Positions 1 through 64,000 of a stretch of 64,000 bases of DNA are shown here, piece after piece; positions within the stretch are counted from its first letter, which is position 1, and every line of letters starts with the position of its first letter. Location of the stretch: assembly GCA_017557435.1 (NCBI GenBank), contig JAFYYR010000001.1:62001-126000 (forward strand), read 5' to 3'. Source of the stretch: Pseudobutyrivibrio sp. GTDB taxonomy: Bacteria > Bacillota > Clostridia > Lachnospirales > Lachnospiraceae. Both the position numbers and the translations under genes were made by a program. The notes below the pieces were generated by a model that worked only from the letters and a program-made list of their open reading frames with translations, had not been told where the DNA came from and did no database searches.

Positions 1-69
1 TAACTATTAAAACACAAAATATAGTGTTTGAATTTTTGTTTCAACTCCTAGATATTGCTATTCAGATAT

Positions 70-95
70 AATAATGTTTCACGTGAAACATTATT
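70..95. promoter_or_regulatory. parS: parS centromere-like site
   Basis: The core at 75-90 reads TGTTTCACGTGAAACA, which equals the consensus parS bound by ParB/Spo0J. The flanks extend the perfect dyad to 26 bp (70-95). It lies about 145 bp upstream of parA. In Firmicutes and most bacteria, ParB loads here as a CTP-dependent clamp and ParA segregates the origin. I did not notice a second copy in the window. Confidence 0.95.
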
Positions 96-165
96 TATCT
101 ATTTTTGATTACTATATATAGTAAGAAATTGAGCAAAATCTATTAAAGCAAACAGTATTTCTGAG

Positions 166-194
166 TAGAATTGAATATATCACAATGATATAAT
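166..194 (+). promoter_or_regulatory. putative parA promoter
   Basis: A perfect -10 box TATAAT lies at 189-194. The best -35 at 17 bp spacing (166-171, TAGAAT) is weak. The predicted start of transcription falls about 35 nt before the parA start codon. It is downstream of parS, so ParB bound at parS could influence it. Confidence 0.45.
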
Positions 195-238
195 GTTAAC
201 TATTCAGTACAAACATAAACTAACAAGGGAGAAAATAG

Positions 239-1009
239 ATGAAGAGAGTAATTGCTATTGCCAACCAAAAAGGTGGAGTTGGTAAAACTACTACTAGTAT
301 TAATTTATCAGCTTGCTTAGCAGAGGCTGGAAAGAAAGTTCTTGTTATCGACACTGACCCACAGGGAAATGCAACAAGTGGTTTAGGTTTGGATAAGGAT
401 GAATGTGAGAATACTGTTTATGATTTAGTTCTTGATCAGTGCAGCATTAAGGAATGTATGTATAAGGTTGATAATATTCCTAACCTTACAGTTATACCTT
501 CCAATGTAGATTTAGCTGGTGCTGAGATTGAGCTTCTTGGTATTAATGAGAAGGAATATATTCTTAGAAATGCAGTAGATTATGTAAAGGATGATTTTGA
601 TTATGTAATTATTGACTGTCCTCCTTCACTTAATATGTTAACTATCAATGCTATGACTACTGCTGATTCAGTTCTTGTACCTATTCAGTGTGAGTATTAT
701 GCGCTAGAAGGTATCAGCCAGTTAATTCATACAATTGATCTTGTTCAGCAGAGACTTAATCCAAAGCTTCAGATTGATGGCGTAGTATTTACTATGTATG
801 ACAAGAGAACAAATCTTTCTTCTGATGTTGTAGATACAGTTAAGAATAATCTTAATGCTACAGTATATCAGACAATCATTCCTAGAAATGTTCGTCTTGC
901 AGAGGCTCCATCTCACGGACTTCCAATTAATCTTTATGATGAGAAGTCAGCTGGTGCTGAGAGCTATAGAAATCTTGCAAAAGAAATCATTGGAAGAAAG
1001 GATATTTAA
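239..1009 (+). CDS. parA: ParA/Soj chromosome-partitioning ATPase
   Basis: This 256-residue protein is a ParA/MinD-superfamily ATPase that binds DNA non-specifically when ATP-bound and moves or regulates origins with ParB. The deviant Walker A KGGVGKTT is at residues 11-18 with the signature lysine. Walker A' (DTDPQGN) is near residue 38 and the DCPPSL Walker B-type motif is near residue 124. The length fits short Soj-type ParA without an N-terminal DNA-binding domain. The ATG follows AGGGAGA. parB starts 2 bp after the stop, so the pair is an operon, and a parS site lies upstream. Confidence 0.97.
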   Translation: MKRVIAIANQKGGVGKTTTSINLSACLAEAGKKVLVIDTDPQGNATSGLGLDKDECENTVYDLVLDQCSIKECMYKVDNIPNLTVIPSNVDLAGAEIELLGINEKEYILRNAVDYVKDDFDYVIIDCPPSLNMLTINAMTTADSVLVPIQCEYYALEGISQLIHTIDLVQQRLNPKLQIDGVVFTMYDKRTNLSSDVVDTVKNNLNATVYQTIIPRNVRLAEAPSHGLPINLYDEKSAGAESYRNLAKEIIGRKDI

Positions 1010-1011
1010 TC

Positions 1012-1905
1012 ATGGCAGCTAAAAAGGGAGGTTTAGGTAAGGGACTAGATTCTCTTATTGTTAAGAAAGAAGAGGGTGTTGTTGCAGTTAATCCAGAACA
1101 GCATGGCGCACCTGTTGAAGTAGATATTAATAAGGTTGAGCCTAATAAGCTCCAGCCTAGAAAAAACTTTGATGAAGATAAGCTTCAGGAGTTAGCAGAT
1201 AATATTAAGATACATGGAATCGTTAACCCAATTATCGTTCAGGACCGCAAGGGTTATTATGAAATAATCGGTGGTGAGCGTAGATGGAGAGCAGCAAGAA
1301 TCGCTGGCTTCAAAAAGGTTCCAGTTATCATTATGAATCTTAGCGAGCAAGAATTCGTTGAGATTTCTCTCATTGATAATATTCAGCGTGAGCAATTAAA
1401 TCCTATAGAAGAGGCAATGGCATTTGCTCGACTCATTGATGAGTTTAACTTAAAACAGGATGAAGTTGCTGAGCGTGTTTCAAAGAGTAGAACTACAATC
1501 ACTAATGCACTTAGATTATTAAAGCTTGATAAGAGAGTTCAGGACATGATCGTTGATGATAAGCTTTCTACAGGTCATGCTCGTGCAATGCTTGCAATCA
1601 CAGATCCAGAAAAGCAGTATGAATTTGCTGAGAGAGCTTTTGATGAAAAGATGTCTGTACGTGATGTAGAGCGTGAAGTTAAAAAGCTCTTAAATGATAA
1701 GAAGAGTGATAAGAAGTCTAAGGCAGCTGAGATTGATTCACAGCTTGCAGCAGTTTACCAGGAGACACAGGAAAGACTTAAGGGTGTACTTGGCACAAAG
1801 GTTTTCATCAATGCCAAGGATAATAAATCTGGAAAGCTTGAAATCGAATACTATTCACAGGATGAGTTGAATAGAATCGTAGAATTACTAGAAAATATTA
1901 AATAG
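1012..1905 (+). CDS. parB: ParB/Spo0J chromosome-partitioning protein
   Basis: This 297-residue ParB carries the N-terminal CTP-binding domain with QPRKNF (residues 48-53) and GERRWRA (88-94). It also has the NIQREQLNPIEEA segment and a helix-turn-helix around residues 147-170 that reads parS. The C-terminus should be the dimerisation domain. A charged lysine-rich linker spans about 225-245. It is translationally close to parA (2 bp gap), with an AAAGGA element inside the parA 3' end as ribosome binding site. It should bind the parS at 70-95. Confidence 0.97.
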   Translation: MAAKKGGLGKGLDSLIVKKEEGVVAVNPEQHGAPVEVDINKVEPNKLQPRKNFDEDKLQELADNIKIHGIVNPIIVQDRKGYYEIIGGERRWRAARIAGFKKVPVIIMNLSEQEFVEISLIDNIQREQLNPIEEAMAFARLIDEFNLKQDEVAERVSKSRTTITNALRLLKLDKRVQDMIVDDKLSTGHARAMLAITDPEKQYEFAERAFDEKMSVRDVEREVKKLLNDKKSDKKSKAAEIDSQLAAVYQETQERLKGVLGTKVFINAKDNKSGKLEIEYYSQDELNRIVELLENIK

Positions 1906-1931
1906 AACAAATGTTCTTAGGAGAGAGATTA

Positions 1932-2426
1932 ATGATAGAAAAATATTTAGGAATTAGCTCTGATTATGTAATCATAGGTCTTGCTGGTCTTGTACTTATT
2001 ACAATGATTCTTTTAATTGTTTTCATTGTACAGATGTCTAAATTGAAAAAGAGATACAAGATATTCATGCAGGGTAATGATGCAAAATCATTAGAGGATA
2101 CTCTTGTTTACAGATTAGAACAGGTTGATGAGCTCATTGAGGCAAATGCAAGCAACGAGAGAAACATCGATATGATTTTCAAAAACATGAAGGATTGTTT
2201 CCAGAAGATTGGTCTTGTAAAATACGATGCCTTCAATGAGATGGGCGGAAAGCTCAGTTTTTCTCTTTGCCTTTTAAATGAGAAGAACAATGGATTTATA
2301 ATTAATGCTATGCATTCTCGCGAAGGATGTTATACTTATGTTAAGGAGATTATAGATGGTAACTCTATAATCCAGCTTGCAGAAGAAGAAGAGCAGGCAT
2401 TACAACAAGCAATGGGTGGTATATAA
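1932..2426 (+). CDS. DUF4446 family membrane-anchored protein
   Basis: A 164-residue protein of the DUF4446 family, which clostridia commonly encode just after parB. Function unknown. One transmembrane helix spans about residues 10-33, followed by a charged, helical, probably coiled-coil stretch (about 35-85) and a small alpha/beta domain facing the cytoplasm. I chose ATG 1932 because AGGAGAG at 1919-1925 sits 6 nt upstream. An in-frame ATG at 1911 lacks a ribosome binding site. The position suggests co-transcription with parAB, but a role in segregation is only inference. Confidence 0.8.
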   Translation: MIEKYLGISSDYVIIGLAGLVLITMILLIVFIVQMSKLKKRYKIFMQGNDAKSLEDTLVYRLEQVDELIEANASNERNIDMIFKNMKDCFQKIGLVKYDAFNEMGGKLSFSLCLLNEKNNGFIINAMHSREGCYTYVKEIIDGNSIIQLAEEEEQALQQAMGGI

Positions 2427-2427
2427 C

Positions 2428-3300
2428 GTGCATCAATATTTGCCAGCAATTGGATTTAGCAAAATTAAAAAGAAAGAATTAGAGAATCTCATCCAAGAGA
2501 TTACTCTCAGACCTGACTATCAGGAATCAGCTATCGACTTCGAGGGCAATCAGTTTGTTGAGCTTCGATATATGGTTGCTGATAATGTAGGTCTTGTTCT
2601 TAGAGGTATTTACAATGAGGATGATGAGTTTATCTTAGATTACTATTATCCTACTTATTTTGGTGAGTCTATTTCATCTAAAAATGATGTTGAAGTAATA
2701 AAGCAATCAGATAAGGATAATTACCTGGTTATGTGTGATGAAATCAGATTGGGAGTTAATCTGATTTTCCAGCTTCAGAACATGGGTGAGTTCCTTAGAA
2801 ATAATATTATGGCTGGAAAGAGTGGAGACAAGACTATTAGACTTGCTGCTCTTTCTTTAGACGCCAAAATCATTTTACCTTTATATGACAATGAAAAGAG
2901 TCGTATAAAGGAGAAGATGAATAATAAAAAGCGAATTGATTTATTTGAACAGGCTAGAGAGGGTAATGAAGAAGCTCTTGAAAGTCTCACTATGGATGAA
3001 ATTGATTTATATCAGAGAATATCTAGACGAGTAACCCGAGAAGATATACTTAGTGTGGTTACCAGTTATTTTATGCCTTTTGGTATTGAAAATGATAAGT
3101 ACGATATTCTTGGTGACATATTAGACGTAAAGTCAGTTGTAAATCATCTTACTATGGAAGAGCTCTACATCATGGTTATTGAGAGTAATGATGTAGTTTT
3201 CGAAGTATGCATAAATAAGAAAAATTTATTCGGAGAGCCTGCTGTTGGCAGACGTTTTAAAGGCACAATTTGGCTACAGGGAACTGTTGATTTTTCGTAA
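2428..3300 (+). CDS. DUF3881 family protein
   Basis: A 290-residue soluble protein resembling the DUF3881 family of Lachnospiraceae (N-terminus HQYLPAIGFSKIKKKELE after the initiator). No catalytic motif or membrane segment is visible and the function is unknown. The start is GTG 2428, one base after the stop of the DUF4446 gene, with GGGTGG at 2414-2419 as ribosome binding site. The open frame reaches back to 2377, but that part overlaps the upstream gene and lacks the family-like N-terminus. The promoter of the downstream tRNA overlaps its 3' end. Confidence 0.75.
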   Translation: MHQYLPAIGFSKIKKKELENLIQEITLRPDYQESAIDFEGNQFVELRYMVADNVGLVLRGIYNEDDEFILDYYYPTYFGESISSKNDVEVIKQSDKDNYLVMCDEIRLGVNLIFQLQNMGEFLRNNIMAGKSGDKTIRLAALSLDAKIILPLYDNEKSRIKEKMNNKKRIDLFEQAREGNEEALESLTMDEIDLYQRISRRVTREDILSVVTSYFMPFGIENDKYDILGDILDVKSVVNHLTMEELYIMVIESNDVVFEVCINKKNLFGEPAVGRRFKGTIWLQGTVDFS

Positions 3301-3315
3301 TTATTAGATTAAAAT
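3287..3315 (+). promoter_or_regulatory. promoter of tRNA-Arg
   Basis: TTGATT at 3287-3292 and TAAAAT at 3310-3315 are separated by 17 bp. The -35 lies within the last codons of the DUF3881 gene. Transcription would start near 3322, some 8 nt before the tRNA. Confidence 0.55.
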
Positions 3316-3329
3316 CTAGTAGTTGCTAT

Positions 3330-3403
3330 GTTCCTATAGCTCAGCTGGATAGAGCGTCCGCCTCCTAAGCGGAAGGCCGCGCGTTCGAATCGCGCTAGGA
3401 ACG
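3330..3403 (+). tRNA. tRNA-Arg, anticodon CCT
   Basis: The 74 nt fold into a full cloverleaf. The acceptor stem GTTCCTA/TAGGAAC is perfect, with discriminator G. The D arm is GCTC/GAGC, and the anticodon stem TCCGC/GCGGA has loop CTCCTAA, so the anticodon is CCT, reading AGG. The T stem GCGCG/CGCGC carries the TTCGAAT loop. CCA is not encoded. A terminator follows directly. Confidence 0.96.
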
Positions 3404-3408
3404 TTGTT

Positions 3409-3428
3409 GGAGCCTGAGGGCTCCTTTT
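3409..3428 (+). terminator. rho-independent terminator after tRNA-Arg
   Basis: The stem GGAGCC/GGCTCC (3409-3414 and 3419-3424) with loop TGAG is followed by TTTT. It ends the short tRNA transcript. Confidence 0.75.
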
Positions 3429-3457
3429 ATATTGGAAAAGAAAACTAGGGGGACATA

Positions 3458-4381
3458 ATGGAAGTATTTATTATTTTTCAGAGAATGCTTATGTTGCTAG
3501 CGATGATGGCACTTGGATACATAAGCTACAAGAGAAGCTGGCTAGATGAAAGCAGCCATAAAAAGCTATCCCAGATGGTTGTAAATATATTTAACCCTGC
3601 TCTAGTAATAAATGGAGCCATAACTGCTACTGGAGGATCTAATCTTTCACTGGTTAAGGAAAATCTTATATTCGTGGCAATATATTATGGTCTTTGCATT
3701 ATCATAAGTTTTCCTGTAGCAAAGATAGCTAGTAGCAAGGATAGCCAGAAAAATATGTTTATGCTCATGACTATATTTTCAAATGTAGGATTCATGGGAA
3801 TACCAGTAATATCTAGCATATATGGAAATGAAGCAGTTATATTTATTACATTTTACATCCTAGCCTACAATGTGATTTTATATACCCTTGGTATTTATAT
3901 AGCTCAGAGAAACATACCAAAGGAAGAGAGAAAGAGCAGCTTAGCAGGACTTGTTAATATTGGAATGATTTGTTCTATCATTGCAATAGGACTGTATTTT
4001 AGCGGAATTAAATTTAATGACTCAGTTCTTTCATTTTTCAATTATGTAGGTAATGCAACTATCCCTCTTTCAATGATTGTAATTGGTGCCTCAGTTGCTA
4101 AGATTCCATTTAGAGAAATATTTAAAGGAATTCGTCTATACGTATTTGCATTTATTACCCTTCTTCTTATTCCAATAGTGGTATCACTAGCATTTAAGGG
4201 AATGAAGAAAAATGAGATGATATATGGCATTTTCATATTGCTATTTGCAATGCCAGTAGGAAGCATAGTGTCTATGCTAATAAAAGAATATGGTGGAGAT
4301 GAGACACTTTGCAGCAAGACAGTTATCATAACTACATTACTTTCAATAATTACAATTCCAATAGTTACAATGTTTATTTAA
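3458..4381 (+). CDS. AEC-family (auxin efflux carrier type) transporter
   Basis: A 307-residue, very hydrophobic protein with about ten membrane spans in two halves, as in the AEC family (Mem_trans). The half-repeats have the family features: an N-terminal LALMALGYISYKRSWLD-like segment and NPALVINGA in the first half, and NATIPLSMIVIGAS followed by a C-terminal MPVGSIVSMLIKEYGGD segment in the second. Bacterial members move carboxylates such as malate or other small anions; the substrate here cannot be told. AGGGGGA lies 4 nt before the ATG. It is monocistronic, between the tRNA-Arg terminator and its own hairpin. Confidence 0.85.
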   Translation: MEVFIIFQRMLMLLAMMALGYISYKRSWLDESSHKKLSQMVVNIFNPALVINGAITATGGSNLSLVKENLIFVAIYYGLCIIISFPVAKIASSKDSQKNMFMLMTIFSNVGFMGIPVISSIYGNEAVIFITFYILAYNVILYTLGIYIAQRNIPKEERKSSLAGLVNIGMICSIIAIGLYFSGIKFNDSVLSFFNYVGNATIPLSMIVIGASVAKIPFREIFKGIRLYVFAFITLLLIPIVVSLAFKGMKKNEMIYGIFILLFAMPVGSIVSMLIKEYGGDETLCSKTVIITTLLSIITIPIVTMFI

Positions 4382-4386
4382 TAATG

Positions 4387-4416
4387 GGCCTAGCGTAAGC
4401 TAGGCCTTAATTAATT
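4387..4416 (+). terminator. terminator after AEC transporter
   Basis: An eight-bp stem GGCCTAGC/GCTAGGCC (4387-4394, 4399-4406) with a GTAA loop. The T tract is interrupted (TTAATTAATTT), so termination may be partial. Confidence 0.6.
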
Positions 4417-4573
4417 TAGTTTAATAACAATAAATCCACATTTTTTTCGCAATAATGGGGTAAAATACTTTTATCCGGTAAGTAGTCGAATAAAATTAAA
4501 TAATGTATAATCAAGATAAGATTGACTCTAATTCATTTCAAAGGGGGAAAGAATAAGAGGAGGACAAAAATGT

Positions 4574-5185
4574 ATGGCAGATTTGAATTTAACTAAAGAA
4601 CAGCAGGATACACTTGGGGAAATTGCTAATATTAGCATGGGTTCATCAGCTACATCTCTGAGTGCCCTTTTAAATAATTTGAAGGTAGATATTACAACAC
4701 CAAAGATTGAATTAATTAGAAAAAGTGAGTCTTTAGACGATTATCATAATGTGTGTGTACTTGTACATATTAATTATGTTAAGGGACTTACAGGAAGCAA
4801 TGTTTTAATTTTAAAAGAAAACGATGTAAAAATAATTGCAGATCTTATGATGGGTGGACAAGGAGTGGCAAGCCCAGAGCCTATTGGTGAGCTTCAATTG
4901 TCAGCAGTTTCTGAGGCGATGAATCAAATGATGGGTTCTGCAGCTAGTTCTATGTCACAATTACTTAATAGAGTAGTTGATATTTCGCCACCAAAGACCG
5001 ATAACATAGATGTGGAAAGTGTAAAGATATTTGAGAGATTATTTGAGTCTCCAGAAATTGATTTCGTGAAGATAACATTTAATCTCAAAATTGGTACAGT
5101 AGTAGACTCAGTAATGGTTCAGCTGTATCCTATTTCGTTTGCACTTGACATGGTACATCTATTTGATAAAAAAGACGAAAACTAG
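4574..5185 (+). CDS. CheC/FliY-type CheY-P phosphatase, no FliN domain
   Basis: A 203-residue protein with two copies of the CheC phosphatase motif E-x2-N. The first is E16/N19 in LGEIANISMGSSATSLS; the second is E114/N117 in SAVSEAMNQMMGSAASS. The wording is closer to the FliY N-domain than to CheC (NISMGSSAT; VDISPPK). It should dephosphorylate CheY-P at the flagellar switch. FliY normally also has an N-terminal CheY-docking peptide and a C-terminal FliN/SpoA domain, and both are absent. Its stop is 8 bp before the next gene, whose product ends in a docking-like motif. AGGAGG (4558-4563) precedes the start, with an out-of-frame ATG at 4570 between them. Confidence 0.85.
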   Translation: MADLNLTKEQQDTLGEIANISMGSSATSLSALLNNLKVDITTPKIELIRKSESLDDYHNVCVLVHINYVKGLTGSNVLILKENDVKIIADLMMGGQGVASPEPIGELQLSAVSEAMNQMMGSAASSMSQLLNRVVDISPPKTDNIDVESVKIFERLFESPEIDFVKITFNLKIGTVVDSVMVQLYPISFALDMVHLFDKKDEN

Positions 5186-5193
5186 GGGGCCAC

Positions 5194-6693
5194 ATGGACG
5201 AGAACGCTAAGAAAATTCAAAGAGAAATAGCCAAGGACAAAATTCAAATTATACTAGCTAGTATTGCGCTTGCTATTTTAATTATCATGGAATTTTATAT
5301 CATGATTAATTTCAAGAGCAATTTCATGGCTATGGCAATTGGCGTGCTTTTGATGATTGTAGTATTGTTTTTCCTTATAAGCGGTGTTATGGATATATCA
5401 CTAAAGCAAAAGGATATGGAATCACAGAAATATGAGGATATTTACAATGCACAAAAAGCATCGTATCTCGTAATTAAAAAGAGCTTCGATGAAATGGAGC
5501 AGAGACTTCGTGCAATCGAGGAAAATAGCTCCCTTCCTGCAGAAGATATTATTAATGCTCAAAAGGCAGTGGCAAAGGTAACAATTTCTAGAAGTAAGGA
5601 AAACACTGATGCTCTTATGAATTCAAATGACGAGCTTATTAATCAGCTTGTTAGTATTCAAGAAAAGCTTGAATCTAATAATACACAGATTCTAGAGAGA
5701 CAGCAGACTTTACTTAAAGAAAATAATTTTGATATTCAGCAAAAAATTGCAGCTATTACAAATCAGCTTTCTAGCTTAGAAGGAAGAATCCAGGGTGGAA
5801 TGTCAGTAATGGCATCACAGCCTGTACAGATGGCAGCACCTGTTATGTCAGAGGTTCAAGAACCTATACCAGCAGTAGAAATGCCTAGCATGGAAGAGCC
5901 TATAGTTGCTGACGAGCCAGCAATAGAAGAAACTCCAGTAGAGGATTTAGGATTAGATTTAGATGCAGTAGTAGAAGAGGTAGCCGAGGAAGCCCCACTT
6001 GATTTAGATATAGAAATACCAGCCGAGGAGCCAGTGGCCGAAGAGGCTCCAGTAGAGGATTTAGGACTTGATTTAGATGCAGTAGTAGAAGAGCCGGTAG
6101 CTGAGGAAGTACCACTTGATTTAGATATTGAAGTACCAGCTGAGGAGCCAGTGGCCGAAGAGGCTTCAGTAGAAGACTTAGGACTTGATTTAGATGCAGT
6201 AGTAGAAGAGCCGGCGGCTGAGGAAGTACCACTTGATTTAGATATTGAAGTACCAGCTGAGGAGCCAGTAGCAGAAGAGGCTCCAGTAGAAGACTTAGGA
6301 CTTGATTTAGATGCAGTGGTAGAAGAACCGGTAGCTGAGGAAGCACCGCTTGATTTAGATATAGAAATACCAGCTGAGGAACCGGTAGCGGAAGAAGCCT
6401 CAGTTGAAGAACCAGTAGCCGAGGAAGCGCCAGCAGAAGAGATTGTAGCTAGTGAACCAGTTGAAGAAGACTTAGGAGCTAATTTAGATGCGCTATTACA
6501 AGAAATAGGTGAGCCTCTTGAGGAGGAAGCACCAGCAGAGGAAGCTGAGGCACCAGCTGCACCAGAGGCAGAAGTACCAGAAGAAAAGCCTGCAAGTGAA
6601 GAAATAGTTATCCCTGATGTGGGAGTTGATTTAACAGATCCAAACCGTGTAATGAGCGCGGAGGAAATTGAAAAATTATTTGCAAGTATCTAG
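5194..6693 (+). CDS. membrane protein with coiled coil, acidic repeats and FliM/FliY-like C-terminal motif
   Basis: A 499-residue protein I cannot assign to a named family. The order is a short basic N-terminus, two transmembrane helices (about 16-36 and 43-65), a long helical coiled-coil region (about 70-200), and a very acidic Glu/Pro/Ala/Val-rich region (about 215-480) holding four near-identical 38-39 residue repeats. The C-terminus is MSAEEIEKLFASI. That ending resembles the LSQDEIDALL-type CheY-P docking peptide found at the N-terminus of FliM and FliY. It starts 8 bp after the CheC-like gene with GGGGG before the ATG, so the two are an operon. I infer a membrane tether or docking partner for chemotaxis proteins; not proven. 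Confidence 0.7.
   Translation: MDENAKKIQREIAKDKIQIILASIALAILIIMEFYIMINFKSNFMAMAIGVLLMIVVLFFLISGVMDISLKQKDMESQKYEDIYNAQKASYLVIKKSFDEMEQRLRAIEENSSLPAEDIINAQKAVAKVTISRSKENTDALMNSNDELINQLVSIQEKLESNNTQILERQQTLLKENNFDIQQKIAAITNQLSSLEGRIQGGMSVMASQPVQMAAPVMSEVQEPIPAVEMPSMEEPIVADEPAIEETPVEDLGLDLDAVVEEVAEEAPLDLDIEIPAEEPVAEEAPVEDLGLDLDAVVEEPVAEEVPLDLDIEVPAEEPVAEEASVEDLGLDLDAVVEEPAAEEVPLDLDIEVPAEEPVAEEAPVEDLGLDLDAVVEEPVAEEAPLDLDIEIPAEEPVAEEASVEEPVAEEAPAEEIVASEPVEEDLGANLDALLQEIGEPLEEEAPAEEAEAPAAPEAEVPEEKPASEEIVIPDVGVDLTDPNRVMSAEEIEKLFASI
5932..6396 (+). repeat. four tandem 114-117 bp in-frame repeats
   Basis: Units start at 5932 (114 bp), 6046, 6163 and 6280 (117 bp each). Each encodes PVEDLGLDLDAVVEE, then a P/V-AEE linker, LDLDIE, and PAEEPVAEE. 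Copies differ mainly at synonymous or Val/Ala, Pro/absent positions, so copy number can change by recombination without a frameshift. The translated antisense frames are shadows. Confidence 0.95.
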
Positions 6694-6699
6694 ATTTTT

Positions 6700-6734
6700 A
6701 ATACCTGTCTCATATTTGAGGCAGGTATTGTTTT
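6700..6734 (+). terminator. terminator of the cheC-like operon
   Basis: A thirteen-bp stem (6700-6712 with 6717-6729, one G-T pair) with loop TATT, then GTTTTA. It separates the operon from the tRNA-Lys promoter. Confidence 0.85.
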
Positions 6735-6834
6735 ATAAACACACATTTAATAAGCACTATAAAAATTGTGAGGACTTTTCAGAAAACTCTAGTAAAAAAA
6801 GTTTGGAAAAACCGAAAAAAATTTAAAAAAGGGC

Positions 6835-6863
6835 TTGCAAAATATGCAAAAAGGCTATATACT
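6835..6863 (+). promoter_or_regulatory. promoter of tRNA-Lys
   Basis: TTGCAA (6835-6840), a 17-bp spacer, then TATACT (6858-6863). Initiation is expected near 6870, about 30 nt upstream of the mature tRNA. A-rich upstream sequence (6793-6830) could act as an UP element. Confidence 0.75.
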
Positions 6864-6899
6864 TATTTTCGTTGCTGAGGCAATAAAGTAAATAAATGA

Positions 6900-6972
6900 G
6901 CGCGATTAGCTCAGCTGGCAGAGCACCTGACTCTTAATCAGGGTGTCCAGGGTTCGAACCCCTGATCGCGCA
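6900..6972 (+). tRNA. tRNA-Lys, anticodon CTT
   Basis: A 73-nt cloverleaf. The acceptor is GCGCGAT/ATCGCGC with discriminator A. The anticodon stem CCTGA/TCAGG has loop CTCTTAA, giving anticodon CTT for AAG codons. The T arm is CAGGG-TTCGAAC-CCCTG. CCA is not encoded. It has its own promoter and terminator. Confidence 0.96.
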
Positions 6973-6977
6973 CTACG

Positions 6978-7007
6978 AATCGTCGAGATTGTTCTCGACG
7001 ATTTTTT
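6978..7007 (+). terminator. terminator after tRNA-Lys
   Basis: The stem AATCGTCGAGA/TCTCGACGATT (6978-6988, 6993-7003) with loop TTGT is followed by a T tract. Confidence 0.9.
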
Positions 7008-7025
7008 ATACAAAAAAGGATTAAT

Positions 7026-7056
7026 AAAAATAGCATGCGGAGCATGCTATTTTTTT
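7026..7056 (-). terminator. bidirectional hairpin at the end of trmB
   Basis: The stem AATAGCATGC/GCATGCTATT is centred at about 7040, with A tracts on the left and T tracts on the right, so it can terminate in both directions. It serves minus-strand trmB, whose stop (7055-7057) touches it, and backs up the tRNA-Lys terminator on the plus strand. Confidence 0.85.
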
Positions 7057-7699
7057 ATCTACTAGCTATTAACTTAAATATTGGATTACCAAGACTAGAA
7101 AACTTTTCTTCGTACTCAGTCATGATATTGCCTTCGTTCATAGATGAATCATTATGTAAATCATAAGTAACAGCATCTAATTTCCAAAGAGGATGATTAT
7201 TGATTTCTTCAACAGAAAAATCAAACAAATCTCTATTGTCTGTCTTGAACTCAATATGACCCTCTGGAGCAAGAATCGAATTATATCTATTAAGGAAAGT
7301 AGATGATGTAAGACGACGCTTACTATGTCTGTCCTTTGGCCAAGGATCACTAAAGTTAAGATAGATTCTATCTACTTCTCTGCATGCAAATATATCAAGT
7401 ATTTCAGCAGCATCAAAACAGATAAATCTAAGATTAGGAATCTCTTCTTCTTCAACCTTTTGAATAGCTCTAAGAAGTACACTTGTATATCTTTCAATGC
7501 CTATATAATTTATGTCAGGGTTTTGCTTAGCTAATGTTGTAATAAACTGACCCTTTCCCATACCGATTTCGATGTGAAGGGGATTGTCATTGTTAAAAAG
7601 CTCTGATTTAAATGAGCCCTTGAATTTAGCAGGCTGGGAAATACAATAAGGGCTGTTAGCAACTACCTCATCCGCGCCTGGAATATTTCTTAATCTCAT
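7055..7699 (-). CDS. trmB: tRNA (guanine-N7-)-methyltransferase
   Basis: A 214-residue Rossmann-fold methyltransferase that makes m7G46 in tRNAs from S-adenosylmethionine. Visible motifs are the SAM-binding EIGMGKGQF (about 45-53), IGIERY (motif II acidic residue), and the family signature FSDPWPKDRHSKRRL (about 116-130) with the catalytic Asp. Length is normal for TrmB. GGAGG (7705-7709) precedes the ATG. It is monocistronic and divergent from the carboxypeptidase gene, with about 100 bp between them. Confidence 0.96.
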   Translation of the reverse strand: MRLRNIPGADEVVANSPYCISQPAKFKGSFKSELFNNDNPLHIEIGMGKGQFITTLAKQNPDINYIGIERYTSVLLRAIQKVEEEEIPNLRFICFDAAEILDIFACREVDRIYLNFSDPWPKDRHSKRRLTSSTFLNRYNSILAPEGHIEFKTDNRDLFDFSVEEINNHPLWKLDAVTYDLHNDSSMNEGNIMTEYEEKFSSLGNPIFKLIASR

Positions 7700-7767
7700 T
7701 ATTACCTCCGTCTTAAAAATTAAACATAGCTATCATACCATCTTTAACAAAAAAACAAAAGAAGAGG

Positions 7768-7796
7768 TTGGCTTAAGAGAATTAAAAAGTTATACT
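7768..7796 (+). promoter_or_regulatory. promoter of the D,D-carboxypeptidase gene
   Basis: TTGGCT (7768-7773), a 17-bp spacer and TATACT (7791-7796). The predicted transcription start is near 7803, just before or at the first in-frame start codons. The 5' leader would therefore be about 12 nt or absent. Confidence 0.7.
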
Positions 7797-7814
7797 ATTG
7801 TGATGAGGTACAAA

Positions 7815-9200
7815 ATGAAAAAGAGACTATTAAAGGCATTGAGCCTTATTTTTATTTTTAATCTAATAATTGGTATTCCTAAAATAGATGTTAAGGCGCA
7901 GGACTATTGGCCTAGCAGTGTAGAAGTAACAGCAGAATCGGCCATAGTAATGGAAGAAGAGACTGGAGCAATCCTATATTCAAAGAATATGGATGATGTT
8001 CATTATCCAGCTAGTATCACAAAGATAATGACAGCTCTTGTAGTTCTTGAAAACTGTGACTTGGATGAGACAGTTACATTCTCAGCAGAAGCCGTCTATG
8101 GCACAGAGCTTGGCTCATCAAGTATCGCCAGAGATGTTAACGAGGAGATGACCGTAGAGCAGACTTTATATGGAATGATGCTTGAGTCGGCAAATGAATG
8201 TGCTTATGCTCTTGGAGAACATGTAGCAGGAGATATAGATTCTTTTGTTGATATGATGAATGCAAAGGCAAAGGAATTAGGCTGCAAGAATACCCATTTT
8301 AATAATTCAAATGGACTTCCAGATGATGAGCATTACACAAGTGCTTATGATATGGCTTTGATATCAAGAGCAGCTTATAAGATTCCAAAGTTTGCAGAGA
8401 TTGTAGGAACAAAGAATTACACCATCCCTCCTACAAATAAGCATTCAGAGCCTACAATGCTTAACAATCACCATTGTATGCTTCATTATTTCAAGACTAA
8501 TCAGTATTTGTATGAGTATTGTCTTGGTGGTAAGACAGGATATACAGATGTAGCCAGATCTACACTTGTTACATACGCTAAGAAAGACGGTATGACCCTT
8601 GTATGCGTAGTAATGAAGGATGCAACAGGAGAGCAATACGTAGATACAACTAATCTATTTGAATACTGCTATGACAACTTCACTAAATACCATGTATCTG
8701 ATTTTGCTTCTATTTCAGAGGACAATACAGATATAACAGGAAAGCTTAGTGAAAAGAGCGAGTTAATTAAGATAGATAAAAAGGGATTAATTGTAATTCC
8801 AAAGGCAGCTAGTATTTTAGATGTGACTTCATCGGTGGTTCCTTATAAGGATGAGTCAAACAAAGCAGTAGTTGGCCAGCTACAATACAGTTATGCTGGA
8901 AGAAATGTTGGATATGCAAATCTATTATTTACAAATGCAGAGACAGGCAGCTATCCATTTGATAACTTGCCAGTAGAAAAGGGTGGCAGCGGAAAGGATT
9001 ATATCCAGGTAAATTACGTTAAGATAGGACTGATACTTCTTGTAATTATCGCTGCAGTAGTATTAGTACTATTTATAAAGAGCAAGTCTAGTTCTATTCT
9101 GTTATTCAGACATAGATTCAAGGCAAAACACTATAGACAGCCTAAAACTAATATGACAATCATTAGGAATAACGGAAAAAAGAGAAGAAGACGCAGATAA
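7815..9200 (+). CDS. D-alanyl-D-alanine carboxypeptidase (penicillin-binding protein, S11)
   Basis: This 461-residue DacA/DacF-type enzyme trims the terminal D-Ala of peptidoglycan pentapeptides outside the membrane. It has a signal peptide (residues 1-28), the active-site SITK tetrad (67-70), SAN (125-127) and KTG (240-242). A C-terminal beta-rich domain precedes a transmembrane helix (about 397-419) and a very basic tail ending in RRRRR. Having both a signal peptide and a C-terminal helix fits a membrane-anchored enzyme. I chose ATG 7815, which has GAGGT at 7805-7809. GTG 7800 and ATG 7803 are in frame but would lie at or before the predicted RNA 5' end. A terminator follows. Confidence 0.93.
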   Translation: MKKRLLKALSLIFIFNLIIGIPKIDVKAQDYWPSSVEVTAESAIVMEEETGAILYSKNMDDVHYPASITKIMTALVVLENCDLDETVTFSAEAVYGTELGSSSIARDVNEEMTVEQTLYGMMLESANECAYALGEHVAGDIDSFVDMMNAKAKELGCKNTHFNNSNGLPDDEHYTSAYDMALISRAAYKIPKFAEIVGTKNYTIPPTNKHSEPTMLNNHHCMLHYFKTNQYLYEYCLGGKTGYTDVARSTLVTYAKKDGMTLVCVVMKDATGEQYVDTTNLFEYCYDNFTKYHVSDFASISEDNTDITGKLSEKSELIKIDKKGLIVIPKAASILDVTSSVVPYKDESNKAVVGQLQYSYAGRNVGYANLLFTNAETGSYPFDNLPVEKGGSGKDYIQVNYVKIGLILLVIIAAVVLVLFIKSKSSSILLFRHRFKAKHYRQPKTNMTIIRNNGKKRRRRR

Positions 9201-9250
9201 ACGACATGATATGTCTTAAATTTATTAAATAACGACAAATAATAGCAATT

Positions 9251-9288
9251 AAGGACAGCTTATATTTAATAAGCTGTCCTTTTATTAT
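9251..9288 (+). terminator. terminator after the carboxypeptidase gene
   Basis: A thirteen-bp perfect stem (9251-9263 with 9269-9281) around ATTTA, followed by TTTATTATTTT. The A-rich left side also allows termination of the opposite-strand gene at 9330. Confidence 0.9.
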
Positions 9289-9329
9289 TTTATAGACTGT
9301 AAAATAATTTTCATATCAAGAAAAACAAA

Positions 9330-9842
9330 TTATCTATTTATCAGACTATTAATCATAATTTCTAGCTGATGTTTATTGTTTGTAAACAATATAATGCCGT
9401 TTGAAGAGTTAATCATGGTAATAACCTTTTCTGAAAATGTATCTGATTCAGATAGAAGCTGGTAGAGATAATCCTTGTGTTTACCATCTGCTTTTAAGAA
9501 TAAGGTCTCATAATCTTCAAAAGGAACAAGACTGGCATTAGTTTTATTCATAAGAAATGCTATTTCCTTATCCTGCTCAAGCTGGGCTTCGGTTTTATTG
9601 ATGATAAAGTAGCCCTTGTCATCCTTTGGCATACCAAGATTTTTAACAGCACGCTGAACCTGCTTTGTTAAGCTATCGCTGGCAGGATAGAGAGACTGGA
9701 AGTAGCTCATGAAATCAGAGGCGCTTTTAAAATGCTCATTGGTACCTCTTTCTAAAACTTCAGTCATAAGGATTTTTTTAATTACATTCTCACATTCCTT
9801 ACGAGAAGGATTCTTTCTAAGATTAATGGTTGGTTCTGACAT
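9330..9842 (-). CDS. divergent ArgR-like protein
   Basis: A 170-residue protein with the architecture of arginine repressor ArgR. The N-terminal half (about 15-85) looks like a winged helix (SASDFMSYFQSLYP, then a TKQVQRAVKNLG recognition-like helix and a GYFII wing). The C-terminal half ends in SSNGIILFTNNKHQLEIM, which resembles the oligomerisation/arginine-binding domain. Key ArgR arginine-binding motifs are not evident, so ligand and targets are unknown. The start is ATG 9842-9840 with GGAGG at 9850-9854; the longer open frame to 9905 has no such site. It could equally be an unrelated regulator. Confidence 0.45.
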   Translation of the reverse strand: MSEPTINLRKNPSRKECENVIKKILMTEVLERGTNEHFKSASDFMSYFQSLYPASDSLTKQVQRAVKNLGMPKDDKGYFIINKTEAQLEQDKEIAFLMNKTNASLVPFEDYETLFLKADGKHKDYLYQLLSESDTFSEKVITMINSSNGIILFTNNKHQLEIMINSLINR

Positions 9843-10098
9843 ATATATTCCTCCAATAATTACATCCATTTGGTATAAATTTAGTATAAGACAATTAAAC
9901 GACAATATTAAGGGTTAAAAAGACTAAAATAAAGACTATAAATTGTATAAAAAGACAAAAGAAAGGGTGAGACCTAGAAAACAAAAGGAAAAATAGCAGG
10001 AAAAGCCCATAGATAGGGCAGTGATTTATTGACAGTAAATAGAGAGAATGTGATAATTAGAACATAATTACCTCTTAGGAAGAGTAGGAGTGGAAAAA

Positions 10099-10731
10099 AT
10101 GGAAAGTTTATTTTCAAGAGATGAAAAGAAGCAGTATCAATTAGAGCAGATTAATGATCTAGTAGAAAAGAATGGAGGCTTGGTCCGTACTAGTGAGATA
10201 GAAGCACTTGGAGTGGACTACAGAAGAGTACTTCATTTTGTAGAGGAAGGTTATCTTATTCGAGTAAAAAGCGGATACTACACTACTAAGTATTTTGAGT
10301 GCACAGAGGACCAGTGGATTCAAAAATTATTTGGTGAAGATGGAATCCTTACTATGGAGTCAGCTCTTTACATGTATGGATATCTGAAGGATAGACCATA
10401 CAAGTGGAGTATTGCCATCAATAAAAATACAAGCAAGTCCCGCTTTAACATAGACTATCCAATAGTAGAGCCATTTTATACTGAGCCAGAGGTATTGGAG
10501 ATTGGTGTCACAGAAACAGATTTTGCTGGAGCAAAGATGAAGATCTATACAAAAGAGAGATTGATTTGTGACGTTCTTAAATACCAGGAAAAAATGGATA
10601 GAGAAGATTTCAAAAAGGGCGTATGGGGCTACATCATGGATGAGAAAAAAGATGTAGTGAAGCTTATGGAATACGCAAAAGAGAGAAAAGTCCTTAAGAA
10701 AGTCCAGAATATGGTAGGTGTGTGGTTGTAA
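10099..10731 (+). CDS. AbiEi-like antitoxin/transcriptional regulator
   Basis: A 210-residue protein resembling the AbiEi family of type IV antitoxins. It has an N-terminal winged-helix AbiEi_4-type domain (about 12-65, GGLVRTSEIEALGVDYRRV then GYLIRVKSGYYTT). A C-terminal domain follows (WSIAINKNTSKSRF, ITTKERLICDVLKY-like region) that in AbiEi mediates toxin neutralisation. ATG 10099 is chosen because AGGAG (10086-10090) lies 8 nt upstream; GTG 10090 overlaps that site. The stop overlaps the start of the next gene by one base, the operon form expected of a toxin-antitoxin pair. A pure regulatory role is also possible. Confidence 0.65.
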   Translation: MESLFSRDEKKQYQLEQINDLVEKNGGLVRTSEIEALGVDYRRVLHFVEEGYLIRVKSGYYTTKYFECTEDQWIQKLFGEDGILTMESALYMYGYLKDRPYKWSIAINKNTSKSRFNIDYPIVEPFYTEPEVLEIGVTETDFAGAKMKIYTKERLICDVLKYQEKMDREDFKKGVWGYIMDEKKDVVKLMEYAKERKVLKKVQNMVGVWL

Positions 10732-11585
10732 TGATTAATAGATTTAAAATAAAGGAAAAATCAGAACAATTAAATATTCCTTTTAAGAATTTATTATCTG
10801 CAGCAGTTGCTGAAATAATAATTGGGATTATTGCAGATGGCAAATACTGTAATGAGCTATATCTATGCAATACTGGGGATTTCAATCAGGAAGTATATAA
10901 GGATATATGTATCAGCAACATTTATTTTGAATACATAAAAGAAATAGATGAGAAAATGGCTGTTCTTTATATGAGAGATATCCTAAAGGACATTATGGCC
11001 AAGGGTTCGGCAGAGGCATTTGTTGTAAATGGAACTGTTGAAGAGGGAGCCATTCATCTGAAGATAACAGTGGATGAAATGTATATTCCACTTAAGATTT
11101 ACTTTGATAAACATAGAGCATCAAATGAGCCAGAAAAGATGGAGCTGAAACTGACTGCCTATGAGAATCGAAGCGTTGTTGTATTTACTAATCCAAAGGA
11201 AGAAGAGTTAAGTAAGCATCTTATAGAGATAATTGAAAAGCTTGAGCTAATAAATGATATGGATCATTACTATCTGGCCTACAAGATTCTTACTGAATGT
11301 CCTGTAAATGGAAGAAAAGTAAAAGAGAGATTAGCAGAGCTTTTGGCAGAGCGTTCTATCACAATAAATGATGACAGAATAAATATGCTGGAAGGATATA
11401 GAGACTATACCTACATGAAAAAGAAATGGAAGGTAGAGTTAAGGCAGATAAAAAAGTCTGAACCAGCATGGGAAGACGTAAATCTATGTCTTATAAATTT
11501 TATAAAGCCAATATGGAAAGCAATAGAAGACAATATTGTCTTCTTAGGAGACTGGATGCCTCAGCTTAAGAGATTCCTTGACTAG
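10731..11585 (+). CDS. unknown protein in AbiEii-toxin position
   Basis: A 284-residue soluble protein, not confidently assigned. It sits exactly where an AbiEii nucleotidyltransferase toxin would, translationally coupled (TAATG) to the AbiEi-like gene. The C-terminal part (about 205-284: RDYTYMKKKWKVE, AWEDVNLCLINFIKPIW) resembles the helical C-terminus of AbiEii proteins. The canonical nucleotidyltransferase motifs (GGT/S and S-x-D-x-D) are not seen in the N-terminal half, where ELYLCNTGDF stands in a similar place. It may be a diverged or inactive member, or a different partner. It ends 2 bp from the convergent gene with no terminator between. Confidence 0.5.
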   Translation: MINRFKIKEKSEQLNIPFKNLLSAAVAEIIIGIIADGKYCNELYLCNTGDFNQEVYKDICISNIYFEYIKEIDEKMAVLYMRDILKDIMAKGSAEAFVVNGTVEEGAIHLKITVDEMYIPLKIYFDKHRASNEPEKMELKLTAYENRSVVVFTNPKEEELSKHLIEIIEKLELINDMDHYYLAYKILTECPVNGRKVKERLAELLAERSITINDDRINMLEGYRDYTYMKKKWKVELRQIKKSEPAWEDVNLCLINFIKPIWKAIEDNIVFLGDWMPQLKRFLD

Positions 11586-11587
11586 TA

Positions 11588-12205
11588 CTAGCAGGTAAAG
11601 TTCTTCTTAAGAATAGAGAAGACTGCATAGTAATAAGACTGTCTATCATTAACCTTGTAGAATTGCTGATCCACTGAAATTTTAGAAAATGCTTCAATTT
11701 CAGAAGTATCGTAAAGGTTATTGTAGACTTTGTCTAGGATATAGTTATAAGAGGTGCGATTGAAAAAGATACCCTTAAATAGAGTACCAATACATTTTTT
11801 TGAAAACACACCACAGATAGTATCAGTGTATTTACCAGTAAAATTAAAGCTGGTAATATCGTATCCCTCAGAGTTGTCATATAAAAAGACAGCAGTACGT
11901 GGGTCCATAAAAGGTGTATCTACTGACATGAAAAATGCCTTTTCTCCAGAAATCATAGTAAGAGAAGACATAATGCCGGCATAAGGACCACCATTTTTTG
12001 AAATGTCAGGGATTTCCTGGGCGTCAATATCAAGGTGAGAAAAGTCACCTCGCTCGTTAACTGAAAGATAAATTTTATTAAAATAAGGGCTGAATTTATC
12101 ATAGATATATTCAACCATAGTCTTATCTTCAAATGGTAAAAGAGCTTTTGTTGTACCCATACGAGAGCTATCGCCTCCGCATAGAATAACTAGAGTTCTG
12201 TCCAT
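11588..12205 (-). CDS. MobA-like molybdenum cofactor guanylyltransferase family protein
   Basis: A 205-residue NTP-transferase. The signature LCGGDSSRMGTTKALLPF (residues 7-24) corresponds to LAGGxSxRMGxxKA, GGPYAGI matches the GPLAGI loop, and SVDTPFM matches the D-x-P-F metal-binding step. MobA attaches GMP to molybdopterin; relatives handle other cofactors or sugars. No other molybdenum gene is in the window, so the substrate is open. ATG 12205 is 5 nt after AGGAGG (12211-12216); GTG 12211 lies in that site and is rejected. Confidence 0.75.
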   Translation of the reverse strand: MDRTLVILCGGDSSRMGTTKALLPFEDKTMVEYIYDKFSPYFNKIYLSVNERGDFSHLDIDAQEIPDISKNGGPYAGIMSSLTMISGEKAFFMSVDTPFMDPRTAVFLYDNSEGYDITSFNFTGKYTDTICGVFSKKCIGTLFKGIFFNRTSYNYILDKVYNNLYDTSEIEAFSKISVDQQFYKVNDRQSYYYAVFSILKKNFTC

Positions 12206-12272
12206 ATGCACCTCCTGAAATCAAATTCATTATATAAATAAATAGGGAAAATTAAAAGTCGCAAAGTAAATT

Positions 12273-13628
12273 ATGAGTTTAAAAGGAAAATTAGAAGAAT
12301 ACTCAAAATCAAATATCTACCCATTTCATATGCCAGGTCACAAGAGGATGCTAGATGGTCCCTATAAGATTGACCTGACGGAAGTAGAGGGAGTTGATAA
12401 TCTTCATCATCCTGAGGGTATTATTTCTGATGAGCAAAAAAGAATAGCAAGAATATACAATTCAAAAGAGAGCCTGATGCTTGTAGGTGGGTCAACAGTT
12501 GGAAACTTAGCGGCCATATACGCAGCCTGCAGTGAAGGCGACACTATAATAATCCAGAGAAATTCCCACAAAAGTGTATATAACGGAGCAATCATAAGAC
12601 ATCTGAATGTAGAATACATTAATCCAAAGTGGGATGAAAATGGAATCTTTCATGGTGTGACAGAGGAGATGGTTACTGAGGCAATAGAAAAATATTCTCC
12701 AAAAGCAATAGTGCTTACCACCCCAAGCTATGAGGGATATCATTGCAATATAGAGGAAATTTCAAAAATCGCCCACGAAAATGGAGTGATATTAATAGTG
12801 GATCAGGCTCACGGAGCGCATCTTGGATTTCATCCTGATTTTAAACACTCCGCAGTTGGATATGCAGATATTACTATACAGAGTCTTCACAAGACTTTAC
12901 CATGCTTAACCCAGACTGGAGTTTTACATATTTCAGGGGATTTAGTTGATGCTTACAAAATTAAAGAAGCTCTAGAAATATTTGAGACAAGCTCACCATC
13001 ATATGTGTTGATGGATTCAATAAGTGGCTGTCTTGATTATTTAGAGGGCAAAGAGGATATATTTGCAGACTATGTGGATAAGTTAGATGATTTTTACAAG
13101 ATAAGTGGACAGCTTACCCACCTTGAAATAATAACAGAGTCTGATGATATAAAAGATAAGGGAAAGATTGTTATCTCCACAAGAAATTCAGGAATTACCG
13201 GCGTAGAGCTTGCAGAGATTTTAAGAGAAAAATACCAGATTGAAACAGAGCTTTCTAGCTTTTCGTATGTGCTTGCAATGACAAGCATTATGGATACAAA
13301 AGAAGGCTTTGATAGATTAAAGCTAGCACTGACTGAGATAGATAGGACTCTATCGGAAGAAAAAATAGAGCTTCCTGCTATATCATTTGAATCAAGTAAG
13401 GTGATGGAGCCCTTTGAAGCAAAAAATAAGGCTACTGAAAGTATTAGACTTTCTGAGGCAGCAGGCAGAATAGCAACTGTTATAGTATGCCTTTATCCAC
13501 CGGGAGTTCCAGTGATAGTGCCAGGTGAAGAGATAAAAGAACAAAACATTAAATTAATAAAAGAGGCAGTTGAAAAAAACATACAAGTTACGGGGCTAAT
13601 AAGTGGCACTATCTCCGTTGTAAAATAG
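12273..13628 (+). CDS. Orn/Lys/Arg decarboxylase family protein (PLP-dependent)
   Basis: A 451-residue fold-type I PLP enzyme of the short Firmicutes group (YaaO/SpeA-like) without the long N-terminal wing domain. Seen are PFHMPGHK (residues 17-24), the GGSTVGNLA phosphate loop, DQAHGAHLGF with the PLP-binding Asp, and the Schiff-base lysine in QSLHKTLP. The small C-terminal domain contains YPPGVPVIVPGE. It would decarboxylate arginine or lysine to agmatine or cadaverine for polyamine synthesis. Position upstream of a guanylate kinase-like gene, yaaR and holB is common in Firmicutes. No clear Shine-Dalgarno precedes the ATG. Confidence 0.9.
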   Translation: MSLKGKLEEYSKSNIYPFHMPGHKRMLDGPYKIDLTEVEGVDNLHHPEGIISDEQKRIARIYNSKESLMLVGGSTVGNLAAIYAACSEGDTIIIQRNSHKSVYNGAIIRHLNVEYINPKWDENGIFHGVTEEMVTEAIEKYSPKAIVLTTPSYEGYHCNIEEISKIAHENGVILIVDQAHGAHLGFHPDFKHSAVGYADITIQSLHKTLPCLTQTGVLHISGDLVDAYKIKEALEIFETSSPSYVLMDSISGCLDYLEGKEDIFADYVDKLDDFYKISGQLTHLEIITESDDIKDKGKIVISTRNSGITGVELAEILREKYQIETELSSFSYVLAMTSIMDTKEGFDRLKLALTEIDRTLSEEKIELPAISFESSKVMEPFEAKNKATESIRLSEAAGRIATVIVCLYPPGVPVIVPGEEIKEQNIKLIKEAVEKNIQVTGLISGTISVVK

Positions 13629-13679
13629 GGATTTTTTAATTATACTTTTAAGTAAGAAAATATATGTATAGAGGATTAT

Positions 13680-14267
13680 ATGGGTAACATTTATTGCATC
13701 ATGGGCAAGAGCTCATCTGGAAAAGATACTATTTTTAAGCTTTTGCTAGACAGGACAGATATTGATTTAAAGACAATTGTATCTTATACAACTAGACCAA
13801 TCAGAAGCCATGAGAAGCCAGGTGAAGAATACAATTTCGTTAGCATAGAAGAGAAGGACAGACTTTTAGCAGAGGGTAAAGTCATCGAGATTAGGGAATA
13901 CAATACAGTTCATGGCCCATGGTTTTATTTTACTGTGGACGATGGAAGCCTTGACCTTGAGCATCATGATTACCTTATAATCGGCACAGTTGAGAGCTTT
14001 GTGAAAATACGTGATTACTACGGAGAAGACAAGGTTTTGCCGATATATATAGAAGTAGATGATGGCATTCGTCTGACTCGTGCCCTTGAGAGAGAAAAGA
14101 TGCAAGAAAATCCGAAGTACGAGGAGATGTGCCGCAGATTTCTTGCGGACCAGCAGGATTTTTCTGAGGAAAATATTAAAAATGCCAGAATCACTAATAT
14201 CTTCAATAACAACAAAGACAGTAAGGATACATGTGATAAAATAGCAGCATTTATTAATGGCAGGTGA
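13680..14267 (+). CDS. guanylate kinase-like protein
   Basis: A 195-residue P-loop kinase of the guanylate kinase fold. The Walker A is GKSSSGKD (9-16) and the GMP-binding region reads [19 protein letters not shown] (about 40-58), with the arginines and Glu seen in Gmk. The segment that in Gmk reads NYYGT is replaced by [12 protein letters not shown], and the lid arginines occur in [10 protein letters not shown]. The canonical gmk of Firmicutes usually lies elsewhere beside rpoZ. This may be a second, specialised guanylate/nucleotide kinase. GAGGA precedes the ATG, and yaaR starts just after the stop. Confidence 0.75.
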
Positions 14268-14271
14268 GCTT

Positions 14272-14712
14272 ATGGATATTCGAGTAAATGAAGTAAGTCA
14301 AGTGCAGCAGACAGAGGCCACTCAAGCTAAGGCTCCAGTTGACGACACTTTTAAATTTACCCTTGCAGCAGCAGTAGATGACGCTGAGCTGCAGGAGAAG
14401 CTGACAAATTTACTTAATGATATAACCACACAGGGAAAGCTTTTGTCTGAGCACATGGATATCAGAGACATGAAGAGATATCGTGGTCTGGTAAAGGACT
14501 TTTTAAATGAAGTGGTTAACCGTTCACACAAGTTTTCTCGTGAGAACTTCTTAGATAGACGTGGACGTCACAGAGTTTATGGAATGATTAAGCTTGTTGA
14601 CGAGAGAATGGATGAGCTTGCAACAGCGCTAGTTCAGGACGAGCGAGATCATATTAATATTTTGAACAAGGTAGATGAGATTAGAGGATTGCTTTTAGAT
14701 ATCATCACCTAG
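14272..14712 (+). CDS. yaaR: YaaR/DUF327 family protein
   Basis: A 146-residue all-helical protein of the YaaR family, which in Firmicutes lies beside holB and ricT. Family features are the [17 protein letters not shown] stretch, the [14 protein letters not shown] segment and a C-terminal helix. The biochemical role is unknown. I use ATG 14272, preceded by AGGTGA (14262-14267) that overlaps the stop of the kinase gene; ATG 14257 lies inside that gene. It belongs to the holB operon (17 bp to holB). Confidence 0.85.
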
Positions 14713-14729
14713 GATTTGGGAGATAATTA

Positions 14730-15788
14730 ATGAGCTTTGCAGAAATTATAGGTCAGGAGGATGCGAAGGACCTTCTTAAAAATGCGATAAAAACAGGAAA
14801 GCATAGCCATGCCTATATTTTCAGCGGAGAAAAGGGCTCTGGGAAGATGATGCTTGCAGAGGCATTTGCCATGATGCTTCAGTGTGAGAATCCAGAGGAT
14901 GATGCCTGTGGACAGTGCCATGCATGTAAGCAGACAGCAAGCCACAATAATCCAGATGTTATTTATATTTCTAGAGAATACGACAGCAAAACTAAGAAAT
15001 TCAAAAAGAATATCAGCGTAGACCAGATTAGAGAAAAGCTGGTCAATGACGTAGATATTAAGCCATATAGCAGCAAATACAAAATCTATATTATCGATGA
15101 AGCAGAAAAGATGAACCCACAGGCCCAAAATGCCATGCTTAAGACCATTGAGGAGCCACCAGAATATGCGGTTATCATTCTGCTTACAGCAAATCATAAT
15201 GCGTTCTTGCAGACAATTCTTTCCAGATGCGTTTTGATTCAAATGAAGCCGGTACATACTGATAGCATTAAAAATCTTTTGCAGACAAAGTACGAAGCTG
15301 TAGACTATCAGTCTGAGATGGTTGCGTCATTTGCACAGGGTAATATTGGCAAAGCCATAGCTTTGACTACCGATGTGAGCTTCAATGAAGCCAAGGATAT
15401 GGTGGTTTCCCTTTGTAAAAAAGCAGGGAAAATGGATGCGCTTCAGGTGTCGAATGAGGTGAAATCCATAAAAGAAGCCAACGACCAGGATAAGAAAAGT
15501 GACGACAGTGAAAAAGAAAAATTTCAGGGTTTTGTTGAGCAAATGCTAGATTTAATAACCCTTTGGTATAGAGATGTGCTATTATATAAAGCGACATTGA
15601 ATGATAACATCCTACTTTTTAAAGAGGATTTATTTGATATTCACGATCAGGCTCAGAGTTGTTCCTATGAGGGACTTAACAACATAATTGATGCTATATC
15701 AGAGACAAGAGCCAGACTTAATGCTAATGTCAATTTCGAATTGACAATTACGCTTCTCATAAATGCAATGAAGGAGAATACTAGATGA
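14730..15788 (+). CDS. holB: DNA polymerase III subunit delta'
   Basis: A 352-residue AAA+ clamp-loader subunit. Seen are the modified P-loop GEKGSGKMMLA (about 33-43, lacking the canonical GKT as in delta'), and the zinc module CGQCHAC. Walker B is seen in IDEAEKMN, the sensor region in TIEEPPEYAVIIL, and the SRC motif carries the arginine finger at LSRCV. It loads the sliding clamp with tau/gamma and delta. It overlaps ricT by ATGA, so translation is coupled. GGGAGA precedes the ATG. Confidence 0.95.
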   Translation: MSFAEIIGQEDAKDLLKNAIKTGKHSHAYIFSGEKGSGKMMLAEAFAMMLQCENPEDDACGQCHACKQTASHNNPDVIYISREYDSKTKKFKKNISVDQIREKLVNDVDIKPYSSKYKIYIIDEAEKMNPQAQNAMLKTIEEPPEYAVIILLTANHNAFLQTILSRCVLIQMKPVHTDSIKNLLQTKYEAVDYQSEMVASFAQGNIGKAIALTTDVSFNEAKDMVVSLCKKAGKMDALQVSNEVKSIKEANDQDKKSDDSEKEKFQGFVEQMLDLITLWYRDVLLYKATLNDNILLFKEDLFDIHDQAQSCSYEGLNNIIDAISETRARLNANVNFELTITLLINAMKENTR

Positions 15789-16663
15789 TAAAAGTAATCG
15801 GCGTACGCTTTAGAGGCGGCGGAAAAGTATATTATTTCGATCCAGCTGGGGTGGAGCTCAAGCGAGAGGATCAGGTAATTGTTGAGACAGTTCGCGGTGT
15901 TGAAATCGGTACTGTTTTGTTAGTAGACAAGGAGATTTCAGACGATGAAGTCCCAGGCCCTATTAAGAAAATAATGAGAAAGGCCACAGATGATGATGTA
16001 AAAAAGGCAGCCAAGAATCTTGAAAAAGAAAAAGAGGCTATGAAGATTTGCGAAGAGAAAATCGCAAAGCGCGAGCTTGATATGAAGCTAGTTGGCGCAG
16101 AATATACATTTGACAATAATAAGCTTATTTTTTATTTCACAGCAGACGGTCGTATTGACTTTAGAGAGCTTGTTAAGGATTTGGCTGCTGTATTCCATAC
16201 CAGAATCGAGCTTAGACAGATTGGTGTTAGAGACGAGACTAAGCTTATGGGCGGTATTGGTATTTGTGGTAGAGAGCTTTGCTGTAAGAGCTGGCTTGGA
16301 GATTTTGTTCCAGTATCTATTAAGATGGCTAAGGAACAGAACTTATCACTTAACCCTACTAAAATTTCCGGTCTTTGTGGTAGATTAATGTGCTGCTTGA
16401 AAAATGAGCAGGAGACATACGAGTACTTAAATAGCAGACTTCCAGGAATCAATGACACAGTCACAACACCTGAGGGTTACAAGGGAACAGTTCAGTCTGT
16501 TAATGTACTTCGTCAGACAGTTAGAGTTCTTTTCGAAGAGGGCGATTTAAAGGAAGTTAAGGATTATCCTACAACGGAGCTTAAATTCAAGCCTCGCAAG
16601 AAAAAGGTACAGGTATCTAAGGAGGAGGCAAAGGAACTTGCCGCCTTGGAGGATAAGGATTAA
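15785..16663 (+). CDS. ricT: RicT/PSP1 (YaaT) family protein
   Basis: A 292-residue PSP1-domain protein. The cysteine clusters ICGRELCCKSWL and LCGRLMCCL match those that bind Fe-S clusters in the B. subtilis RicAFT complex, which assists RNase Y-dependent mRNA maturation and phosphorelay control. A charged helical insert covers about 60-100, and the C-terminus is lysine-rich (KPRKKKVQ). Start overlaps the holB stop (ATGA) and its stop overlaps the next start (TAATG), so holB-ricT-methyltransferase are translationally coupled. RicA and RicF are not in the window. Confidence 0.92.
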   Translation: MIKVIGVRFRGGGKVYYFDPAGVELKREDQVIVETVRGVEIGTVLLVDKEISDDEVPGPIKKIMRKATDDDVKKAAKNLEKEKEAMKICEEKIAKRELDMKLVGAEYTFDNNKLIFYFTADGRIDFRELVKDLAAVFHTRIELRQIGVRDETKLMGGIGICGRELCCKSWLGDFVPVSIKMAKEQNLSLNPTKISGLCGRLMCCLKNEQETYEYLNSRLPGINDTVTTPEGYKGTVQSVNVLRQTVRVLFEEGDLKEVKDYPTTELKFKPRKKKVQVSKEEAKELAALEDKD

Positions 16664-17403
16664 TGGAAAATCTTGCACGTTCAGATGAGCGAATAGATGA
16701 TCTTCAAATAAATGGATATAAAATAATTCAGCATCCTGACAAATTTTGTTTTGGCATGGATGCTGTCTTGCTATCATCTTTTGTCATGGTAAAAGAAGGT
16801 GAGAGGGCACTGGACTTAGGAACGGGTACTGGTATAATGCCGATTTTACTGGAGGCGAAGACTGAGGGAGAGCATTTTTACGGTTTAGAGATTCAGCCTG
16901 AGAGCGCCGAGATGGCAAATAGATCTGTTCTATTAAATGGATTAGAGGAAAAAATAGAAATCATCGAAGGTGATATCAAAGAAGCCTCAGCTATTTTTGG
17001 CAAGGGGAAAATGGATGTGGTAACAAGCAACCCACCATACATGACTAACCATCATGGACTTAAGAATCCAAATGATGCAAAAGCCATCGCAAGACACGAG
17101 CTTTTATGTAATCTTGATGATGTGGTAAGAGAGACTGCAGCAGTTTTGAAGCCTAGAGGAAGATGCTATTTTGTACATAGGCCAAAGCGATTAGTAGAGA
17201 TTTTCGAGGCCATGAGGAAATATAGGATTGAGCCTAAGCGAATGAGACTTGTTTATCCTTACGTGGACAAGGAACCAAATATGGTTTTGGTTGAGGGCGT
17301 AAGAGGCGGTGGAGCTCAGCTTACAGTAGAAGCACCGTTGATTGTGTATGACAATCCTGGTCAGTACACAGATGAAATATATGAGATTTACGGCATGAAA
17401 TAA
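16663..17403 (+). CDS. tRNA1(Val) (adenine37-N6)-methyltransferase family (YabB/TrmN6)
   Basis: A 246-residue class I SAM-dependent methyltransferase. Motif I is LDLGTGTGIMPILLEAK (about 47-63), the acidic residue of motif II is in YGLEIQPE, and the catalytic NPPY follows TSN (about 123-129), typical of N6-adenine methylation. Family members modify A37 of tRNA1Val. An insertion with MTNHHGLKNPN follows NPPY, as in the Firmicutes YabB group. It is coupled to ricT and followed closely by rsmI, the same order as in Bacillus near the origin. Confidence 0.88.
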   Translation: MENLARSDERIDDLQINGYKIIQHPDKFCFGMDAVLLSSFVMVKEGERALDLGTGTGIMPILLEAKTEGEHFYGLEIQPESAEMANRSVLLNGLEEKIEIIEGDIKEASAIFGKGKMDVVTSNPPYMTNHHGLKNPNDAKAIARHELLCNLDDVVRETAAVLKPRGRCYFVHRPKRLVEIFEAMRKYRIEPKRMRLVYPYVDKEPNMVLVEGVRGGGAQLTVEAPLIVYDNPGQYTDEIYEIYGMK

Positions 17404-17429
17404 CTAGAGTCCCATTTACAGGAGATAAT

Positions 17430-18269
17430 ATGTCAGGAACATTATATTTAGTTGCAACTCCAATCGGTAATTTGGAGGATATGACTTTTAGAGCAGTTCG
17501 CATTCTAAAAGAAGTAGATTTGATTGCAGCAGAAGATACTAGAAACTCAATAAAGTTGCTTAATCATTTTGAGATAGATACACCTATGACCAGCTACCAT
17601 GAGTTCAATAAGGTGGACAAAGCAATCACTCTTATTGAAAAGTTAAAAGAGGGTCAGAACATTGCAGTTGTGACAGATGCAGGTACCCCTGGTATTTCTG
17701 ATCCAGGTGAAGAGCTGGTGGCAATGTGCTATGAAGCAGGCATAGAAGTGACATCTGTACCGGGTCCAGCGGCATGTATCACAGCGGTGACAATGTCGGG
17801 ACAGGCCTGTAGACGCTTTGCTTTTGAGGCATTTTTACCAAAAGACAAAAAAGAGCGTCGTAGAGTCTTAGAAGAGACAAAAAATGAAACTAGAACCATT
17901 ATTATCTATGAGGCGCCACATCATCTGATTGGAACCTTAAAGGAATTGGCAGAAGTACTTGGTGAAGATAGAGGAATTACTCTTTGTCGAGAACTTACCA
18001 AAAAGCATGAGGAAAAGGAAAAGACAACAATAGGCGGAGCTCTTTTATCCTACGAGACAAAGGAGCCTAGAGGAGAGTACGTTCTTGTTATAGCAGGCAA
18101 GTCAAAAGAAGAGGTTGTCAAGGAAGCTCGGGCACAGTTTGAGGATATGACCATAGCTGAGCACATGGATATATATTTGGCTCAGGGCATGGATAAAAAA
18201 GAGGCTATGAAGGCAGTGGCAAAGGATAGAGGCGTTAGCAAGCGTGATATTTACAACGCCCTTCTATAG
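17430..18269 (+). CDS. rsmI: 16S rRNA (cytidine1402-2'-O)-methyltransferase
   Basis: A 279-residue tetrapyrrole-methylase-fold protein. The N-terminus LYLVATPIGNLEDMTFRA is the RsmI signature. TDAGTPGISDPG and VPGPAA are the SAM-binding loops, and FAFEAFLPKDKKER is the family core. The C-terminal region (about 230-279) is the short helical domain that recognises the ribosome. It 2'-O-methylates C1402 of 16S rRNA at the P site. CAGGAGAT precedes the ATG. It is part of the holB-ricT-trmN6 run. Confidence 0.95.
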   Translation: MSGTLYLVATPIGNLEDMTFRAVRILKEVDLIAAEDTRNSIKLLNHFEIDTPMTSYHEFNKVDKAITLIEKLKEGQNIAVVTDAGTPGISDPGEELVAMCYEAGIEVTSVPGPAACITAVTMSGQACRRFAFEAFLPKDKKERRRVLEETKNETRTIIIYEAPHHLIGTLKELAEVLGEDRGITLCRELTKKHEEKEKTTIGGALLSYETKEPRGEYVLVIAGKSKEEVVKEARAQFEDMTIAEHMDIYLAQGMDKKEAMKAVAKDRGVSKRDIYNALL

Positions 18270-18278
18270 GAGGATGAT

Positions 18279-18737
18279 ATGAGTCATTTGGTTGCTTTAT
18301 TTACAAGTAAATATTTTTTAGCTCCAGCGATTGGATGGGCAGTTGCTCAGTGTCTGAAGATGATTATTGATACATTCAGAAGTGGATTCAGTAAGGAGAG
18401 ATTCAAGAGCAATACAGGAATGCCTAGCTCACACGGTGCTATTGTTGCTGCGTTGATAGTAATTACTGGTATTTTAAAGGGAACAGGTTCCTTTGAATTT
18501 GCCGTTGTTTTATTTTTCGGGTCAATAGTACTATTTGACGCTACAGGAGTTAGATTTGAGACACAGCGCCAGGGCAAGGCTCTTAACAATCTCAACGAGG
18601 AGAGACTTGAGGAAGGCAAGCAGCCACTTGATATAATTCGATTTAAGGAAAAGCTAGGACACACACTTATAGAGATTATAGTGGGTGCTGTAATTGGAAT
18701 AATTAGTGCAATAGTGGTTTACCATTTGCCAATATAA
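18279..18737 (+). CDS. DUF212 divergent PAP2 family membrane protein
   Basis: A 152-residue protein of the DUF212/YuiD family. Three to four membrane segments are visible. The core GMPSSHGA (about 48-55) resembles the PSGH motif of PAP2 phosphatases, and FDATGVRFETQRQGKALNNL follows. Phosphatase activity is not established for the family. AGGAGG overlaps the end of rsmI and leads to the ATG, so it is in the same operon. Confidence 0.85.
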   Translation: MSHLVALFTSKYFLAPAIGWAVAQCLKMIIDTFRSGFSKERFKSNTGMPSSHGAIVAALIVITGILKGTGSFEFAVVLFFGSIVLFDATGVRFETQRQGKALNNLNEERLEEGKQPLDIIRFKEKLGHTLIEIIVGAVIGIISAIVVYHLPI

Positions 18738-18758
18738 TTTAAGAGAGGGGGAAATTTG

Positions 18759-19517
18759 GTGGATAATATCGAAAAGCTTAAAGAGATTATCGATGCTTCA
18801 GATAGCATAGTTTTCTTTGGCGGCGCAGGGGTTAGTACAGAGAGCGGTATTCCAGATTTTCGAAGCAAGGACGGCTTATATAATCAGCATGATGTCCGGT
18901 TTGATATGTACCAGCCAGAGTATTTGCTGAGTCATAGCTGTCTAGTGAAGGAACCAAAGGTTTACTTTGAGTTCCATAGACAAAAGATGGATACCAGAAA
19001 AATCGAGCCTAATAATGCCCACAAGTATTTAGCCAAGCTAGAAGAACAGGGCAAGCTAATAGGTGTAGTTACACAGAATATCGATGGCTTACATCAAAAG
19101 GCAGGCAGCAAAAAAGTATTTGAAATCCATGGAAGTGCACTTAGAAATTATTGCATGAACTGTGGTACCTCTTATCCGGTTGATTATATTTTTGATTCAG
19201 AGGATGAGATTCCAAAATGTGATTACTGCGGAGGAGTTGTCAGAGCAGACATTACCCTTTATGAAGAGGGACTTCCAGAGGATCAAGTGGAGGGAGCAAT
19301 CAGAGCAATAAGCTCAGCAGATACCATGATAATAGGTGGCACATCACTTACTGTTTATCCTGCAGCATCATTTGTTAATTATTTTAGAGGCAAGAATCTT
19401 GTGATAATAAATCGAGATCCTTTGAGCATTCGAGTTGGAGAAAATGTGCTGGTTATTCAGGAAAAAATCGGTGAGGTATTCACTAAATTAGCAAAACTGC
19501 AAGGTATAGAACTATAA
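18759..19517 (+). CDS. NAD-dependent protein deacylase, sirtuin family
   Basis: A 252-residue Sir2 protein. The NAD-binding GAGVSTESGIPDFRS (about 22-36), the catalytic TQNIDGLHQKAG and EIHGS with its histidine, and the zinc cysteines CMNCG and CDYCGG are all present. So is the late GTSLTVYPAASF motif. It removes acyl groups from lysines, consuming NAD. GTG 18759 is 7 nt after GAGGGGG; TTG 18756, one codon earlier, is an alternative. A macrodomain protein that could act on its O-acetyl-ADP-ribose product lies about 4.3 kb downstream. Confidence 0.93.
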   Translation: MDNIEKLKEIIDASDSIVFFGGAGVSTESGIPDFRSKDGLYNQHDVRFDMYQPEYLLSHSCLVKEPKVYFEFHRQKMDTRKIEPNNAHKYLAKLEEQGKLIGVVTQNIDGLHQKAGSKKVFEIHGSALRNYCMNCGTSYPVDYIFDSEDEIPKCDYCGGVVRADITLYEEGLPEDQVEGAIRAISSADTMIIGGTSLTVYPAASFVNYFRGKNLVIINRDPLSIRVGENVLVIQEKIGEVFTKLAKLQGIEL

Positions 19518-19542
19518 AAATTAGATAAAATGGGAAAAAGCC

Positions 19543-19571
19543 TTGAAAAACGCATAAGTTCATGCTATTAT
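19543..19571 (+). promoter_or_regulatory. promoter of rpsF-ssb-rpsR
   Basis: TTGAAA (19543-19548), a 17-bp spacer and TATTAT (19566-19571). It gives a leader of about 75 nt. The S6/S18 operon is often autoregulated by its proteins at such leaders, but I could not assign the known RNA motif here. Confidence 0.8.
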
Positions 19572-19654
19572 CTTAATTCGTGGTATAAAACATTTATATC
19601 CTTGCTAGGCTATATGACATAGCTTGGCCAATAGACCAAAAGGAGGTAGAAAGC

Positions 19655-19945
19655 ATGAACAAGTATGAATTAGCACTCGTTGTTAATGCGAAGATCGAAG
19701 ACGATGCAAGAACTGCCACAGTTGAAAAGGCAAAGGAGTACATCACTCGCTTTGGTGGACAGATTTCTGACGTCGATGATTGGGGCAAGAAGAGACTTGC
19801 TTACGAGATTCAGAAGATGAATGAGGGTTACTACTACTTCATCCACTTTGATGCTGAGGCAGGCGTACCTGCACAGATCGAAGAGAATATTCGCATCATG
19901 GACAACGTACTTCGATTCTTATGCGTTAGAGCTGACGAGGCTTAA
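19655..19945 (+). CDS. rpsF: 30S ribosomal protein S6
   Basis: A 96-residue S6. The start NKYELALVVNA, the central RFGGQISDVDDWGKKRLAYEI and the helical end ENIRIMDNVLRFLCVRAD are typical. S6 pairs with S18 on the central domain of 16S rRNA. AGGAGG lies 9 nt before the ATG. It is first in the conserved rpsF-ssb-rpsR operon. Confidence 0.98.
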   Translation: MNKYELALVVNAKIEDDARTATVEKAKEYITRFGGQISDVDDWGKKRLAYEIQKMNEGYYYFIHFDAEAGVPAQIEENIRIMDNVLRFLCVRADEA

Positions 19946-19972
19946 TAGTATAAGACAAGGAGATTAATTATT

Positions 19973-20410
19973 ATGAATAAAGTAATTCTTATGGGACGTC
20001 TCACAAGAGACCCAGAAGTTCGTTATGGTGGAGCAAACAACAGCGCTGTTGCAAGATTCTCTCTTGCTGTTGATCGTAGATTTAAGAGAGATGGCGATGA
20101 GCAGACAGCAGATTTTATTAACTGCGTTGCTTTCGGTAAGACAGCAGAGTTCCTTGAGAAATATGCTCGTAAGGGCACAAAGTTCGTTGTAGAGGGCCGT
20201 ATTCAGACTGGCTCATACACTAACAAGGACGGCCAGAAAGTTTACACTACCGATGTAGTCTGTGAGAATGTTGAGTTCGCAGAGAGCAAGAATTCTCAGA
20301 GCGGCGGAAGCAGCTTTGACGGTGGCGCAGGTTTCGCACCAAGCTCAGATGCAGGCGACGGCTTCATGAATATCCCTGATGGAATTGACGAGGAATTACC
20401 GTTCAATTAG
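19973..20410 (+). CDS. ssb: single-stranded DNA-binding protein
   Basis: A 145-residue SSB. The OB fold covers residues 1-105 (MNKVILMGRLTRDPEVRY; FINCVAFGKTAEF; GTKFVVEGRIQTGSY). A glycine/serine-rich linker follows, then the acidic tip DEELPFN that recruits replication and repair partners. AAGGAGA precedes the ATG. It lies between rpsF and rpsR, as in most Firmicutes. Confidence 0.98.
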   Translation: MNKVILMGRLTRDPEVRYGGANNSAVARFSLAVDRRFKRDGDEQTADFINCVAFGKTAEFLEKYARKGTKFVVEGRIQTGSYTNKDGQKVYTTDVVCENVEFAESKNSQSGGSSFDGGAGFAPSSDAGDGFMNIPDGIDEELPFN

Positions 20411-20455
20411 GAAGGAGCCAATAGCTCCGACCGGATTTCAATAGGAGGTTAAATC

Positions 20456-20710
20456 ATGGCTTTTAATAAGACAGGTGATGGTCAGCAGAGAAGAAGACCA
20501 ATGCATAGAAGAAAGAAAGTCTGTGTTTTCTGTGGTAAGGATAACGTAATCGACTACAAGGATACAGCAAAGCTTAAGAAGTACATTTCTGAGCGTGGAA
20601 AGATTCTTCCACGTCGTATCACAGGTACATGTGCTAAGCACCAGAGAGCTCTTACAGTAGCTATCAAGCGTGCTCGTCACGTTGCACTTATGCCATACGT
20701 ACAGGATTAA
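20456..20710 (+). CDS. rpsR: 30S ribosomal protein S18
   Basis: An 84-residue S18. It has the basic N-terminus ([10 protein letters not shown]), VCVFCGKD near residue 21, and the conserved [18 protein letters not shown] and [15 protein letters not shown] blocks. The CxxC pair suggests the zinc-type (C+) paralogue pattern, though only these two cysteines plus C-terminal CAKH are seen. AGGAGG precedes the ATG. A small hairpin GGAGC-CAATA-GCTCC (20414-20428) lies in the 45-nt gap after ssb. Confidence 0.97.
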
Positions 20711-20723
20711 TAAGCATATTAAT

Positions 20724-20759
20724 AAGACCAAGTTCATTAGAATTTGGTCTTAATTTTTT
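20724..20759 (+). terminator. terminator of rpsF-ssb-rpsR
   Basis: A twelve-bp stem (20724-20735 with 20740-20751, one G-T pair) with loop ATTA, followed by AATTTTTT. Confidence 0.9.
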
Positions 20760-20768
20760 ATCAAAAGA

Positions 20769-20800
20769 TTGTCACCACTAAATAAATTATAGGTTGACAA
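20769..20800. promoter_or_regulatory. BirA-type biotin operator
   Basis: The half-sites TTGTCACCA (20769-20777) and GGTTGACAA (20792-20800) form an inverted repeat, 7 of 9 positions matching, with a 14-bp spacer. This agrees with the known Firmicutes BirA signal (TTGTnAACC-N14/15-GGTTnACAA). The right half-site contains the -35 box of the bio promoter, so BirA-biotinyl-AMP binding would block RNA polymerase. Confidence 0.8.
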
Positions 20801-20822
20801 TAGAGCTATATTCTCTTACACT
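20794..20822 (+). promoter_or_regulatory. promoter of bioYBD
   Basis: A consensus -35 TTGACA (20794-20799), 17 bp, and TACACT (20817-20822). The -35 is embedded in the operator half-site. Leader length to bioY is about 45 nt. Confidence 0.8.
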
Positions 20823-20872
20823 AAGGCAAGATTGGCTTTTAAAGCCAAATACTTACTGGAGTGTAACTAATC

Positions 20873-21427
20873 ATGACAAAATCTATTTTATCTGTAAAAA
20901 ATCAAGTACTTTGCGCCTTATTTGCAGCTCTTGTTGCTATAGGTGCATTCATTCAAATCCCGGTTCCTTATATGGATTATTTTACATTGCAGTTTTTCTT
21001 TGTATTGATGGCGGGTATTTTGCTGGGAGGAAAGCTGGGGGCAATTTCTGTAGGATGCTATGTGCTGCTTGGACTAGTGGGACTTCCAATATTTGCAGCA
21101 GGAGGTGGAATAGGCTATGTGTTTAGGCCTAGCTTTGGCTATCTAGTAGGCTTCATAGTGGCTGCATTTGTGACAGGAAGCCTTAGCAGAAAAATGAGTG
21201 TAAGCTTCATTCATTACTTTGTAGCATGTCTAGGTGGCTTTGTTGTGACTTATGGAATAGGAATCCTATATAAATATTTGATGCTGAAATACTATCTGAA
21301 TACACCGGAAACACTAGGGGTTATTCTTTTGTCTTGTTTTCCTCTTGATATGCTAGGGGATCTGGTGCTTTGCGGCCTGGCGTCATTTGTAGGAACGAGA
21401 TTAACAGCTATTCGCATCATGGAGTAG
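20873..21427 (+). CDS. bioY: biotin transporter BioY (ECF substrate-binding component)
   Basis: A 184-residue membrane protein with six predicted helices. BioY features are the N-terminal ALFAALVAIGAFIQIPVP, the LGGKLGAISVGCYVLLGLVGLPIFA stretch in which the glycine-rich turn shapes the biotin pocket, and FRPSFGYLVGF. It binds biotin and works with the ECF module (EcfA/A'/T), which is not in this window. It is the first gene after the BirA-type operator, with bioB 29 bp downstream. Confidence 0.95.
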   Translation: MTKSILSVKNQVLCALFAALVAIGAFIQIPVPYMDYFTLQFFFVLMAGILLGGKLGAISVGCYVLLGLVGLPIFAAGGGIGYVFRPSFGYLVGFIVAAFVTGSLSRKMSVSFIHYFVACLGGFVVTYGIGILYKYLMLKYYLNTPETLGVILLSCFPLDMLGDLVLCGLASFVGTRLTAIRIME

Positions 21428-21456
21428 GCATAAATAATGTAAAAGGAGAATAAGAA

Positions 21457-22440
21457 ATGAGTAGTAAAGTTCAAGAGTTAAAAGAAAAGGTTTTGTCGGG
21501 AAATGAGATTTCAAAAGAAGAGGCATTGGCACTTTATGATTTGCCTGAGGACAGTTTGAAGGAGCTGTGCGAAGCTGCAGATGAGTTGAGGGAGCATTTT
21601 TGTAATAATGCATTTGATATGTGTACCATCATAAATGGTAAAAGCGGAAAATGCTCGGAAAACTGTAAGTTTTGCTCTCAGTCAGCTCATTACAAGACGT
21701 GTTCAGAGCAGTATCCTCTATTAGACAAGGAAGAAATAGTTAAGCAGGCAAAATACAACGCAGATCGAGGAGTTTTAAGATATTCCATTGTTACATCTGG
21801 AAGAGCCCTTAATGATGCAGAAGTTGATAAAGTATGTGAAGCGGTAAAGGAAATAAAAAGAACAATTGATATAGAAATCTGCGGCTCATTTGGTCTATTA
21901 AGCACTGAGCAATATAAAAGACTGAGGGAAGCTGGAGTTACCAGAATTCACAACAATCTTGAGACATCAGCAAATTATTTTTCAAATGTCTGCACCACAC
22001 ACACTCATGAGGATAAGCTACAGGCTATTAAAAATGCCAGAGAAGCTGGAATGAGCATCTGTAGTGGCGGAATTATGGGGCTTGGAGAAAGCGTAGAAGA
22101 TAGAATAGATATGGCTATAGAGCTTAGAGGTCTTAATGTAAAAAGCGTGCCAGTGAATATGCTTAATCCAATTCCTGGAACTCCATTTGAGAAAAATAAG
22201 AAGCTTACTATAGATGATATGTGCCGTATTGTAGCGGTATATCGCTTTATTTTACCAGATGCATCTATTAGATTGGCAGGAGGTAGAGGACTGTTACCAG
22301 GTCACGGTAGAGAATGCTTTAAGTCAGGGGCAAATGCAGTAATCTCCGGAGATATGCTTACTACTGCAGGCTACACAATTGAATCAGATATGAATATGAT
22401 ACATGAGCTGGGATATAAGGAAGAGCTTTGGGAAAAATAA
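21457..22440 (+). CDS. bioB: biotin synthase
   Basis: A 327-residue radical-SAM enzyme that inserts sulfur into dethiobiotin. The [4Fe-4S] motif CSENCKFC gives C66, C70 and C73. Further cysteines occur in EICGSFG and SICSGG, and the arginine ligand of the auxiliary [2Fe-2S] cluster is in SIRLAGGR. HNNLETS and GIMGLGE are family blocks. AAAGGAGAA precedes the ATG. bioD follows after one base. Confidence 0.97.
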   Translation: MSSKVQELKEKVLSGNEISKEEALALYDLPEDSLKELCEAADELREHFCNNAFDMCTIINGKSGKCSENCKFCSQSAHYKTCSEQYPLLDKEEIVKQAKYNADRGVLRYSIVTSGRALNDAEVDKVCEAVKEIKRTIDIEICGSFGLLSTEQYKRLREAGVTRIHNNLETSANYFSNVCTTHTHEDKLQAIKNAREAGMSICSGGIMGLGESVEDRIDMAIELRGLNVKSVPVNMLNPIPGTPFEKNKKLTIDDMCRIVAVYRFILPDASIRLAGGRGLLPGHGRECFKSGANAVISGDMLTTAGYTIESDMNMIHELGYKEELWEK

Positions 22441-22441
22441 A

Positions 22442-23104
22442 ATGGCTAAATTACTAGAACTAGCAAAAGAAAAAAAGGGTGTATTTATCACCGGAACTGG
22501 AACAGATATTGGAAAAACATACGTGACAGCCTTAATGGCAAAGTATTATAAGGAGCAGGGAATTGATGTAGCTTATTATAAGGCGGCAATATCAGGAGCT
22601 GATACAATCCCTGAAAGTGATGCTGGGTATGTTAAAAGGATAGCAGGCCTAGAGCAGCCAGATGATTCAATGGTTTCCTACCTGTTTAGAGAGGCAGTAT
22701 CACCACATTTAGCTGCAAAAATAAATAATCGCCCTATAGAGCTGGATAAAATAGTGGCGGACTATAAGGCTGTAAGGGATAGTCACGAATTTACAGTTGT
22801 AGAGGGAAGCGGAGGAATTGTGTGCCCAATCCGCTATGATGAAGAAAAAATACTGCTTCCAGATATTGTAAAAGCACTTAGATTATCTGTAATTATAGTT
22901 GCAGATGCAGGTCTTGGAACCATTCACAATGTAGTAACTACAGCAGCTTATATTAAAAATCTAGGAATTGAGATAGAGGGAGTACTTCTAAACAATTACA
23001 TAGGTGATTTGATGCAAAAGGACAATTACTACATGATTGAAGAGCTTACTGGCTTAAAAGTAATTGCAACTGTAGCACCAAAGGGAGAAACCCTGATATT
23101 TTAA
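22442..23104 (+). CDS. bioD: dethiobiotin synthetase
   Basis: A 220-residue P-loop ligase converting diaminopelargonate (DAPA), CO2 and ATP into dethiobiotin. Walker A is GTGTDIGKTY (residues 17-26), the substrate lysine is in YYKAAISGAD, and VVEGSGGIVCP is the switch region. ATG 22442 starts one base after the bioB stop and lacks a strong ribosome binding site, so it probably depends on coupling to bioB. The longer frame to 22403 overlaps bioB. bioA and bioF, which would make DAPA, are absent here. Confidence 0.92.
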   Translation: MAKLLELAKEKKGVFITGTGTDIGKTYVTALMAKYYKEQGIDVAYYKAAISGADTIPESDAGYVKRIAGLEQPDDSMVSYLFREAVSPHLAAKINNRPIELDKIVADYKAVRDSHEFTVVEGSGGIVCPIRYDEEKILLPDIVKALRLSVIIVADAGLGTIHNVVTTAAYIKNLGIEIEGVLLNNYIGDLMQKDNYYMIEELTGLKVIATVAPKGETLIF

Positions 23105-23109
23105 CAGCT

Positions 23110-23140
23110 AAAGCTCACATTTGTGGGCTTTATTTATTTT
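23110..23140 (+). terminator. terminator of the biotin operon
   Basis: The stem AAAGCTCAC/GTGGGCTTT (23110-23118, 23123-23131; one mispair/wobble) with loop ATTT, then ATTTATTTT. Confidence 0.7.
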
Positions 23141-23199
23141 GCGCAAAGCAGTAAAATATCCCTTAATATACAGTTGATGAGACATGAGGAGGGAATGCT

Positions 23200-23757
23200 T
23201 TGAAGGAGCAGGCTAGAGAAATTACTGGTAAAAACGGACAGAAATATACTATGAAATCAATAAATGCAGCTAATGCAGAGCAATTTCTGGATTTCATGTA
23301 TCAAGTATCTGATGATACCCATTTTATGTCTAGATATGGTGATGAAGTAGGGAAAAGTGAAAATGATATAAAGGAAGAAGGAAAGAGACTGCAGAGCCTC
23401 TATGATGATTCCCGTCAAACCATGACTTCTATATTTGAAGGTGAAAAAATCATTGGCAATATTGCTGTTAGATGCGTGGGAAAAGGTAGAAAAACAAAAC
23501 ATCGCTGCGAGATTGGTCTTGGTGTAAGAAAAGAATACCATGGGGCTGGTCTTGGAACACATTTGATGAAGTATGCTATTGAATTTGCAAAAGACGCAGG
23601 ATATACCTGCATGGAATTAGGGGTTCTAGAGGATAATGACAAAGCACGTGGATTATATAAGAAAATGGGATTTGTAGAATCAGGAAGGTTGCCAGGAGCA
23701 TTTCAGCTTGATGACGGAACAGAAATTGGTGAGATATCAATGTATAAGATACTGTAG
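23200..23757 (+). CDS. GNAT family N-acetyltransferase
   Basis: A 185-residue GNAT-fold protein. The acetyl-CoA loop reads VRKEYHGAGLGTHLMKYA (about 108-125), matching the Q/R-x-x-G-x-G/A motif. A typical LEDNDKARGLYKKMGFVESG follows as the C-terminal beta-alpha part. It is most like the RimJ/RimL or YhhY-type group; the acceptor is unknown. The start is TTG 23200, 6 nt after AGGAGGG; the ATG at 23195 is in another frame and stops after two codons. The macrodomain gene follows 17 bp later. Confidence 0.82.
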   Translation: MKEQAREITGKNGQKYTMKSINAANAEQFLDFMYQVSDDTHFMSRYGDEVGKSENDIKEEGKRLQSLYDDSRQTMTSIFEGEKIIGNIAVRCVGKGRKTKHRCEIGLGVRKEYHGAGLGTHLMKYAIEFAKDAGYTCMELGVLEDNDKARGLYKKMGFVESGRLPGAFQLDDGTEIGEISMYKIL

Positions 23758-23774
23758 TTGAAAAGGGGGGTAAT

Positions 23775-24314
23775 ATGAGCAGATTATCTATTGAGAAAAA
23801 GGGAATAACAGAATTTGCAACAGATGCAATAGTAAATGCAGCTAATTCAAGGCTTGCCCCAGGTGGAGGCGTGTGCGGAGCCATTTTTTCACAGGCAGGC
23901 TACGATGAACTAGATGATGCATGCTTGAAAATAGGCGGCTGCGATACAGGTGATGCAGTGATAACACCTGGCTTTAATTTGCCTGCGAAGTACATTATCC
24001 ATGCAGTGGGCCCTATTTGGCAGGGCGGAGGAGATAAAGAGCCAGAGCTATTATATAGCGCATACAAAAGAGCTCTTACTGTAGCAAAAGAGAATGGCTG
24101 CAAGTCAATTACATTTCCACTTATATCAGCAGGAATCTACGGCTATCCACTACAAGGGGCTTGGCAGGTAGCACTGCAGGCATGTCTAGATTATCTTCTG
24201 CAGGATCAGATGGATATAACATTTGCTGTCCTTGATGAAAGAATCATGGAGGTCGGCCAACAGGAAATTCAAAAGCTTATGCAAGAGGAAAAATATAAGG
24301 GAATTTCCCGCTAA
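23775..24314 (+). CDS. macrodomain protein (ADP-ribose/O-acetyl-ADP-ribose hydrolase type)
   Basis: A 179-residue macrodomain of the MacroD/YmdB group. Motifs are IVNAANSRLAPGGGVCGAIF (binding-site Asn and glycine loop), YIIHAVGP, and PLISAGIYGYP (phosphate loop). Such enzymes remove ADP-ribose from proteins or deacetylate the sirtuin by-product O-acetyl-ADP-ribose. GGGGGG lies before the ATG. It may be co-transcribed with the acetyltransferase upstream. Its last four bases overlap the convergent gene. Confidence 0.92.
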   Translation: MSRLSIEKKGITEFATDAIVNAANSRLAPGGGVCGAIFSQAGYDELDDACLKIGGCDTGDAVITPGFNLPAKYIIHAVGPIWQGGGDKEPELLYSAYKRALTVAKENGCKSITFPLISAGIYGYPLQGAWQVALQACLDYLLQDQMDITFAVLDERIMEVGQQEIQKLMQEEKYKGISR

Positions 24315-24607
24315 GAGTAAAGCTCAGCGAACTTAGAGCTATGTCTATGATAGTAGCGAATTTCCGCCTCATGGCAGAGCTTTAACTGCTCATCTAACCT
24401 AACAGTAAACATACCAAGCTCTATCTGCATATCTCTAAGGGTATCAGATAGGGCCTTTTTATATTTTGTATGCTTTAGAAGGTCTATCCATTTATCCAAG
24501 TCATTGTCGTAGGCGAAAATAAGAACATCATAATAAGATATGCCCTTGTTAGCCATAATATAATCATTTATCTCAAGTTCTGTTTTTGTAGGCTTTGAAG
24601 TTCTCAT
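24311..24607 (-). CDS. small helical protein of unknown function
   Basis: A 98-residue protein I do not recognise. It is soluble, charged and probably all-helical (ELEINDYIMANKG; KWIDLLKHTKYKKALSD; RLDEQLKLCHEAEIRYYHR). No catalytic motif is visible. AGGAG about 9 nt upstream of the ATG and a good minus-strand promoter (24641-24670) support expression. Its 3' end overlaps the macrodomain gene by four bases tail to tail, and no terminator is seen. Confidence 0.65.
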   Translation of the reverse strand: MRTSKPTKTELEINDYIMANKGISYYDVLIFAYDNDLDKWIDLLKHTKYKKALSDTLRDMQIELGMFTVRLDEQLKLCHEAEIRYYHRHSSKFAELYS

Positions 24608-24640
24608 AACATATAACTCCTTTCTTTAAAAACTTGTAAC

Positions 24641-24670
24641 ATTATAGACCAAAACGTAATATATTTGCAA
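24641..24670 (-). promoter_or_regulatory. promoter of the gene at 24311-24607
   Basis: On the minus strand, TTGCAA (24670-24665), an 18-bp spacer and a perfect TATAAT (24646-24641). Transcription would start near 24634. Confidence 0.65.
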
Positions 24671-24816
24671 CATTTGGCATATTTTAAGAGGAAAAAGCCT
24701 GAAAAATAAGGGATTAACAGGCCTTTTATAAATGGTAAAATAGACCTAGTGCTTTAAATAAAAAGCGAGAAAAGGTAAAATTTACAGGAAAGCAAATACC
24801 AACATTAAGGGTAATT

Positions 24817-25935
24817 ATGAAAAATAGAGAATTAATAGCATTTGGCCTGTGCGTAGCATTACTATTTACAGGCTGTGGCAATAAAAAAGATATAGCAAAA
24901 GAAGAAAAAATAGAGGCTAAGGCCCAAGTAGCAGAGGCGGTAGGTGAAGAAGAAAGCCAAGATAATGGTGAATATGACTTTACAATCTGCTTTGCTGGAG
25001 ATATTAATTTCGATGAAAATTGGGTCACAACCCAGTATATGAATACTTGCGAAAATGGTATAGAGGACTGTATAGACAGTGAGTTGATAAATACCATGCA
25101 GCAGGCAGATATAATGTGGATAAATAACGAGTTTACCTACAGTGACCGTGGAAATCCACTAGAGGGTAAGGCATACACATTTAGGGCCAATCCAAGTCGC
25201 GTAGATAACCTGGATATTCTAGGAGTGGACATTGTAGGTCTTGCTAATAATCATGTGTATGACTATGGTAGGGATGCCCTATTAGACACTTTTGACACAC
25301 TAGAGCAGGCGGGGATTCCGTATGTGGGCGCAGGACATAACCTTGAGGAGGCCAGCGAGCCTGTGTATATGGAAATAGAAGGAAAAACCATAGCATTTGT
25401 TGCAGCTTCCCGTGCTGAGAAAAATAGAATGACACCTCAGGCTACAGAAAGTGAGCCAGGTATCTTAAGATGCTACGACACTGAGATTTTCGATGAAGAG
25501 ATTAAAGAGGCTGATGCTAATGCAGATATTGTAGTTGCTCTGCCACATTGGGGTACTGAGTATTCCACAGAACTGGAGCCTGTGCAGGTTGAGACGGCCC
25601 ATGAGTACATAGATGCAGGTGCAGATGTGATTATTGGGGCTCATACCCATTGCCTCCAGGGATTTGAGTACTATGAGGGTGTTCCCATAGTTTATAGTTT
25701 AGGCAATTACTGGTTCAACGAAAAGACACTAGATACGATGCTTTTAACAATCCATTGCTATGGAAATAATGATGAGGACAACAGGGAAGTATTGATTACT
25801 CCCGCTTTGCAGGCTAATTGCACCACTACATATGTGTCAGATGCAGATGACCAGAGAGCACTCTTTGATAGACTTGAAGACATATCTGTAAATGTGCAGA
25901 TAGATAATGATGGAAAAGTAGAAATACTTGAATAA
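24817..25935 (+). CDS. CapA-family lipoprotein (metallophosphatase-like)
   Basis: A 372-residue predicted lipoprotein with a signal peptide and lipobox FTGC (Cys20). A Glu/Ala-rich linker (about 22-50) leads to the PGA_cap/CapA domain: FAGDINFDEN, WINNEFTYSD, GLANNHVYDYG, LPHWGTEY, GAHTHCLQGFE and YSLGNYWFN. These Asp/Asn/His residues form the calcineurin-like metal site. Members are tied to poly-gamma-glutamate export/anchoring or encapsulation, but no capB/capC genes are near. A surface hydrolase of unknown substrate is equally possible. The Nudix gene follows closely. Confidence 0.85.
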   Translation: MKNRELIAFGLCVALLFTGCGNKKDIAKEEKIEAKAQVAEAVGEEESQDNGEYDFTICFAGDINFDENWVTTQYMNTCENGIEDCIDSELINTMQQADIMWINNEFTYSDRGNPLEGKAYTFRANPSRVDNLDILGVDIVGLANNHVYDYGRDALLDTFDTLEQAGIPYVGAGHNLEEASEPVYMEIEGKTIAFVAASRAEKNRMTPQATESEPGILRCYDTEIFDEEIKEADANADIVVALPHWGTEYSTELEPVQVETAHEYIDAGADVIIGAHTHCLQGFEYYEGVPIVYSLGNYWFNEKTLDTMLLTIHCYGNNDEDNREVLITPALQANCTTTYVSDADDQRALFDRLEDISVNVQIDNDGKVEILE

Positions 25936-25943
25936 GGAGAATG

Positions 25944-26345
25944 ATGAAGACAGTTAGGGTAGTTGCAGCAGTTATAAAAGCAGAAAATGACAAGGGTCAG
26001 CCTATGATATTTGCCACCCAGCGCGGCTACGGTGATTACAAGGATGGCTGGGAATTTCCTGGTGGAAAAATAGAGGATGGTGAGACTCCAAGAGAAGCTC
26101 TTATTCGAGAGATAAAAGAGGAGCTTGATACAGTTATTAAAGTGGGGGATTTGATAGATACAATCGAGTATGATTACCCCACATTTCACCTTTCAATGGA
26201 TTGTTTTTGGAGCGAGATTATAGAGGGGGATCTGGTATTAAAGGAGCATGAAGCAGCTAGGTGGCTTACAAAAGAGACCATAGATGATGTAGATTGGCTA
26301 CCGGCAGACATAACCCTTATAGACCAGCTTAAAAAGCAGATATAA
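25944..26345 (+). CDS. Nudix (MutT-type) hydrolase
   Basis: A 133-residue Nudix protein. The complete Nudix box spans GGKIEDGETPREALIREI to KEEL (about 39-61), and the family tail KEHEAARWLT fits 8-oxo-dGTP diphosphatase/CTP pyrophosphohydrolase relatives. It probably cleans oxidised or non-canonical nucleotides. I prefer ATG 25944 over 25941 because AAGGAGA ends at 25940. It sits 8 bp after the CapA-like gene, probably co-transcribed. Confidence 0.88.
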   Translation: MKTVRVVAAVIKAENDKGQPMIFATQRGYGDYKDGWEFPGGKIEDGETPREALIREIKEELDTVIKVGDLIDTIEYDYPTFHLSMDCFWSEIIEGDLVLKEHEAARWLTKETIDDVDWLPADITLIDQLKKQI

Positions 26346-26386
26346 CATAAAATTACAACGCTAAAATCAAATAAGAGGAGAATATT

Positions 26387-26935
26387 ATGACTGAATTAAT
26401 GACTGGAAGACCTGAAAATACAGAGGGTAGATTGGATAGGGAGATACGAGTTTATGACTTTTTAGATAAGCTTGAAATTGAATATGAAAGAGTGGACCAT
26501 GAGCCAGCCACAACAATGGAGGCCTGTGAAGAGGTAGACAAAAAGCTTGGCACATTAATGTGTAAGAACTTATTCTTGTGCAACAGACAAAAGACCAACT
26601 TTTACCTACTTTTAATGCCAGGAGATAAGAAATTCAAAACAAAAGAGTTGTCTCAGCAGATAAACTCAGCAAGATTATCATTCGCAGATGCGGAAGATAT
26701 GTTAAAATACCTAGATATAGAGCCTGGTGCAGTAAGCGTCATGGGATTGATGAATGATAAGGAAGGAGCGGTAAAGCTCTTAATCGACGAAGAAGTAATA
26801 AAAGGCCAGTATATTGGTTGCCATCCATGCGTGTGCACTAGCAGTCTAAAAATAAAGACAAATTTCATATTGGATAAGTTTTTACCAGCAGTATCCCATA
26901 ATTATGAGGTAGTTAAGCTAGTAGGCGAAGATTAA
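26387..26935 (+). CDS. YbaK/ProX-type aminoacyl-tRNA deacylase
   Basis: A 182-residue member of the YbaK/INS editing superfamily, of the ProX group by length and N-terminus (VYDFLDKLEIEYERVDHEP). The invariant lysine sits in LMCKNLFLCN, and GAVSVMGLMND matches the conserved GxxS block. These enzymes hydrolyse mischarged tRNAs such as Ala-tRNAPro. GAGGAGA lies before the ATG. Its operon relation to the Nudix gene is uncertain (41 bp gap). A terminator follows. Confidence 0.85.
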   Translation: MTELMTGRPENTEGRLDREIRVYDFLDKLEIEYERVDHEPATTMEACEEVDKKLGTLMCKNLFLCNRQKTNFYLLLMPGDKKFKTKELSQQINSARLSFADAEDMLKYLDIEPGAVSVMGLMNDKEGAVKLLIDEEVIKGQYIGCHPCVCTSSLKIKTNFILDKFLPAVSHNYEVVKLVGED

Positions 26936-26994
26936 ACAGCTTGAAATTAGCCTTGCATAATAATTATAAAAGTTGTAAAGTATTCAAAAGACAA

Positions 26995-27025
26995 GGGCGT
27001 CTGCATAATAAGCAGGCGCCTTTTT
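26995..27025 (+). terminator. terminator after the YbaK-like gene
   Basis: A nine- to ten-bp stem GGCGTCTGC/GCAGGCGCC (26996-27004, 27012-27020), loop ATAATAA, then TTTTT. Confidence 0.88.
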
Positions 27026-27072
27026 GCTTTATAGAAAGCAAACAATATCTAATAGTTTAGTTGGAGGCTGAA

Positions 27073-27774
27073 TTGAGACCAGTAATTGGATTAATACCAT
27101 TATTTGATGATGAAAAAGAAAGCTATTGGATGTTGCCAGGATATATGAAGGCAATTGAAAAGGCTGGTGGTCTTCCAATAATGCTGCCCCTTACAGAGGA
27201 GAAAGAAGAACTGGAAGAAGCCTATAGCTTATGTCAGGGGATTTTATTTACAGGGGGCCATGATGTATCCCCGGAAGTATATGGGCAAGAGATTAAGTCC
27301 ACCTGCGGAAAACCTTGTAAATCAAGGGATGTAATGGAAGCTTATTTACTAGACAAATGCATAGAGGAAGATAAACCATTCCTTGGAATTTGCAGAGGTC
27401 TTCAATTTATAAATGCTCATCTTGGAGGTAGCCTTTACCAGGATTTACCTACAGAATATAATTGTACTGTTGAGCATCACATGGCGCCTCCATATAATAG
27501 GCCAGCCCATAGGGTTCAGGTGTTAGAGGACACAAGCCTTTCAGACATAATTGGAAGTGGAGTCCATGAGGTTAACAGTTATCACCATCAAGCAATAAAA
27601 GAGCTGTCGCCAAAGGTTCAAAAAATGGCAGTGTCTGAGGATGGATTAGTTGAGGCAATCGCTGTGAAGAATCACAGATTTGCAATAGGGGTGCAGTGGC
27701 ATCCAGAGTTTTCCTACGAAGATAGTGAGGAAAGCATGAGATTACTAAAGGCATTTATTAAAGAATGTATATAA
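27073..27774 (+). CDS. gamma-glutamyl-gamma-aminobutyrate hydrolase family (class I glutamine amidotransferase-like)
   Basis: A 233-residue PuuD-like peptidase C26. The nucleophile is in FLGICRGLQFINA, and the His-Glu pair is in GVQWHPEFSYED. The N-terminal PVIGLIPLFDDE and LFTGGHDVSPEVYG are family blocks. It would hydrolyse gamma-glutamyl amides. The start is TTG 27073, 5 nt after GGAGG (27063-27067); TTG 27061 overlaps that site. It lies 16 bp before an amino-acid ABC transporter, so the substrate may be an imported glutamyl compound (inference). Confidence 0.88.
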   Translation: MRPVIGLIPLFDDEKESYWMLPGYMKAIEKAGGLPIMLPLTEEKEELEEAYSLCQGILFTGGHDVSPEVYGQEIKSTCGKPCKSRDVMEAYLLDKCIEEDKPFLGICRGLQFINAHLGGSLYQDLPTEYNCTVEHHMAPPYNRPAHRVQVLEDTSLSDIIGSGVHEVNSYHHQAIKELSPKVQKMAVSEDGLVEAIAVKNHRFAIGVQWHPEFSYEDSEESMRLLKAFIKECI

Positions 27775-27790
27775 AGGAAGGAGATTAATT

Positions 27791-28591
27791 ATGAAGAAAA
27801 GAGTTCTAGCAGTTTTAATGGCTGTTGCTACTATGGCAGCAATGGTAGGATGTGGTGACTCAGCTACTCCTGAGAAAGCAGAGAGCACAGAAGGCACAGA
27901 GAGTTCAGGCGGAAAGGTATGGGTTATCGCAACTGATACAGCTTTTAAGCCATTTGAGTACACAGATGACAATGGTGATTTTGTTGGTATTGATATGGAA
28001 ATCTTAGATGCAGTAGCTAAGGACCAGGGCTTTGAATACAAGGTAGATGTACTTGGCTGGGATGCAGCAATTGCAGCTTGTCAGGCTGGACAGGCAGATG
28101 GAATGATTGCAGGCGCATCTATCACAGATGAGCGTAAGGAATCAGGATGGATTTTCTCAGACGGATATTATGACGCTAACCAGAGCATGGCTGTAGAGGC
28201 TTCTTCAGATATCGATGGTTTTGATGATTTATCAGGAAAGTCTGTTGCAGTTAAGACAGGTACAATGAGTGCAACATACGCAGAGGAATTAGCATCAGAG
28301 TATGGATTTACAGTTACATACTTTGAGGATTCTCCAACAATGTATCAGGCAGTAGTTGGCGGACAGGTTGCAGCAGTATTTGACGATACTCCAATCATGG
28401 CTTCTAACATCAAGGAGACAGGAATCGCTATGAAGATTGTAGATGGAACAGGAAATGATCCAGCTCAGTACGGATTCGCAATTTTCAATGCTGATAATCA
28501 GGAGCTTGTAGATATGTTCAATGCAGGCCTTAAGAACATCAAGGAAAACGGAACATACGATGAGATTATTAGTAAGTACCTTGGAGAATAA
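27791..28591 (+). CDS. amino-acid ABC transporter substrate-binding lipoprotein
   Basis: A 266-residue family 3 (polar amino acid) binding protein. The lipobox AMVGC gives Cys21 and a short Ser/Glu-rich linker follows. The bilobal SBP_bac_3 domain starts at WVIATDTAFKPFEYTDDNG, with FVGIDMEILDAVA, GMIAGASITDERKE and AVKTGTMSATYAEEL as ligand-contact blocks. It probably binds glutamine or another polar amino acid. GGAAGGAG precedes the ATG. A stable hairpin separates it from the permease gene. Confidence 0.92.
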   Translation: MKKRVLAVLMAVATMAAMVGCGDSATPEKAESTEGTESSGGKVWVIATDTAFKPFEYTDDNGDFVGIDMEILDAVAKDQGFEYKVDVLGWDAAIAACQAGQADGMIAGASITDERKESGWIFSDGYYDANQSMAVEASSDIDGFDDLSGKSVAVKTGTMSATYAEELASEYGFTVTYFEDSPTMYQAVVGGQVAAVFDDTPIMASNIKETGIAMKIVDGTGNDPAQYGFAIFNADNQELVDMFNAGLKNIKENGTYDEIISKYLGE

Positions 28592-28600
28592 GAAACTAAT

Positions 28601-28622
28601 GTGGGCAGCTAAGTCTGCCCAC
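28601..28622 (+). promoter_or_regulatory. intra-operon hairpin after the binding-protein gene
   Basis: An eight-bp GC-rich stem GTGGGCAG/CTGCCCAC with loop CTAAGT and no T tract. It would protect the upstream mRNA from 3' decay, raising the level of binding protein over permease, rather than terminate. Confidence 0.6.
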
Positions 28623-28641
28623 TGATTATTGAGGATTATAT

Positions 28642-29313
28642 ATGATTAGAATTATAACAGTATATGGACCAATGCTATGTGGGGCTCTAGGAAGAACCCT
28701 TCTTTTAGCGTTATTGGGATTATTTTTCGCCTGTATTATAGGCTTGTTTTTCGGTATCTTAGGCGTGCTTAAGAATAGAGCATGCAATGTTATCTCGCAG
28801 ATATTTGTTGATGTGATTCGTGGCGTGCCAATGATTGTATTGGCATTTTTTGTCTATTTTGGAATCCCTTATTTATTTAACACTATGATAGGTGGATTCA
28901 ATATCAGCTTATCAGCACTTCAGGCTGGTACTATCTGTTTGGCCCTCAACTGTGGTGCATACATGGCAGAAATTGTAAGAGCTGGTATTCAGTCTGTTGA
29001 CCCAGGTCAGATGGAGGCTGCTCGTTCACTTGGTCTTACTTACGGTATGGCCATGAGAAAGGTAGTGCTTCCTCAGGCTATCCGCACTATGATTCCTACA
29101 TTTATCAATCAGTTCATCATTACCTTGAAGGATACATCTATCCTTTCAGTAATTGGTTTCCCAGAACTTGTAAATACAGCAAAAAATGTTCAGGCCAACA
29201 CATTTATGTCATTCCAGACATGGGCCATTGTAGGAATTATGTATTTGATTGTTATCACTATCCTTTCACGTAGTGCAAAGATGGTTGAGAGGAGGTTAAG
29301 CATTGGCAGATAA
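28642..29313 (+). CDS. amino-acid ABC transporter permease (HisM/GlnP type)
   Basis: A 223-residue permease with five predicted membrane helices. The EAA loop that docks the ATPase reads [20 protein letters not shown] (about 132-151). [17 protein letters not shown] is typical of the polar amino acid family. GAGGA lies before the ATG. The gene overlaps the ATPase gene by 11 bases. A single permease implies a homodimeric channel. Confidence 0.94.
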
Positions 29314-30046
29314 GAGTACAGTTAAAATCAAAGTAGAACACTTAAATAAAAAATTTGGAAGCCTTGAAGTATTAAAAGATATTTCAACAGAGGTGTACGC
29401 AGGCGAGGTAGTCTGTGTAATCGGACCTTCAGGCTCAGGAAAGTCAACATTCTTAAGATGTCTAAACAGACTTGAGAAGGCTAGTGCAGGATTAATAGTA
29501 GTAGACGGCGAAGAGATTTTAAGCAAGCAGGTAAACATTAATCATGTGAGAGAAAAGATTGGAATGGTTTTCCAGCATTTTAATCTTTTTAACAACCTTA
29601 ACATCATCGATAATCTTACATTGGCTCCTGTAGAATTAGGAAAATGCTCAAAAGAAGAGGCTACAGAGCGAGCAAAAAAGATGCTTGAGAGGGTAGGGCT
29701 TGAGGACAAGGCAAATAGCTTTCCAAGCCAGCTTTCAGGTGGACAGAAGCAGCGTGTAGCATTTGCAAGAGCTCTTTGCATGGAGCCAGACATCATGCTT
29801 TTTGATGAGCCAACAAGTGCTCTTGATCCAGAAATGGTAGGGGAGGTTCTTCAGGTAATGAAGTCCCTTGCAGCAGATGGTATGACAATGGTGATTGTTA
29901 CACACGAAATGGGATTTGCAAGAGAAGTAGCAGATAGGGTTATTTTCATGGATGGTGGATACATTGTGGAGGAGGGAACTCCACAGGAAGTACTACTTAA
30001 TCCTAAGGAAGAAAGAACAATCGATTTCTTAAATAAAGTATTATAG
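29303..30046 (+). CDS. amino-acid ABC transporter ATP-binding protein (GlnQ type)
   Basis: A 247-residue ATPase. Walker A is GPSGSGKST (about 38-46), the Q loop is VFQHFNLF, the signature is [10 protein letters not shown], Walker B is [14 protein letters not shown], and the H loop is VTHEM. The start is TTG 29303, 7 nt after GGAGG (29291-29295), inside the permease gene. It completes the binding protein-permease-ATPase set. Confidence 0.96.
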
Positions 30047-30056
30047 TGGGGGCTAT

Positions 30057-30644
30057 ATGAAAAATATTATTACAATTAGTAGACAATTTGGCGCAGGCGG
30101 TAGCACAATAGGCCAGGCAGTGGCAGAGAGGCTGGGATACTATTATTGCGACAAAGATATGATTGTAAGGACTGCCATAGAAAGTGGTAATCTTTCACCA
30201 GAAGAGATTCGTTACTATGATGAAAAGGTTCCAAAGGAATTTGGATTTGGACAAAGCCTATTTGATTTTTACAACAAGCCTTTAGATGAGCGTCTTTTTA
30301 ATGCCCAAAGAGAAGCTATTAGAAAGGTTGCTGAAAAGGGTAATTGTGTAATCGTAGGACGAAACGCAAACATTATTCTTAAGGAATATGATAAGAGTCT
30401 TCATGTTTTCATTTCTGCAAGCGAGCGCTTCAGATTAAAGAGAATGATGGGTAAAATGCCAGATGTGCCGGAAGCTAAGGTCCTTGAGAGATTACATTCT
30501 GTTGATAAGGCTCGTAAGAAATATTGTAAATATTATACACACACAGAATTTGGTAATGCAGAATTCTATGATTTATCAGTAAAGAGTTCAACACTTGGAA
30601 TAGATAATTGTGTAGATATCATTTGTAATGCGGCAAAGTTTTAG
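30057..30644 (+). CDS. cytidylate kinase-like family protein
   Basis: A 195-residue P-loop protein of the cytidylate kinase 2 family common in Clostridia. The P-loop is SRQFGAGGSTIGQAVA (8-23), and YYYCDKDMI follows. RNANIILK and HVFISASERFRLKRMM correspond to core strands with arginines of the lid. It may phosphorylate CMP or another small substrate; family function is poorly defined. GGGGG precedes the ATG. It is 10 bp after the ABC ATPase gene, so probably in that transcript. Confidence 0.8.
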   Translation: MKNIITISRQFGAGGSTIGQAVAERLGYYYCDKDMIVRTAIESGNLSPEEIRYYDEKVPKEFGFGQSLFDFYNKPLDERLFNAQREAIRKVAEKGNCVIVGRNANIILKEYDKSLHVFISASERFRLKRMMGKMPDVPEAKVLERLHSVDKARKKYCKYYTHTEFGNAEFYDLSVKSSTLGIDNCVDIICNAAKF

Positions 30645-30662
30645 TGGATAGACTGTTGCGTA

Positions 30663-30692
30663 TTGACATGGGAAAAGATAACTAATTATAAT
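30663..30692 (+). promoter_or_regulatory. near-consensus promoter ahead of a short terminated leader
   Basis: TTGACA (30663-30668), an 18-bp spacer and TATAAT (30687-30692), both boxes perfect. Transcription should start near 30699. An intrinsic terminator lies only about 20 nt further on. Confidence 0.75.
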
Positions 30693-30716
30693 TAAAAAAA
30701 ATATTTTGTTTTCGAC

Positions 30717-30750
30717 AAAGGCGTCGCATTAATTTGCGTCGCCTTTTTTT
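30717..30750 (+). terminator. terminator/attenuator before the alarmone synthetase gene
   Basis: The stem GGCG-T-CGCA/TGCG-T-CGCC (30720-30728, 30735-30743; one T-T mismatch) with loop TTAATT is followed by seven Ts. It can end the upstream operon, and it would also stop most transcripts from the 30663-30692 promoter after about 50 nt. Confidence 0.85.
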
Positions 30751-30841
30751 ATGCTAAAAAAGCAAAACGGAGATGGTAAATCAAGAACAATTCTTGGAAC
30801 TACGGTGGAATAGTGAATTAAAAAAGGGGAAGGAAGGTAAT

Positions 30842-31831
30842 ATGATAAAACTTAACGATTATTTGTATGATGGTGAGACGATTTTTAGAATACTGCAAAA
30901 GTATATGGATGATTTAGAGGCAAGCGCGATGGATTCCCATAATCAAATAGATATAGTTCATTGTTCATTTATTGAAACAATATACGAGTTATTGGAGCAT
31001 AATGAGTTCTTGACGTCTCAGTCCCAGCGAATAAGAGAGTTTTATAAATACATGGTGGAGAAGTATTATTATCTTGCATTTACTTTTAAAGGGAGAATTA
31101 AATCCATTATCAGATCAGAGGAAAAATTTAATAGATATATAGTGGATTTTATATATGAGTATTATCAGCAGTATCATCATTTTCCTGCTATACAGGAAGT
31201 AAAAGAAAAGTTAAGCTGCTTCAGGGATTTGATTGCTTATAGGATAGTAATATCCTTGCCTAAGTGTCACCTTAAAGAGGGCCAGGACAGAGAGGAAGAA
31301 GAGATAAAGCTATTATACGAAATAGCAAATGCACTTCCCTCTTTTTTATCAGAACAGGGATTTGCTGTTGTGAAATCAAATCTTGAGGGTAGGGAATGCT
31401 CTGACTTGTTGGATGAGAACTTGAGAGATATTTATAGAGATTATGTTCATGAGCCAACCAGTGCTGGTTATAGATCTTTGCATCTAACACTGTTTGATGA
31501 GATGGCAAGATGTTATGTAGAAGTTCAGCTTAGAACAAAGGATATGGATGACAGCGCAGAAATAGGAAATTCAAACCATTTAAGATATGTGAAGGCTCAA
31601 GAACAGCAGCATAGTAGAAGAAATGAAATACCAGTAGGAGAATGTTTATACTTCGATGAGGCGTATGAGCGAGTGGTAGCTCTTGAAAATATAGATTTAT
31701 CAAAGATAGATGTAAATATGTTTACAGCGGAAAATAACAGCCTGATTAATGATGGATGTGGACTATTTAGGGGTAGACAGATTTTGCCGTTTGAACATTT
31801 ATCAAGATTTCAAAATGGATTGGTGGATTAA
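30842..31831 (+). CDS. RelA/SpoT-type (p)ppGpp synthetase domain protein
   Basis: A 329-residue protein with a RelA synthetase domain (about 75-250) and no HD hydrolase, TGS or ACT domain. Catalytic-type residues are in place: R85, K87 and S88 in KGRIKSI; K95; D129 and R134 in RDLIAYRIV; Y210 in GYRSLH; E227 in VEVQLRT; and H246. It should transfer pyrophosphate from ATP to GDP/GTP. The N-terminal helical region (1-75) and the C-terminus (250-329) match no domain I know. ATG 30842 follows AAGGAAGG; the open frame back to 30773 lacks a site. It precedes the ATP-grasp fusion gene by 32 bp. Confidence 0.8.
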   Translation: MIKLNDYLYDGETIFRILQKYMDDLEASAMDSHNQIDIVHCSFIETIYELLEHNEFLTSQSQRIREFYKYMVEKYYYLAFTFKGRIKSIIRSEEKFNRYIVDFIYEYYQQYHHFPAIQEVKEKLSCFRDLIAYRIVISLPKCHLKEGQDREEEEIKLLYEIANALPSFLSEQGFAVVKSNLEGRECSDLLDENLRDIYRDYVHEPTSAGYRSLHLTLFDEMARCYVEVQLRTKDMDDSAEIGNSNHLRYVKAQEQQHSRRNEIPVGECLYFDEAYERVVALENIDLSKIDVNMFTAENNSLINDGCGLFRGRQILPFEHLSRFQNGLVD

Positions 31832-31863
31832 AAAAGTAGATTAATAACTTGGGGGAATTTACA

Positions 31864-34440
31864 ATGGCAGCATTTGATAGAGTATGTTCTGGTATTCCGC
31901 AAATGGATGAGCAGTTTGACAACATTAGATTTGGGGATAATGTTGTCTGGAGGGTGGATAAGCTAGAGGATTTTATGCTTTTTGCAGGTCCATACGTGAA
32001 GCAGGCAATAGAGGATGGGAGAAATCTAATTTATGTTAGATTTGCATCTCACGAGCCACTCTTTGAACCACAGGAAGGTTTGAAGATTGTTAATGTGGAA
32101 CTGTCCCACAGATTTGAGACTTTTACAGTTGCTATTCATGAAATAATTGAAAGGGAAGGTGTTGATGCCTTCTTTGTATTTGATTGTCTGTCAGAACTTC
32201 AGACTGCTTGGGCTACAGACCTTATGATGGGTAATTTTTTTCAAGTAACCTGCCCATATCTTTTTTCACTTGATACTGTGGCCTTCTTCCCATTGATTAG
32301 AGGTAAGCATTCATTTAAAGCAATAGCTAAAATTCGTGATACAACACAGCTATTTCTAGATGTTTATTCAGATTCAAAGCATGTATATGTAAGGCCAGAT
32401 AAGGTTTGGAATAGGTATTCTGAGACAATGTTTTTGCCTCATATTTATGAGCCTGAAAATGGTACATTTAAGCCGATGCTTGATGGTGTAATGGCTAGCC
32501 ATTTTTATCAGTTACTTGAAACTGAAACATCAAATGCAGACCGTGGAAACAAGGATAGCTGGGATAGATTTTTTGATATGACAAAGACCATGCACGAAAA
32601 TGGCATTGACGTCACTGAGCAGTGTAATAGGATGTGCAATATCATGATGAGCAGAGATGAAAGGATGCGCATCATGATAAAAGAAAACTTTAGGGTCGAG
32701 GATTATCTTAATGTGAAAAATAGGATGATTGGAACGGGCATGATAGGTGGAAAAGCCTGCGGAATGCTCCTTGCCAGAAAGATTATTGAGAACAGTAGGC
32801 CTGATATATTTGATAAGTTTGAGCCCCATGATTCCTTTTATGTGGGCTCTGATGTATTTTATACATTTATTGTGGAGAACCACTTTTGGGATATTAGGGT
32901 AAGACAGCGAAAGCCAGAAGAATATTTTAGTTTGGCGGAGGAGTTTGCAAATCGTCTAAAAACTGGAAAGTTTTCGCGAGATATGGAAGAAGATTTGGTT
33001 AAGCTTCTTGAGTATTACGGTCAAGATCCAATTATTGTAAGGTCAAGCTCTATTTTAGAAGACGGATTTGGCAATGCGTTTGCAGGAAAGTATGAATCAG
33101 TATTTTGCCCGAATGCAGGGGATATGGAACAAAGACTTTTGGAACTTGAGGATGCGATTCGTACAGTTTATGCTAGCACGATGAGTAAGTCAGCCTTAGA
33201 TTATAGAAATCGTCGTGGACTGCAGGCAAGAGATGAGCAGATGGCTCTTTTGATTCAGAGAGTTTCGGGTTCATATTATGGGGATTATTATATGCCTTGT
33301 GCAGCAGGCGTTGGTTATTCATACAGCCCATATCGATTTATGGAAAGTCTGCAGCCAACAGCAGGAATGCTTCGTCTTGTAATGGGACTTGGAACGTCAG
33401 CAGTGGATAGAACGGAGGGCTCATATCCAAGACTTGTAAGCCTTGATAAGCCAAAGGCCTCAACAGCGAAAAATAGCATCGAAAAACATAGATATTCGCA
33501 GAAGAAATTGGAACTTATTAATCGAGCTGAAGGGAAGTTGCAGCAGGTAGAGCTGGATACAATAAAACCATTTATGCCATTTTATTTGCAGGGCTTGCTT
33601 TTAGAACATGATTATGAGGCAGAAAGCATCTATCGTGAACAGGGACATCCTAGAGATATACAGTTTATTTCTTGCAATGGAATAGTTGCAAAGGATGAAT
33701 TAATGGCTCAGATGAAAGACATTTTGAGAACTATTCAAGAAACATATGAATATCCTGTGGACACAGAGTTTACTATCAATTTTGCTGAGAATGGAGATTA
33801 TGTAATTAACATTCTGCAGTGTCGACCTCTTCAGATTTTTGAGGATTCAATGGATTTTGAAATGCCGGAAAATATTGATGAAAATAAGATTTTATTTGAA
33901 TGCGAAAAGTCTTCAATGGGATTATCCAGAGTGGAAAAGATGGATTTAATAGTCTACGTTGATGCTGTTAAATATTACAACATGGACTACAAGGATAAGT
34001 ACATTATTGCTAATGCCATCGGAAAGATAAATTGGAAGATGCGTAATCAGGGAAAAAAGATGCTTCTCATGGTACCAGGGCGCATTGGAACAACATCTCC
34101 TGAGCTTGGAGTACCTACAGCATTTGCGGATATAAGTGAGTTTGAAGCAATTTGCGAGATTGCAAATTCTGAGGCGGGATACAATCCAGAGCTTTCTTAT
34201 GGAAGCCATTTCTTCCAGGACCTAGTGGAATCAGGAATACTATATAATGCCATTTTTGAAAATGAAAAGACGAAGGTCTTTAATATGGGATTGTTGAAGG
34301 GATATAAGAATATTTTGGTAGAGATGGATAGCAAATATAGGGAGATAGAAGAAATAGTAAAAGTGTATGATGTTTCCGAAAAGGATATTTACTTATGCAA
34401 TGACATGAAAAATGAAAGAATAATATGTTATGAGAGATAG
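31864..34440 (+). CDS. degenerate KaiC-like domain fused to PPDK-type ATP-grasp domain
   Basis: An 858-residue soluble protein. Residues 1-175 resemble RAD55/KaiC: SGIPQMDEQFDNIRFGDNVVW corresponds to the KaiC entry segment. Where the Walker A should be, it reads RVDKLEDF, so ATP binding there is probably lost; VDAFFVFDCLSEL resembles Walker B. From about 290 a PEP synthase/PPDK N-terminal ATP-binding domain follows: GGKACG (295-300), IVRSSSILED (391-400), FAGKYESVF (406-414) and LQCRPLQ (near 650). The phosphohistidine and PEP-binding domains are absent. A further domain (about 660-858) is unrecognised. Reaction unknown. ATG 31864 has GGGGGAA 6 nt upstream. It is adjacent to the alarmone synthetase gene. 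Confidence 0.65.
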   Translation: MAAFDRVCSGIPQMDEQFDNIRFGDNVVWRVDKLEDFMLFAGPYVKQAIEDGRNLIYVRFASHEPLFEPQEGLKIVNVELSHRFETFTVAIHEIIEREGVDAFFVFDCLSELQTAWATDLMMGNFFQVTCPYLFSLDTVAFFPLIRGKHSFKAIAKIRDTTQLFLDVYSDSKHVYVRPDKVWNRYSETMFLPHIYEPENGTFKPMLDGVMASHFYQLLETETSNADRGNKDSWDRFFDMTKTMHENGIDVTEQCNRMCNIMMSRDERMRIMIKENFRVEDYLNVKNRMIGTGMIGGKACGMLLARKIIENSRPDIFDKFEPHDSFYVGSDVFYTFIVENHFWDIRVRQRKPEEYFSLAEEFANRLKTGKFSRDMEEDLVKLLEYYGQDPIIVRSSSILEDGFGNAFAGKYESVFCPNAGDMEQRLLELEDAIRTVYASTMSKSALDYRNRRGLQARDEQMALLIQRVSGSYYGDYYMPCAAGVGYSYSPYRFMESLQPTAGMLRLVMGLGTSAVDRTEGSYPRLVSLDKPKASTAKNSIEKHRYSQKKLELINRAEGKLQQVELDTIKPFMPFYLQGLLLEHDYEAESIYREQGHPRDIQFISCNGIVAKDELMAQMKDILRTIQETYEYPVDTEFTINFAENGDYVINILQCRPLQIFEDSMDFEMPENIDENKILFECEKSSMGLSRVEKMDLIVYVDAVKYYNMDYKDKYIIANAIGKINWKMRNQGKKMLLMVPGRIGTTSPELGVPTAFADISEFEAICEIANSEAGYNPELSYGSHFFQDLVESGILYNAIFENEKTKVFNMGLLKGYKNILVEMDSKYREIEEIVKVYDVSEKDIYLCNDMKNERIICYER

Positions 34441-34445
34441 AATTA

Positions 34446-34454
34446 TGCTATTAT
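34446..34454 (+). promoter_or_regulatory. extended -10 promoter, possibly giving leaderless sfsA mRNA
   Basis: TGCTATTAT forms an extended -10 (TG at 34446-34447, TATTAT at 34449-34454). Only six bases separate it from the sfsA ATG (34461), so the predicted transcription start falls on or next to the start codon. No ribosome binding site is visible. Confidence 0.5.
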
Positions 34455-34460
34455 CTTTCC

Positions 34461-35123
34461 ATGAAATATGAATGCATCGTAGAAGCAAAATTTATATCTA
34501 GACCAAATAGATTTATAGCCCATGTAGATATTGATGGTACAGAAGTAGTTGTCCACGTGAAAAATACAGGGCGATGCAAGGAACTTTTAATACCAGGATG
34601 CCGGGTTTATCTTGAAAAAGCTACTAATCCAGAGAGGAAAACGCCCTATGACTTAGTAGCTGTAGATACACCTACTGGCATAGTAAATATAGATTCTCAA
34701 GCACCAAATGCCGTAGTAAAAGAGTGGCTTTTAAAGCAGGACTATGACCTGGTTGTGCCTGAGTACAAATACGGGAATTCTAGAATCGATTTTTACATGG
34801 AAAAAGGAGAGGATAAATATCTTCTTGAGGTAAAGGGCTGCACCCTGATAAAAGATGGGATAGGCTACTTCCCTGATGCGCCTACAGAGCGAGGAGTAAA
34901 GCACCTTAGAGAACTTACCGCAGCCATAGACAAAGGATACAAAGCCATGGCAGCCTTTGTAATTCAAGTGGAGGGCGTCAGTGAGGTAAGACCAAACATA
35001 GAGACCCATCCAGAGTTTGGGGTAGCTCTAAAAGAGGCAGAAGAAGCAGGGGTAGAAGTGCTATTTTTAGAATGCAATGTGAAAAAAGATGAGCTTACAG
35101 TAAAAGCTTCTAAATCATTATGA
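34461..35123 (+). CDS. sfsA: SfsA family DNA/RNA nuclease-like protein
   Basis: A 220-residue SfsA protein. The N-terminal OB-like part has FISRPNRFIAHVDIDG and VKNTGRCKELLIPG. The C-terminal PD-(D/E)xK-like domain has SRIDFYMEK, YLLEVKGCTLIKDG and FPDAPTERGVKHLREL. SfsA was first described for maltose-gene expression in E. coli; its biochemical role is still unclear. No Shine-Dalgarno precedes the ATG, and a promoter -10 lies 6 nt upstream. Its last codons lie in the terminator stem. Confidence 0.94.
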   Translation: MKYECIVEAKFISRPNRFIAHVDIDGTEVVVHVKNTGRCKELLIPGCRVYLEKATNPERKTPYDLVAVDTPTGIVNIDSQAPNAVVKEWLLKQDYDLVVPEYKYGNSRIDFYMEKGEDKYLLEVKGCTLIKDGIGYFPDAPTERGVKHLRELTAAIDKGYKAMAAFVIQVEGVSEVRPNIETHPEFGVALKEAEEAGVEVLFLECNVKKDELTVKASKSL

Positions 35124-35137
35124 TTTAGAAGCTTTTT
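35102..35137. terminator. bidirectional terminator shared by sfsA and the DUF1294 gene
   Basis: A perfect sixteen-bp stem (35102-35117 with 35121-35136), loop TTA, AAAA on the left and TTTTT on the right. The sfsA stop (35121-35123) and the opposing stop (35125-35127) both lie in the hairpin. Confidence 0.92.
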
Positions 35138-35397
35138 GTATATATTAGCCACCCTACAACCAGATGAATTGCAAGAATTAAAGGCATTCCAATGACGAAA
35201 TACCAGTGTTTTGTTTTGTGGCGGAAGAGATACATGCCTAAAAGAGTGCCGATGCTTCCACCGATGGCGCTGACTAAAAATAGAGTCTTCTCAGGGATGC
35301 GCCATTGATTGGAAATAGCTCTTTTTTTATCGATTCCCATCACAGCAAGACCAAGTGCATTCATCATAACCAAATAAGAAATAATAAGATCTTTCAT
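35125..35397 (-). CDS. DUF1294 family membrane protein
   Basis: A 90-residue membrane protein of the DUF1294 family with three predicted helices. The family core GIDKKRAISNQWRIPE (about 21-36) and LFLVSAIGGSIGTLLGMYLFRHKTKH are clear. Function unknown. The ATG at 35397 has a weak site (GGGAGAT, 35404-35410). It converges on sfsA, with the stop codons one base apart. Confidence 0.88.
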   Translation of the reverse strand: MKDLIISYLVMMNALGLAVMGIDKKRAISNQWRIPEKTLFLVSAIGGSIGTLLGMYLFRHKTKHWYFVIGMPLILAIHLVVGWLIYTKSF

Positions 35398-35521
35398 AAA
35401 ATATCTCCCTAGAAATGTTATGAATCTATTATAAAAAAATTAAAATAAAATATGCAAACTATTTGTCTAAAAGGAAAAAAGATTTATCATATAAGCAGGG
35501 ATTAGGAAATGGGAGAATGAT

Positions 35522-36142
35522 ATGCTTAGTAAGACACATTTAGCAATAGGAGTGGCCAGCTCTCTTACTATTCTTGCACCTGATACATTGCAGGAGCTAT
35601 GCCCAATAGTTATAGGAGCATCGGTTGGAAGTATTCTTTGTGATATAGATTGTAAAATTGGTGTATCAAAGGATGCAGTTTTAGGAAGAGCTATAGCAAC
35701 TATACTATCGGTGGCGGCATTGTATATAGATATATATGCTCATGGAAGCATGTTTGAATATTTCATGCAGACACATATTATTTCTTTGCTTCTGGGGCTT
35801 TTAATAATATTGATTACGGGGTATTTTGCTAGAGAATCAGTGCATAGGGGATTTTCACATTCGCTGATGGCATTTGGACTATATGGCATAGGAATATTTT
35901 TGTTTTCAAAGCCAGTGCTTTTAGGATTTATTATAGGATTTGCTTCCCATCTATTATTGGACATTTTAAACTATCGTCCAGTCCAGCTATTTTACCCTAG
36001 AGAAAAGGGAGTAAGCCTTAAAATATGCAAAGCCAAATCAAAGCTTAATATTGTAATTATGATCGTAGGATATATATGGCTTATTGCTGTGTGCGCTTTA
36101 AACTATCAGCATTTCCTGGTTTTAATGCCCCAAAGGGGGTAA
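35522..36142 (+). CDS. YdjM/DUF457-type membrane-bound metal-dependent hydrolase
   Basis: A 206-residue membrane protein. It begins with the KTHLAIGVA histidine motif and contains GSILCDIDCKIG and HRGFSHSLMAF. FASHLLLDILN is the metal-site set of the YdjM (LexA-regulated, inner-membrane) family. Four to five membrane helices are predicted. The reaction is not established. GGGAGA precedes the ATG. A possible promoter TTGTCT-16 bp-TATCAT lies at 35463-35490. Confidence 0.85.
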   Translation: MLSKTHLAIGVASSLTILAPDTLQELCPIVIGASVGSILCDIDCKIGVSKDAVLGRAIATILSVAALYIDIYAHGSMFEYFMQTHIISLLLGLLIILITGYFARESVHRGFSHSLMAFGLYGIGIFLFSKPVLLGFIIGFASHLLLDILNYRPVQLFYPREKGVSLKICKAKSKLNIVIMIVGYIWLIAVCALNYQHFLVLMPQRG

Positions 36143-36231
36143 AGGCATAACTCTTTATGCATAGTGCACAGTTTTAGATATTGCAATTTGTTTAATTTGT
36201 ATATTTACCCAATGGAACTTTCTAAAAAAGG

Positions 36232-36240
36232 TGGTATTCT
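36232..36240 (+). promoter_or_regulatory. extended -10 promoter of the 28-codon gene
   Basis: TGGTATTCT forms a TG-n-TATTCT extended -10. The region at -35 (about 36212-36217) is only weakly similar to consensus. The start would be about 36247, leaving a 34-nt leader with AGGAGG. Confidence 0.5.
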
Positions 36241-36280
36241 AATGGTGTAATTAGGAATCAGCTTGATAGGAGGTTAGAAG

Positions 36281-36367
36281 ATGGGCTTATTTAGAGAGTT
36301 ATTTGACAGCGAAAACGGCACATTAATGACATTCGTTGAGTTTTTAAAGAGCGGATATGTCGACTAA
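36281..36367 (+). CDS. 28-residue small protein, unknown
   Basis: A 28-codon frame beginning MGLFRELFDSENG and ending KSGYVD, with AGGAGG at 36269-36274 six bases before the ATG. It has its own extended -10 promoter, and a strong terminator begins 24 bases after the stop. It is amphipathic (F, L and M against D, E and K) with no membrane helix. I do not recognise it. The complete set of signals around so short a frame makes chance unlikely. A regulatory RNA that happens to contain a frame is the alternative. Confidence 0.6.
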   Translation: MGLFRELFDSENGTLMTFVEFLKSGYVD

Positions 36368-36390
36368 ATAAATTTGAAAAAGCATTTCGG

Positions 36391-36422
36391 AGTGTCCTTA
36401 TAAAGGGGCACTTCTTTTTTTT
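36391..36422 (+). terminator. terminator after the 28-codon gene
   Basis: The stem AGTGTCCTT/AGGGGCACT (36391-36399, 36404-36412; two G-T pairs), loop ATAA, then TCTTTTTTTT. Confidence 0.88.
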
Positions 36423-36489
36423 ATAATTATATCAACGAAAACCTGTAGGAGAATTACTTGTATTTTGTACGGAATCAGGAGGTGTTGAT

Positions 36490-37014
36490 ATGGAGAAAAA
36501 TATTAAAATATATATAGACATGGATGGGTGCATAGCCAAGTGGAATATGAATGCATCCATAGAAGATACATTTGAGCCGGGTTATTTTGCAGGATTGGAG
36601 CCGGACGAGAGATTAATAGATACAGTTAAGATGCTATCGAAAGAATACGATGTCAGCATTTTATCAGCGGTTTATCAGGACAATCACTCGGTGGATGATA
36701 AAATAAAGTGGCTTAATAATAATGGGTTAGGCTACCTGCAGCGGATATTTGTACCTTATGGCGAGTCCAAGCAAAATTATATTGATCAGAGTTTTACATC
36801 CATTTTAATTGACGATTATTCGAAAAATTTAGAGGAGTGGATTTTAGGTAAAAATTGTTTCGGAATCAAGTATCTCAACGGAATTAATGCTACAAAGGGC
36901 TTGTGGAATGGGTTTATGATTTCCAGCCGAATGAATCCTAGCGCCATGTACACAACCATCAAAGGAATTGTGTCGCAATTAATTGTGCAAAACGCACTTG
37001 CAAAAACAGCATAG
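36490..37014 (+). CDS. 5'(3')-deoxyribonucleotidase-like HAD protein
   Basis: A 174-residue HAD-fold protein. Motif I is YIDMDGCIAKW (residues 8-18) with the nucleophile and acid Asp, motif II is near SILSAVY, and motif IV ILIDDYSKNL supplies the metal aspartates. Length and the start resemble the NT5C/YorS group that dephosphorylates (deoxy)nucleotides; such proteins are often phage-derived. AGGAGG precedes the ATG. The rubrerythrin promoter overlaps its 3' end. Confidence 0.72.
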   Translation: MEKNIKIYIDMDGCIAKWNMNASIEDTFEPGYFAGLEPDERLIDTVKMLSKEYDVSILSAVYQDNHSVDDKIKWLNNNGLGYLQRIFVPYGESKQNYIDQSFTSILIDDYSKNLEEWILGKNCFGIKYLNGINATKGLWNGFMISSRMNPSAMYTTIKGIVSQLIVQNALAKTA

Positions 37015-37026
37015 ATTAGCGATAAT
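36998..37026 (+). promoter_or_regulatory. promoter of rubrerythrin
   Basis: TTGCAA (36998-37003), 17 bp, GATAAT (37021-37026). The -35 lies in the last codons of the upstream nucleotidase gene. The leader is about 40 nt and contains two purine-rich ribosome-binding-like stretches. Confidence 0.65.
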
Positions 37027-37073
37027 CAAAACAAAGGGGAGGAGAGTTTATTGGTGTAAAAGGAGGATACGAA

Positions 37074-37616
37074 ATGGCAGAAAACAAATACGCAGGTACT
37101 AAGACCGAGAAGAACTTATGGGAGGCATTTGCTGGCGAGTCTATGGCTCGCAACAAATATACATATTTTGCTTCAGTTGCTAAGAAGGCTGGTTATGAGC
37201 AGATTGCAGCATTATTCTTAAAGACAGCTGACAATGAGAAGGAGCATGCTAAGCTTTGGTTCAAGGCTTTAGGCGGTGTTGGTACTACTCCTGAAAATCT
37301 TCTTCACGCAGCAGAGGGTGAGAATGCTGAGTGGACAGATATGTATGATCGTATGGCTAAGGAAGCTGACGAGGAAGGATTCCCAGAGCTTGCAGCACAG
37401 TTTAGAGGTGTAGCAGCTATTGAGAAGGCTCACGAGGAGCGCTATCGCAAGCTTCTTAACAACGTAGAGGCAATGGAAGTATTCAAGAAGAGTGGCGTAA
37501 CTATGTGGGAATGCCGCAACTGTGGTCACATTGTAGTTGGTACAGAGGCTCCAGAGGTTTGCCCAGTTTGCAAGCATCCAAAGGCATACTTCGAGGTTAG
37601 AGAAGAGAATTATTAA
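37074..37616 (+). CDS. rbr: rubrerythrin
   Basis: A 180-residue rubrerythrin. The N-terminal di-iron four-helix bundle has the Glu/His ligands in [21 protein letters not shown] and [11 protein letters not shown]. The C-terminal rubredoxin domain has CRNCG (about 143-147) and CPVCKHP (about 158-164). It reduces hydrogen peroxide in anaerobes. AAAGGAGGA lies before the ATG. It is monocistronic, with promoter and terminator. Confidence 0.97.
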
Positions 37617-37642
37617 TTCCTAATCTAAGGATTTGTTTTTTC

Positions 37643-37682
37643 CAGGGTCAATGTTGATTAGTTCAGCATGGCCCTGATTTTA
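37643..37682 (+). terminator. terminator after rubrerythrin
   Basis: A long imperfect stem (37643-37657 with 37663-37676; one bulge and wobble pairs) closed by CAGGG/CCCTG, then ATTTTAT. Confidence 0.75.
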
Positions 37683-37704
37683 TAAGACTATTAAGGAGGA
37701 TGAC

Positions 37705-38007
37705 ATGGTAAAGCACGTTATTTTATGGACTTTAAAAGAAGAGTATTCTAATGAGGAAAAGGCTAAAATCAAGGCTGGTATCAAAGAGGGCCTTGAGGCA
37801 CTTCAGGGTAAGATTCCAGGATTAATTGATATCAAAGTATACACAGAAGGATTACCTAGCTCTAACGCAGACTTGATGCTTGATTCATCATTCGAGGATG
37901 AGGCTTCCCTTAAGGGTTATGCAGTACATCCAGAGCATGTTGCTGTAGCAGATGGCAAGGTACGTCCATACACAGCATCAAGAGTATGCCTTGATTACGA
38001 GGTATAG
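37705..38007 (+). CDS. Dabb (stress-responsive alpha/beta-barrel) domain protein
   Basis: A 100-residue dimeric ferredoxin-like Dabb domain protein. It has VKHVILWTLKEE at the start, an IKAGIKEGLEALQGKIPGL helix, and the conserved YAVHPEHVAVADGKVRP block. Members are small oligomeric proteins of varied or unknown function. AAGGAGG precedes the ATG. The gap to the dehydrogenase gene is 30 bp, so they may be co-transcribed. Confidence 0.88.
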   Translation: MVKHVILWTLKEEYSNEEKAKIKAGIKEGLEALQGKIPGLIDIKVYTEGLPSSNADLMLDSSFEDEASLKGYAVHPEHVAVADGKVRPYTASRVCLDYEV

Positions 38008-38037
38008 AATCCTAATAACATAGAAAAGAGACGTAAA

Positions 38038-38976
38038 ATGAAGATAGTATTCCTAGACAGAAAAACAATAGGAGAAGATATTGATCTTTCAGGTTTTGAG
38101 AGATTTGGAGAGGTTGTAATTTACGATTATTCCACACCTGACCAGGTGTTAGAGAGAGTTGAGGATGCAGATATTATCGTCCTTAACAAGGTGCCAGTTA
38201 ATGAGTCCACTATTTCATCAGCTAAGAATCTTAAGCTTGTATGTGTGACAGCTACTGGAACTAACAATCTAGACAAGGATTATCTTGCAAGCAGAGGCAT
38301 AGAGTGGAGAAATGTTGCTGGATACTCTACAGAGGCAGTTGCCCAGCATACACTTGCTTTAGTGTTACATTTATATGAGCACCTAAGCTACTATGATGAT
38401 TATGTAAAAAGTGAGCGCTATGTAGATGATAAGATGTTCACTCATTTTGAAAAGCATTTTAACGAAATCAGCGGCAAGACATGGGGTATAATCGGACTTG
38501 GCGCAATAGGAAGCAGAGTGGCAGAGATTGCCACATGCCTTGGAGCTCAGGTTGTTTACTATTCTACAACTGGACGTAATCACTCAGATATCTACAAGGA
38601 AGTGGATTTTGATACACTTTTATCCACATCAGATATCATTACTATCCACGCACCACTTGATGAAAATACACTACATTTAATTGATAAGTCTGCTCTGGAG
38701 AAGATGAAAAACACAGCAGTCCTGGTAAATGTGGGAAGAGGTCCTATCATTGTGGAAAAAGACTTAGCTGAGGCTCTAGAATGTGGACAAATTGCGGCAG
38801 CAGGCCTTGATGTACTTGATGTAGAGCCAATGTCTAGTGACAATCCACTTGTTAGAATCAAGGACAGCACTAAGCTTCTTATCACTCCTCATATTGCATG
38901 GGCTGCTGTAGAGGCGAGACAGCGACTTATGAAAATTATCGAGGGACAGATAGAGGACATCATTTCTTCAAAATAA
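38038..38976 (+). CDS. D-2-hydroxyacid dehydrogenase
   Basis: A 312-residue NAD-dependent D-isomer dehydrogenase. The cofactor loop is GLGAIGSRVAEIATCLG (about 154-170). The catalytic Arg is in NVGRGPIIVE (about 230-239), the Glu lies in the DVLDVEPM segment, and the His is in TPHIAWA. The N-terminus is a 2-HacidDH catalytic half. Relatives act as hydroxypyruvate, glycerate or 2-hydroxyisocaproate dehydrogenases; substrate unknown. Only a weak ribosome binding site (AGAGACG) is seen. Confidence 0.9.
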   Translation: MKIVFLDRKTIGEDIDLSGFERFGEVVIYDYSTPDQVLERVEDADIIVLNKVPVNESTISSAKNLKLVCVTATGTNNLDKDYLASRGIEWRNVAGYSTEAVAQHTLALVLHLYEHLSYYDDYVKSERYVDDKMFTHFEKHFNEISGKTWGIIGLGAIGSRVAEIATCLGAQVVYYSTTGRNHSDIYKEVDFDTLLSTSDIITIHAPLDENTLHLIDKSALEKMKNTAVLVNVGRGPIIVEKDLAEALECGQIAAAGLDVLDVEPMSSDNPLVRIKDSTKLLITPHIAWAAVEARQRLMKIIEGQIEDIISSK

Positions 38977-39023
38977 TCTGATAAACTGAAGTTCCTAAGT
39001 AATTGAAAATGGGGACTTGGCTT

Positions 39024-39200
39024 ATGGATTTTAACTACGAAGATGAAAACAAGCCATACTCATCAGATGATGCGTATGAAGACTTAGAGAAGATTCGCGA
39101 TATACTACACGATGCTCAGATGCGGATTAATAAGGACAAAATAAATAAGGCAGATATCGATGTTAGTATAAACATAGATTTACCGAACTCAAATAAATAG
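39024..39200 (+). CDS. small acidic protein of unknown function
   Basis: A 58-residue protein I do not recognise. It starts MDFNYEDENKPYSSDDAY, then has a helix (EDLEKIRDILHDAQMRINKD) and a C-terminal beta-like tail (DIDVSINIDLP). ATG 39024 follows GGGGAC (39010-39015 region); TTG 39003 and ATG 39009 in frame lack a site. A terminator follows at once, so it is probably the last gene of the Dabb-dehydrogenase transcript. Confidence 0.6.
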   Translation: MDFNYEDENKPYSSDDAYEDLEKIRDILHDAQMRINKDKINKADIDVSINIDLPNSNK

Positions 39201-39232
39201 AAAAGGCTGTAATAACAGTCTTTTCTTTATGT
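39201..39232 (+). terminator. terminator after the small acidic protein gene
   Basis: The stem AAAAGGCTGT/ACAGTCTTTT (39201-39210, 39215-39224; one G-T pair), loop AATA, then CTTTAT. Confidence 0.75.
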
Positions 39233-39272
39233 TTTTATAGAGAGTAATTGAAAATAGAAAGAGAGAATTATT

Positions 39273-40184
39273 ATGTGGTTATTTTTCGCGCTTGCGACAA
39301 CATTAATTTGGGGTCTAGCGGAGCTATTTTATAAGAAGGGTGCAAGGCCAGATGAGAAATACGCTCACCTTAAAATATGCGTCTGCGTTGGTTTCATAAT
39401 GGGTATTCATGCCACATTTACACTTATAACAGGAGGTATTGGATATAATCCAGCCAACTTGATTAATTATCTTCCAGTGTCACTTTGCTATATCATTTCA
39501 ATGGCATTCTCATTTTTTGGAATGAGATTTATAGAAGAGTCAATTTCAGATCCTATTGAGAATACATCAGGTGCTATATGTTCACTATTAGCAGTAATTA
39601 TTTTAGGTGAGACAATTGCATTTGGCTCAGCAGTAGCTATTGTAATTATAGTAATCGGTATCTTAGGTATAGGATTTTTGGATAACACAGGGGATACTGA
39701 CAGAAAGAAAAAACTTGGAAAGAAGATGGCTGTTATTGCATTTGCAATGCCATTTTGCTACGCAATTATCGATGCGATAGGAAGCCTTCTTGATATATAT
39801 TTCTTAGATATTGAGACTAGTCCTCTTACAAATGTAACTGAAAAGACAATTGAGGATGTGGCCAATACATCATACGAGATTACATTTTTTATCTGCGCAG
39901 TAATTATTCTTATTTTCCTGAAAATAAAGGGAGTGAAGTTTGAGCTGCCAACTCAAAGAGATAAGATTTTAGCTGGTGTTTGCGAGACAGCAGGCCAGTT
40001 CACATACGTATATGCCATGAGTGGTGATGGAGCAATTGCTGCACCTATCATTTCATCAGTGTGTGTAGTATCACTTATATTATCTAGATTAGTTTTGAAA
40101 GAGAAGCTTACCAAGCTTCAATATTTCTTCCTGTTTTTAGTAATTGCAGGTATTCTTACCCTTGCAGTGATTGAGGGTGACTAG
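39273..40184 (+). CDS. EamA/DMT-superfamily transporter
   Basis: A 303-residue protein with about ten membrane helices in two EamA halves. The first starts LFFALATTLIWGLAELFYKKGA; the second ends with APIISSVCVVSLILSRLVLKEKL, the family-typical tail. An unusual hydrophilic loop of about 25 residues (SPLTNVTEKTIEDVANTSYE, about 188-212) interrupts the second half. The substrate of this metabolite exporter/importer family cannot be told. GAGAGA precedes the ATG. Confidence 0.88.
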   Translation: MWLFFALATTLIWGLAELFYKKGARPDEKYAHLKICVCVGFIMGIHATFTLITGGIGYNPANLINYLPVSLCYIISMAFSFFGMRFIEESISDPIENTSGAICSLLAVIILGETIAFGSAVAIVIIVIGILGIGFLDNTGDTDRKKKLGKKMAVIAFAMPFCYAIIDAIGSLLDIYFLDIETSPLTNVTEKTIEDVANTSYEITFFICAVIILIFLKIKGVKFELPTQRDKILAGVCETAGQFTYVYAMSGDGAIAAPIISSVCVVSLILSRLVLKEKLTKLQYFFLFLVIAGILTLAVIEGD

Positions 40185-40273
40185 GATAGATGGTATAATA
40201 TTTCAATAGTGTGTAATATTTTGGGGATAGATATTGGAAATATTGGTTTTTGCGTGATGTTAGGAGGGGAAGT

Positions 40274-41656
40274 TTGAGTGAGAAAAACGAGGTAGTAATG
40301 TCTAGCATTGACTACTCAGATGGGGATATTTTAAGGATGCTTAAGGACTTACCAGATGCATGCTGTGTTTTCCAGGTGGTGACAGATCCATTTGGTACAG
40401 TCCGAGACATGCTGTTTCTATTTGCCAATGAAAAATATGCTTCACTAGTTGGCAAGTCTTCTGCTGAGCTAATAGGTGCCACCTATTACTCGACGGTTTC
40501 TAATAGAGACGAGGATTGGATTAGGCTTAGTTATCAAGCCGCCATAATGCGTCAGTCTGTAATTAATCGCACTTACAATACTCAATTTAATAAATGGTTT
40601 GAGTTCTGGGCAGTTCCTGTATTTAAAAAGGGATTTTGCGCTTTTATCATCCATGATGTGACGGCTGAAAAGCGTAAGGAAGATACCAAGGAAATCACTT
40701 CAAAATCAAACAATGTAATCATTGAATGTGCCAAGGCCCTGTCGGCAGGTGATTTCAAAAAAGGAATAAAGGCTGCATTAAAAATACTTGGAACCACTCT
40801 TAAGGCAGACCGAGCAATGATTATTGAAAGCCGAAATGGTGAGGTAGGAGAAATCATAGAATGGTCTGATAGAGTAAATGGCACTGGCTTACCCGGTAGA
40901 AAAGAATTTGAGGAATATGATGTTTTTACCATGTGGAACAAACAGCTATATGGTGAAAATGTTTTAATCATAGAGGATACATTACTGGTAAATGTTAAAA
41001 ATGAGCAGGCCTATAACTGCATGTTATCGGGAAAAGTTTCAAACTATGTGCTTGCTACTTTGACTGATAAAAATAAGGTTAATGGATATTTGCTAGTTGA
41101 TAATTTCAGTCCTGAAACAGATATAAACATAAGAGAAGTAGTTGAATCTGTTGCAATTTTCATTTCTGAGGAAGTTAGAAACCATATACTTCAGTCAGAA
41201 ATGTTATACATGAGTGAGCACGATATTCTCACAGATGCAGGGAATAGAAAAGCATTTAATTCTAAAATTGGCATGCTGGAGGGAATGGATATTTCAGTTG
41301 GAATCTGCTTTGTGGATATAAATGGATTGAAGTCCATAAATGACGAGTTGGGCCATGAGGCAGGGGACAATGTGATAAAAGAAGCGGCGGAGACCATATC
41401 AGCCATTTTTAAGAAGAAATACTGCTATCGTATCGGCGGCGATGAGTTTGTAGTAGTGATGCCTCAGGTAACAGAAGAGCATTTTGCTCAATTCGTTGAA
41501 AAGCTTCGAAAAAAGACCAAGAAAATCTCAATGGCAATAGGTTCTGTATGGAGTGAAAAATGCTTGGATATGGAAGAGCTTGTTAATATAGCAGATAAAA
41601 ATATGTATGCTGACAAAACAGAGTTTTATAGCAAAAACGATAGACGAAAGGAGTGA
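40274..41656 (+). CDS. PAS-GAF-GGDEF diguanylate cyclase
   Basis: A 460-residue cytoplasmic signalling protein. A PAS-like domain (about 15-130, ending FIIHDVTAEKRKED) is followed by a GAF-like region (about 140-300) and a C-terminal GGDEF domain (about 310-455). Metal-binding D is in FVDINGLKSIND and the active site is RIGGDEFVVV, so it should make cyclic di-GMP. The product-inhibition RxxD site just before GGDEF is not present (KKKYCYRIGGDEF). I chose TTG 40274, about 4 nt after AGGAGGGG (40262-40269); ATG 40298 with GAGGT is an alternative. Confidence 0.88.
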   Translation: MSEKNEVVMSSIDYSDGDILRMLKDLPDACCVFQVVTDPFGTVRDMLFLFANEKYASLVGKSSAELIGATYYSTVSNRDEDWIRLSYQAAIMRQSVINRTYNTQFNKWFEFWAVPVFKKGFCAFIIHDVTAEKRKEDTKEITSKSNNVIIECAKALSAGDFKKGIKAALKILGTTLKADRAMIIESRNGEVGEIIEWSDRVNGTGLPGRKEFEEYDVFTMWNKQLYGENVLIIEDTLLVNVKNEQAYNCMLSGKVSNYVLATLTDKNKVNGYLLVDNFSPETDINIREVVESVAIFISEEVRNHILQSEMLYMSEHDILTDAGNRKAFNSKIGMLEGMDISVGICFVDINGLKSINDELGHEAGDNVIKEAAETISAIFKKKYCYRIGGDEFVVVMPQVTEEHFAQFVEKLRKKTKKISMAIGSVWSEKCLDMEELVNIADKNMYADKTEFYSKNDRRKE

Positions 41657-41706
41657 TATATAATAAAATAATTTAGCGTACTAAAGTGAAAGAGAGGACG
41701 GAAGAA

Positions 41707-42897
41707 ATGGTTATTTCAAAAAGTATGGAAGCCCTTGTTGCTGGAAGTTCAACTATCAGAAAGCTATTTGAAGAGGGCCTACAATTAGCGGCAGAAGTTG
41801 GTGCAGAAAATGTTTATGATTTCAGTTTAGGAAATCCAGCTTCTCCGGTGCCGGCAAAAGTTACTGAGTCAATCAAAGATATTTTAGCTGAAAATCCAGA
41901 CTCTTACGTCCATGGATATATGAAAAATGCAGGATTTGACGAGGTTAGAGCCAATGTAGCAGAAAGCCTTAATAAGAGATTTAATATGGGCTACGACGCA
42001 GGTGATATCGTCATGACAGTTGGTGCAGCAGGCGCTATGAATTGCATTTTTAGAGCACTTATTGAGACAGATGATGAAGTGATTGCATTTGCACCATATT
42101 TTGGTGAGTATCGTAACTATGCAGCTAATTACGGCGGTAAGTTAGTTGTAGTTCCACCAGATATGGAGAACTTCGATTTAAATATTAATGAATTAGATGC
42201 CCTTATCAACCCAAAGACTAAGTGCATTATTATTAATAATCCTAACAATCCATCTGGTAGAATTTTCCCAGAGGAGACAATTAGACAGCTTGGCGCTATA
42301 ATTGAAAGTGCAGAAAAAAGAATAGGTCATCCTATTTATGTACTTGCAGATGAGCCATATAGAGAGCTTGTCTATGATAATGAGGTTGTTCCTTACATAC
42401 CTTCAATTATCAAGAACAGCATTTACATCTATTCATTTTCTAAGACACTTTCTCTTCCAGGTGAGAGAATTGGTTATATGGCCCTTTCTAAGAAAATGGA
42501 TTGTTATGACGAGATGATAAATGCAATGGCCGTGGCAAACAGATGCTTAGGCTATGTTAATGCACCATCTTTATTCCAGCTTGTAGTTTCTAGATGTTTG
42601 GATGAGGGAGTAGATCTTGATTTCTACGATAGAAACAGAAAGCTATTATACGATAAGCTTACTTCCCTTGGTTTCAAGGTGGTTAAGCCACAGGGTGCAT
42701 TTTATTTGTTAGTTAAGGCTCCAATGGAGGATGAGGAAGAGTTTGTTTCTCTTGCTAAGAAGCATCACATTATTTTAGTATCTACCAAATCCTTCGGTTG
42801 CCCAGGATATATTAGAATGGCATATTGCGTAGACTATGAGATGATTAAGCGTTCTATACCAGCCTTTGAAGCATTGGCTAAGGAGTGCGGACTCTAG
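41707..42897 (+). CDS. pyridoxal-phosphate aminotransferase, class I/II
   Basis: A 396-residue fold-type I aminotransferase. Seen are DFSLGNPASPVPAKV (start of the small domain), NNPNNPSGRIF, ADEPYRELVYD with the PLP-ring Asp, and the Schiff-base lysine in YSFSKTLSLPGERIGY. YIRMAYCVDY holds the carboxylate-binding arginine. It belongs to the AspB/aromatic aminotransferase-like group of Lachnospiraceae. ATG 41707 follows AGAGAGGA; GTG 41686 has no site. The sugar-binding lipoprotein gene follows by 21 bp. Confidence 0.9.
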   Translation: MVISKSMEALVAGSSTIRKLFEEGLQLAAEVGAENVYDFSLGNPASPVPAKVTESIKDILAENPDSYVHGYMKNAGFDEVRANVAESLNKRFNMGYDAGDIVMTVGAAGAMNCIFRALIETDDEVIAFAPYFGEYRNYAANYGGKLVVVPPDMENFDLNINELDALINPKTKCIIINNPNNPSGRIFPEETIRQLGAIIESAEKRIGHPIYVLADEPYRELVYDNEVVPYIPSIIKNSIYIYSFSKTLSLPGERIGYMALSKKMDCYDEMINAMAVANRCLGYVNAPSLFQLVVSRCLDEGVDLDFYDRNRKLLYDKLTSLGFKVVKPQGAFYLLVKAPMEDEEEFVSLAKKHHIILVSTKSFGCPGYIRMAYCVDYEMIKRSIPAFEALAKECGL

Positions 42898-42918
42898 TTT
42901 ATACAGGAGGCGATTTAT

Positions 42919-44241
42919 TTGAGAAAGAAATTATTATCAGCTGTATTAATCACAGGAATGATGCTATCACTTTCAGGCTGTGCTAAGAAAAGTCAGGAAG
43001 TCATTTCAGATATGGCTGGGTCCAATGACGTCCTTACAGTGTATGCATGGGATGAGAATTTTAACATTCCAGCACTTAAGGCTGCGGAAAAGGATTACAA
43101 GCAGGTTAATCCTAATTTTGAATTGAATATTGTGAATATGGGTAATTCAGATGTTGTTGAGGATGCTATTGAGGATGCCTACAAGGCTAAGGATTTCTCC
43201 TCATTACCAGATATAGTTTTATTCCAGGATCACAGTATCCAAAAGTATGTTAAGGCATATTCAGGTTCTTTCATGTCAGTGGAAGATGCCATCGTAGATT
43301 GGGATAATCTGGGTTCTGACAAGGTATCATATTCAGTAGTTAATGGAGTTCACTACGGTTTTCCAGTGGATTCTGGTACTACAGTTTTTGCATATAGAGT
43401 AGATATTCTAGAGGAGTGTGGATACACTTTAGAGGATGTTACCGATATCACATGGAAAGATTTCGATGAAATCGGCAAGGACGTATATCAGAAGACTGGC
43501 AAGTACCTGATTAGCGCCATCGGCAAGGACAATGACTTGATTTATATGATGCTTCAGGCAGAGGGCGAGTCTCAGTTTAGAAGCGGCAGTCCATTTATAG
43601 TGGGCAATGAAAAGCTAAAAGAGGTTGTAGAGACAATCGTACAATTAGCCAATGATAACGTGCTTTATCTTGCAGAGGATTGGGACGATTATGTTGATAA
43701 TGCCATTGGAAATGACTTGACTGCAGGTGTTTATGATGGCAACTGGATTATCAGTTCTATTCAGCAGAACAAGGCCAATTCAGGCAAATGGGAAATCACC
43801 TATGCGCCTACATTTACAGGTATTCCAGGTTACGCATCAAATGGCGGTTCATCCCTTTGCGTGACTTCTAATTGCCAGAACTCTATGCTGGCTAAGGACT
43901 TTTTGGCATATACATTCGGCGGCGGCTCAGCAATAGATGGAAGCTCAATCACCTATGATGATGCGTTACTTGATGCAGGTGTTATAGGCTCTTGTGTTGC
44001 AGCAGCAGGCTCTGATGTTTATACACAGGGTGTTGAGTATTTTAACAATCAGCCTATATATGCCACTATTGTAGAGTACTCACAGCTAGTACCATCAGTA
44101 GAGCAGTCGGATTATCATTATGTATGTAGAAAATACATGTCACAGGCTGTGCTTGATATTATAGAAAATGGAACTGACATTGATGAGGCACTGGCCACAG
44201 CGGAGGCAGAATATAAAAAGGAGATTGAACCAAAATATTAA
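42919..44241 (+). CDS. sugar ABC transporter substrate-binding lipoprotein (copy 1)
   Basis: A 440-residue family 1 extracellular binding protein (COG1653). The lipobox LSGC gives Cys21. The mature start LTVYAWDENFNIPALKAAEK is shared word for word with copy 2 (45432-46784). The two are alike along their length (YGFPVDSGT; FDEIGK; YDGNWII; YASNGGSSL; SITYDDALL; VEQSDYHY). It probably binds a beta-galactoside or related oligosaccharide. The start is TTG 42919, 8 nt after AGGAGG. It lies upstream of the AraC regulator, apart from the permeases. Confidence 0.9.
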   Translation: MRKKLLSAVLITGMMLSLSGCAKKSQEVISDMAGSNDVLTVYAWDENFNIPALKAAEKDYKQVNPNFELNIVNMGNSDVVEDAIEDAYKAKDFSSLPDIVLFQDHSIQKYVKAYSGSFMSVEDAIVDWDNLGSDKVSYSVVNGVHYGFPVDSGTTVFAYRVDILEECGYTLEDVTDITWKDFDEIGKDVYQKTGKYLISAIGKDNDLIYMMLQAEGESQFRSGSPFIVGNEKLKEVVETIVQLANDNVLYLAEDWDDYVDNAIGNDLTAGVYDGNWIISSIQQNKANSGKWEITYAPTFTGIPGYASNGGSSLCVTSNCQNSMLAKDFLAYTFGGGSAIDGSSITYDDALLDAGVIGSCVAAAGSDVYTQGVEYFNNQPIYATIVEYSQLVPSVEQSDYHYVCRKYMSQAVLDIIENGTDIDEALATAEAEYKKEIEPKY

Positions 44242-44257
44242 TTTAGGTAATTAGGTA

Positions 44258-45193
44258 ATGGCAAAGCAAAAACGTCAGATAGAATATAGGTATTATGAGA
44301 TTCCATCGGATGAATATGTGCTTGCTCTTTTGGGGGAAAGCTGGGTTCAAAGTTACGGGGCAGATACGGAGAACCTTTTACATTTTCATAACTATATGGA
44401 AATAGGTTATTGCTATTGGGGAAATGGCAAGTTAACTATTGAAGAATCCACCATTAATTACAAGGGTGGAATTATAACAATTATCCCAGAAAATATACCT
44501 CACGAGACGAAAAGTCTCAATGAAGGAATATGTAAATGGGAGTACCTGTTTATAGATATTGATAATTTTATTAGAAAAGAAATGCAATTCCACAGACTTA
44601 TACCTGAGGAGGTTGTAAAGCGAATTAACAACCAGGGTTATGTCATTCAGTGGAACCAGAATAAAAATCTCACAGCGCTAATTCGCTCCATAATGGAGGA
44701 ATATCGAGAGAAAAAGCCTTATTACAGACAGGCTGTTAAGGGTTATCTTAGAGCATTTGTAGCTGAGCTACTGAGGCTCAATGAAGATATGAGCTCATCC
44801 CTTACTCTTGAAGAAAAGCGACTCAATAGCTATATAGAGCGAAGTGTTAACTACATAGCTGAGCATTTTGCTGAGGAGATTAAGATGTCCGATGTGGCAG
44901 GAGAATGTGGTCTATCAGAGAGTCATTTCAGACGCATATTCGAAGAGAGCATGAGCATGAAGCCTCTAGATTATCTTAATATGATACGTATTGATAAGGC
45001 TTGTGAGCTTATGCAGACCACGGATTACGCCATGGAAGAAGTTGGATTTAGAGTGGGGTATCAGACACCATCTACATTCAATCGCAACTTCAAAAAGCTT
45101 ACTAGCAAGACCCCATATCAATGGAAAAAGGACAAGAACTCCACCGGACTTACAAAAAAGAATTATAAAATCAGCGCCAAGAAGGGCTGGTAG
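44258..45193 (+). CDS. AraC-family transcriptional regulator
   Basis: A 311-residue regulator. The N-terminal cupin-like sensor domain (about 20-120) has LHFHNYMEIGYCYWGNGKL and IIPENIPHE. A linker leads to the C-terminal double helix-turn-helix (about 195-295): MSDVAGECGLSESHFRRIFEE, then YAMEEVGFRVGYQTPSTFNRNFKKLT. It lies 16 bp after copy 1 of the binding protein and before the main transporter/lacZ operon, and probably activates the latter in response to a sugar. Confidence 0.93.
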   Translation: MAKQKRQIEYRYYEIPSDEYVLALLGESWVQSYGADTENLLHFHNYMEIGYCYWGNGKLTIEESTINYKGGIITIIPENIPHETKSLNEGICKWEYLFIDIDNFIRKEMQFHRLIPEEVVKRINNQGYVIQWNQNKNLTALIRSIMEEYREKKPYYRQAVKGYLRAFVAELLRLNEDMSSSLTLEEKRLNSYIERSVNYIAEHFAEEIKMSDVAGECGLSESHFRRIFEESMSMKPLDYLNMIRIDKACELMQTTDYAMEEVGFRVGYQTPSTFNRNFKKLTSKTPYQWKKDKNSTGLTKKNYKISAKKGW

Positions 45194-45194
45194 G

Positions 45195-45226
45195 AAAAAG
45201 AATGGTCTATGGCCATTCTTTTTTTA
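45195..45226 (+). terminator. terminator after the AraC gene
   Basis: The stem GAATGGTC/GGCCATTC (about 45200-45218) extended by A/T pairs, loop TAT, then a T tract. Confidence 0.85.
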
Positions 45227-45311
45227 CATATTTTAAACACAATAATGGTAAAAAATAATTATTAGCTTGGATTTAAATAAGCGAATTTGCAATTTTTAAG
45301 AGCAATTATAT

Positions 45312-45341
45312 TTAACATTAATTTATATTAATTAGTATTAT
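45312..45341 (+). promoter_or_regulatory. promoter of the binding protein-permease-lacZ operon
   Basis: TTAACA (45312-45317), 18 bp, TATTAT (45336-45341). The leader is about 85 nt. The AT-rich 110 bp upstream is where the AraC regulator could bind; I could not define an operator. Confidence 0.6.
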
Positions 45342-45431
45342 GACCATATGAGGGGCGCGAATTGGGAAAGGAATTGTGCAACATGTACAAGAAAGCGCCA
45401 AATATTTAAGAGAGAAGGAGAATGGAGAGAG

Positions 45432-46784
45432 ATGAAGAAAAAATTACTATCAGTAATGCTCGCAGGAGCAATGGTTTCTTCGCTAGTAGCATGTGGAGGT
45501 TCAGATGGAGCCGGCACAGATGGGGCAGCAGGTGCTGACGGAGCAGAGGAGAATGTTCAGTCAGAGGATGAAAATACACTTACAGTGTATGCATGGGATG
45601 AAAACTTTAATATTCCTGCACTAAAAGCAGCAGAGAAGGATTTCCAGGAGGTTAACCCAGATTTCCATCTTGAGATTATTACACAGTCTCAATCATCAGA
45701 TGTAGAGACAAAAATCACAAATGCAGCAGAGGCTGGAGATTACAGCACATTACCAGATATTGTGTTGTTCCAGGATCATTATATTCAGCAGTACGTAACA
45801 AACTATCCTGATGCATGGCAGTCAGCAGAGGATGCAACTTGCGATTGGTCAGGACTTGGAGCTGAAAAGCTTTCTTACTCAACTATCGATGGAGTTCACT
45901 ATGGATTCCCAGTAGATGCAGGAACAGCGATTTTCGCATATAGAACAGACCTCCTTGAGGAAGCAGGTTACACAATTGATGATGTAACAGGCATCACATG
46001 GGATGAGTTCGATGAAATCGGTAAAAAAGTATACGAAAAGACAGGTAAGTATTTACTTTGCATGGATGGTGACGGAAACGACTTATTCTACATGATGCTT
46101 CAGGCAGAGGGTGTTTCACAGTTCAAGGATGGTGAGCCATACTTCAAGGATAATAAGACACTTGTAGAAGTATTTAATGTAGTTGTAAAGCTTGCTCAGG
46201 ACAATGTTCTCTACCTTGCAAATGACTGGTCAGACTATACAGATCAGGCAATTCAAGGCGATTTAGTAGCAGGTGTTTACAATGGTAACTGGATTATTCC
46301 TACAATTGAGCAGGTAGCTGACAACTCAGGTAAGTGGGAAATTACAACAGCACCTACACTTACAGGTGAGCCTGGTTATGCTTCAAACGGTGGTTCTTCA
46401 CTTTACATTACAGCTAACTGCCAGAAGAAGGATCTTGCACTTCAGTTCCTTTCATATACATTTGGTGGTGAGTCAGCAGCAGACGGACAGTCAATCACAT
46501 ACGATGAGGCTCTTGTAAATGGTGGTGTAATCGGAACATGTGCAGCAGCTGCAGAGTCTGATGTATATTCACAGGGCGTTCCTTTCTTCAACGACCAGCC
46601 AATTTATTCAACAATCGTTGAGTACACACAGCATGTACCTACAGTAGAGCAGTCAGATTATCACTATGCAGCTCGTACACAGCTTGGAACAGCTCTTCAG
46701 AATGTTCTTACAAATGGAGAGGACCCAGAAGCAGCTATAGCAAATGCAGAAGAGCAGCTTAGATTTGAAATGGAATTAGATTAA
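45432..46784 (+). CDS. sugar ABC transporter substrate-binding lipoprotein (copy 2)
   Basis: A 450-residue family 1 binding protein. It has a signal peptide with lipobox LVAC (Cys21), a Gly/Ala/Asp/Glu-rich linker (about 22-47), then LTVYAWDENFNIPALKAAEK, identical to copy 1. ATG 45432 is preceded by GGAGAGAG. An upstream in-frame ATG (45348) would add a charged 28-residue stretch before the signal peptide and is rejected. A GC-rich terminator-like hairpin separates it from the permeases, which should leave the binding protein in excess. Confidence 0.93.
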   Translation: MKKKLLSVMLAGAMVSSLVACGGSDGAGTDGAAGADGAEENVQSEDENTLTVYAWDENFNIPALKAAEKDFQEVNPDFHLEIITQSQSSDVETKITNAAEAGDYSTLPDIVLFQDHYIQQYVTNYPDAWQSAEDATCDWSGLGAEKLSYSTIDGVHYGFPVDAGTAIFAYRTDLLEEAGYTIDDVTGITWDEFDEIGKKVYEKTGKYLLCMDGDGNDLFYMMLQAEGVSQFKDGEPYFKDNKTLVEVFNVVVKLAQDNVLYLANDWSDYTDQAIQGDLVAGVYNGNWIIPTIEQVADNSGKWEITTAPTLTGEPGYASNGGSSLYITANCQKKDLALQFLSYTFGGESAADGQSITYDEALVNGGVIGTCAAAAESDVYSQGVPFFNDQPIYSTIVEYTQHVPTVEQSDYHYAARTQLGTALQNVLTNGEDPEAAIANAEEQLRFEMELD

Positions 46785-46805
46785 TAGTTTTAAATGAATT
46801 TATTT

Positions 46806-46835
46806 GGGAAGTGGCTAGCCCACTTCCCGTTTTTT
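46806..46835 (+). terminator. intra-operon partial terminator
   Basis: A perfect nine-bp stem GGGAAGTGG/CCACTTCCC (46806-46814, 46820-46828), loop CTAGC, then GTTTTTT. Placed between the binding-protein and permease genes, it probably lowers permease and lacZ transcription relative to the binding protein. Confidence 0.85.
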
Positions 46836-46854
46836 AAAGAAGGGGGATGCCAAA

Positions 46855-47757
46855 GTGGAAAATAGAAGAAAAGGAATGACGCTTGCAAATAAGCAATTGG
46901 CAGCCGGCTGGGCATTTTTAACACCAGCAACAATCCTCATTTTTATAATGAGCTTTTATCCAATTATTCAGGCCTTTATTACATCATTAAAAAAAGGTAA
47001 GGGCGTAAATACAGTATTCGCAGATCCGCTGACATACAATTACACACGAATGTTTCAGGATGGTATTTTTATCCAATCGATGAAAAATACATTCTTTTAT
47101 CTTATAATCGAGGTCCCTATTATGCTGGTGCTTGCCATTTTGCTGGCGCAGCTTCTTAACAATAAGGATCTTAAATTCAAGGGGTTGTTTAGAACCTGTA
47201 TCTTTTTACCATGTGCCACATCGCTGGTATCATATTCAATTATTTTCAAGTCAATGTTTGCTACACAGGGCCTTGTTAATACAGTGCTTATGAAGATGGG
47301 ATTGATTAGCGAGAATATTAATTTCCTAGGTACTCCTGGCACTGCAAAGGCAGTTATTATCATAGCCCTAATCTGGAGATGGACAGGCTATAACATGGTC
47401 TTCTATTTAGCTGGTCTTCAGAATATAGAGTACTCAGTATACGAGGCAGCCAAAATCGATGGTGCCACAGGCTGGAAGACATTTTGGTATGTAACAGTGC
47501 CACTTCTTAAGCCAACAATCGTTATGACAGCAATAATGTCAATAAATGGTACATTGCAGCTCTTTGATGAGTCAATGAACTTAACAAGTGGTGGCCCTGC
47601 AAACTCAACAATTACAATGTCCCACTACATTTATAATCAGGCATTTGGCCAGGGTGTAGGAGCACTTGGATACACATCAGCTATGGCATTTTTAGTATTT
47701 ATTATGGTTGCAATACTTGCATTCATCAATTTGAAAGTAGGTGATACTCGTGACTAA
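46855..47757 (+). CDS. sugar ABC transporter permease (MalF/UgpA type)
   Basis: A 300-residue permease with six membrane helices. The EAA loop EAAKIDGATGWKTFWYVTVP (about 197-216) contacts the ATPase. LTSGGPANSTITMSHYIYNQAF is typical of the carbohydrate uptake CUT1 family. The start is GTG 46855, 7 nt after AGGGGGAT; the nearby ATG 46847 is out of frame. It overlaps the next permease gene. Confidence 0.93.
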   Translation: MENRRKGMTLANKQLAAGWAFLTPATILIFIMSFYPIIQAFITSLKKGKGVNTVFADPLTYNYTRMFQDGIFIQSMKNTFFYLIIEVPIMLVLAILLAQLLNNKDLKFKGLFRTCIFLPCATSLVSYSIIFKSMFATQGLVNTVLMKMGLISENINFLGTPGTAKAVIIIALIWRWTGYNMVFYLAGLQNIEYSVYEAAKIDGATGWKTFWYVTVPLLKPTIVMTAIMSINGTLQLFDESMNLTSGGPANSTITMSHYIYNQAFGQGVGALGYTSAMAFLVFIMVAILAFINLKVGDTRD

Positions 47758-48583
47758 GAAAAATAAATCAATGGTTCAGCGTAGGCTTATTCCTACATAC
47801 ATATTTTTAATTATTTGCTCCTTAATATCAGTATTTCCACTGTATTGGATGATTGCAGCAGCCACAAATACATCTCTTAACGTGGCACGAGGCTCCATTG
47901 CGTTTGGTAATCAGTTATTAATAAACTTTGAGCATTTGAAAAATGCAGTACAGGGAACACTGTGGAGCAGCCTAGGTAATTCATTCCTATATGCAACAGT
48001 ACAGACTATATTTACCCTGTTTATCTGCTCATTGGCAGGTTATGGATTCGAGCTCTATCATGACAAGCACAAGGATAGGTTGTTTGGAATTATCCTTCTT
48101 GCAATGATGGTTCCAGCGGTAGCAACAATGGTGCCACTGTTTGTACTGATATCAAAGGTTAAGCTTTTAAATTCAGTTTGGGCATTTATCCTTCCTGGAA
48201 TATCTACTCCATTTATGATTATGATGTTCAGACAGAATTCTCGTAATTTTCCACCTGACATCATGGAGGCAGCCCGCATAGATGGACTTCCTGAGTGGAA
48301 GATATTTTTCAAAATGTATATGCCAGTACAGAAATCAATCTATGCAGCAGCAGGTGTTATTTCGTTCATGAACGCTTGGAATGCTTATCTGTGGCCAAAG
48401 GTAGTAATGACTGACAATAGAGCCCAGACAATGCCTATGTTTATCGCAAATATCACAAGTGGCTACACAGTAGACTACGGAATGACAATGCTTGGCGTAT
48501 TGTTCTGTTCTCTGCCTACTATGATTATTTTCTTCATTTTACAGAAGCAATTTGCAGAAGGTATTACTGGTTCGGTTAAATAG
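47750..48583 (+). CDS. sugar ABC transporter permease (MalG/UgpE type)
   Basis: A 277-residue permease with six membrane helices and the EAA loop EAARIDGLPEWKIFFKMYMP (about 177-196). It also has the family-typical NAWNAYLWPKVV and C-terminal QKQFAEGITGSVK. I chose GTG 47750 (AGGTGAT upstream, 47738-47744) over GTG 47741, which overlaps that site. It overlaps the first permease gene by 8 bases. No ATPase gene follows; the lone MsmK-like ATPase at 55941-57047 may energise it. Confidence 0.93.
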   Translation: MTKKNKSMVQRRLIPTYIFLIICSLISVFPLYWMIAAATNTSLNVARGSIAFGNQLLINFEHLKNAVQGTLWSSLGNSFLYATVQTIFTLFICSLAGYGFELYHDKHKDRLFGIILLAMMVPAVATMVPLFVLISKVKLLNSVWAFILPGISTPFMIMMFRQNSRNFPPDIMEAARIDGLPEWKIFFKMYMPVQKSIYAAAGVISFMNAWNAYLWPKVVMTDNRAQTMPMFIANITSGYTVDYGMTMLGVLFCSLPTMIIFFILQKQFAEGITGSVK

Positions 48584-48592
48584 TAAAGATAA

Positions 48593-51622
<3,030 letters not shown>

Positions 51623-51673
51623 GGTATAATAATTGTCGACTGAATAAGCCAATTATTATATGGAGGGACGAAT

Positions 51674-52198
51674 ATGTTTGAATCAAACGATACATTTGTA
51701 GAAGAGGCGGTTAAAGTAGTTGAATCTGGGGCGATGAAGGCTAAGAAACTTTGCCTTTTAGCAGCTACACTTCTGTTTTGTGTGGCAATGATTTCTACTA
51801 CGGGAATTATAAAGACCATACTAGCTATTTTGACTATAGTAGCAGGTCTGTCATATTGTTGGATTTTAGGCTATAAGAATATTGAGTATGAATATGATTA
51901 TACAAATGGCAGTCTTGAGATAGCTAAAATCATCAACAATGAAAAGCGTAAAAAGGTAGTTAGCATCGAGCCAAACGAGGTAAAGCTTGTTGCAGCAGTT
52001 GGAACTAATGAATCTTTAAAATATGACCATGTAAATCTTAAGACTTTTGATTGCTCAAGCAACCAGGAAGAGGACAAAGATTACATCTTAGTGGCTCACA
52101 GCGAGGCAAAAGGATACGATTTCAAGGTAATTTTCAATCCATCTGAGAAGTTGCTTAACGCTATGTCAAAATACAATAAGCATGAGATTTATGCGTAA
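51674..52198 (+). CDS. DUF6106-like membrane protein
   Basis: A 174-residue protein resembling the DUF6106 family of Lachnospiraceae. A short helical N-terminus precedes two membrane helices (about 25-64) and a cytoplasmic beta-rich domain that begins IEYEYDYTNGSLEIAKIINN, with a KRKKVVSIEPNEVKLVA block. Function unknown. GGAGGG lies before the ATG, and a TATAAT at 51625-51630 may give it a separate promoter. It sits between lacZ and galK. Confidence 0.65.
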   Translation: MFESNDTFVEEAVKVVESGAMKAKKLCLLAATLLFCVAMISTTGIIKTILAILTIVAGLSYCWILGYKNIEYEYDYTNGSLEIAKIINNEKRKKVVSIEPNEVKLVAAVGTNESLKYDHVNLKTFDCSSNQEEDKDYILVAHSEAKGYDFKVIFNPSEKLLNAMSKYNKHEIYA

Positions 52199-52250
52199 AT
52201 AAATCGGGGGAAGAAGGCTTATTGATAGATATACTAGAAGGAGAAGGATA

Positions 52251-53420
52251 ATGAATGAAAAAGAATTAAAAAGTGTTTTTGAGGAAAAGTTTGGAGCTGG
52301 CGGTGATATGCGTAGTTACTTCGCTCCAGGCCGTGTGAACCTCATAGGCGAGCACACTGACTACAACGGTGGTCATGTATTCCCATGTGCACTTACAATT
52401 GGAACCTATGCTGTAGCGAGAAAGCGCGATGACAGGGTGATAAAGCTCTATTCCGCTAACATTGATAAAGTTGGAGTGGTTGAGAGCAGTCTTGATGATC
52501 TCACTAATAAGGAGGAATATAACTGGGCTAACTATCCATTAGGTGTTGTTTGGGCCTTAAAAGAGAAGGGCTCGGAAATTAAATCGGGATTTGAAATGTG
52601 CGTTTGGGGCAATATTCCCAACGGCTCAGGCCTATCATCATCGGCTTCGCTTGAGGTGCTTACTGGCACAGTTTTAAATGATTTCTTTGAATTAAATAAG
52701 TCTATGGTGGACTTAGCCCTAATAGGACAGTACTCTGAGAACAATTTCAACGGATGCAATTGTGGTATAATGGACCAATTTGCGGTAGCAATGGGACAAA
52801 AAGACCACGCCATTTTCCTTGACTGTGCAGATTTATCCTATAAATATGCCAGCGTAAAGCTGCCAAATGCTAAGATAGTAATCACCAATTCCAAGGTTAA
52901 GCATTCACTTGTGGACTCAGCATATAATGATAGAAGAAATGAAAGCGCTCAGGCTCTTGCAGATCTTCAGACAGTATGTGGTATCAGTACATTAGGTGAA
53001 TTAACTGACCAGGAGTTTGAGAAATACGGCTCAGCCATTAAGGACGAAGTTTGCTACAGAAGAGCTAAGCATGCAGTAGCTGAGAATCAGCGTACAATTA
53101 AGGCAGTAGAGGCTCTTAATAATAACGACATCGCCACATTTGGTAAGCTTATGAATGCAAGCCATGTGTCACTTCGAGATGACTATGAAGTTTCTTGCGA
53201 GGAGGTAGATTTCCTTGTGGAGACAGAGTGGTCTGTACCAGGAGTTATTGGCGCCCGCATCACTGGAGGCGGTTTTGGAGGCTGTACAGTAGCCATCGTT
53301 GAAAATGACGCAGTTGATAACTTCAAGGAAGTAGTAGGTAAGGCCTACAAGGAGAAATACAACCTTGATGCAGAATTCTACGTTGTCGATATAGGCGATG
53401 GAGCAAAAAAAATATCTTAG
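52251..53420 (+). CDS. galK: galactokinase
   Basis: A 389-residue GHMP kinase. The galactokinase signature PGRVNLIGEHTDYNGGHVFP (residues 27-46) and the phosphate loop NGSGLSSSASLEV are present, as is ARITGGGFGGCTVAIV near the C-terminus. The catalytic Asp lies in CGIMDQFAVAMG. It feeds galactose from the beta-galactosidase into the Leloir pathway; galT and galE are not in the window. AGGAGAAGG precedes the ATG. Confidence 0.97.
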   Translation: MNEKELKSVFEEKFGAGGDMRSYFAPGRVNLIGEHTDYNGGHVFPCALTIGTYAVARKRDDRVIKLYSANIDKVGVVESSLDDLTNKEEYNWANYPLGVVWALKEKGSEIKSGFEMCVWGNIPNGSGLSSSASLEVLTGTVLNDFFELNKSMVDLALIGQYSENNFNGCNCGIMDQFAVAMGQKDHAIFLDCADLSYKYASVKLPNAKIVITNSKVKHSLVDSAYNDRRNESAQALADLQTVCGISTLGELTDQEFEKYGSAIKDEVCYRRAKHAVAENQRTIKAVEALNNNDIATFGKLMNASHVSLRDDYEVSCEEVDFLVETEWSVPGVIGARITGGGFGGCTVAIVENDAVDNFKEVVGKAYKEKYNLDAEFYVVDIGDGAKKIS

Positions 53421-53431
53421 GGGGAATGGTA

Positions 53432-53518
53432 ATGGCCTTTGCATTAGGATATATAGCATTCTATGGTCTATTAATATTTGGAATAGTAAAGCTTGTTAAA
53501 TATCTTAAGAAGAAATAA
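53432..53518 (+). CDS. 28-residue single-helix membrane peptide
   Basis: A 28-codon frame from ATG 53432, with AGGGGG at 53419-53424 overlapping the galK stop. It encodes one membrane helix (AFALGYIAFYGLLIFGIVKL) followed by a basic tail KYLKKK. An in-frame ATG at 53426 is too close to the ribosome binding site. It lies 11 bases after galK, so it is probably translated as the last gene of the lacZ-galK transcript. I do not recognise it; small proteins of this form often bind a membrane transporter. Confidence 0.55.
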   Translation: MAFALGYIAFYGLLIFGIVKLVKYLKKK

Positions 53519-53696
53519 CATATTTGTCTAATAGCAATAGACTAGTAGGATTCGACAATATATTTTGCGTAGATAGCATAGAGGATTGCTGTACAAATAG
53601 CTTTTGATTATCGAAGGAAATTCGATATTCTCTTGGTAAACAGTTGTACATTTTCTTAAATGACTTGTTTAAATAAGTAAAAGGAAAAACATACAA
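53505..53696 (-). pseudogene. remnant of an AraC-type helix-turn-helix C-terminus
   Basis: The minus strand encodes FTYLNKSFKKMYNCLPREYR followed by ISFDNQKLF. This matches the end of the second helix-turn-helix of AraC regulators (F-x-R-x-FKK-x-x-G-x-x-P-x-EYR) but nothing of the rest of such a protein. No ribosome binding site or upstream domain remains. I read it as a decayed gene fragment. The rest of 53519-53860 holds only the terminator at 53700-53736 and otherwise nothing I can support. Confidence 0.45.
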
Positions 53697-53699
53697 AAT

Positions 53700-53736
53700 A
53701 AAACCATCCTAACCAAACTGGTGAGGGTGGTTTTTT
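53700..53736 (+). terminator. terminator of the lacZ-galK region
   Basis: The outer stem AAAACCATCC/GGGTGGTTTT (53700-53709, 53725-53734; one G-T pair) encloses an inner ACCA/TGGT pair, followed by TT. The A-rich left side allows use on either strand. Confidence 0.75.
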
Positions 53737-53860
53737 GTTGTACGAGAAATATAGTAGATATATAATAATTACAACGAATATAAAAATAGGATAATAAATA
53801 AGACGGGATTAAGACAATAATACATGGATTGATGATGAGTGGAAAAGGGTTGGTTAAGAA

Positions 53861-54319
53861 ATGAATATAAGAAAAGAAAATAGTTTAAAACTGATGGTTT
53901 ATTTACTATTAATAGTTGTTTTAGAGATATTATCATACAGTGAAGCAAAGGTAATTCAAAAACAATATGGAATGCCAATATTTGCACCCGTAATAAATAT
54001 TATTTTGGTTCCTTATTTAACATTTATTATGGGGAGAGAAATTGAAGATATATCGGGAATTCGAAAAGAAATACTAAAGGGTAAAAAAGAATTTAGACTT
54101 ATATTAAAGTGTCTTCAAATAGTATTTCTGTTGGTAGAAGTATACATTGTACTAATTTCTTTTGGAAGGGTTATTGGCCAATCAGATATTATAAATAGTT
54201 ATAGTTCACTATATTTAAATCTCTATGCATATACAAAAACGGAATTTTATGTGGTTTTGATTCTTATATTTATTTTATCAGGATTTGGGAACTCGGTTAT
54301 TAAGGATGATAACAATTAG
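53861..54319 (+). CDS. four-helix membrane protein, unknown
   Basis: A 152-residue hydrophobic protein not recognised. Four membrane helices are predicted (about 10-27, 40-57, 84-106 and 127-146), with a short charged loop SGIRKEILKGKKEFR between the second and third. It is clearly more AT-rich than its neighbours, which may point to transfer. The start ATG 53861 has a weak GGTTAAG upstream. It is followed at 11 bp by the first of two related small membrane-protein genes. Confidence 0.6.
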   Translation: MNIRKENSLKLMVYLLLIVVLEILSYSEAKVIQKQYGMPIFAPVINIILVPYLTFIMGREIEDISGIRKEILKGKKEFRLILKCLQIVFLLVEVYIVLISFGRVIGQSDIINSYSSLYLNLYAYTKTEFYVVLILIFILSGFGNSVIKDDNN

Positions 54320-54330
54320 GGGGAGACCAT

Positions 54331-54570
54331 ATGGATATTTATAAGATGTTATTAATCATAATAGGTATCATAGTACTTTTAAGTGTTGTTATATATGCTG
54401 CAATACAGGTGATATCTGATATAGATTACAAGCGTCAGATTTCTGGAAAGAGACCAATGAGAGAATACAAGGGAAAAGAACCTTTGAATGAAGCCTACAA
54501 TGAAGGTCTAGAAATTGAAAAAGCATCCAAGGAAATCTTAACTAAAAATGAAATATCTCACACTTTATAG
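54331..54570 (+). CDS. small single-pass membrane protein, copy A
   Basis: A 79-residue protein with one N-terminal membrane helix (about 6-27), then a cytoplasmic hydrophilic part with DIDYKRQISGKRPMREYKGK. The same block, changed, occurs in the next gene (DADYKKQLEGKIPERKFHGK), so the two are tandem paralogues. Function unknown. GGGGGAG precedes the ATG. The C-terminus is helical and acidic (EGLEIEKASKEIL). Confidence 0.65.
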   Translation: MDIYKMLLIIIGIIVLLSVVIYAAIQVISDIDYKRQISGKRPMREYKGKEPLNEAYNEGLEIEKASKEILTKNEISHTL

Positions 54571-54594
54571 TGTCGATAATGGGGGAGGATTTCT

Positions 54595-54855
54595 ATGAAT
54601 CAAGCAATAGTAGCATTAATAATCATATTTGCAGCACTGATAGCAATACCTGTTATTATAAGGATTTATCAAGATGCTGATTATAAGAAGCAACTGGAGG
54701 GGAAGATTCCTGAAAGGAAGTTTCATGGGAAAAATCCGCCAACAGATGTTTCTGATGCAGTTAATTCCGGTGATGGGGATCAGCAAGCGTTCAAGGAGTC
54801 TTGCGATGCAGAATTGAGAATGCGAGGAATGCAAAACATAATAGGACCTAAATAA
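54595..54855 (+). CDS. small single-pass membrane protein, copy B
   Basis: An 86-residue paralogue of the preceding gene. It has an N-terminal membrane helix (about 4-23), then DADYKKQLEGKIPERKFHGK and P-rich NPPTD, followed by a different C-terminus with one Cys. The pattern shared by both copies is D-x-DYK-(R/K)-Q-x2-GK-x-P-x-R-x2-x-GK-x-P. Function unknown. GGGGGAGG lies before the ATG, and a terminator follows. Confidence 0.65.
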   Translation: MNQAIVALIIIFAALIAIPVIIRIYQDADYKKQLEGKIPERKFHGKNPPTDVSDAVNSGDGDQQAFKESCDAELRMRGMQNIIGPK

Positions 54856-54860
54856 GCATT

Positions 54861-54891
54861 AAAATAGGAGCCATTTTAGGCTCTTATTTTT
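54861..54891. terminator. bidirectional terminator between copy B and the CdaR-like gene
   Basis: A twelve-bp stem (54861-54872 with 54879-54890; one G-T pair), loop ATTTTA, AAAA left and TTTTT right. The minus-strand gene's stop (54884-54886) lies in the hairpin. Confidence 0.85.
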
Positions 54892-55780
54892 GACTATTTA
54901 TATAGTTATAAAGCATAAGGGAAATTTTTACTGTGATGGCATCGGAGAACTTGCGGACATCGTAGCCAGTTAAATCAGCGAATTTATCTAAACGATAGAT
55001 GAGTGTATTGCGGTGAATGAACATCTTTCGGCTAGTCTCAGCAAGTGAGAGGTCATTAGCGAAAAATGATTCTAAAAGGTTCAAAGTCTCCTCGTCAATT
55101 TGCGATAAGAGGTCGATATTGATGTGCTTGTTTAAATATGCTTCAACTTCTTCCTCTGGTACGTTATAAAGTAAACGCCCCAATCCTAGGTCATCATAGC
55201 AGTAGATACGACCATTAGAGTTAAATGTGTTGCCGATGTTCATTGCAAGGATGCTATCCTTGTATGAAGCTGGTAATTCTTTAAATGTATTTACTGACTT
55301 GCTGTAGCTAAGCTTGAAAGAAGTGAAGGCCTCAGCCTCTAGCATATCTAAATATGAGTTAGCTATTTGAATTATCTCTTCCTTAGAAGGAGCTGTCTGA
55401 CAGTTAATTATGATAACAATGTGCTTGTTATCTACTTCGAGGACAACATCTTTAGAATCAGGAATGAGACTCTTTAGTAGAGATACAGCTTCCTTAGTGT
55501 AGTCTGTCTGGCTTTCAAGATAGAATACTTGTCGTATACCATTCTCTTCAATATGAAATCTGTGAAGAGAGGAAACAGCGTCAGAGTAAGCAAGCTCCCC
55601 TCTGAGGTAGAGGCGGTATAGGCCACTCTTAGAATCTACAGCATTAAAATGAATAATCATTTCCTTTAACTTATTTAAAGTCTCTTCGTCAGATAAATCT
55701 GTGTCGGTAATGTCGAAATTAATGCCAGTAGCTCTATTTAATTGCTCTAATAGTTTTTCTTTTTTCTCTTCGAAGTTCAT
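54884..55780 (-). CDS. CdaR/PucR-type transcriptional regulator
   Basis: A 298-residue regulator. The C-terminal PucR-type helix-turn-helix (about 245-292) reads LAETSRKMFIHRNTLIYRLD, then LTGYDVRKFSDAITVKISLML, the family signature. The N-terminal 240 residues contain a degenerate sensor and a GGDEF-like central fold typical of sugar-diacid regulators. I chose ATG 55780 because the protein homology begins there; the open frame to 56320 runs antisense through the ATPase gene. It is downstream of the ATPase gene, and a hairpin separates them. Confidence 0.82.
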   Translation of the reverse strand: MNFEEKKEKLLEQLNRATGINFDITDTDLSDEETLNKLKEMIIHFNAVDSKSGLYRLYLRGELAYSDAVSSLHRFHIEENGIRQVFYLESQTDYTKEAVSLLKSLIPDSKDVVLEVDNKHIVIIINCQTAPSKEEIIQIANSYLDMLEAEAFTSFKLSYSKSVNTFKELPASYKDSILAMNIGNTFNSNGRIYCYDDLGLGRLLYNVPEEEVEAYLNKHINIDLLSQIDEETLNLLESFFANDLSLAETSRKMFIHRNTLIYRLDKFADLTGYDVRKFSDAITVKISLMLYNYINSQK

Positions 55781-55896
55781 AAAACAGTATTCCCCATAAA
55801 TAGTATTCTTCTTGAAGAAGTAATCATAATTATAATACAAGGAAAAAGCATTTTCATTAGAAAAGGGATAAATGTTGGTCGAATAAAAAAGCTCAT

Positions 55897-55926
55897 AAAA
55901 AAACTGGATGCGATTTACGCATCCAG
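55897..55926 (-). terminator. terminator of the ABC ATPase gene
   Basis: On the minus strand, a perfect nine-bp stem CTGGATGCG/CGCATCCAG with loop TAAAT, followed by a run of seven Ts (55897-55903 as A on the plus strand). Confidence 0.92.
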
Positions 55927-55940
55927 CCTTAATAATCTTA

Positions 55941-57047
55941 CTAGTTTGTAATTGTAAGCTCTGTCTCCTTGTCGAAGAAGTGTGCCTTCTCCATATCAAG
56001 AGCGAACTGAACTGTGTCACCACCTCTTGCAGTTGTACGAGGATCAACTCTAGCTGTAACTTGAGTTCCAGCATAATCAAAGTATAAGTAAACCTCAGCA
56101 CCAAGAAGCTCATATACAGAAATCTTAGCTTCGATAACTGAAGAAGACTGTGTAGCAACGAAGATCTGTGAATCATGGATATCTTCTGGACGGATACCAA
56201 GGATAACTTCCTTACCACCGTAGTTCTTCTCGTTAAGAGCCTTAGCCTTAGCTGTAGGAACCTGAAGTGTAGCACCGTTAACCTGGATAGAAGTACAATC
56301 ATCATTGAGCTTACCATCAAGGAAGTTCATCTGTGGAGAACCGATGAATCCAGCAACGAAGAGGTTGCATGGCTTCTGATAAAGGTTAGCTGGTGTATCG
56401 ATCTGCTGAACAACACCGTCCTTCATAACTACGATTCTTGTACCAAGTGTCATAGCCTCTGTCTGATCGTGTGTAACGTAGATCATTGTAGCTCCAAGTG
56501 AATCATGAAGCTTAGAAATCTCAGTTCTCATCTGAACACGAAGCTTAGCATCAAGGTTTGAAAGAGGCTCATCCATAAGGAATACCTTAGGGTTACGAAC
56601 GATTGCACGACCCATGGCAACACGCTGTCTCTGACCACCTGAAAGAGCCTTTGGCTTTCTGTCAAGAAGCTTCTCAAGATCAAGAATCTTAGCTGCCTCG
56701 CGAACCTTTCTATCGATTTCATCCTTTGGTACTTTACGTAACTTAAGACCAAATGCCATGTTATCATATACTGTCATATGTGGATAAAGAGCATAGTTCT
56801 GGAAAACCATTGCGATATCTCTATCCTTTGGCTCTACATCGTTCATAAGCTTGCCATCGATGAGAAGCTCACCAGATGTAATCTCCTCAAGACCTGCAAT
56901 CATACGAAGTGTTGTAGACTTACCACAACCTGAAGGACCTACGAAGATGATGAACTCCTGATCCTGAATCTCGAGATTGAAATCCTTTACAGCATGGAAG
57001 CCGTTAGGGTATTTCTTATTAATGTTTTTTAATGAAATGTCTGCCAT
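55941..57047 (-). CDS. sugar ABC transporter ATP-binding protein (MsmK/UgpC/MalK type)
   Basis: A 368-residue ATPase. Walker A is GPSGCGKST (37-45), the Q loop is FQNYALYPHMTV, the signature is LSGGQRQRVAMGR, Walker B is VFLMDEPLSNLDAKLR, and the H loop is VTHDQTEAMTL. The C-terminal TOBE/MalK regulatory domain (about 235-368) includes LGIRPEDI. It stands alone with its own promoter and terminator, as expected of the shared MsmK ATPase that serves several CUT1 sugar transporters, here presumably including the galactoside transporter 8 kb away. GAGAGGAT precedes the ATG. Confidence 0.95.
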   Translation of the reverse strand: MADISLKNINKKYPNGFHAVKDFNLEIQDQEFIIFVGPSGCGKSTTLRMIAGLEEITSGELLIDGKLMNDVEPKDRDIAMVFQNYALYPHMTVYDNMAFGLKLRKVPKDEIDRKVREAAKILDLEKLLDRKPKALSGGQRQRVAMGRAIVRNPKVFLMDEPLSNLDAKLRVQMRTEISKLHDSLGATMIYVTHDQTEAMTLGTRIVVMKDGVVQQIDTPANLYQKPCNLFVAGFIGSPQMNFLDGKLNDDCTSIQVNGATLQVPTAKAKALNEKNYGGKEVILGIRPEDIHDSQIFVATQSSSVIEAKISVYELLGAEVYLYFDYAGTQVTARVDPRTTARGGDTVQFALDMEKAHFFDKETELTITN

Positions 57048-57097
57048 AATAAAATATCCTCTCTTTTAAATATTGGGTCACCCCTTAACTATCTACG

Positions 57098-57126
57098 ATT
57101 ATAAAAAATGAAGAAAATGTGAACAA
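57098..57126 (-). promoter_or_regulatory. promoter of the MsmK-like ATPase gene
   Basis: On the minus strand, TTGTTC (57126-57121), 17 bp, and a perfect TATAAT (57103-57098). It gives a leader of about 45 nt. Confidence 0.7.
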
Positions 57127-57262
57127 TGTTAGAATAACCAAAAATAGAAGGAGGCTTTCGGTATTTTACCAACCCTTTGTAAAATGTGCACAAATGAGGA
57201 TGTATGGAATTAAGCACATATTCTATACTTCTATATAAAAATATATAATTTAGAAGTTAATA

Positions 57263-57271
57263 TGTTATAAT
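57263..57271 (+). promoter_or_regulatory. extended -10 promoter of gdpP-rplI-dnaB
   Basis: TGTTATAAT forms an extended -10 (TG at 57263-57264, TATAAT at 57266-57271). No good -35 is present at 17 bp. Transcription would start near 57278. Confidence 0.6.
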
Positions 57272-57312
57272 GACAAAAGTGTTAGATTGGAATAACCATC
57301 GGGAGAATTATT

Positions 57313-59367
57313 ATGGAAGCATTAAAATATAGGAATCGTTTAAGGCGATATCTCAGATTTCCTCTATACATGCTTATTATATTTTTAATAGGTTGTATCG
57401 CAGTTAGTTTCGTAGATACTAAGATAGCAGAGATTATGACTGCTTTTGTGGTTATCTATGGCATTCTTTGCTTTATTTATTACAAAGCAAATATCAAATC
57501 ATTTAAGAACACAATAGTAGAATATGCTATTCATTATGGCACAGTTCAAAAGGAGCTTATTAAGAACTTTAGGCTTCCTTATGTTCTTTTGGATTCCACC
57601 GGTAGAGTCATGTGGATGAATGAAGAATTCTGCCAGCTGGTTGACAAGAGCAAGACATATAACAAGTCAATTACAAGCATTTTCTCAGAGATTACCCGTG
57701 AGGGAATCGAGCATGCTAAGGAAGATAATTTTGATATCCATGTTGAATATAATGAGAGAAAATATTTGGCATGCCTTCAGAGATTAGATGTTAGTGAGCC
57801 ACTTTCAGGTGCTATGGCAACAGAGATGGAAGAGAGTGCTGATGGACTTGTGGCAATCATCTTATTTGATGAGACAGATATCCAGGCTACTAAGGCTAAG
57901 ATTAACGACCAGGCCATGGTCATGGCTTTATTGTACGTAGATAATTATGACGAAGTATTTGATCAGGTTGAGAATGCTAAGCGTTCAATGCTTCTTGCCC
58001 TATTAGATAGAAAGATTAATAAATATTTCGGCGAGGCAGAGGCGGTAGTTAGACGTCTTGAGAAGGATAAATACCTTATTATTTTCCAGCACAAGTATTT
58101 AGAGATGTTTGAAAATGATAAGTTCTCTATTGTAGAGGATATTACTACTATTAAAATGGGTAACGACAAGGACATCACAGTCAGCCTTGGAATTGGTCTT
58201 GGAAGTGATGACTACACTCAGAAGGCCCAGTACGCCCACATGGCAATTGACCTTGCTCTTGCAAGAGGCGGTTGTCAGGTAGTAGTTAAAAATGGTCAGA
58301 ATGTTTCATACTATGGTACACATGGTAAGGAAGTAGAGCGTACCACACGAGTTAAGGCTAGAGTTAAGGCTCAGGCGCTTCGTGAGCTCATGGAATCTAG
58401 AGATAGAATCATTGTTATGGGTCACAATCTTTCAGATGCAGACTGTCTTGGCGCATCTGTTGGTGTGTACTGTGCAGGCCGTGAGATTGGCAAGCCAGTT
58501 AATATTGTTATAGATACCATTACAGGTGCTATGAGACCTGTTGTTGAGAGCTTTACTAGCAAGGACGAATATCCAGATGATATGTTTATCACATCGGAGC
58601 AGGCTCTTAATATTTGTAATGACAACACACTTATCATGGTTGTTGATACTAATAGACCAAGCTACGTAGAGTGTCCAGGTCTTCTTTATAAGAACAAGAA
58701 TATCGTAGTTATTGACCACCACAGACAGGTGGAAGAGATTATAGAGAATCCAATTCTTTCATATATTGAGCCATATGCATCATCAGCTAGTGAGATGATT
58801 GCAGAAGTGCTTCAGTATTTTGCAGACAAGATTAACATCAACCCTACAGAGGCTGATTGTATCTACGCTGGTATCTTAATTGATACTAACAACTTTATGA
58901 CTAAGACTGGTGTCCGTACTTTTGAGGCGGCAGCATTCTTAAGACGTAATGGTGCAGAGGTTACTAGAGTTAGAAAGATGCTCCGTGAGAACATGGAGAC
59001 CTATAAGGCAAGAGCTGAGATTGTTAGAAATGCAACCACTTATCGCGATGCATTTGCTATTGCAGAGTGTGAGCCAGACGGCAACTTAGAATCGCCTACA
59101 GTAGTTGGTGCTCAGGCTGCTAACGAGCTACTTAATATAGTAGGAATCAAGGCATCCTTTGTACTTACAAAATTCATGGACAAGATATTTATCAGCTCCC
59201 GTTCAATCGATGAGATTGATGTTCAGAGTATCATGACACGCCTTGGTGGTGGTGGCCATGTGAATATTGCAGGAGCTCAGATTCAGAATAGGACAATCGA
59301 AGAGGTTAGAGCAGACCTAGAAGAGACAATTGATAAGATGCTTGAAGAAGGAGAAATAAAGCTATGA
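57313..59367 (+). CDS. gdpP: cyclic-di-AMP phosphodiesterase GdpP
   Basis: A 684-residue membrane phosphodiesterase. Two membrane helices (about 16-60) precede a PAS-like domain (about 75-190), a degenerate GGDEF domain (about 195-345) and DHH/DHHA1 domains (about 360-670). The DHH metal motifs are [13 protein letters not shown] (His371), VVDTNRP and IDHHRQ, and DHHA1 ends with [14 protein letters not shown]. It breaks c-di-AMP to pApA. The usual HxxPDxD is HNLSDAD here, with Ser for Pro but the aspartates kept. It overlaps rplI by ATGA, the usual Firmicutes order. Confidence 0.95.
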
Positions 59368-59810
59368 AAGTAATTTTACTTGCAGATGTTAAATCCCTGG
59401 GTAAAAAGGGCGAGGTAGTCGAGGTTAGTGAGGGCTACGCTAGAAACATGCTTTTCAAGAAAAAGCTTGGTGTAGAGGCTACTAACGCAGCACTTAATGA
59501 TTTAAAGCTTCAGAATAAGCATGATGAGAAAGTTGCTCAGGAGAATTATGAAGCAGCAGTTGCTTTTGCTAAGGAAATCGAAGAGTGGAAGGTAGAGACT
59601 AAAATCAAAACTGGAGAGGGCGGAAGAACATTCGGCTCAGTATCTTCAAAGGAAATAGCTGAGGCAGCTAAGAAGCAGTACAACAAAGAAATTGATAAGA
59701 AAAAAATCGTGATGGATGACCCAATCAGATCACTTGGAACATACGAGGTAAAGGTTAAGCTTCATCCAAAGGTTACAGCTACACTTAGAGTACACGTGGG
59801 AGAACAATAA
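59364..59810 (+). CDS. rplI: 50S ribosomal protein L9
   Basis: A 148-residue L9. The N-domain [28 protein letters not shown] is diagnostic. A long connecting helix (about 40-75) leads to the C-domain with [18 protein letters not shown]. Its ATG overlaps the gdpP stop, so translation is coupled. dnaB begins 5 bp after its stop. Confidence 0.98.
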
Positions 59811-59815
59811 GGATA

Positions 59816-61165
59816 ATGGAAGATGTTATTCGCAGACAGATGCCTAATTCCATAGAAGCTGAGAAATCTGTTATTGGTTCAATGATCAGTGATAGAGACA
59901 CCATCGTAGAGTGTTCTGAGATTCTTCTTAGAGATGACTTCTATCATCAGCAGTACGGCGCATTGTTTGAGGCTATTGTAGAACTTTACAATGCAGGTGA
60001 GCCAGTTGATGAAGTTACTCTGCAGAACAAGCTTAGGGAAAAGGGCGTAGGACCAGAGATTGCTTCCCTTGAGGCAATACAGGATTTGATTCTTTCTGTT
60101 CCTACAACAGTTAATGCTAAAAACTATGCCAACATCGTCAAGGATAAGGCATTACTTAGAAACATAATAAAAGTTAATCAGAATATTGAAAACATGTGCT
60201 TTGAGGGTACAGAGGATGTTGATAGTATTTTGAATCAGACTGAAAAGGATATCTTTTCTCTTGTTCAGAATCGTGGTGAGACAGACTATGTTCCAATCAG
60301 ACAGGTTGTTATGAATGCCATTGCTAAGATTGAGCAGGCATCAAAGCAAAAGGGTGTTGTAACAGGTATTCCTACAGGATTTATTGATTTGGATAGACAG
60401 ACAGCTGGTCTTCAGCCATCTGATTTGATTCTTATAGCAGCCCGTCCTTCAATGGGTAAGACAGCCTTTGTTTTGAACTTGGCACAGCACATCACTATTC
60501 ATGAGCATTTATGTGCAGCCATTTTTTCTTTGGAAATGTCAAAGGAGCAGCTGGTTAACCGTCTATTCGCCCTTGAATCTCGAGTAGATGCACAGAAGCT
60601 CCGTACAGGTAACCTTCAGGAGGCCGATTGGGAGAATCTAGTAGAGGGTGCCGGTAAAATTGGTAATTCTAAGCTGATTATCGACGATACACCTGGTATT
60701 TCAATTAGCCAGATGCGTAGTAAATGTCGTAAATATAAGATGGAGATGGGACTTAACATTATCATCATCGACTACTTACAGTTGATGACAGGTTCTGGTA
60801 AGTCAGAGAGTAGACAGCAGGAGATTTCAGAGATTTCACGTTCTCTTAAGGCTCTTGCCCGTGAGCTGAATGTTCCGGTTATTGCACTTTCACAGCTTTC
60901 TCGAGCAGTAGAGCAGAGACCAGATCACAGACCTATGATGTCTGACTTGCGTGAGTCCGGAGCCATCGAGCAGGATGCGGACGTGGTTATGTTCATCTAT
61001 CGTGATGATTACTATAATCACGATTCAGAGATGAAGGGTGTTTCAGAAATCATTGTAGCTAAGCAGCGTAACGGTCCTATTGGAACCATAGAGCTTACAT
61101 GGCTTCCAGAATACACTCGTTTTGCAAATAGAGATAGAAGTCAATATTCAAATAGAGAAGAGTAG
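59816..61165 (+). CDS. dnaB: replicative DNA helicase DnaB (DnaC in Bacillus naming)
   Basis: A 449-residue RecA-fold hexameric helicase. The N-terminal domain (about 1-105) begins MPNSIEAEKSVIGSMI, and a linker helix follows. Walker A is ARPSMGKTAF (about 208-217), Walker B is NIIIIDYLQLM, and SQLSRAVEQRPDHRPMMSDLRESG includes the DNA-binding and arginine-finger region. It has no intein. It ends the gdpP-rplI-dnaB block, and its stop lies in the terminator stem. Confidence 0.97.
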   Translation: MEDVIRRQMPNSIEAEKSVIGSMISDRDTIVECSEILLRDDFYHQQYGALFEAIVELYNAGEPVDEVTLQNKLREKGVGPEIASLEAIQDLILSVPTTVNAKNYANIVKDKALLRNIIKVNQNIENMCFEGTEDVDSILNQTEKDIFSLVQNRGETDYVPIRQVVMNAIAKIEQASKQKGVVTGIPTGFIDLDRQTAGLQPSDLILIAARPSMGKTAFVLNLAQHITIHEHLCAAIFSLEMSKEQLVNRLFALESRVDAQKLRTGNLQEADWENLVEGAGKIGNSKLIIDDTPGISISQMRSKCRKYKMEMGLNIIIIDYLQLMTGSGKSESRQQEISEISRSLKALARELNVPVIALSQLSRAVEQRPDHRPMMSDLRESGAIEQDADVVMFIYRDDYYNHDSEMKGVSEIIVAKQRNGPIGTIELTWLPEYTRFANRDRSQYSNREE

Positions 61166-61187
61166 AGCACAGGCTCTACTCTTTTTT
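61159..61187. terminator. terminator of dnaB
   Basis: A ten-bp stem AGAGTAGAGC/GCTCTACTCT (61159-61168, 61173-61182), loop ACAG, then TTTTT. The dnaB stop is inside the stem. The opposite gene agrB ends at 61187, leaving no room for a gene between them. Confidence 0.9.
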
Positions 61188-61762
61188 TACTGTTTATGCA
61201 CTTGAGGAAAAAGCTTTGGTATTAAAGAGCTGATGATTAAAACAGCAAAAGTAATAAACTCAAGGAATAAATATCTGCTTGTTTTGGTCAGGTATAGAAT
61301 AATAGAAAGCAGAATGCAAAGTACTAGGTAAATATTTGTTTTATTTTTAAAAATAGAGTTCTCTTCTTCTGTAACAGGTCTATTTGGATGATTGATAGGT
61401 CCAATAATAAAAAGAATTATAGGTAATAGGATACATCCAATAAGAGATATGTAATCTGGAACAGAAAAATACTTAACCAGCAACAGGGACCCTGTCAAAA
61501 TAAAGCAGGACAAGAAGTAACAGTGGATAAATTTATTAAGATGAAGTCCACCGGCCAAAGACCTGAGGGGCATAAAAATACATGAAAAGAGGATGCACTC
61601 AAAAAACATACCAAGGCAGATACCAATGATAAAGCAAGAGATAAAACTGATGCTTATTTCTAAAAAGCAAGTAAGTCCATAAAGGTAGATATCATAATCC
61701 GCTTCTGAGATGGTGTCCTTTGAAAGAAGATAATCTGTAAGTTTAGTAGCAAGTTTTTCCAT
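61187..61762 (-). CDS. agrB: AgrB-like accessory gene regulator protease
   Basis: A 191-residue membrane protease with about six helices. The catalytic motif is RSLAGGLHLN with His74 and Cys81, the same seven-residue spacing as His77/Cys84 of S. aureus AgrB. AgrB-type enzymes cut and cyclise an AgrD peptide into a thiolactone signal. ATG 61762 has AAGGAG 6 nt upstream, and the frame back to 61801 overlaps the LytTR gene. It starts 13 bp after that gene. No AgrD-like short frame lies beside it, since its 3' end meets the dnaB terminator. Confidence 0.88.
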   Translation of the reverse strand: MEKLATKLTDYLLSKDTISEADYDIYLYGLTCFLEISISFISCFIIGICLGMFFECILFSCIFMPLRSLAGGLHLNKFIHCYFLSCFILTGSLLLVKYFSVPDYISLIGCILLPIILFIIGPINHPNRPVTEEENSIFKNKTNIYLVLCILLSIILYLTKTSRYLFLEFITFAVLIISSLIPKLFPQVHKQ

Positions 61763-61775
61763 TAGTTTCTCCTTA

Positions 61776-62513
61776 TTAAAAAGGCATTTTATTAGCAGCA
61801 AGCTCTAAAACAGCTGCTTTAATAGCTTTTTGTCGATCCACACTTATTTTTATATCGATATCCTTATTAAGATAACCTAAAGTAAGATAATAAAAATTCA
61901 ATTTTTTAATGTAGTGATAATTAACAAAGTATGACTGATGAGGACGCAAGAAAACAAATTTAGAACCCTTTAATTTTTCCTCAACATCCGCCAGTTTGCC
62001 ATAAAAATAAGTGGTGGTGCCATCGTTTAAATGAATATAGATGGTGCGATTATTGCTTTCGAAATAAACGATATCTTTGAGAGGGCATTTTTTAAGCTCT
62101 TTGTTAAATGAAAACTGAAAATACTCCTCATTATCCTGAACTCGTTTGTAGGCTTCACCAAAATATCTTATAAGCCTATCTTTATCCAGTGGCTTAGATA
62201 TAAATCTAAATGGTTCCACTTCAAATAGTTCCTTCAAATAATCATCAAAACCGGAGATATAGATTATGAGAACCGTGGAATCGATTTTTCTTATCTCTCT
62301 TGCAGTAGCAAGTCCATCAAGCTTTTTCATTTCAATATCGAGAAAGATGATATTGAAAATAGAGCCCTGCTTAATGGCTTTCAAAAGATAATATCCATCT
62401 GTGAAAACTTCAATATCAGAGCGTATATTTTTTTCATCACATTCTGCTTCGATAATATCCTCAATCTGAGAAGAAAAGGCAGTATCATCATCGCAAATAG
62501 CAATCTGTAACAT
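61776..62513 (-). CDS. LytTR-family response regulator (AgrA-like)
   Basis: A 245-residue regulator. The receiver domain (1-120) has the acidic pocket CDDD (7-10), phospho-acceptor D59 in IFLDIEMKKLDG, and the lysine in ISKPLD. The C-terminal LytTR DNA-binding domain (about 140-240) has IVYFESNNRTIYIHLNDG and FLRPHQSYFVNYHYIKKL. It resembles AgrA/VirR regulators that usually pair with a GHKL-type histidine kinase. None is in the window; the neighbouring kinase is of another type. GGAGG precedes the ATG. Confidence 0.92.
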   Translation of the reverse strand: MLQIAICDDDTAFSSQIEDIIEAECDEKNIRSDIEVFTDGYYLLKAIKQGSIFNIIFLDIEMKKLDGLATAREIRKIDSTVLIIYISGFDDYLKELFEVEPFRFISKPLDKDRLIRYFGEAYKRVQDNEEYFQFSFNKELKKCPLKDIVYFESNNRTIYIHLNDGTTTYFYGKLADVEEKLKGSKFVFLRPHQSYFVNYHYIKKLNFYYLTLGYLNKDIDIKISVDRQKAIKAAVLELAANKMPF

Positions 62514-62543
62514 TATGTTATCCTCCCTTAAACTGTATAAAAA

Positions 62544-63890
62544 CTAAAATGATAGAATGGTTTTATATCCTGAAGATACTTCTGGGGTATTAACGGTTCC
62601 ACCATGAGCTTCAATAATTTGTTTTACGATAATCAGACCAAGACCATGTCTTAAATCAAGTCTTTCATCAAGTGCCTCAAAATAATGTGGTTTCTTTTGT
62701 GCTTCGGCAAATTCTTTTGAAACACCCACACCATTATCACTTACTATAATCTGTGGTTTTCCCTTATATGAATTTAATTCTATTTTGATATCACATCCAT
62801 TTGGATTATGTCTAATGCTGTTGTTTACAAGGTTTGAAAGAGCTCTTTCTATAAGTCTCTCATTACAATTAAGCTCTAATTGTTCAGCCGAAGGAGCTAT
62901 ATCAAGAGAGATGGAATATGGTTCTTCTAGGCCTTCGTTTATCTTGTCTGCAACGAAGGAACGAAGAAGCTTCGAAATACGTATATACGATAATTCTAAT
63001 GGTTGCATATTGTATTCGAGCATTGAAAATAGATTTAAATCAGAAACTAAATCTTTAATTCGAATAGAATTCTGCCCAATTATGTCAGCATATTTAGCAA
63101 TCTCATCGTTAACTTGAGGCAGGTTTTTAATCTTATCTGAATAGCCAAGTATGAGAGATAGTGGAGTGCGAATATCGTGAGAAACACCTGATATCCAATT
63201 AACTCTGGCTTCGTTTTGCCGGTTGATAACATAGGAAGCTTTGTTAACTGATTCTGCCACCTCAGATAGCTGTCCTTTTTCTTCTAGATTGATAGGCTGT
63301 CCAGAAGCAAGAGATTCAATGCCTTCAATAATTGGCTTGATATTTGATATAAATTTATTTTTTGAACGTAAATAAAGAATGATAATAAGAACAAGATCAA
63401 ACAGTAAAAGTGCAAAGAAAAATAAAGGAAGTTTTCTAATTGCTTTTATTGAAAAGAAATTTGGTTGCAGCTTTACATAGCTATCCTTTGGATAGCCAAG
63501 TAGCAATAATCCATCATCATGAGTATGAATAAAAACAGGATAATCATTTAGATAGCCTTTTGATATGACTGCCATATCGTTTATAGAATAACTTTCGGCA
63601 ATGTCACTTGGAGCCTGATGGTTCCACACTACGTTGCCATCCACATCCAGATAAATAGCCCAGATATTAAATTTGTTAAGGGTGTTTTGGGCAGATTCAG
63701 AAATACCGTAGACATTACAATCACCCTCTATAGCTGATATAACCTTCGAAGGAGAAGAATTGGTATAATCCGCCTTTACGATATTAAAAAAAGAAGCAAT
63801 AAAAATAATAATATTTATGACAACTAATGCGCATAAAAGAAGGATCAATCTAGAAAACTGTTTGGAAATATATTTAAGGTAAGGTCTCAT
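62544..63890 (-). CDS. sensor histidine kinase (HisKA/HATPase type)
   Basis: A 448-residue kinase. Membrane helix 1 (about 13-36) is followed by an extracellular sensor domain (37-155), helix 2 (about 155-175) and a linker. HisKA has phospho-His238 in SGVSHDIRTPLSLILGY. The ATPase domain has NLVNNSIRHNP (N box), VSDNGVGVS (G1) and RHGLGLIIVKQI (G2). It starts 4 bp after the upstream OmpR-type regulator gene, with AAAGGA inside that gene, so that regulator is its cognate partner. The LytTR gene follows 30 bp later. Confidence 0.93.
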   Translation of the reverse strand: MRPYLKYISKQFSRLILLLCALVVINIIIFIASFFNIVKADYTNSSPSKVISAIEGDCNVYGISESAQNTLNKFNIWAIYLDVDGNVVWNHQAPSDIAESYSINDMAVISKGYLNDYPVFIHTHDDGLLLLGYPKDSYVKLQPNFFSIKAIRKLPLFFFALLLFDLVLIIILYLRSKNKFISNIKPIIEGIESLASGQPINLEEKGQLSEVAESVNKASYVINRQNEARVNWISGVSHDIRTPLSLILGYSDKIKNLPQVNDEIAKYADIIGQNSIRIKDLVSDLNLFSMLEYNMQPLELSYIRISKLLRSFVADKINEGLEEPYSISLDIAPSAEQLELNCNERLIERALSNLVNNSIRHNPNGCDIKIELNSYKGKPQIIVSDNGVGVSKEFAEAQKKPHYFEALDERLDLRHGLGLIIVKQIIEAHGGTVNTPEVSSGYKTILSF

Positions 63891-63894
63891 ATAT

Positions 63895-64000
63895 TTATTC
63901 CTTTATAATAAGCCTATAACCTAATCCTTTTACCGTAAGAAGTGAAACAGGGGCAGAAGGATTAGATTCTATTTTCTCTCTAATTCTACGAATGTGTGTA
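63895..64000 (-). CDS. OmpR-family response regulator, C-terminal end (cut by window)
   Basis: The last 34 codons and the stop lie in the window. The peptide [16 protein letters not shown], then [11 protein letters not shown], is the recognition helix and wing of an OmpR/PhoB winged-helix domain. The receiver domain is beyond position 64000. It forms a two-component system with the kinase that begins 4 bp downstream. Confidence 0.88.

What the first reader, a model, noticed from the sequence alone, without database searches (positions are those of the whole stretch)
30842..34440. Alarmone synthetase next to a KaiC-like/PPDK ATP-grasp fusion: possible undescribed two-gene signalling system
A RelA-type synthetase with apparently intact catalytic residues, but without HD, TGS or ACT domains, is followed at 32 bp by an 858-residue protein. 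That protein joins a RAD55/KaiC-like domain whose Walker A has become RVDKLEDF to a PEP synthase/PPDK ATP-binding domain that lacks the phosphohistidine and PEP-binding domains. PPDK-type domains transfer phosphate or pyrophosphate via a histidine partner, which is missing here. I infer that the fusion senses or uses a nucleotide, possibly (p)ppGpp, or acts on an unknown acceptor. I know of no named system of this make-up.
Basis: partly seen in the sequence, partly recalled or inferred. Interest (0 to 1): 0.8.

Follow-up and report, generated by a model that had tools for sequence, protein, structure and literature searches.

The report
Nitrogen-linked ATP-grasp protein beside alarmone synthetase
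Two neighbouring genes of a rumen bacterium, a probable alarmone maker and an uncharacterised ATP-binding protein, may be parts of an undescribed nitrogen-status control system, because the second gene recurs beside glutamine and glutamate genes in other bacteria.

Summary
The two genes are real and where stated. REL (30842-31831, 329 aa) is an HD-less RelA/SpoT-type synthetase; its recognisable catalytic residues do not vary in 46 distinct homologues. The pair recurs in Lachnospiraceae in both gene orders but is no obligate two-gene system: of 299 family genomes 12 have both, 50 full-type FUS only, 23 REL only. In a blind clustering of FUS neighbours the five top-ranked families were REL, glutamine-dependent NAD synthetase, GltB, GltD and glutamate dehydrogenase. 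FUS occurs across the phylum mostly without REL. A longer relative lies next to glutamate dehydrogenase in 7 of 7 genomes examined; three of three members scanned end in a nucleotidyltransferase domain. Best reading: FUS is an ATP-dependent nitrogen-status regulator to which some Lachnospiraceae couple an alarmone synthetase, in role like PTS-Ntr acting on SpoT. Chemistry and signal are inferred.

The parts
30842..31831 (+). REL: RelA/SpoT-type synthetase, 329 aa, no HD/TGS/ACT; G-loop-like GRIKSIIRSEEK, DLIAYR, GYRSLH, EVQLRT motifs
31864..34440 (+). FUS: 858 aa, inactivated KaiC-like domain + PPDK_N ATP-grasp + conserved C-terminal domain
31864..32478 (+). FUS residues 1-205: KaiC-like domain (profile match over 1-121), Walker A place taken by RVDKLEDF (residues 30-37), Walker-B-like FDCLSEL
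   Evidence: one search gives only weak Pfam matches
32740..33882 (+). FUS residues 293-673: PPDK_N ATP-grasp domain; K297, R393, E399, D400, K409 in 136 of 136 rows, E635 134, Q652 133, R654 133 of 136 (2 rows gapped)
33889..34437 (+). FUS residues 676-858: unnamed conserved C-terminal domain, motifs PGR..T..P.LG and PELS.GSH.FQD, His782
30663..30692 (+). sigma-70-type promoter-like site, 12 of 12 matches, 18-nt spacer
   Evidence: consensus match only; 28 sites of any strength in the region against 18.6 expected
30717..30746 (+). terminator-like hairpin with T run between that promoter-like site and REL; either the end of the upstream gene or an attenuator
   Evidence: z -3.5; not flagged by the scan
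34461..35123 (+). SfsA gene 20 nt behind FUS, probably the last gene of the transcription unit (terminator-like hairpin 35102-35136)
27061..30046 (+). local context: Peptidase_C26/GATase-like gene and ABC transporter (SBP_bac_3, permease, ATPase)

Best explanation
FUS belongs to an uncharacterised family of ATP-grasp proteins devoted to nitrogen (glutamine/glutamate) status. An N-terminal sensor-like part (an inactivated KaiC-like domain here, another part or none in relatives) governs an active PPDK-type ATP site, and the conserved C-terminal domain, perhaps through its near-invariant histidine, receives or passes on the phosphoryl group or binds the partner. Targets are probably nitrogen-assimilation enzymes such as glutamate dehydrogenase and glutamate synthase. 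In some Lachnospiraceae an HD-less RelA-type synthetase is placed under the same control, so that nitrogen limitation raises an alarmone. Shown: domain make-up, residue conservation, recurrent neighbourhoods. Inferred: activity, direction of the signal, the acceptor, and that REL and FUS regulate each other at all.
For: Blind clustering of 351 genes within two positions of FUS ranks REL (10 loci), NadE (8), GltB (7), GltD (5), GDH (6) first against 1040 far or control genes. Nitrogen families near FUS 32 of 356 genes, far 4 of 559, random stretches 2 of 519 (families picked, nine of the ten seeds confirmed by Pfam). 30 of 104 full-length loci have one within two positions, with 21 changes on the tree, at least 17 forced by starred branches. 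In 8 of 13 phylum-wide loci FUS is by GDH, GltB-GltD or PII. 7 of 7 long relatives examined are adjacent to GDH, 6 of them directly downstream of it at 15-77 nt. ATP-grasp residues invariant. REL adjacency changes at least 5 times on the REL tree, in both orders. Precedent: glutamine loss acts through PTS-Ntr on SpoT in Caulobacter (PMC4848567, passages).
Against: 74 of 104 full-length loci have no such gene within two positions. The samples are centred on the window and hold related genomes: the phylum GDH loci L278, L279, L281 share one genus code and the GltB-GltD loci L282-L284 another. Co-occurrence of REL and FUS is barely above chance (p 0.045). Nitrogen genes near REL are only 4 of 109. 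The short form has GDH nearby in 1 of 29 rows. No structure, activity or ligand. The C-terminal domain has no recognised relative. Neighbourhood can reflect shared regulation rather than mechanism.
Confidence: 0.45

Rival explanations
1. FUS is a metabolic enzyme, an ATP-dependent ligase or kinase acting on a small nitrogen compound, and not a regulator; REL is a frequent but unrelated neighbour.
For: ATP-grasp domains are commonly ligases (recalled); NCBIfam matches of the PPDK_N part include the ligases PigC and RedH as well as PEP synthases, all far below cut-off.
Against: Variable N-terminal parts, or none, on a constant core; no single pathway among the neighbours.
Confidence: 0.25
2. FUS acts by binding: an ATP-dependent inhibitor or scaffold of GDH or GOGAT without transfer chemistry.
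For: Direct GDH adjacency; KaiC-like domain without Walker A.
Against: Five ATP-grasp residues invariant in 136 of 136 rows, as expected for catalysis.
Confidence: 0.15
3. REL-FUS is a toxin-antitoxin or phage-defence pair of the toxSAS kind.
For: REL weakly matches a PADLOC candidate model (PDC-S33, 1.2e-5).
Against: FUS matches no PADLOC or PHROG family; no small partner recurs widely beside REL (a 168-aa membrane gene in 7 of 45 loci, a 100-aa gene in 2); REL stands without full-type FUS in 23 of 35 genomes.
Confidence: 0.05
4. No functional link between REL and FUS: both are patchy single genes that now and then share a neighbourhood.
For: Weak co-occurrence; both patchy.
Against: 3 of 12 genomes with both have them adjacent, the other 9 on different contigs; random order would predict about 0.01 (my estimate, not computed in a call). 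Both orders, several lineages.
Confidence: 0.2

Closest known systems
PTS-Ntr (EI-Ntr, HPr, EIIA-Ntr) acting on SpoT in Caulobacter (PMC4848567, passages seen)
   Same: A nitrogen-status phosphotransferase coupled to alarmone level
   Different: EI-Ntr takes phosphate from PEP and has a glutamine-binding GAF domain; FUS has an ATP-grasp and a KaiC-like domain and no EI or phosphohistidine family match; REL has no hydrolase domain
PEP synthase / pyruvate phosphate dikinase (PPDK_N, PF01326)
   Same: ATP-grasp domain with invariant active-site residues
   Different: No PF00391 phosphohistidine domain, no PEP/pyruvate barrel; different C-terminal domain
Inactivated KaiC-like (iKaiC) and MEDS domains of archaeal signalling proteins (PMC5847659, passages seen)
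   Same: KaiC-like domain without an active ATP site in signalling proteins; one weak Pfam MEDS match among 40 members
   Different: Here fused to a PPDK-type ATP-grasp, in Bacillota
Receiver-domain fusions to pyruvate phosphate dikinase (PMC5847659; aspartate-less receivers in PMC4395418; passages seen)
   Same: A signalling domain, in PMC4395418 a degenerate one, on a PPDK-type domain
   Different: Receiver instead of KaiC-like domain; not compared by sequence here
Small alarmone synthetases (RelQ/RelP type)
   Same: HD-less RelA_SpoT synthetase motifs
   Different: Longer (329 aa), own N- and C-terminal parts, more residues between motifs, Arg at the place of the G-loop serine; distinct from the two other RelA_SpoT proteins of this genome (open frames 775 and 248)

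Membership tests
RelA/SpoT-type alarmone synthetases, HD-less | RelA_SpoT domain | tested here: met
   Pfam 3e-12, over cut-off but only profile positions 57-111 of 113; hhalign to long Rel 96.6 and SAS 97.0 over the C half only
RelA/SpoT-type alarmone synthetases, HD-less | ATP-site R.K.......K, Asp, catalytic Tyr and Glu (equivalence to Rel recalled) | tested here: met
   R85, K87, K95, D129, Y210, E227, Q229, R231 in 47 of 47 rows (46 distinct); the G-loop serine place is Arg91 in all; the automatic alignment did not place the G-loop, it was read by eye
RelA/SpoT-type alarmone synthetases, HD-less | Makes (p)ppGpp or a related alarmone | not testable with these tools
   needs an assay
KaiC/RAD55 ATPases | Sequence profile likeness | tested here: met
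   hhalign 94.7, ten controls 0.1-0.7; no direct Pfam PF06745 match
KaiC/RAD55 ATPases | Walker A motif | tested here: not met
   0 of 104 rows
PEP synthase / PPDK | PPDK_N ATP-grasp | tested here: met
   1.9e-43, residues invariant
PEP synthase / PPDK | Phosphohistidine domain PF00391 | tested here: not met
   no Pfam match; C-domain against a profile of 16 such domains hhalign 0.2
PEP synthase / PPDK | PEP/pyruvate-binding barrel | tested here: not met
   no Pfam match
PTS-Ntr | EI-type PEP-utilising enzyme with GAF domain | tested here: not met
   no such Pfam match in FUS
toxSAS toxin-antitoxin | Conserved adjacent antitoxin gene | tested here: not met
   no small partner recurs over most of the 45 REL loci

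The most novel reading that the evidence does not exclude
The PPDK_N plus C-domain core is a new class of nitrogen-status signal transducer of Bacillota, with interchangeable sensor parts (KaiC-like or other) and outputs (alarmone synthesis via REL, nucleotidyl transfer to glutamate dehydrogenase via a fused nucleotidyltransferase), doing with ATP what PTS-Ntr does with PEP and GlnD/GlnE do in Proteobacteria.
Probability: 0.25. Interest if true: 0.9.

Novelty: new variant of a known kind. Interest (0 to 1): 0.6.

Why it matters
How many Clostridia sense nitrogen status is poorly known (recalled). A protein that recurs beside glutamine and glutamate genes over the phylum, with an intact ATP site and no known function, is a directly testable candidate. 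The REL neighbour would tie it to alarmone signalling.

Tried and rejected
Obligate pair: rejected by counts. Phosphohistidine domain hidden in the FUS C-terminus: my early idea from the PGR..T..P.LGVP motif; profile comparison gave 0.2. Defence or toxin pair: no support. Known RNA families before REL: none in 24000-40000 at gathering score. PDB relatives of the N-domain by sequence: best E 0.46, unrelated; the whole FUS profile found a PEP synthase at E 2.8e-4.

Literature: the searches listed nothing that I recognised as this gene pair or family. Listings were capped: one search showed 15 of 89 papers, 12 of 11,651, 12 of 16, 10 of 14, 8 of 25, 8 of 23; some searches were shown in full. The two papers mention PPDK_N in connection with SelO (passages). 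Only open-licence papers are held.

Limits of the counts. Gene calls in relatives are crude longest-ORF calls made in scripts. L177 was dropped as the same contig as L071; loci with an identical FUS C-terminus were counted once; L185 was lost because an overlapping antisense ORF displaced its FUS, and in L202 only a FUS fragment matches. The 62 full-type FUS genomes are the 79 minus 17 dropped by hand (only weak, fragmentary, short-form or long-form matches). Alignment A1 used 37 of the 42 loci. The 105 loci include short forms. Control stretches come from 40 family genomes only, while add 13 phylum loci. Of the 45 REL rows and 45 loci, 12 were fetched through FUS, so leans towards FUS; among the 35 genomes found by REL itself adjacency is 3. 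Three further open frames of 982-1022 aa at 28-29% identity (G409, G588, G452) were not examined for GDH.
Full report
Observation. The two ORFs lie where stated. REL is best taken from ATG 30842, the start shared by its relatives; a longer ORF of 352 aa starts at 30773. It matches RelA_SpoT only. FUS runs from ATG 31864 to 34440, 32 nt behind the REL stop, and matches PPDK_N only. The genome is close to Pseudobutyrivibrio xylanivorans (FUS 99% identical in strain MZ8, L161). One FUS match is found in it, and two other RelA_SpoT proteins, open frames 775 and 248.

REL. In 47 rows (46 distinct) the residues R85, K87, K95, D129, R134, Y210, E227, Q229 and R231 never vary; Y201 is F once; the place of the G-loop serine is Arg91 in all (equivalence to Rel is recalled and read by eye, because the automatic alignment did not bridge the longer spacing). 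Profile comparison ties only the C half to long Rel and small synthetases (probability 96.6 over 60 columns and 97.0 over 41). REL is found in 35 of 299 family genomes (in two, G052 and G150, only the C-terminal part matches) and 3 of 348 phylum genomes, the window's own included.

FUS. Three parts. The N-domain compares with a KaiC profile built from 43 domains of Bacillota at probability 94.7 (P 6e-8, 120 columns), with ten control families at 0.1 to 0.7. Pfam alone gives only weak matches to 13 families, among them DUF7090 (7 of 40 members, best 6.7e-5), DUF5647 (4, best 0.0066) and MEDS (1, 0.051). No member has a Walker A motif (0 of 104 rows). K297, R393, E399, D400 and K409 are invariant in 136 rows: 105 full, 25 short, 6 long. 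The C-domain carries PGR..T..P.LG and PELS.G[ST]H.F.D; His782 is kept in 132 of 134 rows with a letter there. It resembles neither the phosphohistidine domain nor any other profile tried (0.1 to 1.2).

Other forms of the family. A short form without the KaiC-like part (about 570-640 aa), in some genomes beside a full copy (G104, G148, G214, G136), and a long form of 1031-1068 aa with a different N-part and a C-terminal nucleotidyltransferase domain (NTP_transf_2 7.4e-9, 2.7e-8 and 2.4e-7 in the three members scanned, above cut-off). By eye the N-part of the long form looks GAF-like; Pfam does not report it.

Distribution and pairing. Full-type FUS was counted in 62 of 299 family genomes; 12 have both genes, 50 FUS only, 23 REL only, Fisher p 0.045. 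Of the 12, three have them adjacent (G000, G103, G112); in the other nine they lie on different contigs. Among named genomes they are adjacent or within a few genes in Pseudobutyrivibrio and several other Lachnospiraceae, as REL-FUS or FUS-REL. On a tree of 45 REL rows the adjacency label needs 6 changes, 5 forced by starred branches, and both orders occur. 12 of those 45 rows came in through FUS searches, so frequencies there are biased; the need for repeated change is not. Outside the family, 13 of 348 phylum genomes hold the full architecture at 40-43% identity.

Nitrogen context. Looking at clusters of neighbours I noticed glutamine and glutamate genes. Pfam confirmed nine of the ten representatives used as seeds (CTP synthase was named by eye). 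Near FUS (within two positions) they are 32 of 356 genes, far 4 of 559, in random stretches of 40 family genomes 2 of 519 (Fisher p 9e-15, with families chosen after seeing the data). A blind clustering then ranked all neighbour families present in at least three loci: REL, NadE, GltB, GltD, GDH came first; next came an amidase-like gene confined to four related loci, amino-acid transporter parts and a FUSC-like gene; ammonium transporter, PurF and glutamine synthetase followed among unrelated families. The loci are not independent: three of the seven GltB loci share a genus, three of the six GDH loci another, and the sample is centred on the window, which favours REL. On the FUS tree 30 of 104 loci carry a nitrogen gene within two positions, needing 21 changes, at least 17 forced, so this is not one inherited block. 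In the 13 phylum loci FUS sits directly before GDH in three and convergent to it in one, behind GltB-GltD in three, near two divergent PII genes in one; five show no such gene. The long form is next to GDH in 7 of 7 genomes examined, 6 of them directly downstream of it at 15-77 nt, the seventh (L068) convergent with another GDH; the short form in 1 of 29 rows. In the window itself the upstream genes are a Peptidase_C26/GATase-like gene and an ABC transporter with an SBP_bac_3 binding protein; in close relatives REL directly follows what by eye is the same C26 gene, and FUS is followed by an SBP_bac_3 transporter (L162; similar genes in L163, L165, L189). Evidence that REL by itself is nitrogen-linked is thin: 4 of 109 near genes (p 0.009).

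Transcription. A 12-of-12 promoter-like site at 30663-30692 is followed by a terminator-like hairpin at 30717-30746 and then REL; REL, FUS and SfsA probably form one unit that ends at a hairpin at 35102-35136. The promoter-like site and hairpin are kept in L161 but not before REL in the other six loci looked at.

Mechanism. I propose a nitrogen-status regulator with active ATP chemistry, acting on nitrogen enzymes and, in some Lachnospiraceae, on alarmone synthesis. The nearest working analogue is PTS-Ntr acting on SpoT on glutamine loss (PMC4848567, passages). It is an analogy of role, not of family. Degenerate signalling domains on PPDK-type domains have a parallel: receivers without the aspartate are noted as associated with pyruvate phosphate dikinases (PMC4395418, one passage). 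Which residue accepts the phosphoryl group, what is sensed, and whether REL and FUS interact are open.

Noticed in passing
L291, L292, L297, L298, L299, L068, L069: 1031-1068 aa relatives of FUS, next to glutamate dehydrogenase in all 7 genomes examined; a C-terminal nucleotidyltransferase domain in the three scanned (L291, L297, L069).
   Followed up: partly
L159:8567-9858, L200: FUS followed by a LuxR-type (GerE) regulator and a PII protein in two loci (Pfam on L159 only).
   Followed up: no
30663-30746: Perfect promoter-like site followed within 25 nt by a strong terminator-like hairpin upstream of REL; could be an attenuator.
   Followed up: partly
L165:7471-7974 and six other REL loci: A 168-aa FUSC/aromatic-acid-exporter-like membrane gene recurs beside REL (7 of 45 loci, five of them Pseudobutyrivibrio).
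   Followed up: no
30057-30644; also L033, L190: Cytidylate-kinase-like gene within two positions of FUS in three clustered loci (L161, L033, L190).
   Followed up: no
L287, L288, L289: FUS followed by a class V aminotransferase (Pfam on L287) and, by eye, a DUF1015 gene in three related loci.
   Followed up: no
L202 (Pseudobutyrivibrio sp. ACV-2): REL intact, but only the first 65 residues of FUS match at 93%; FUS may be broken there.
   Followed up: no
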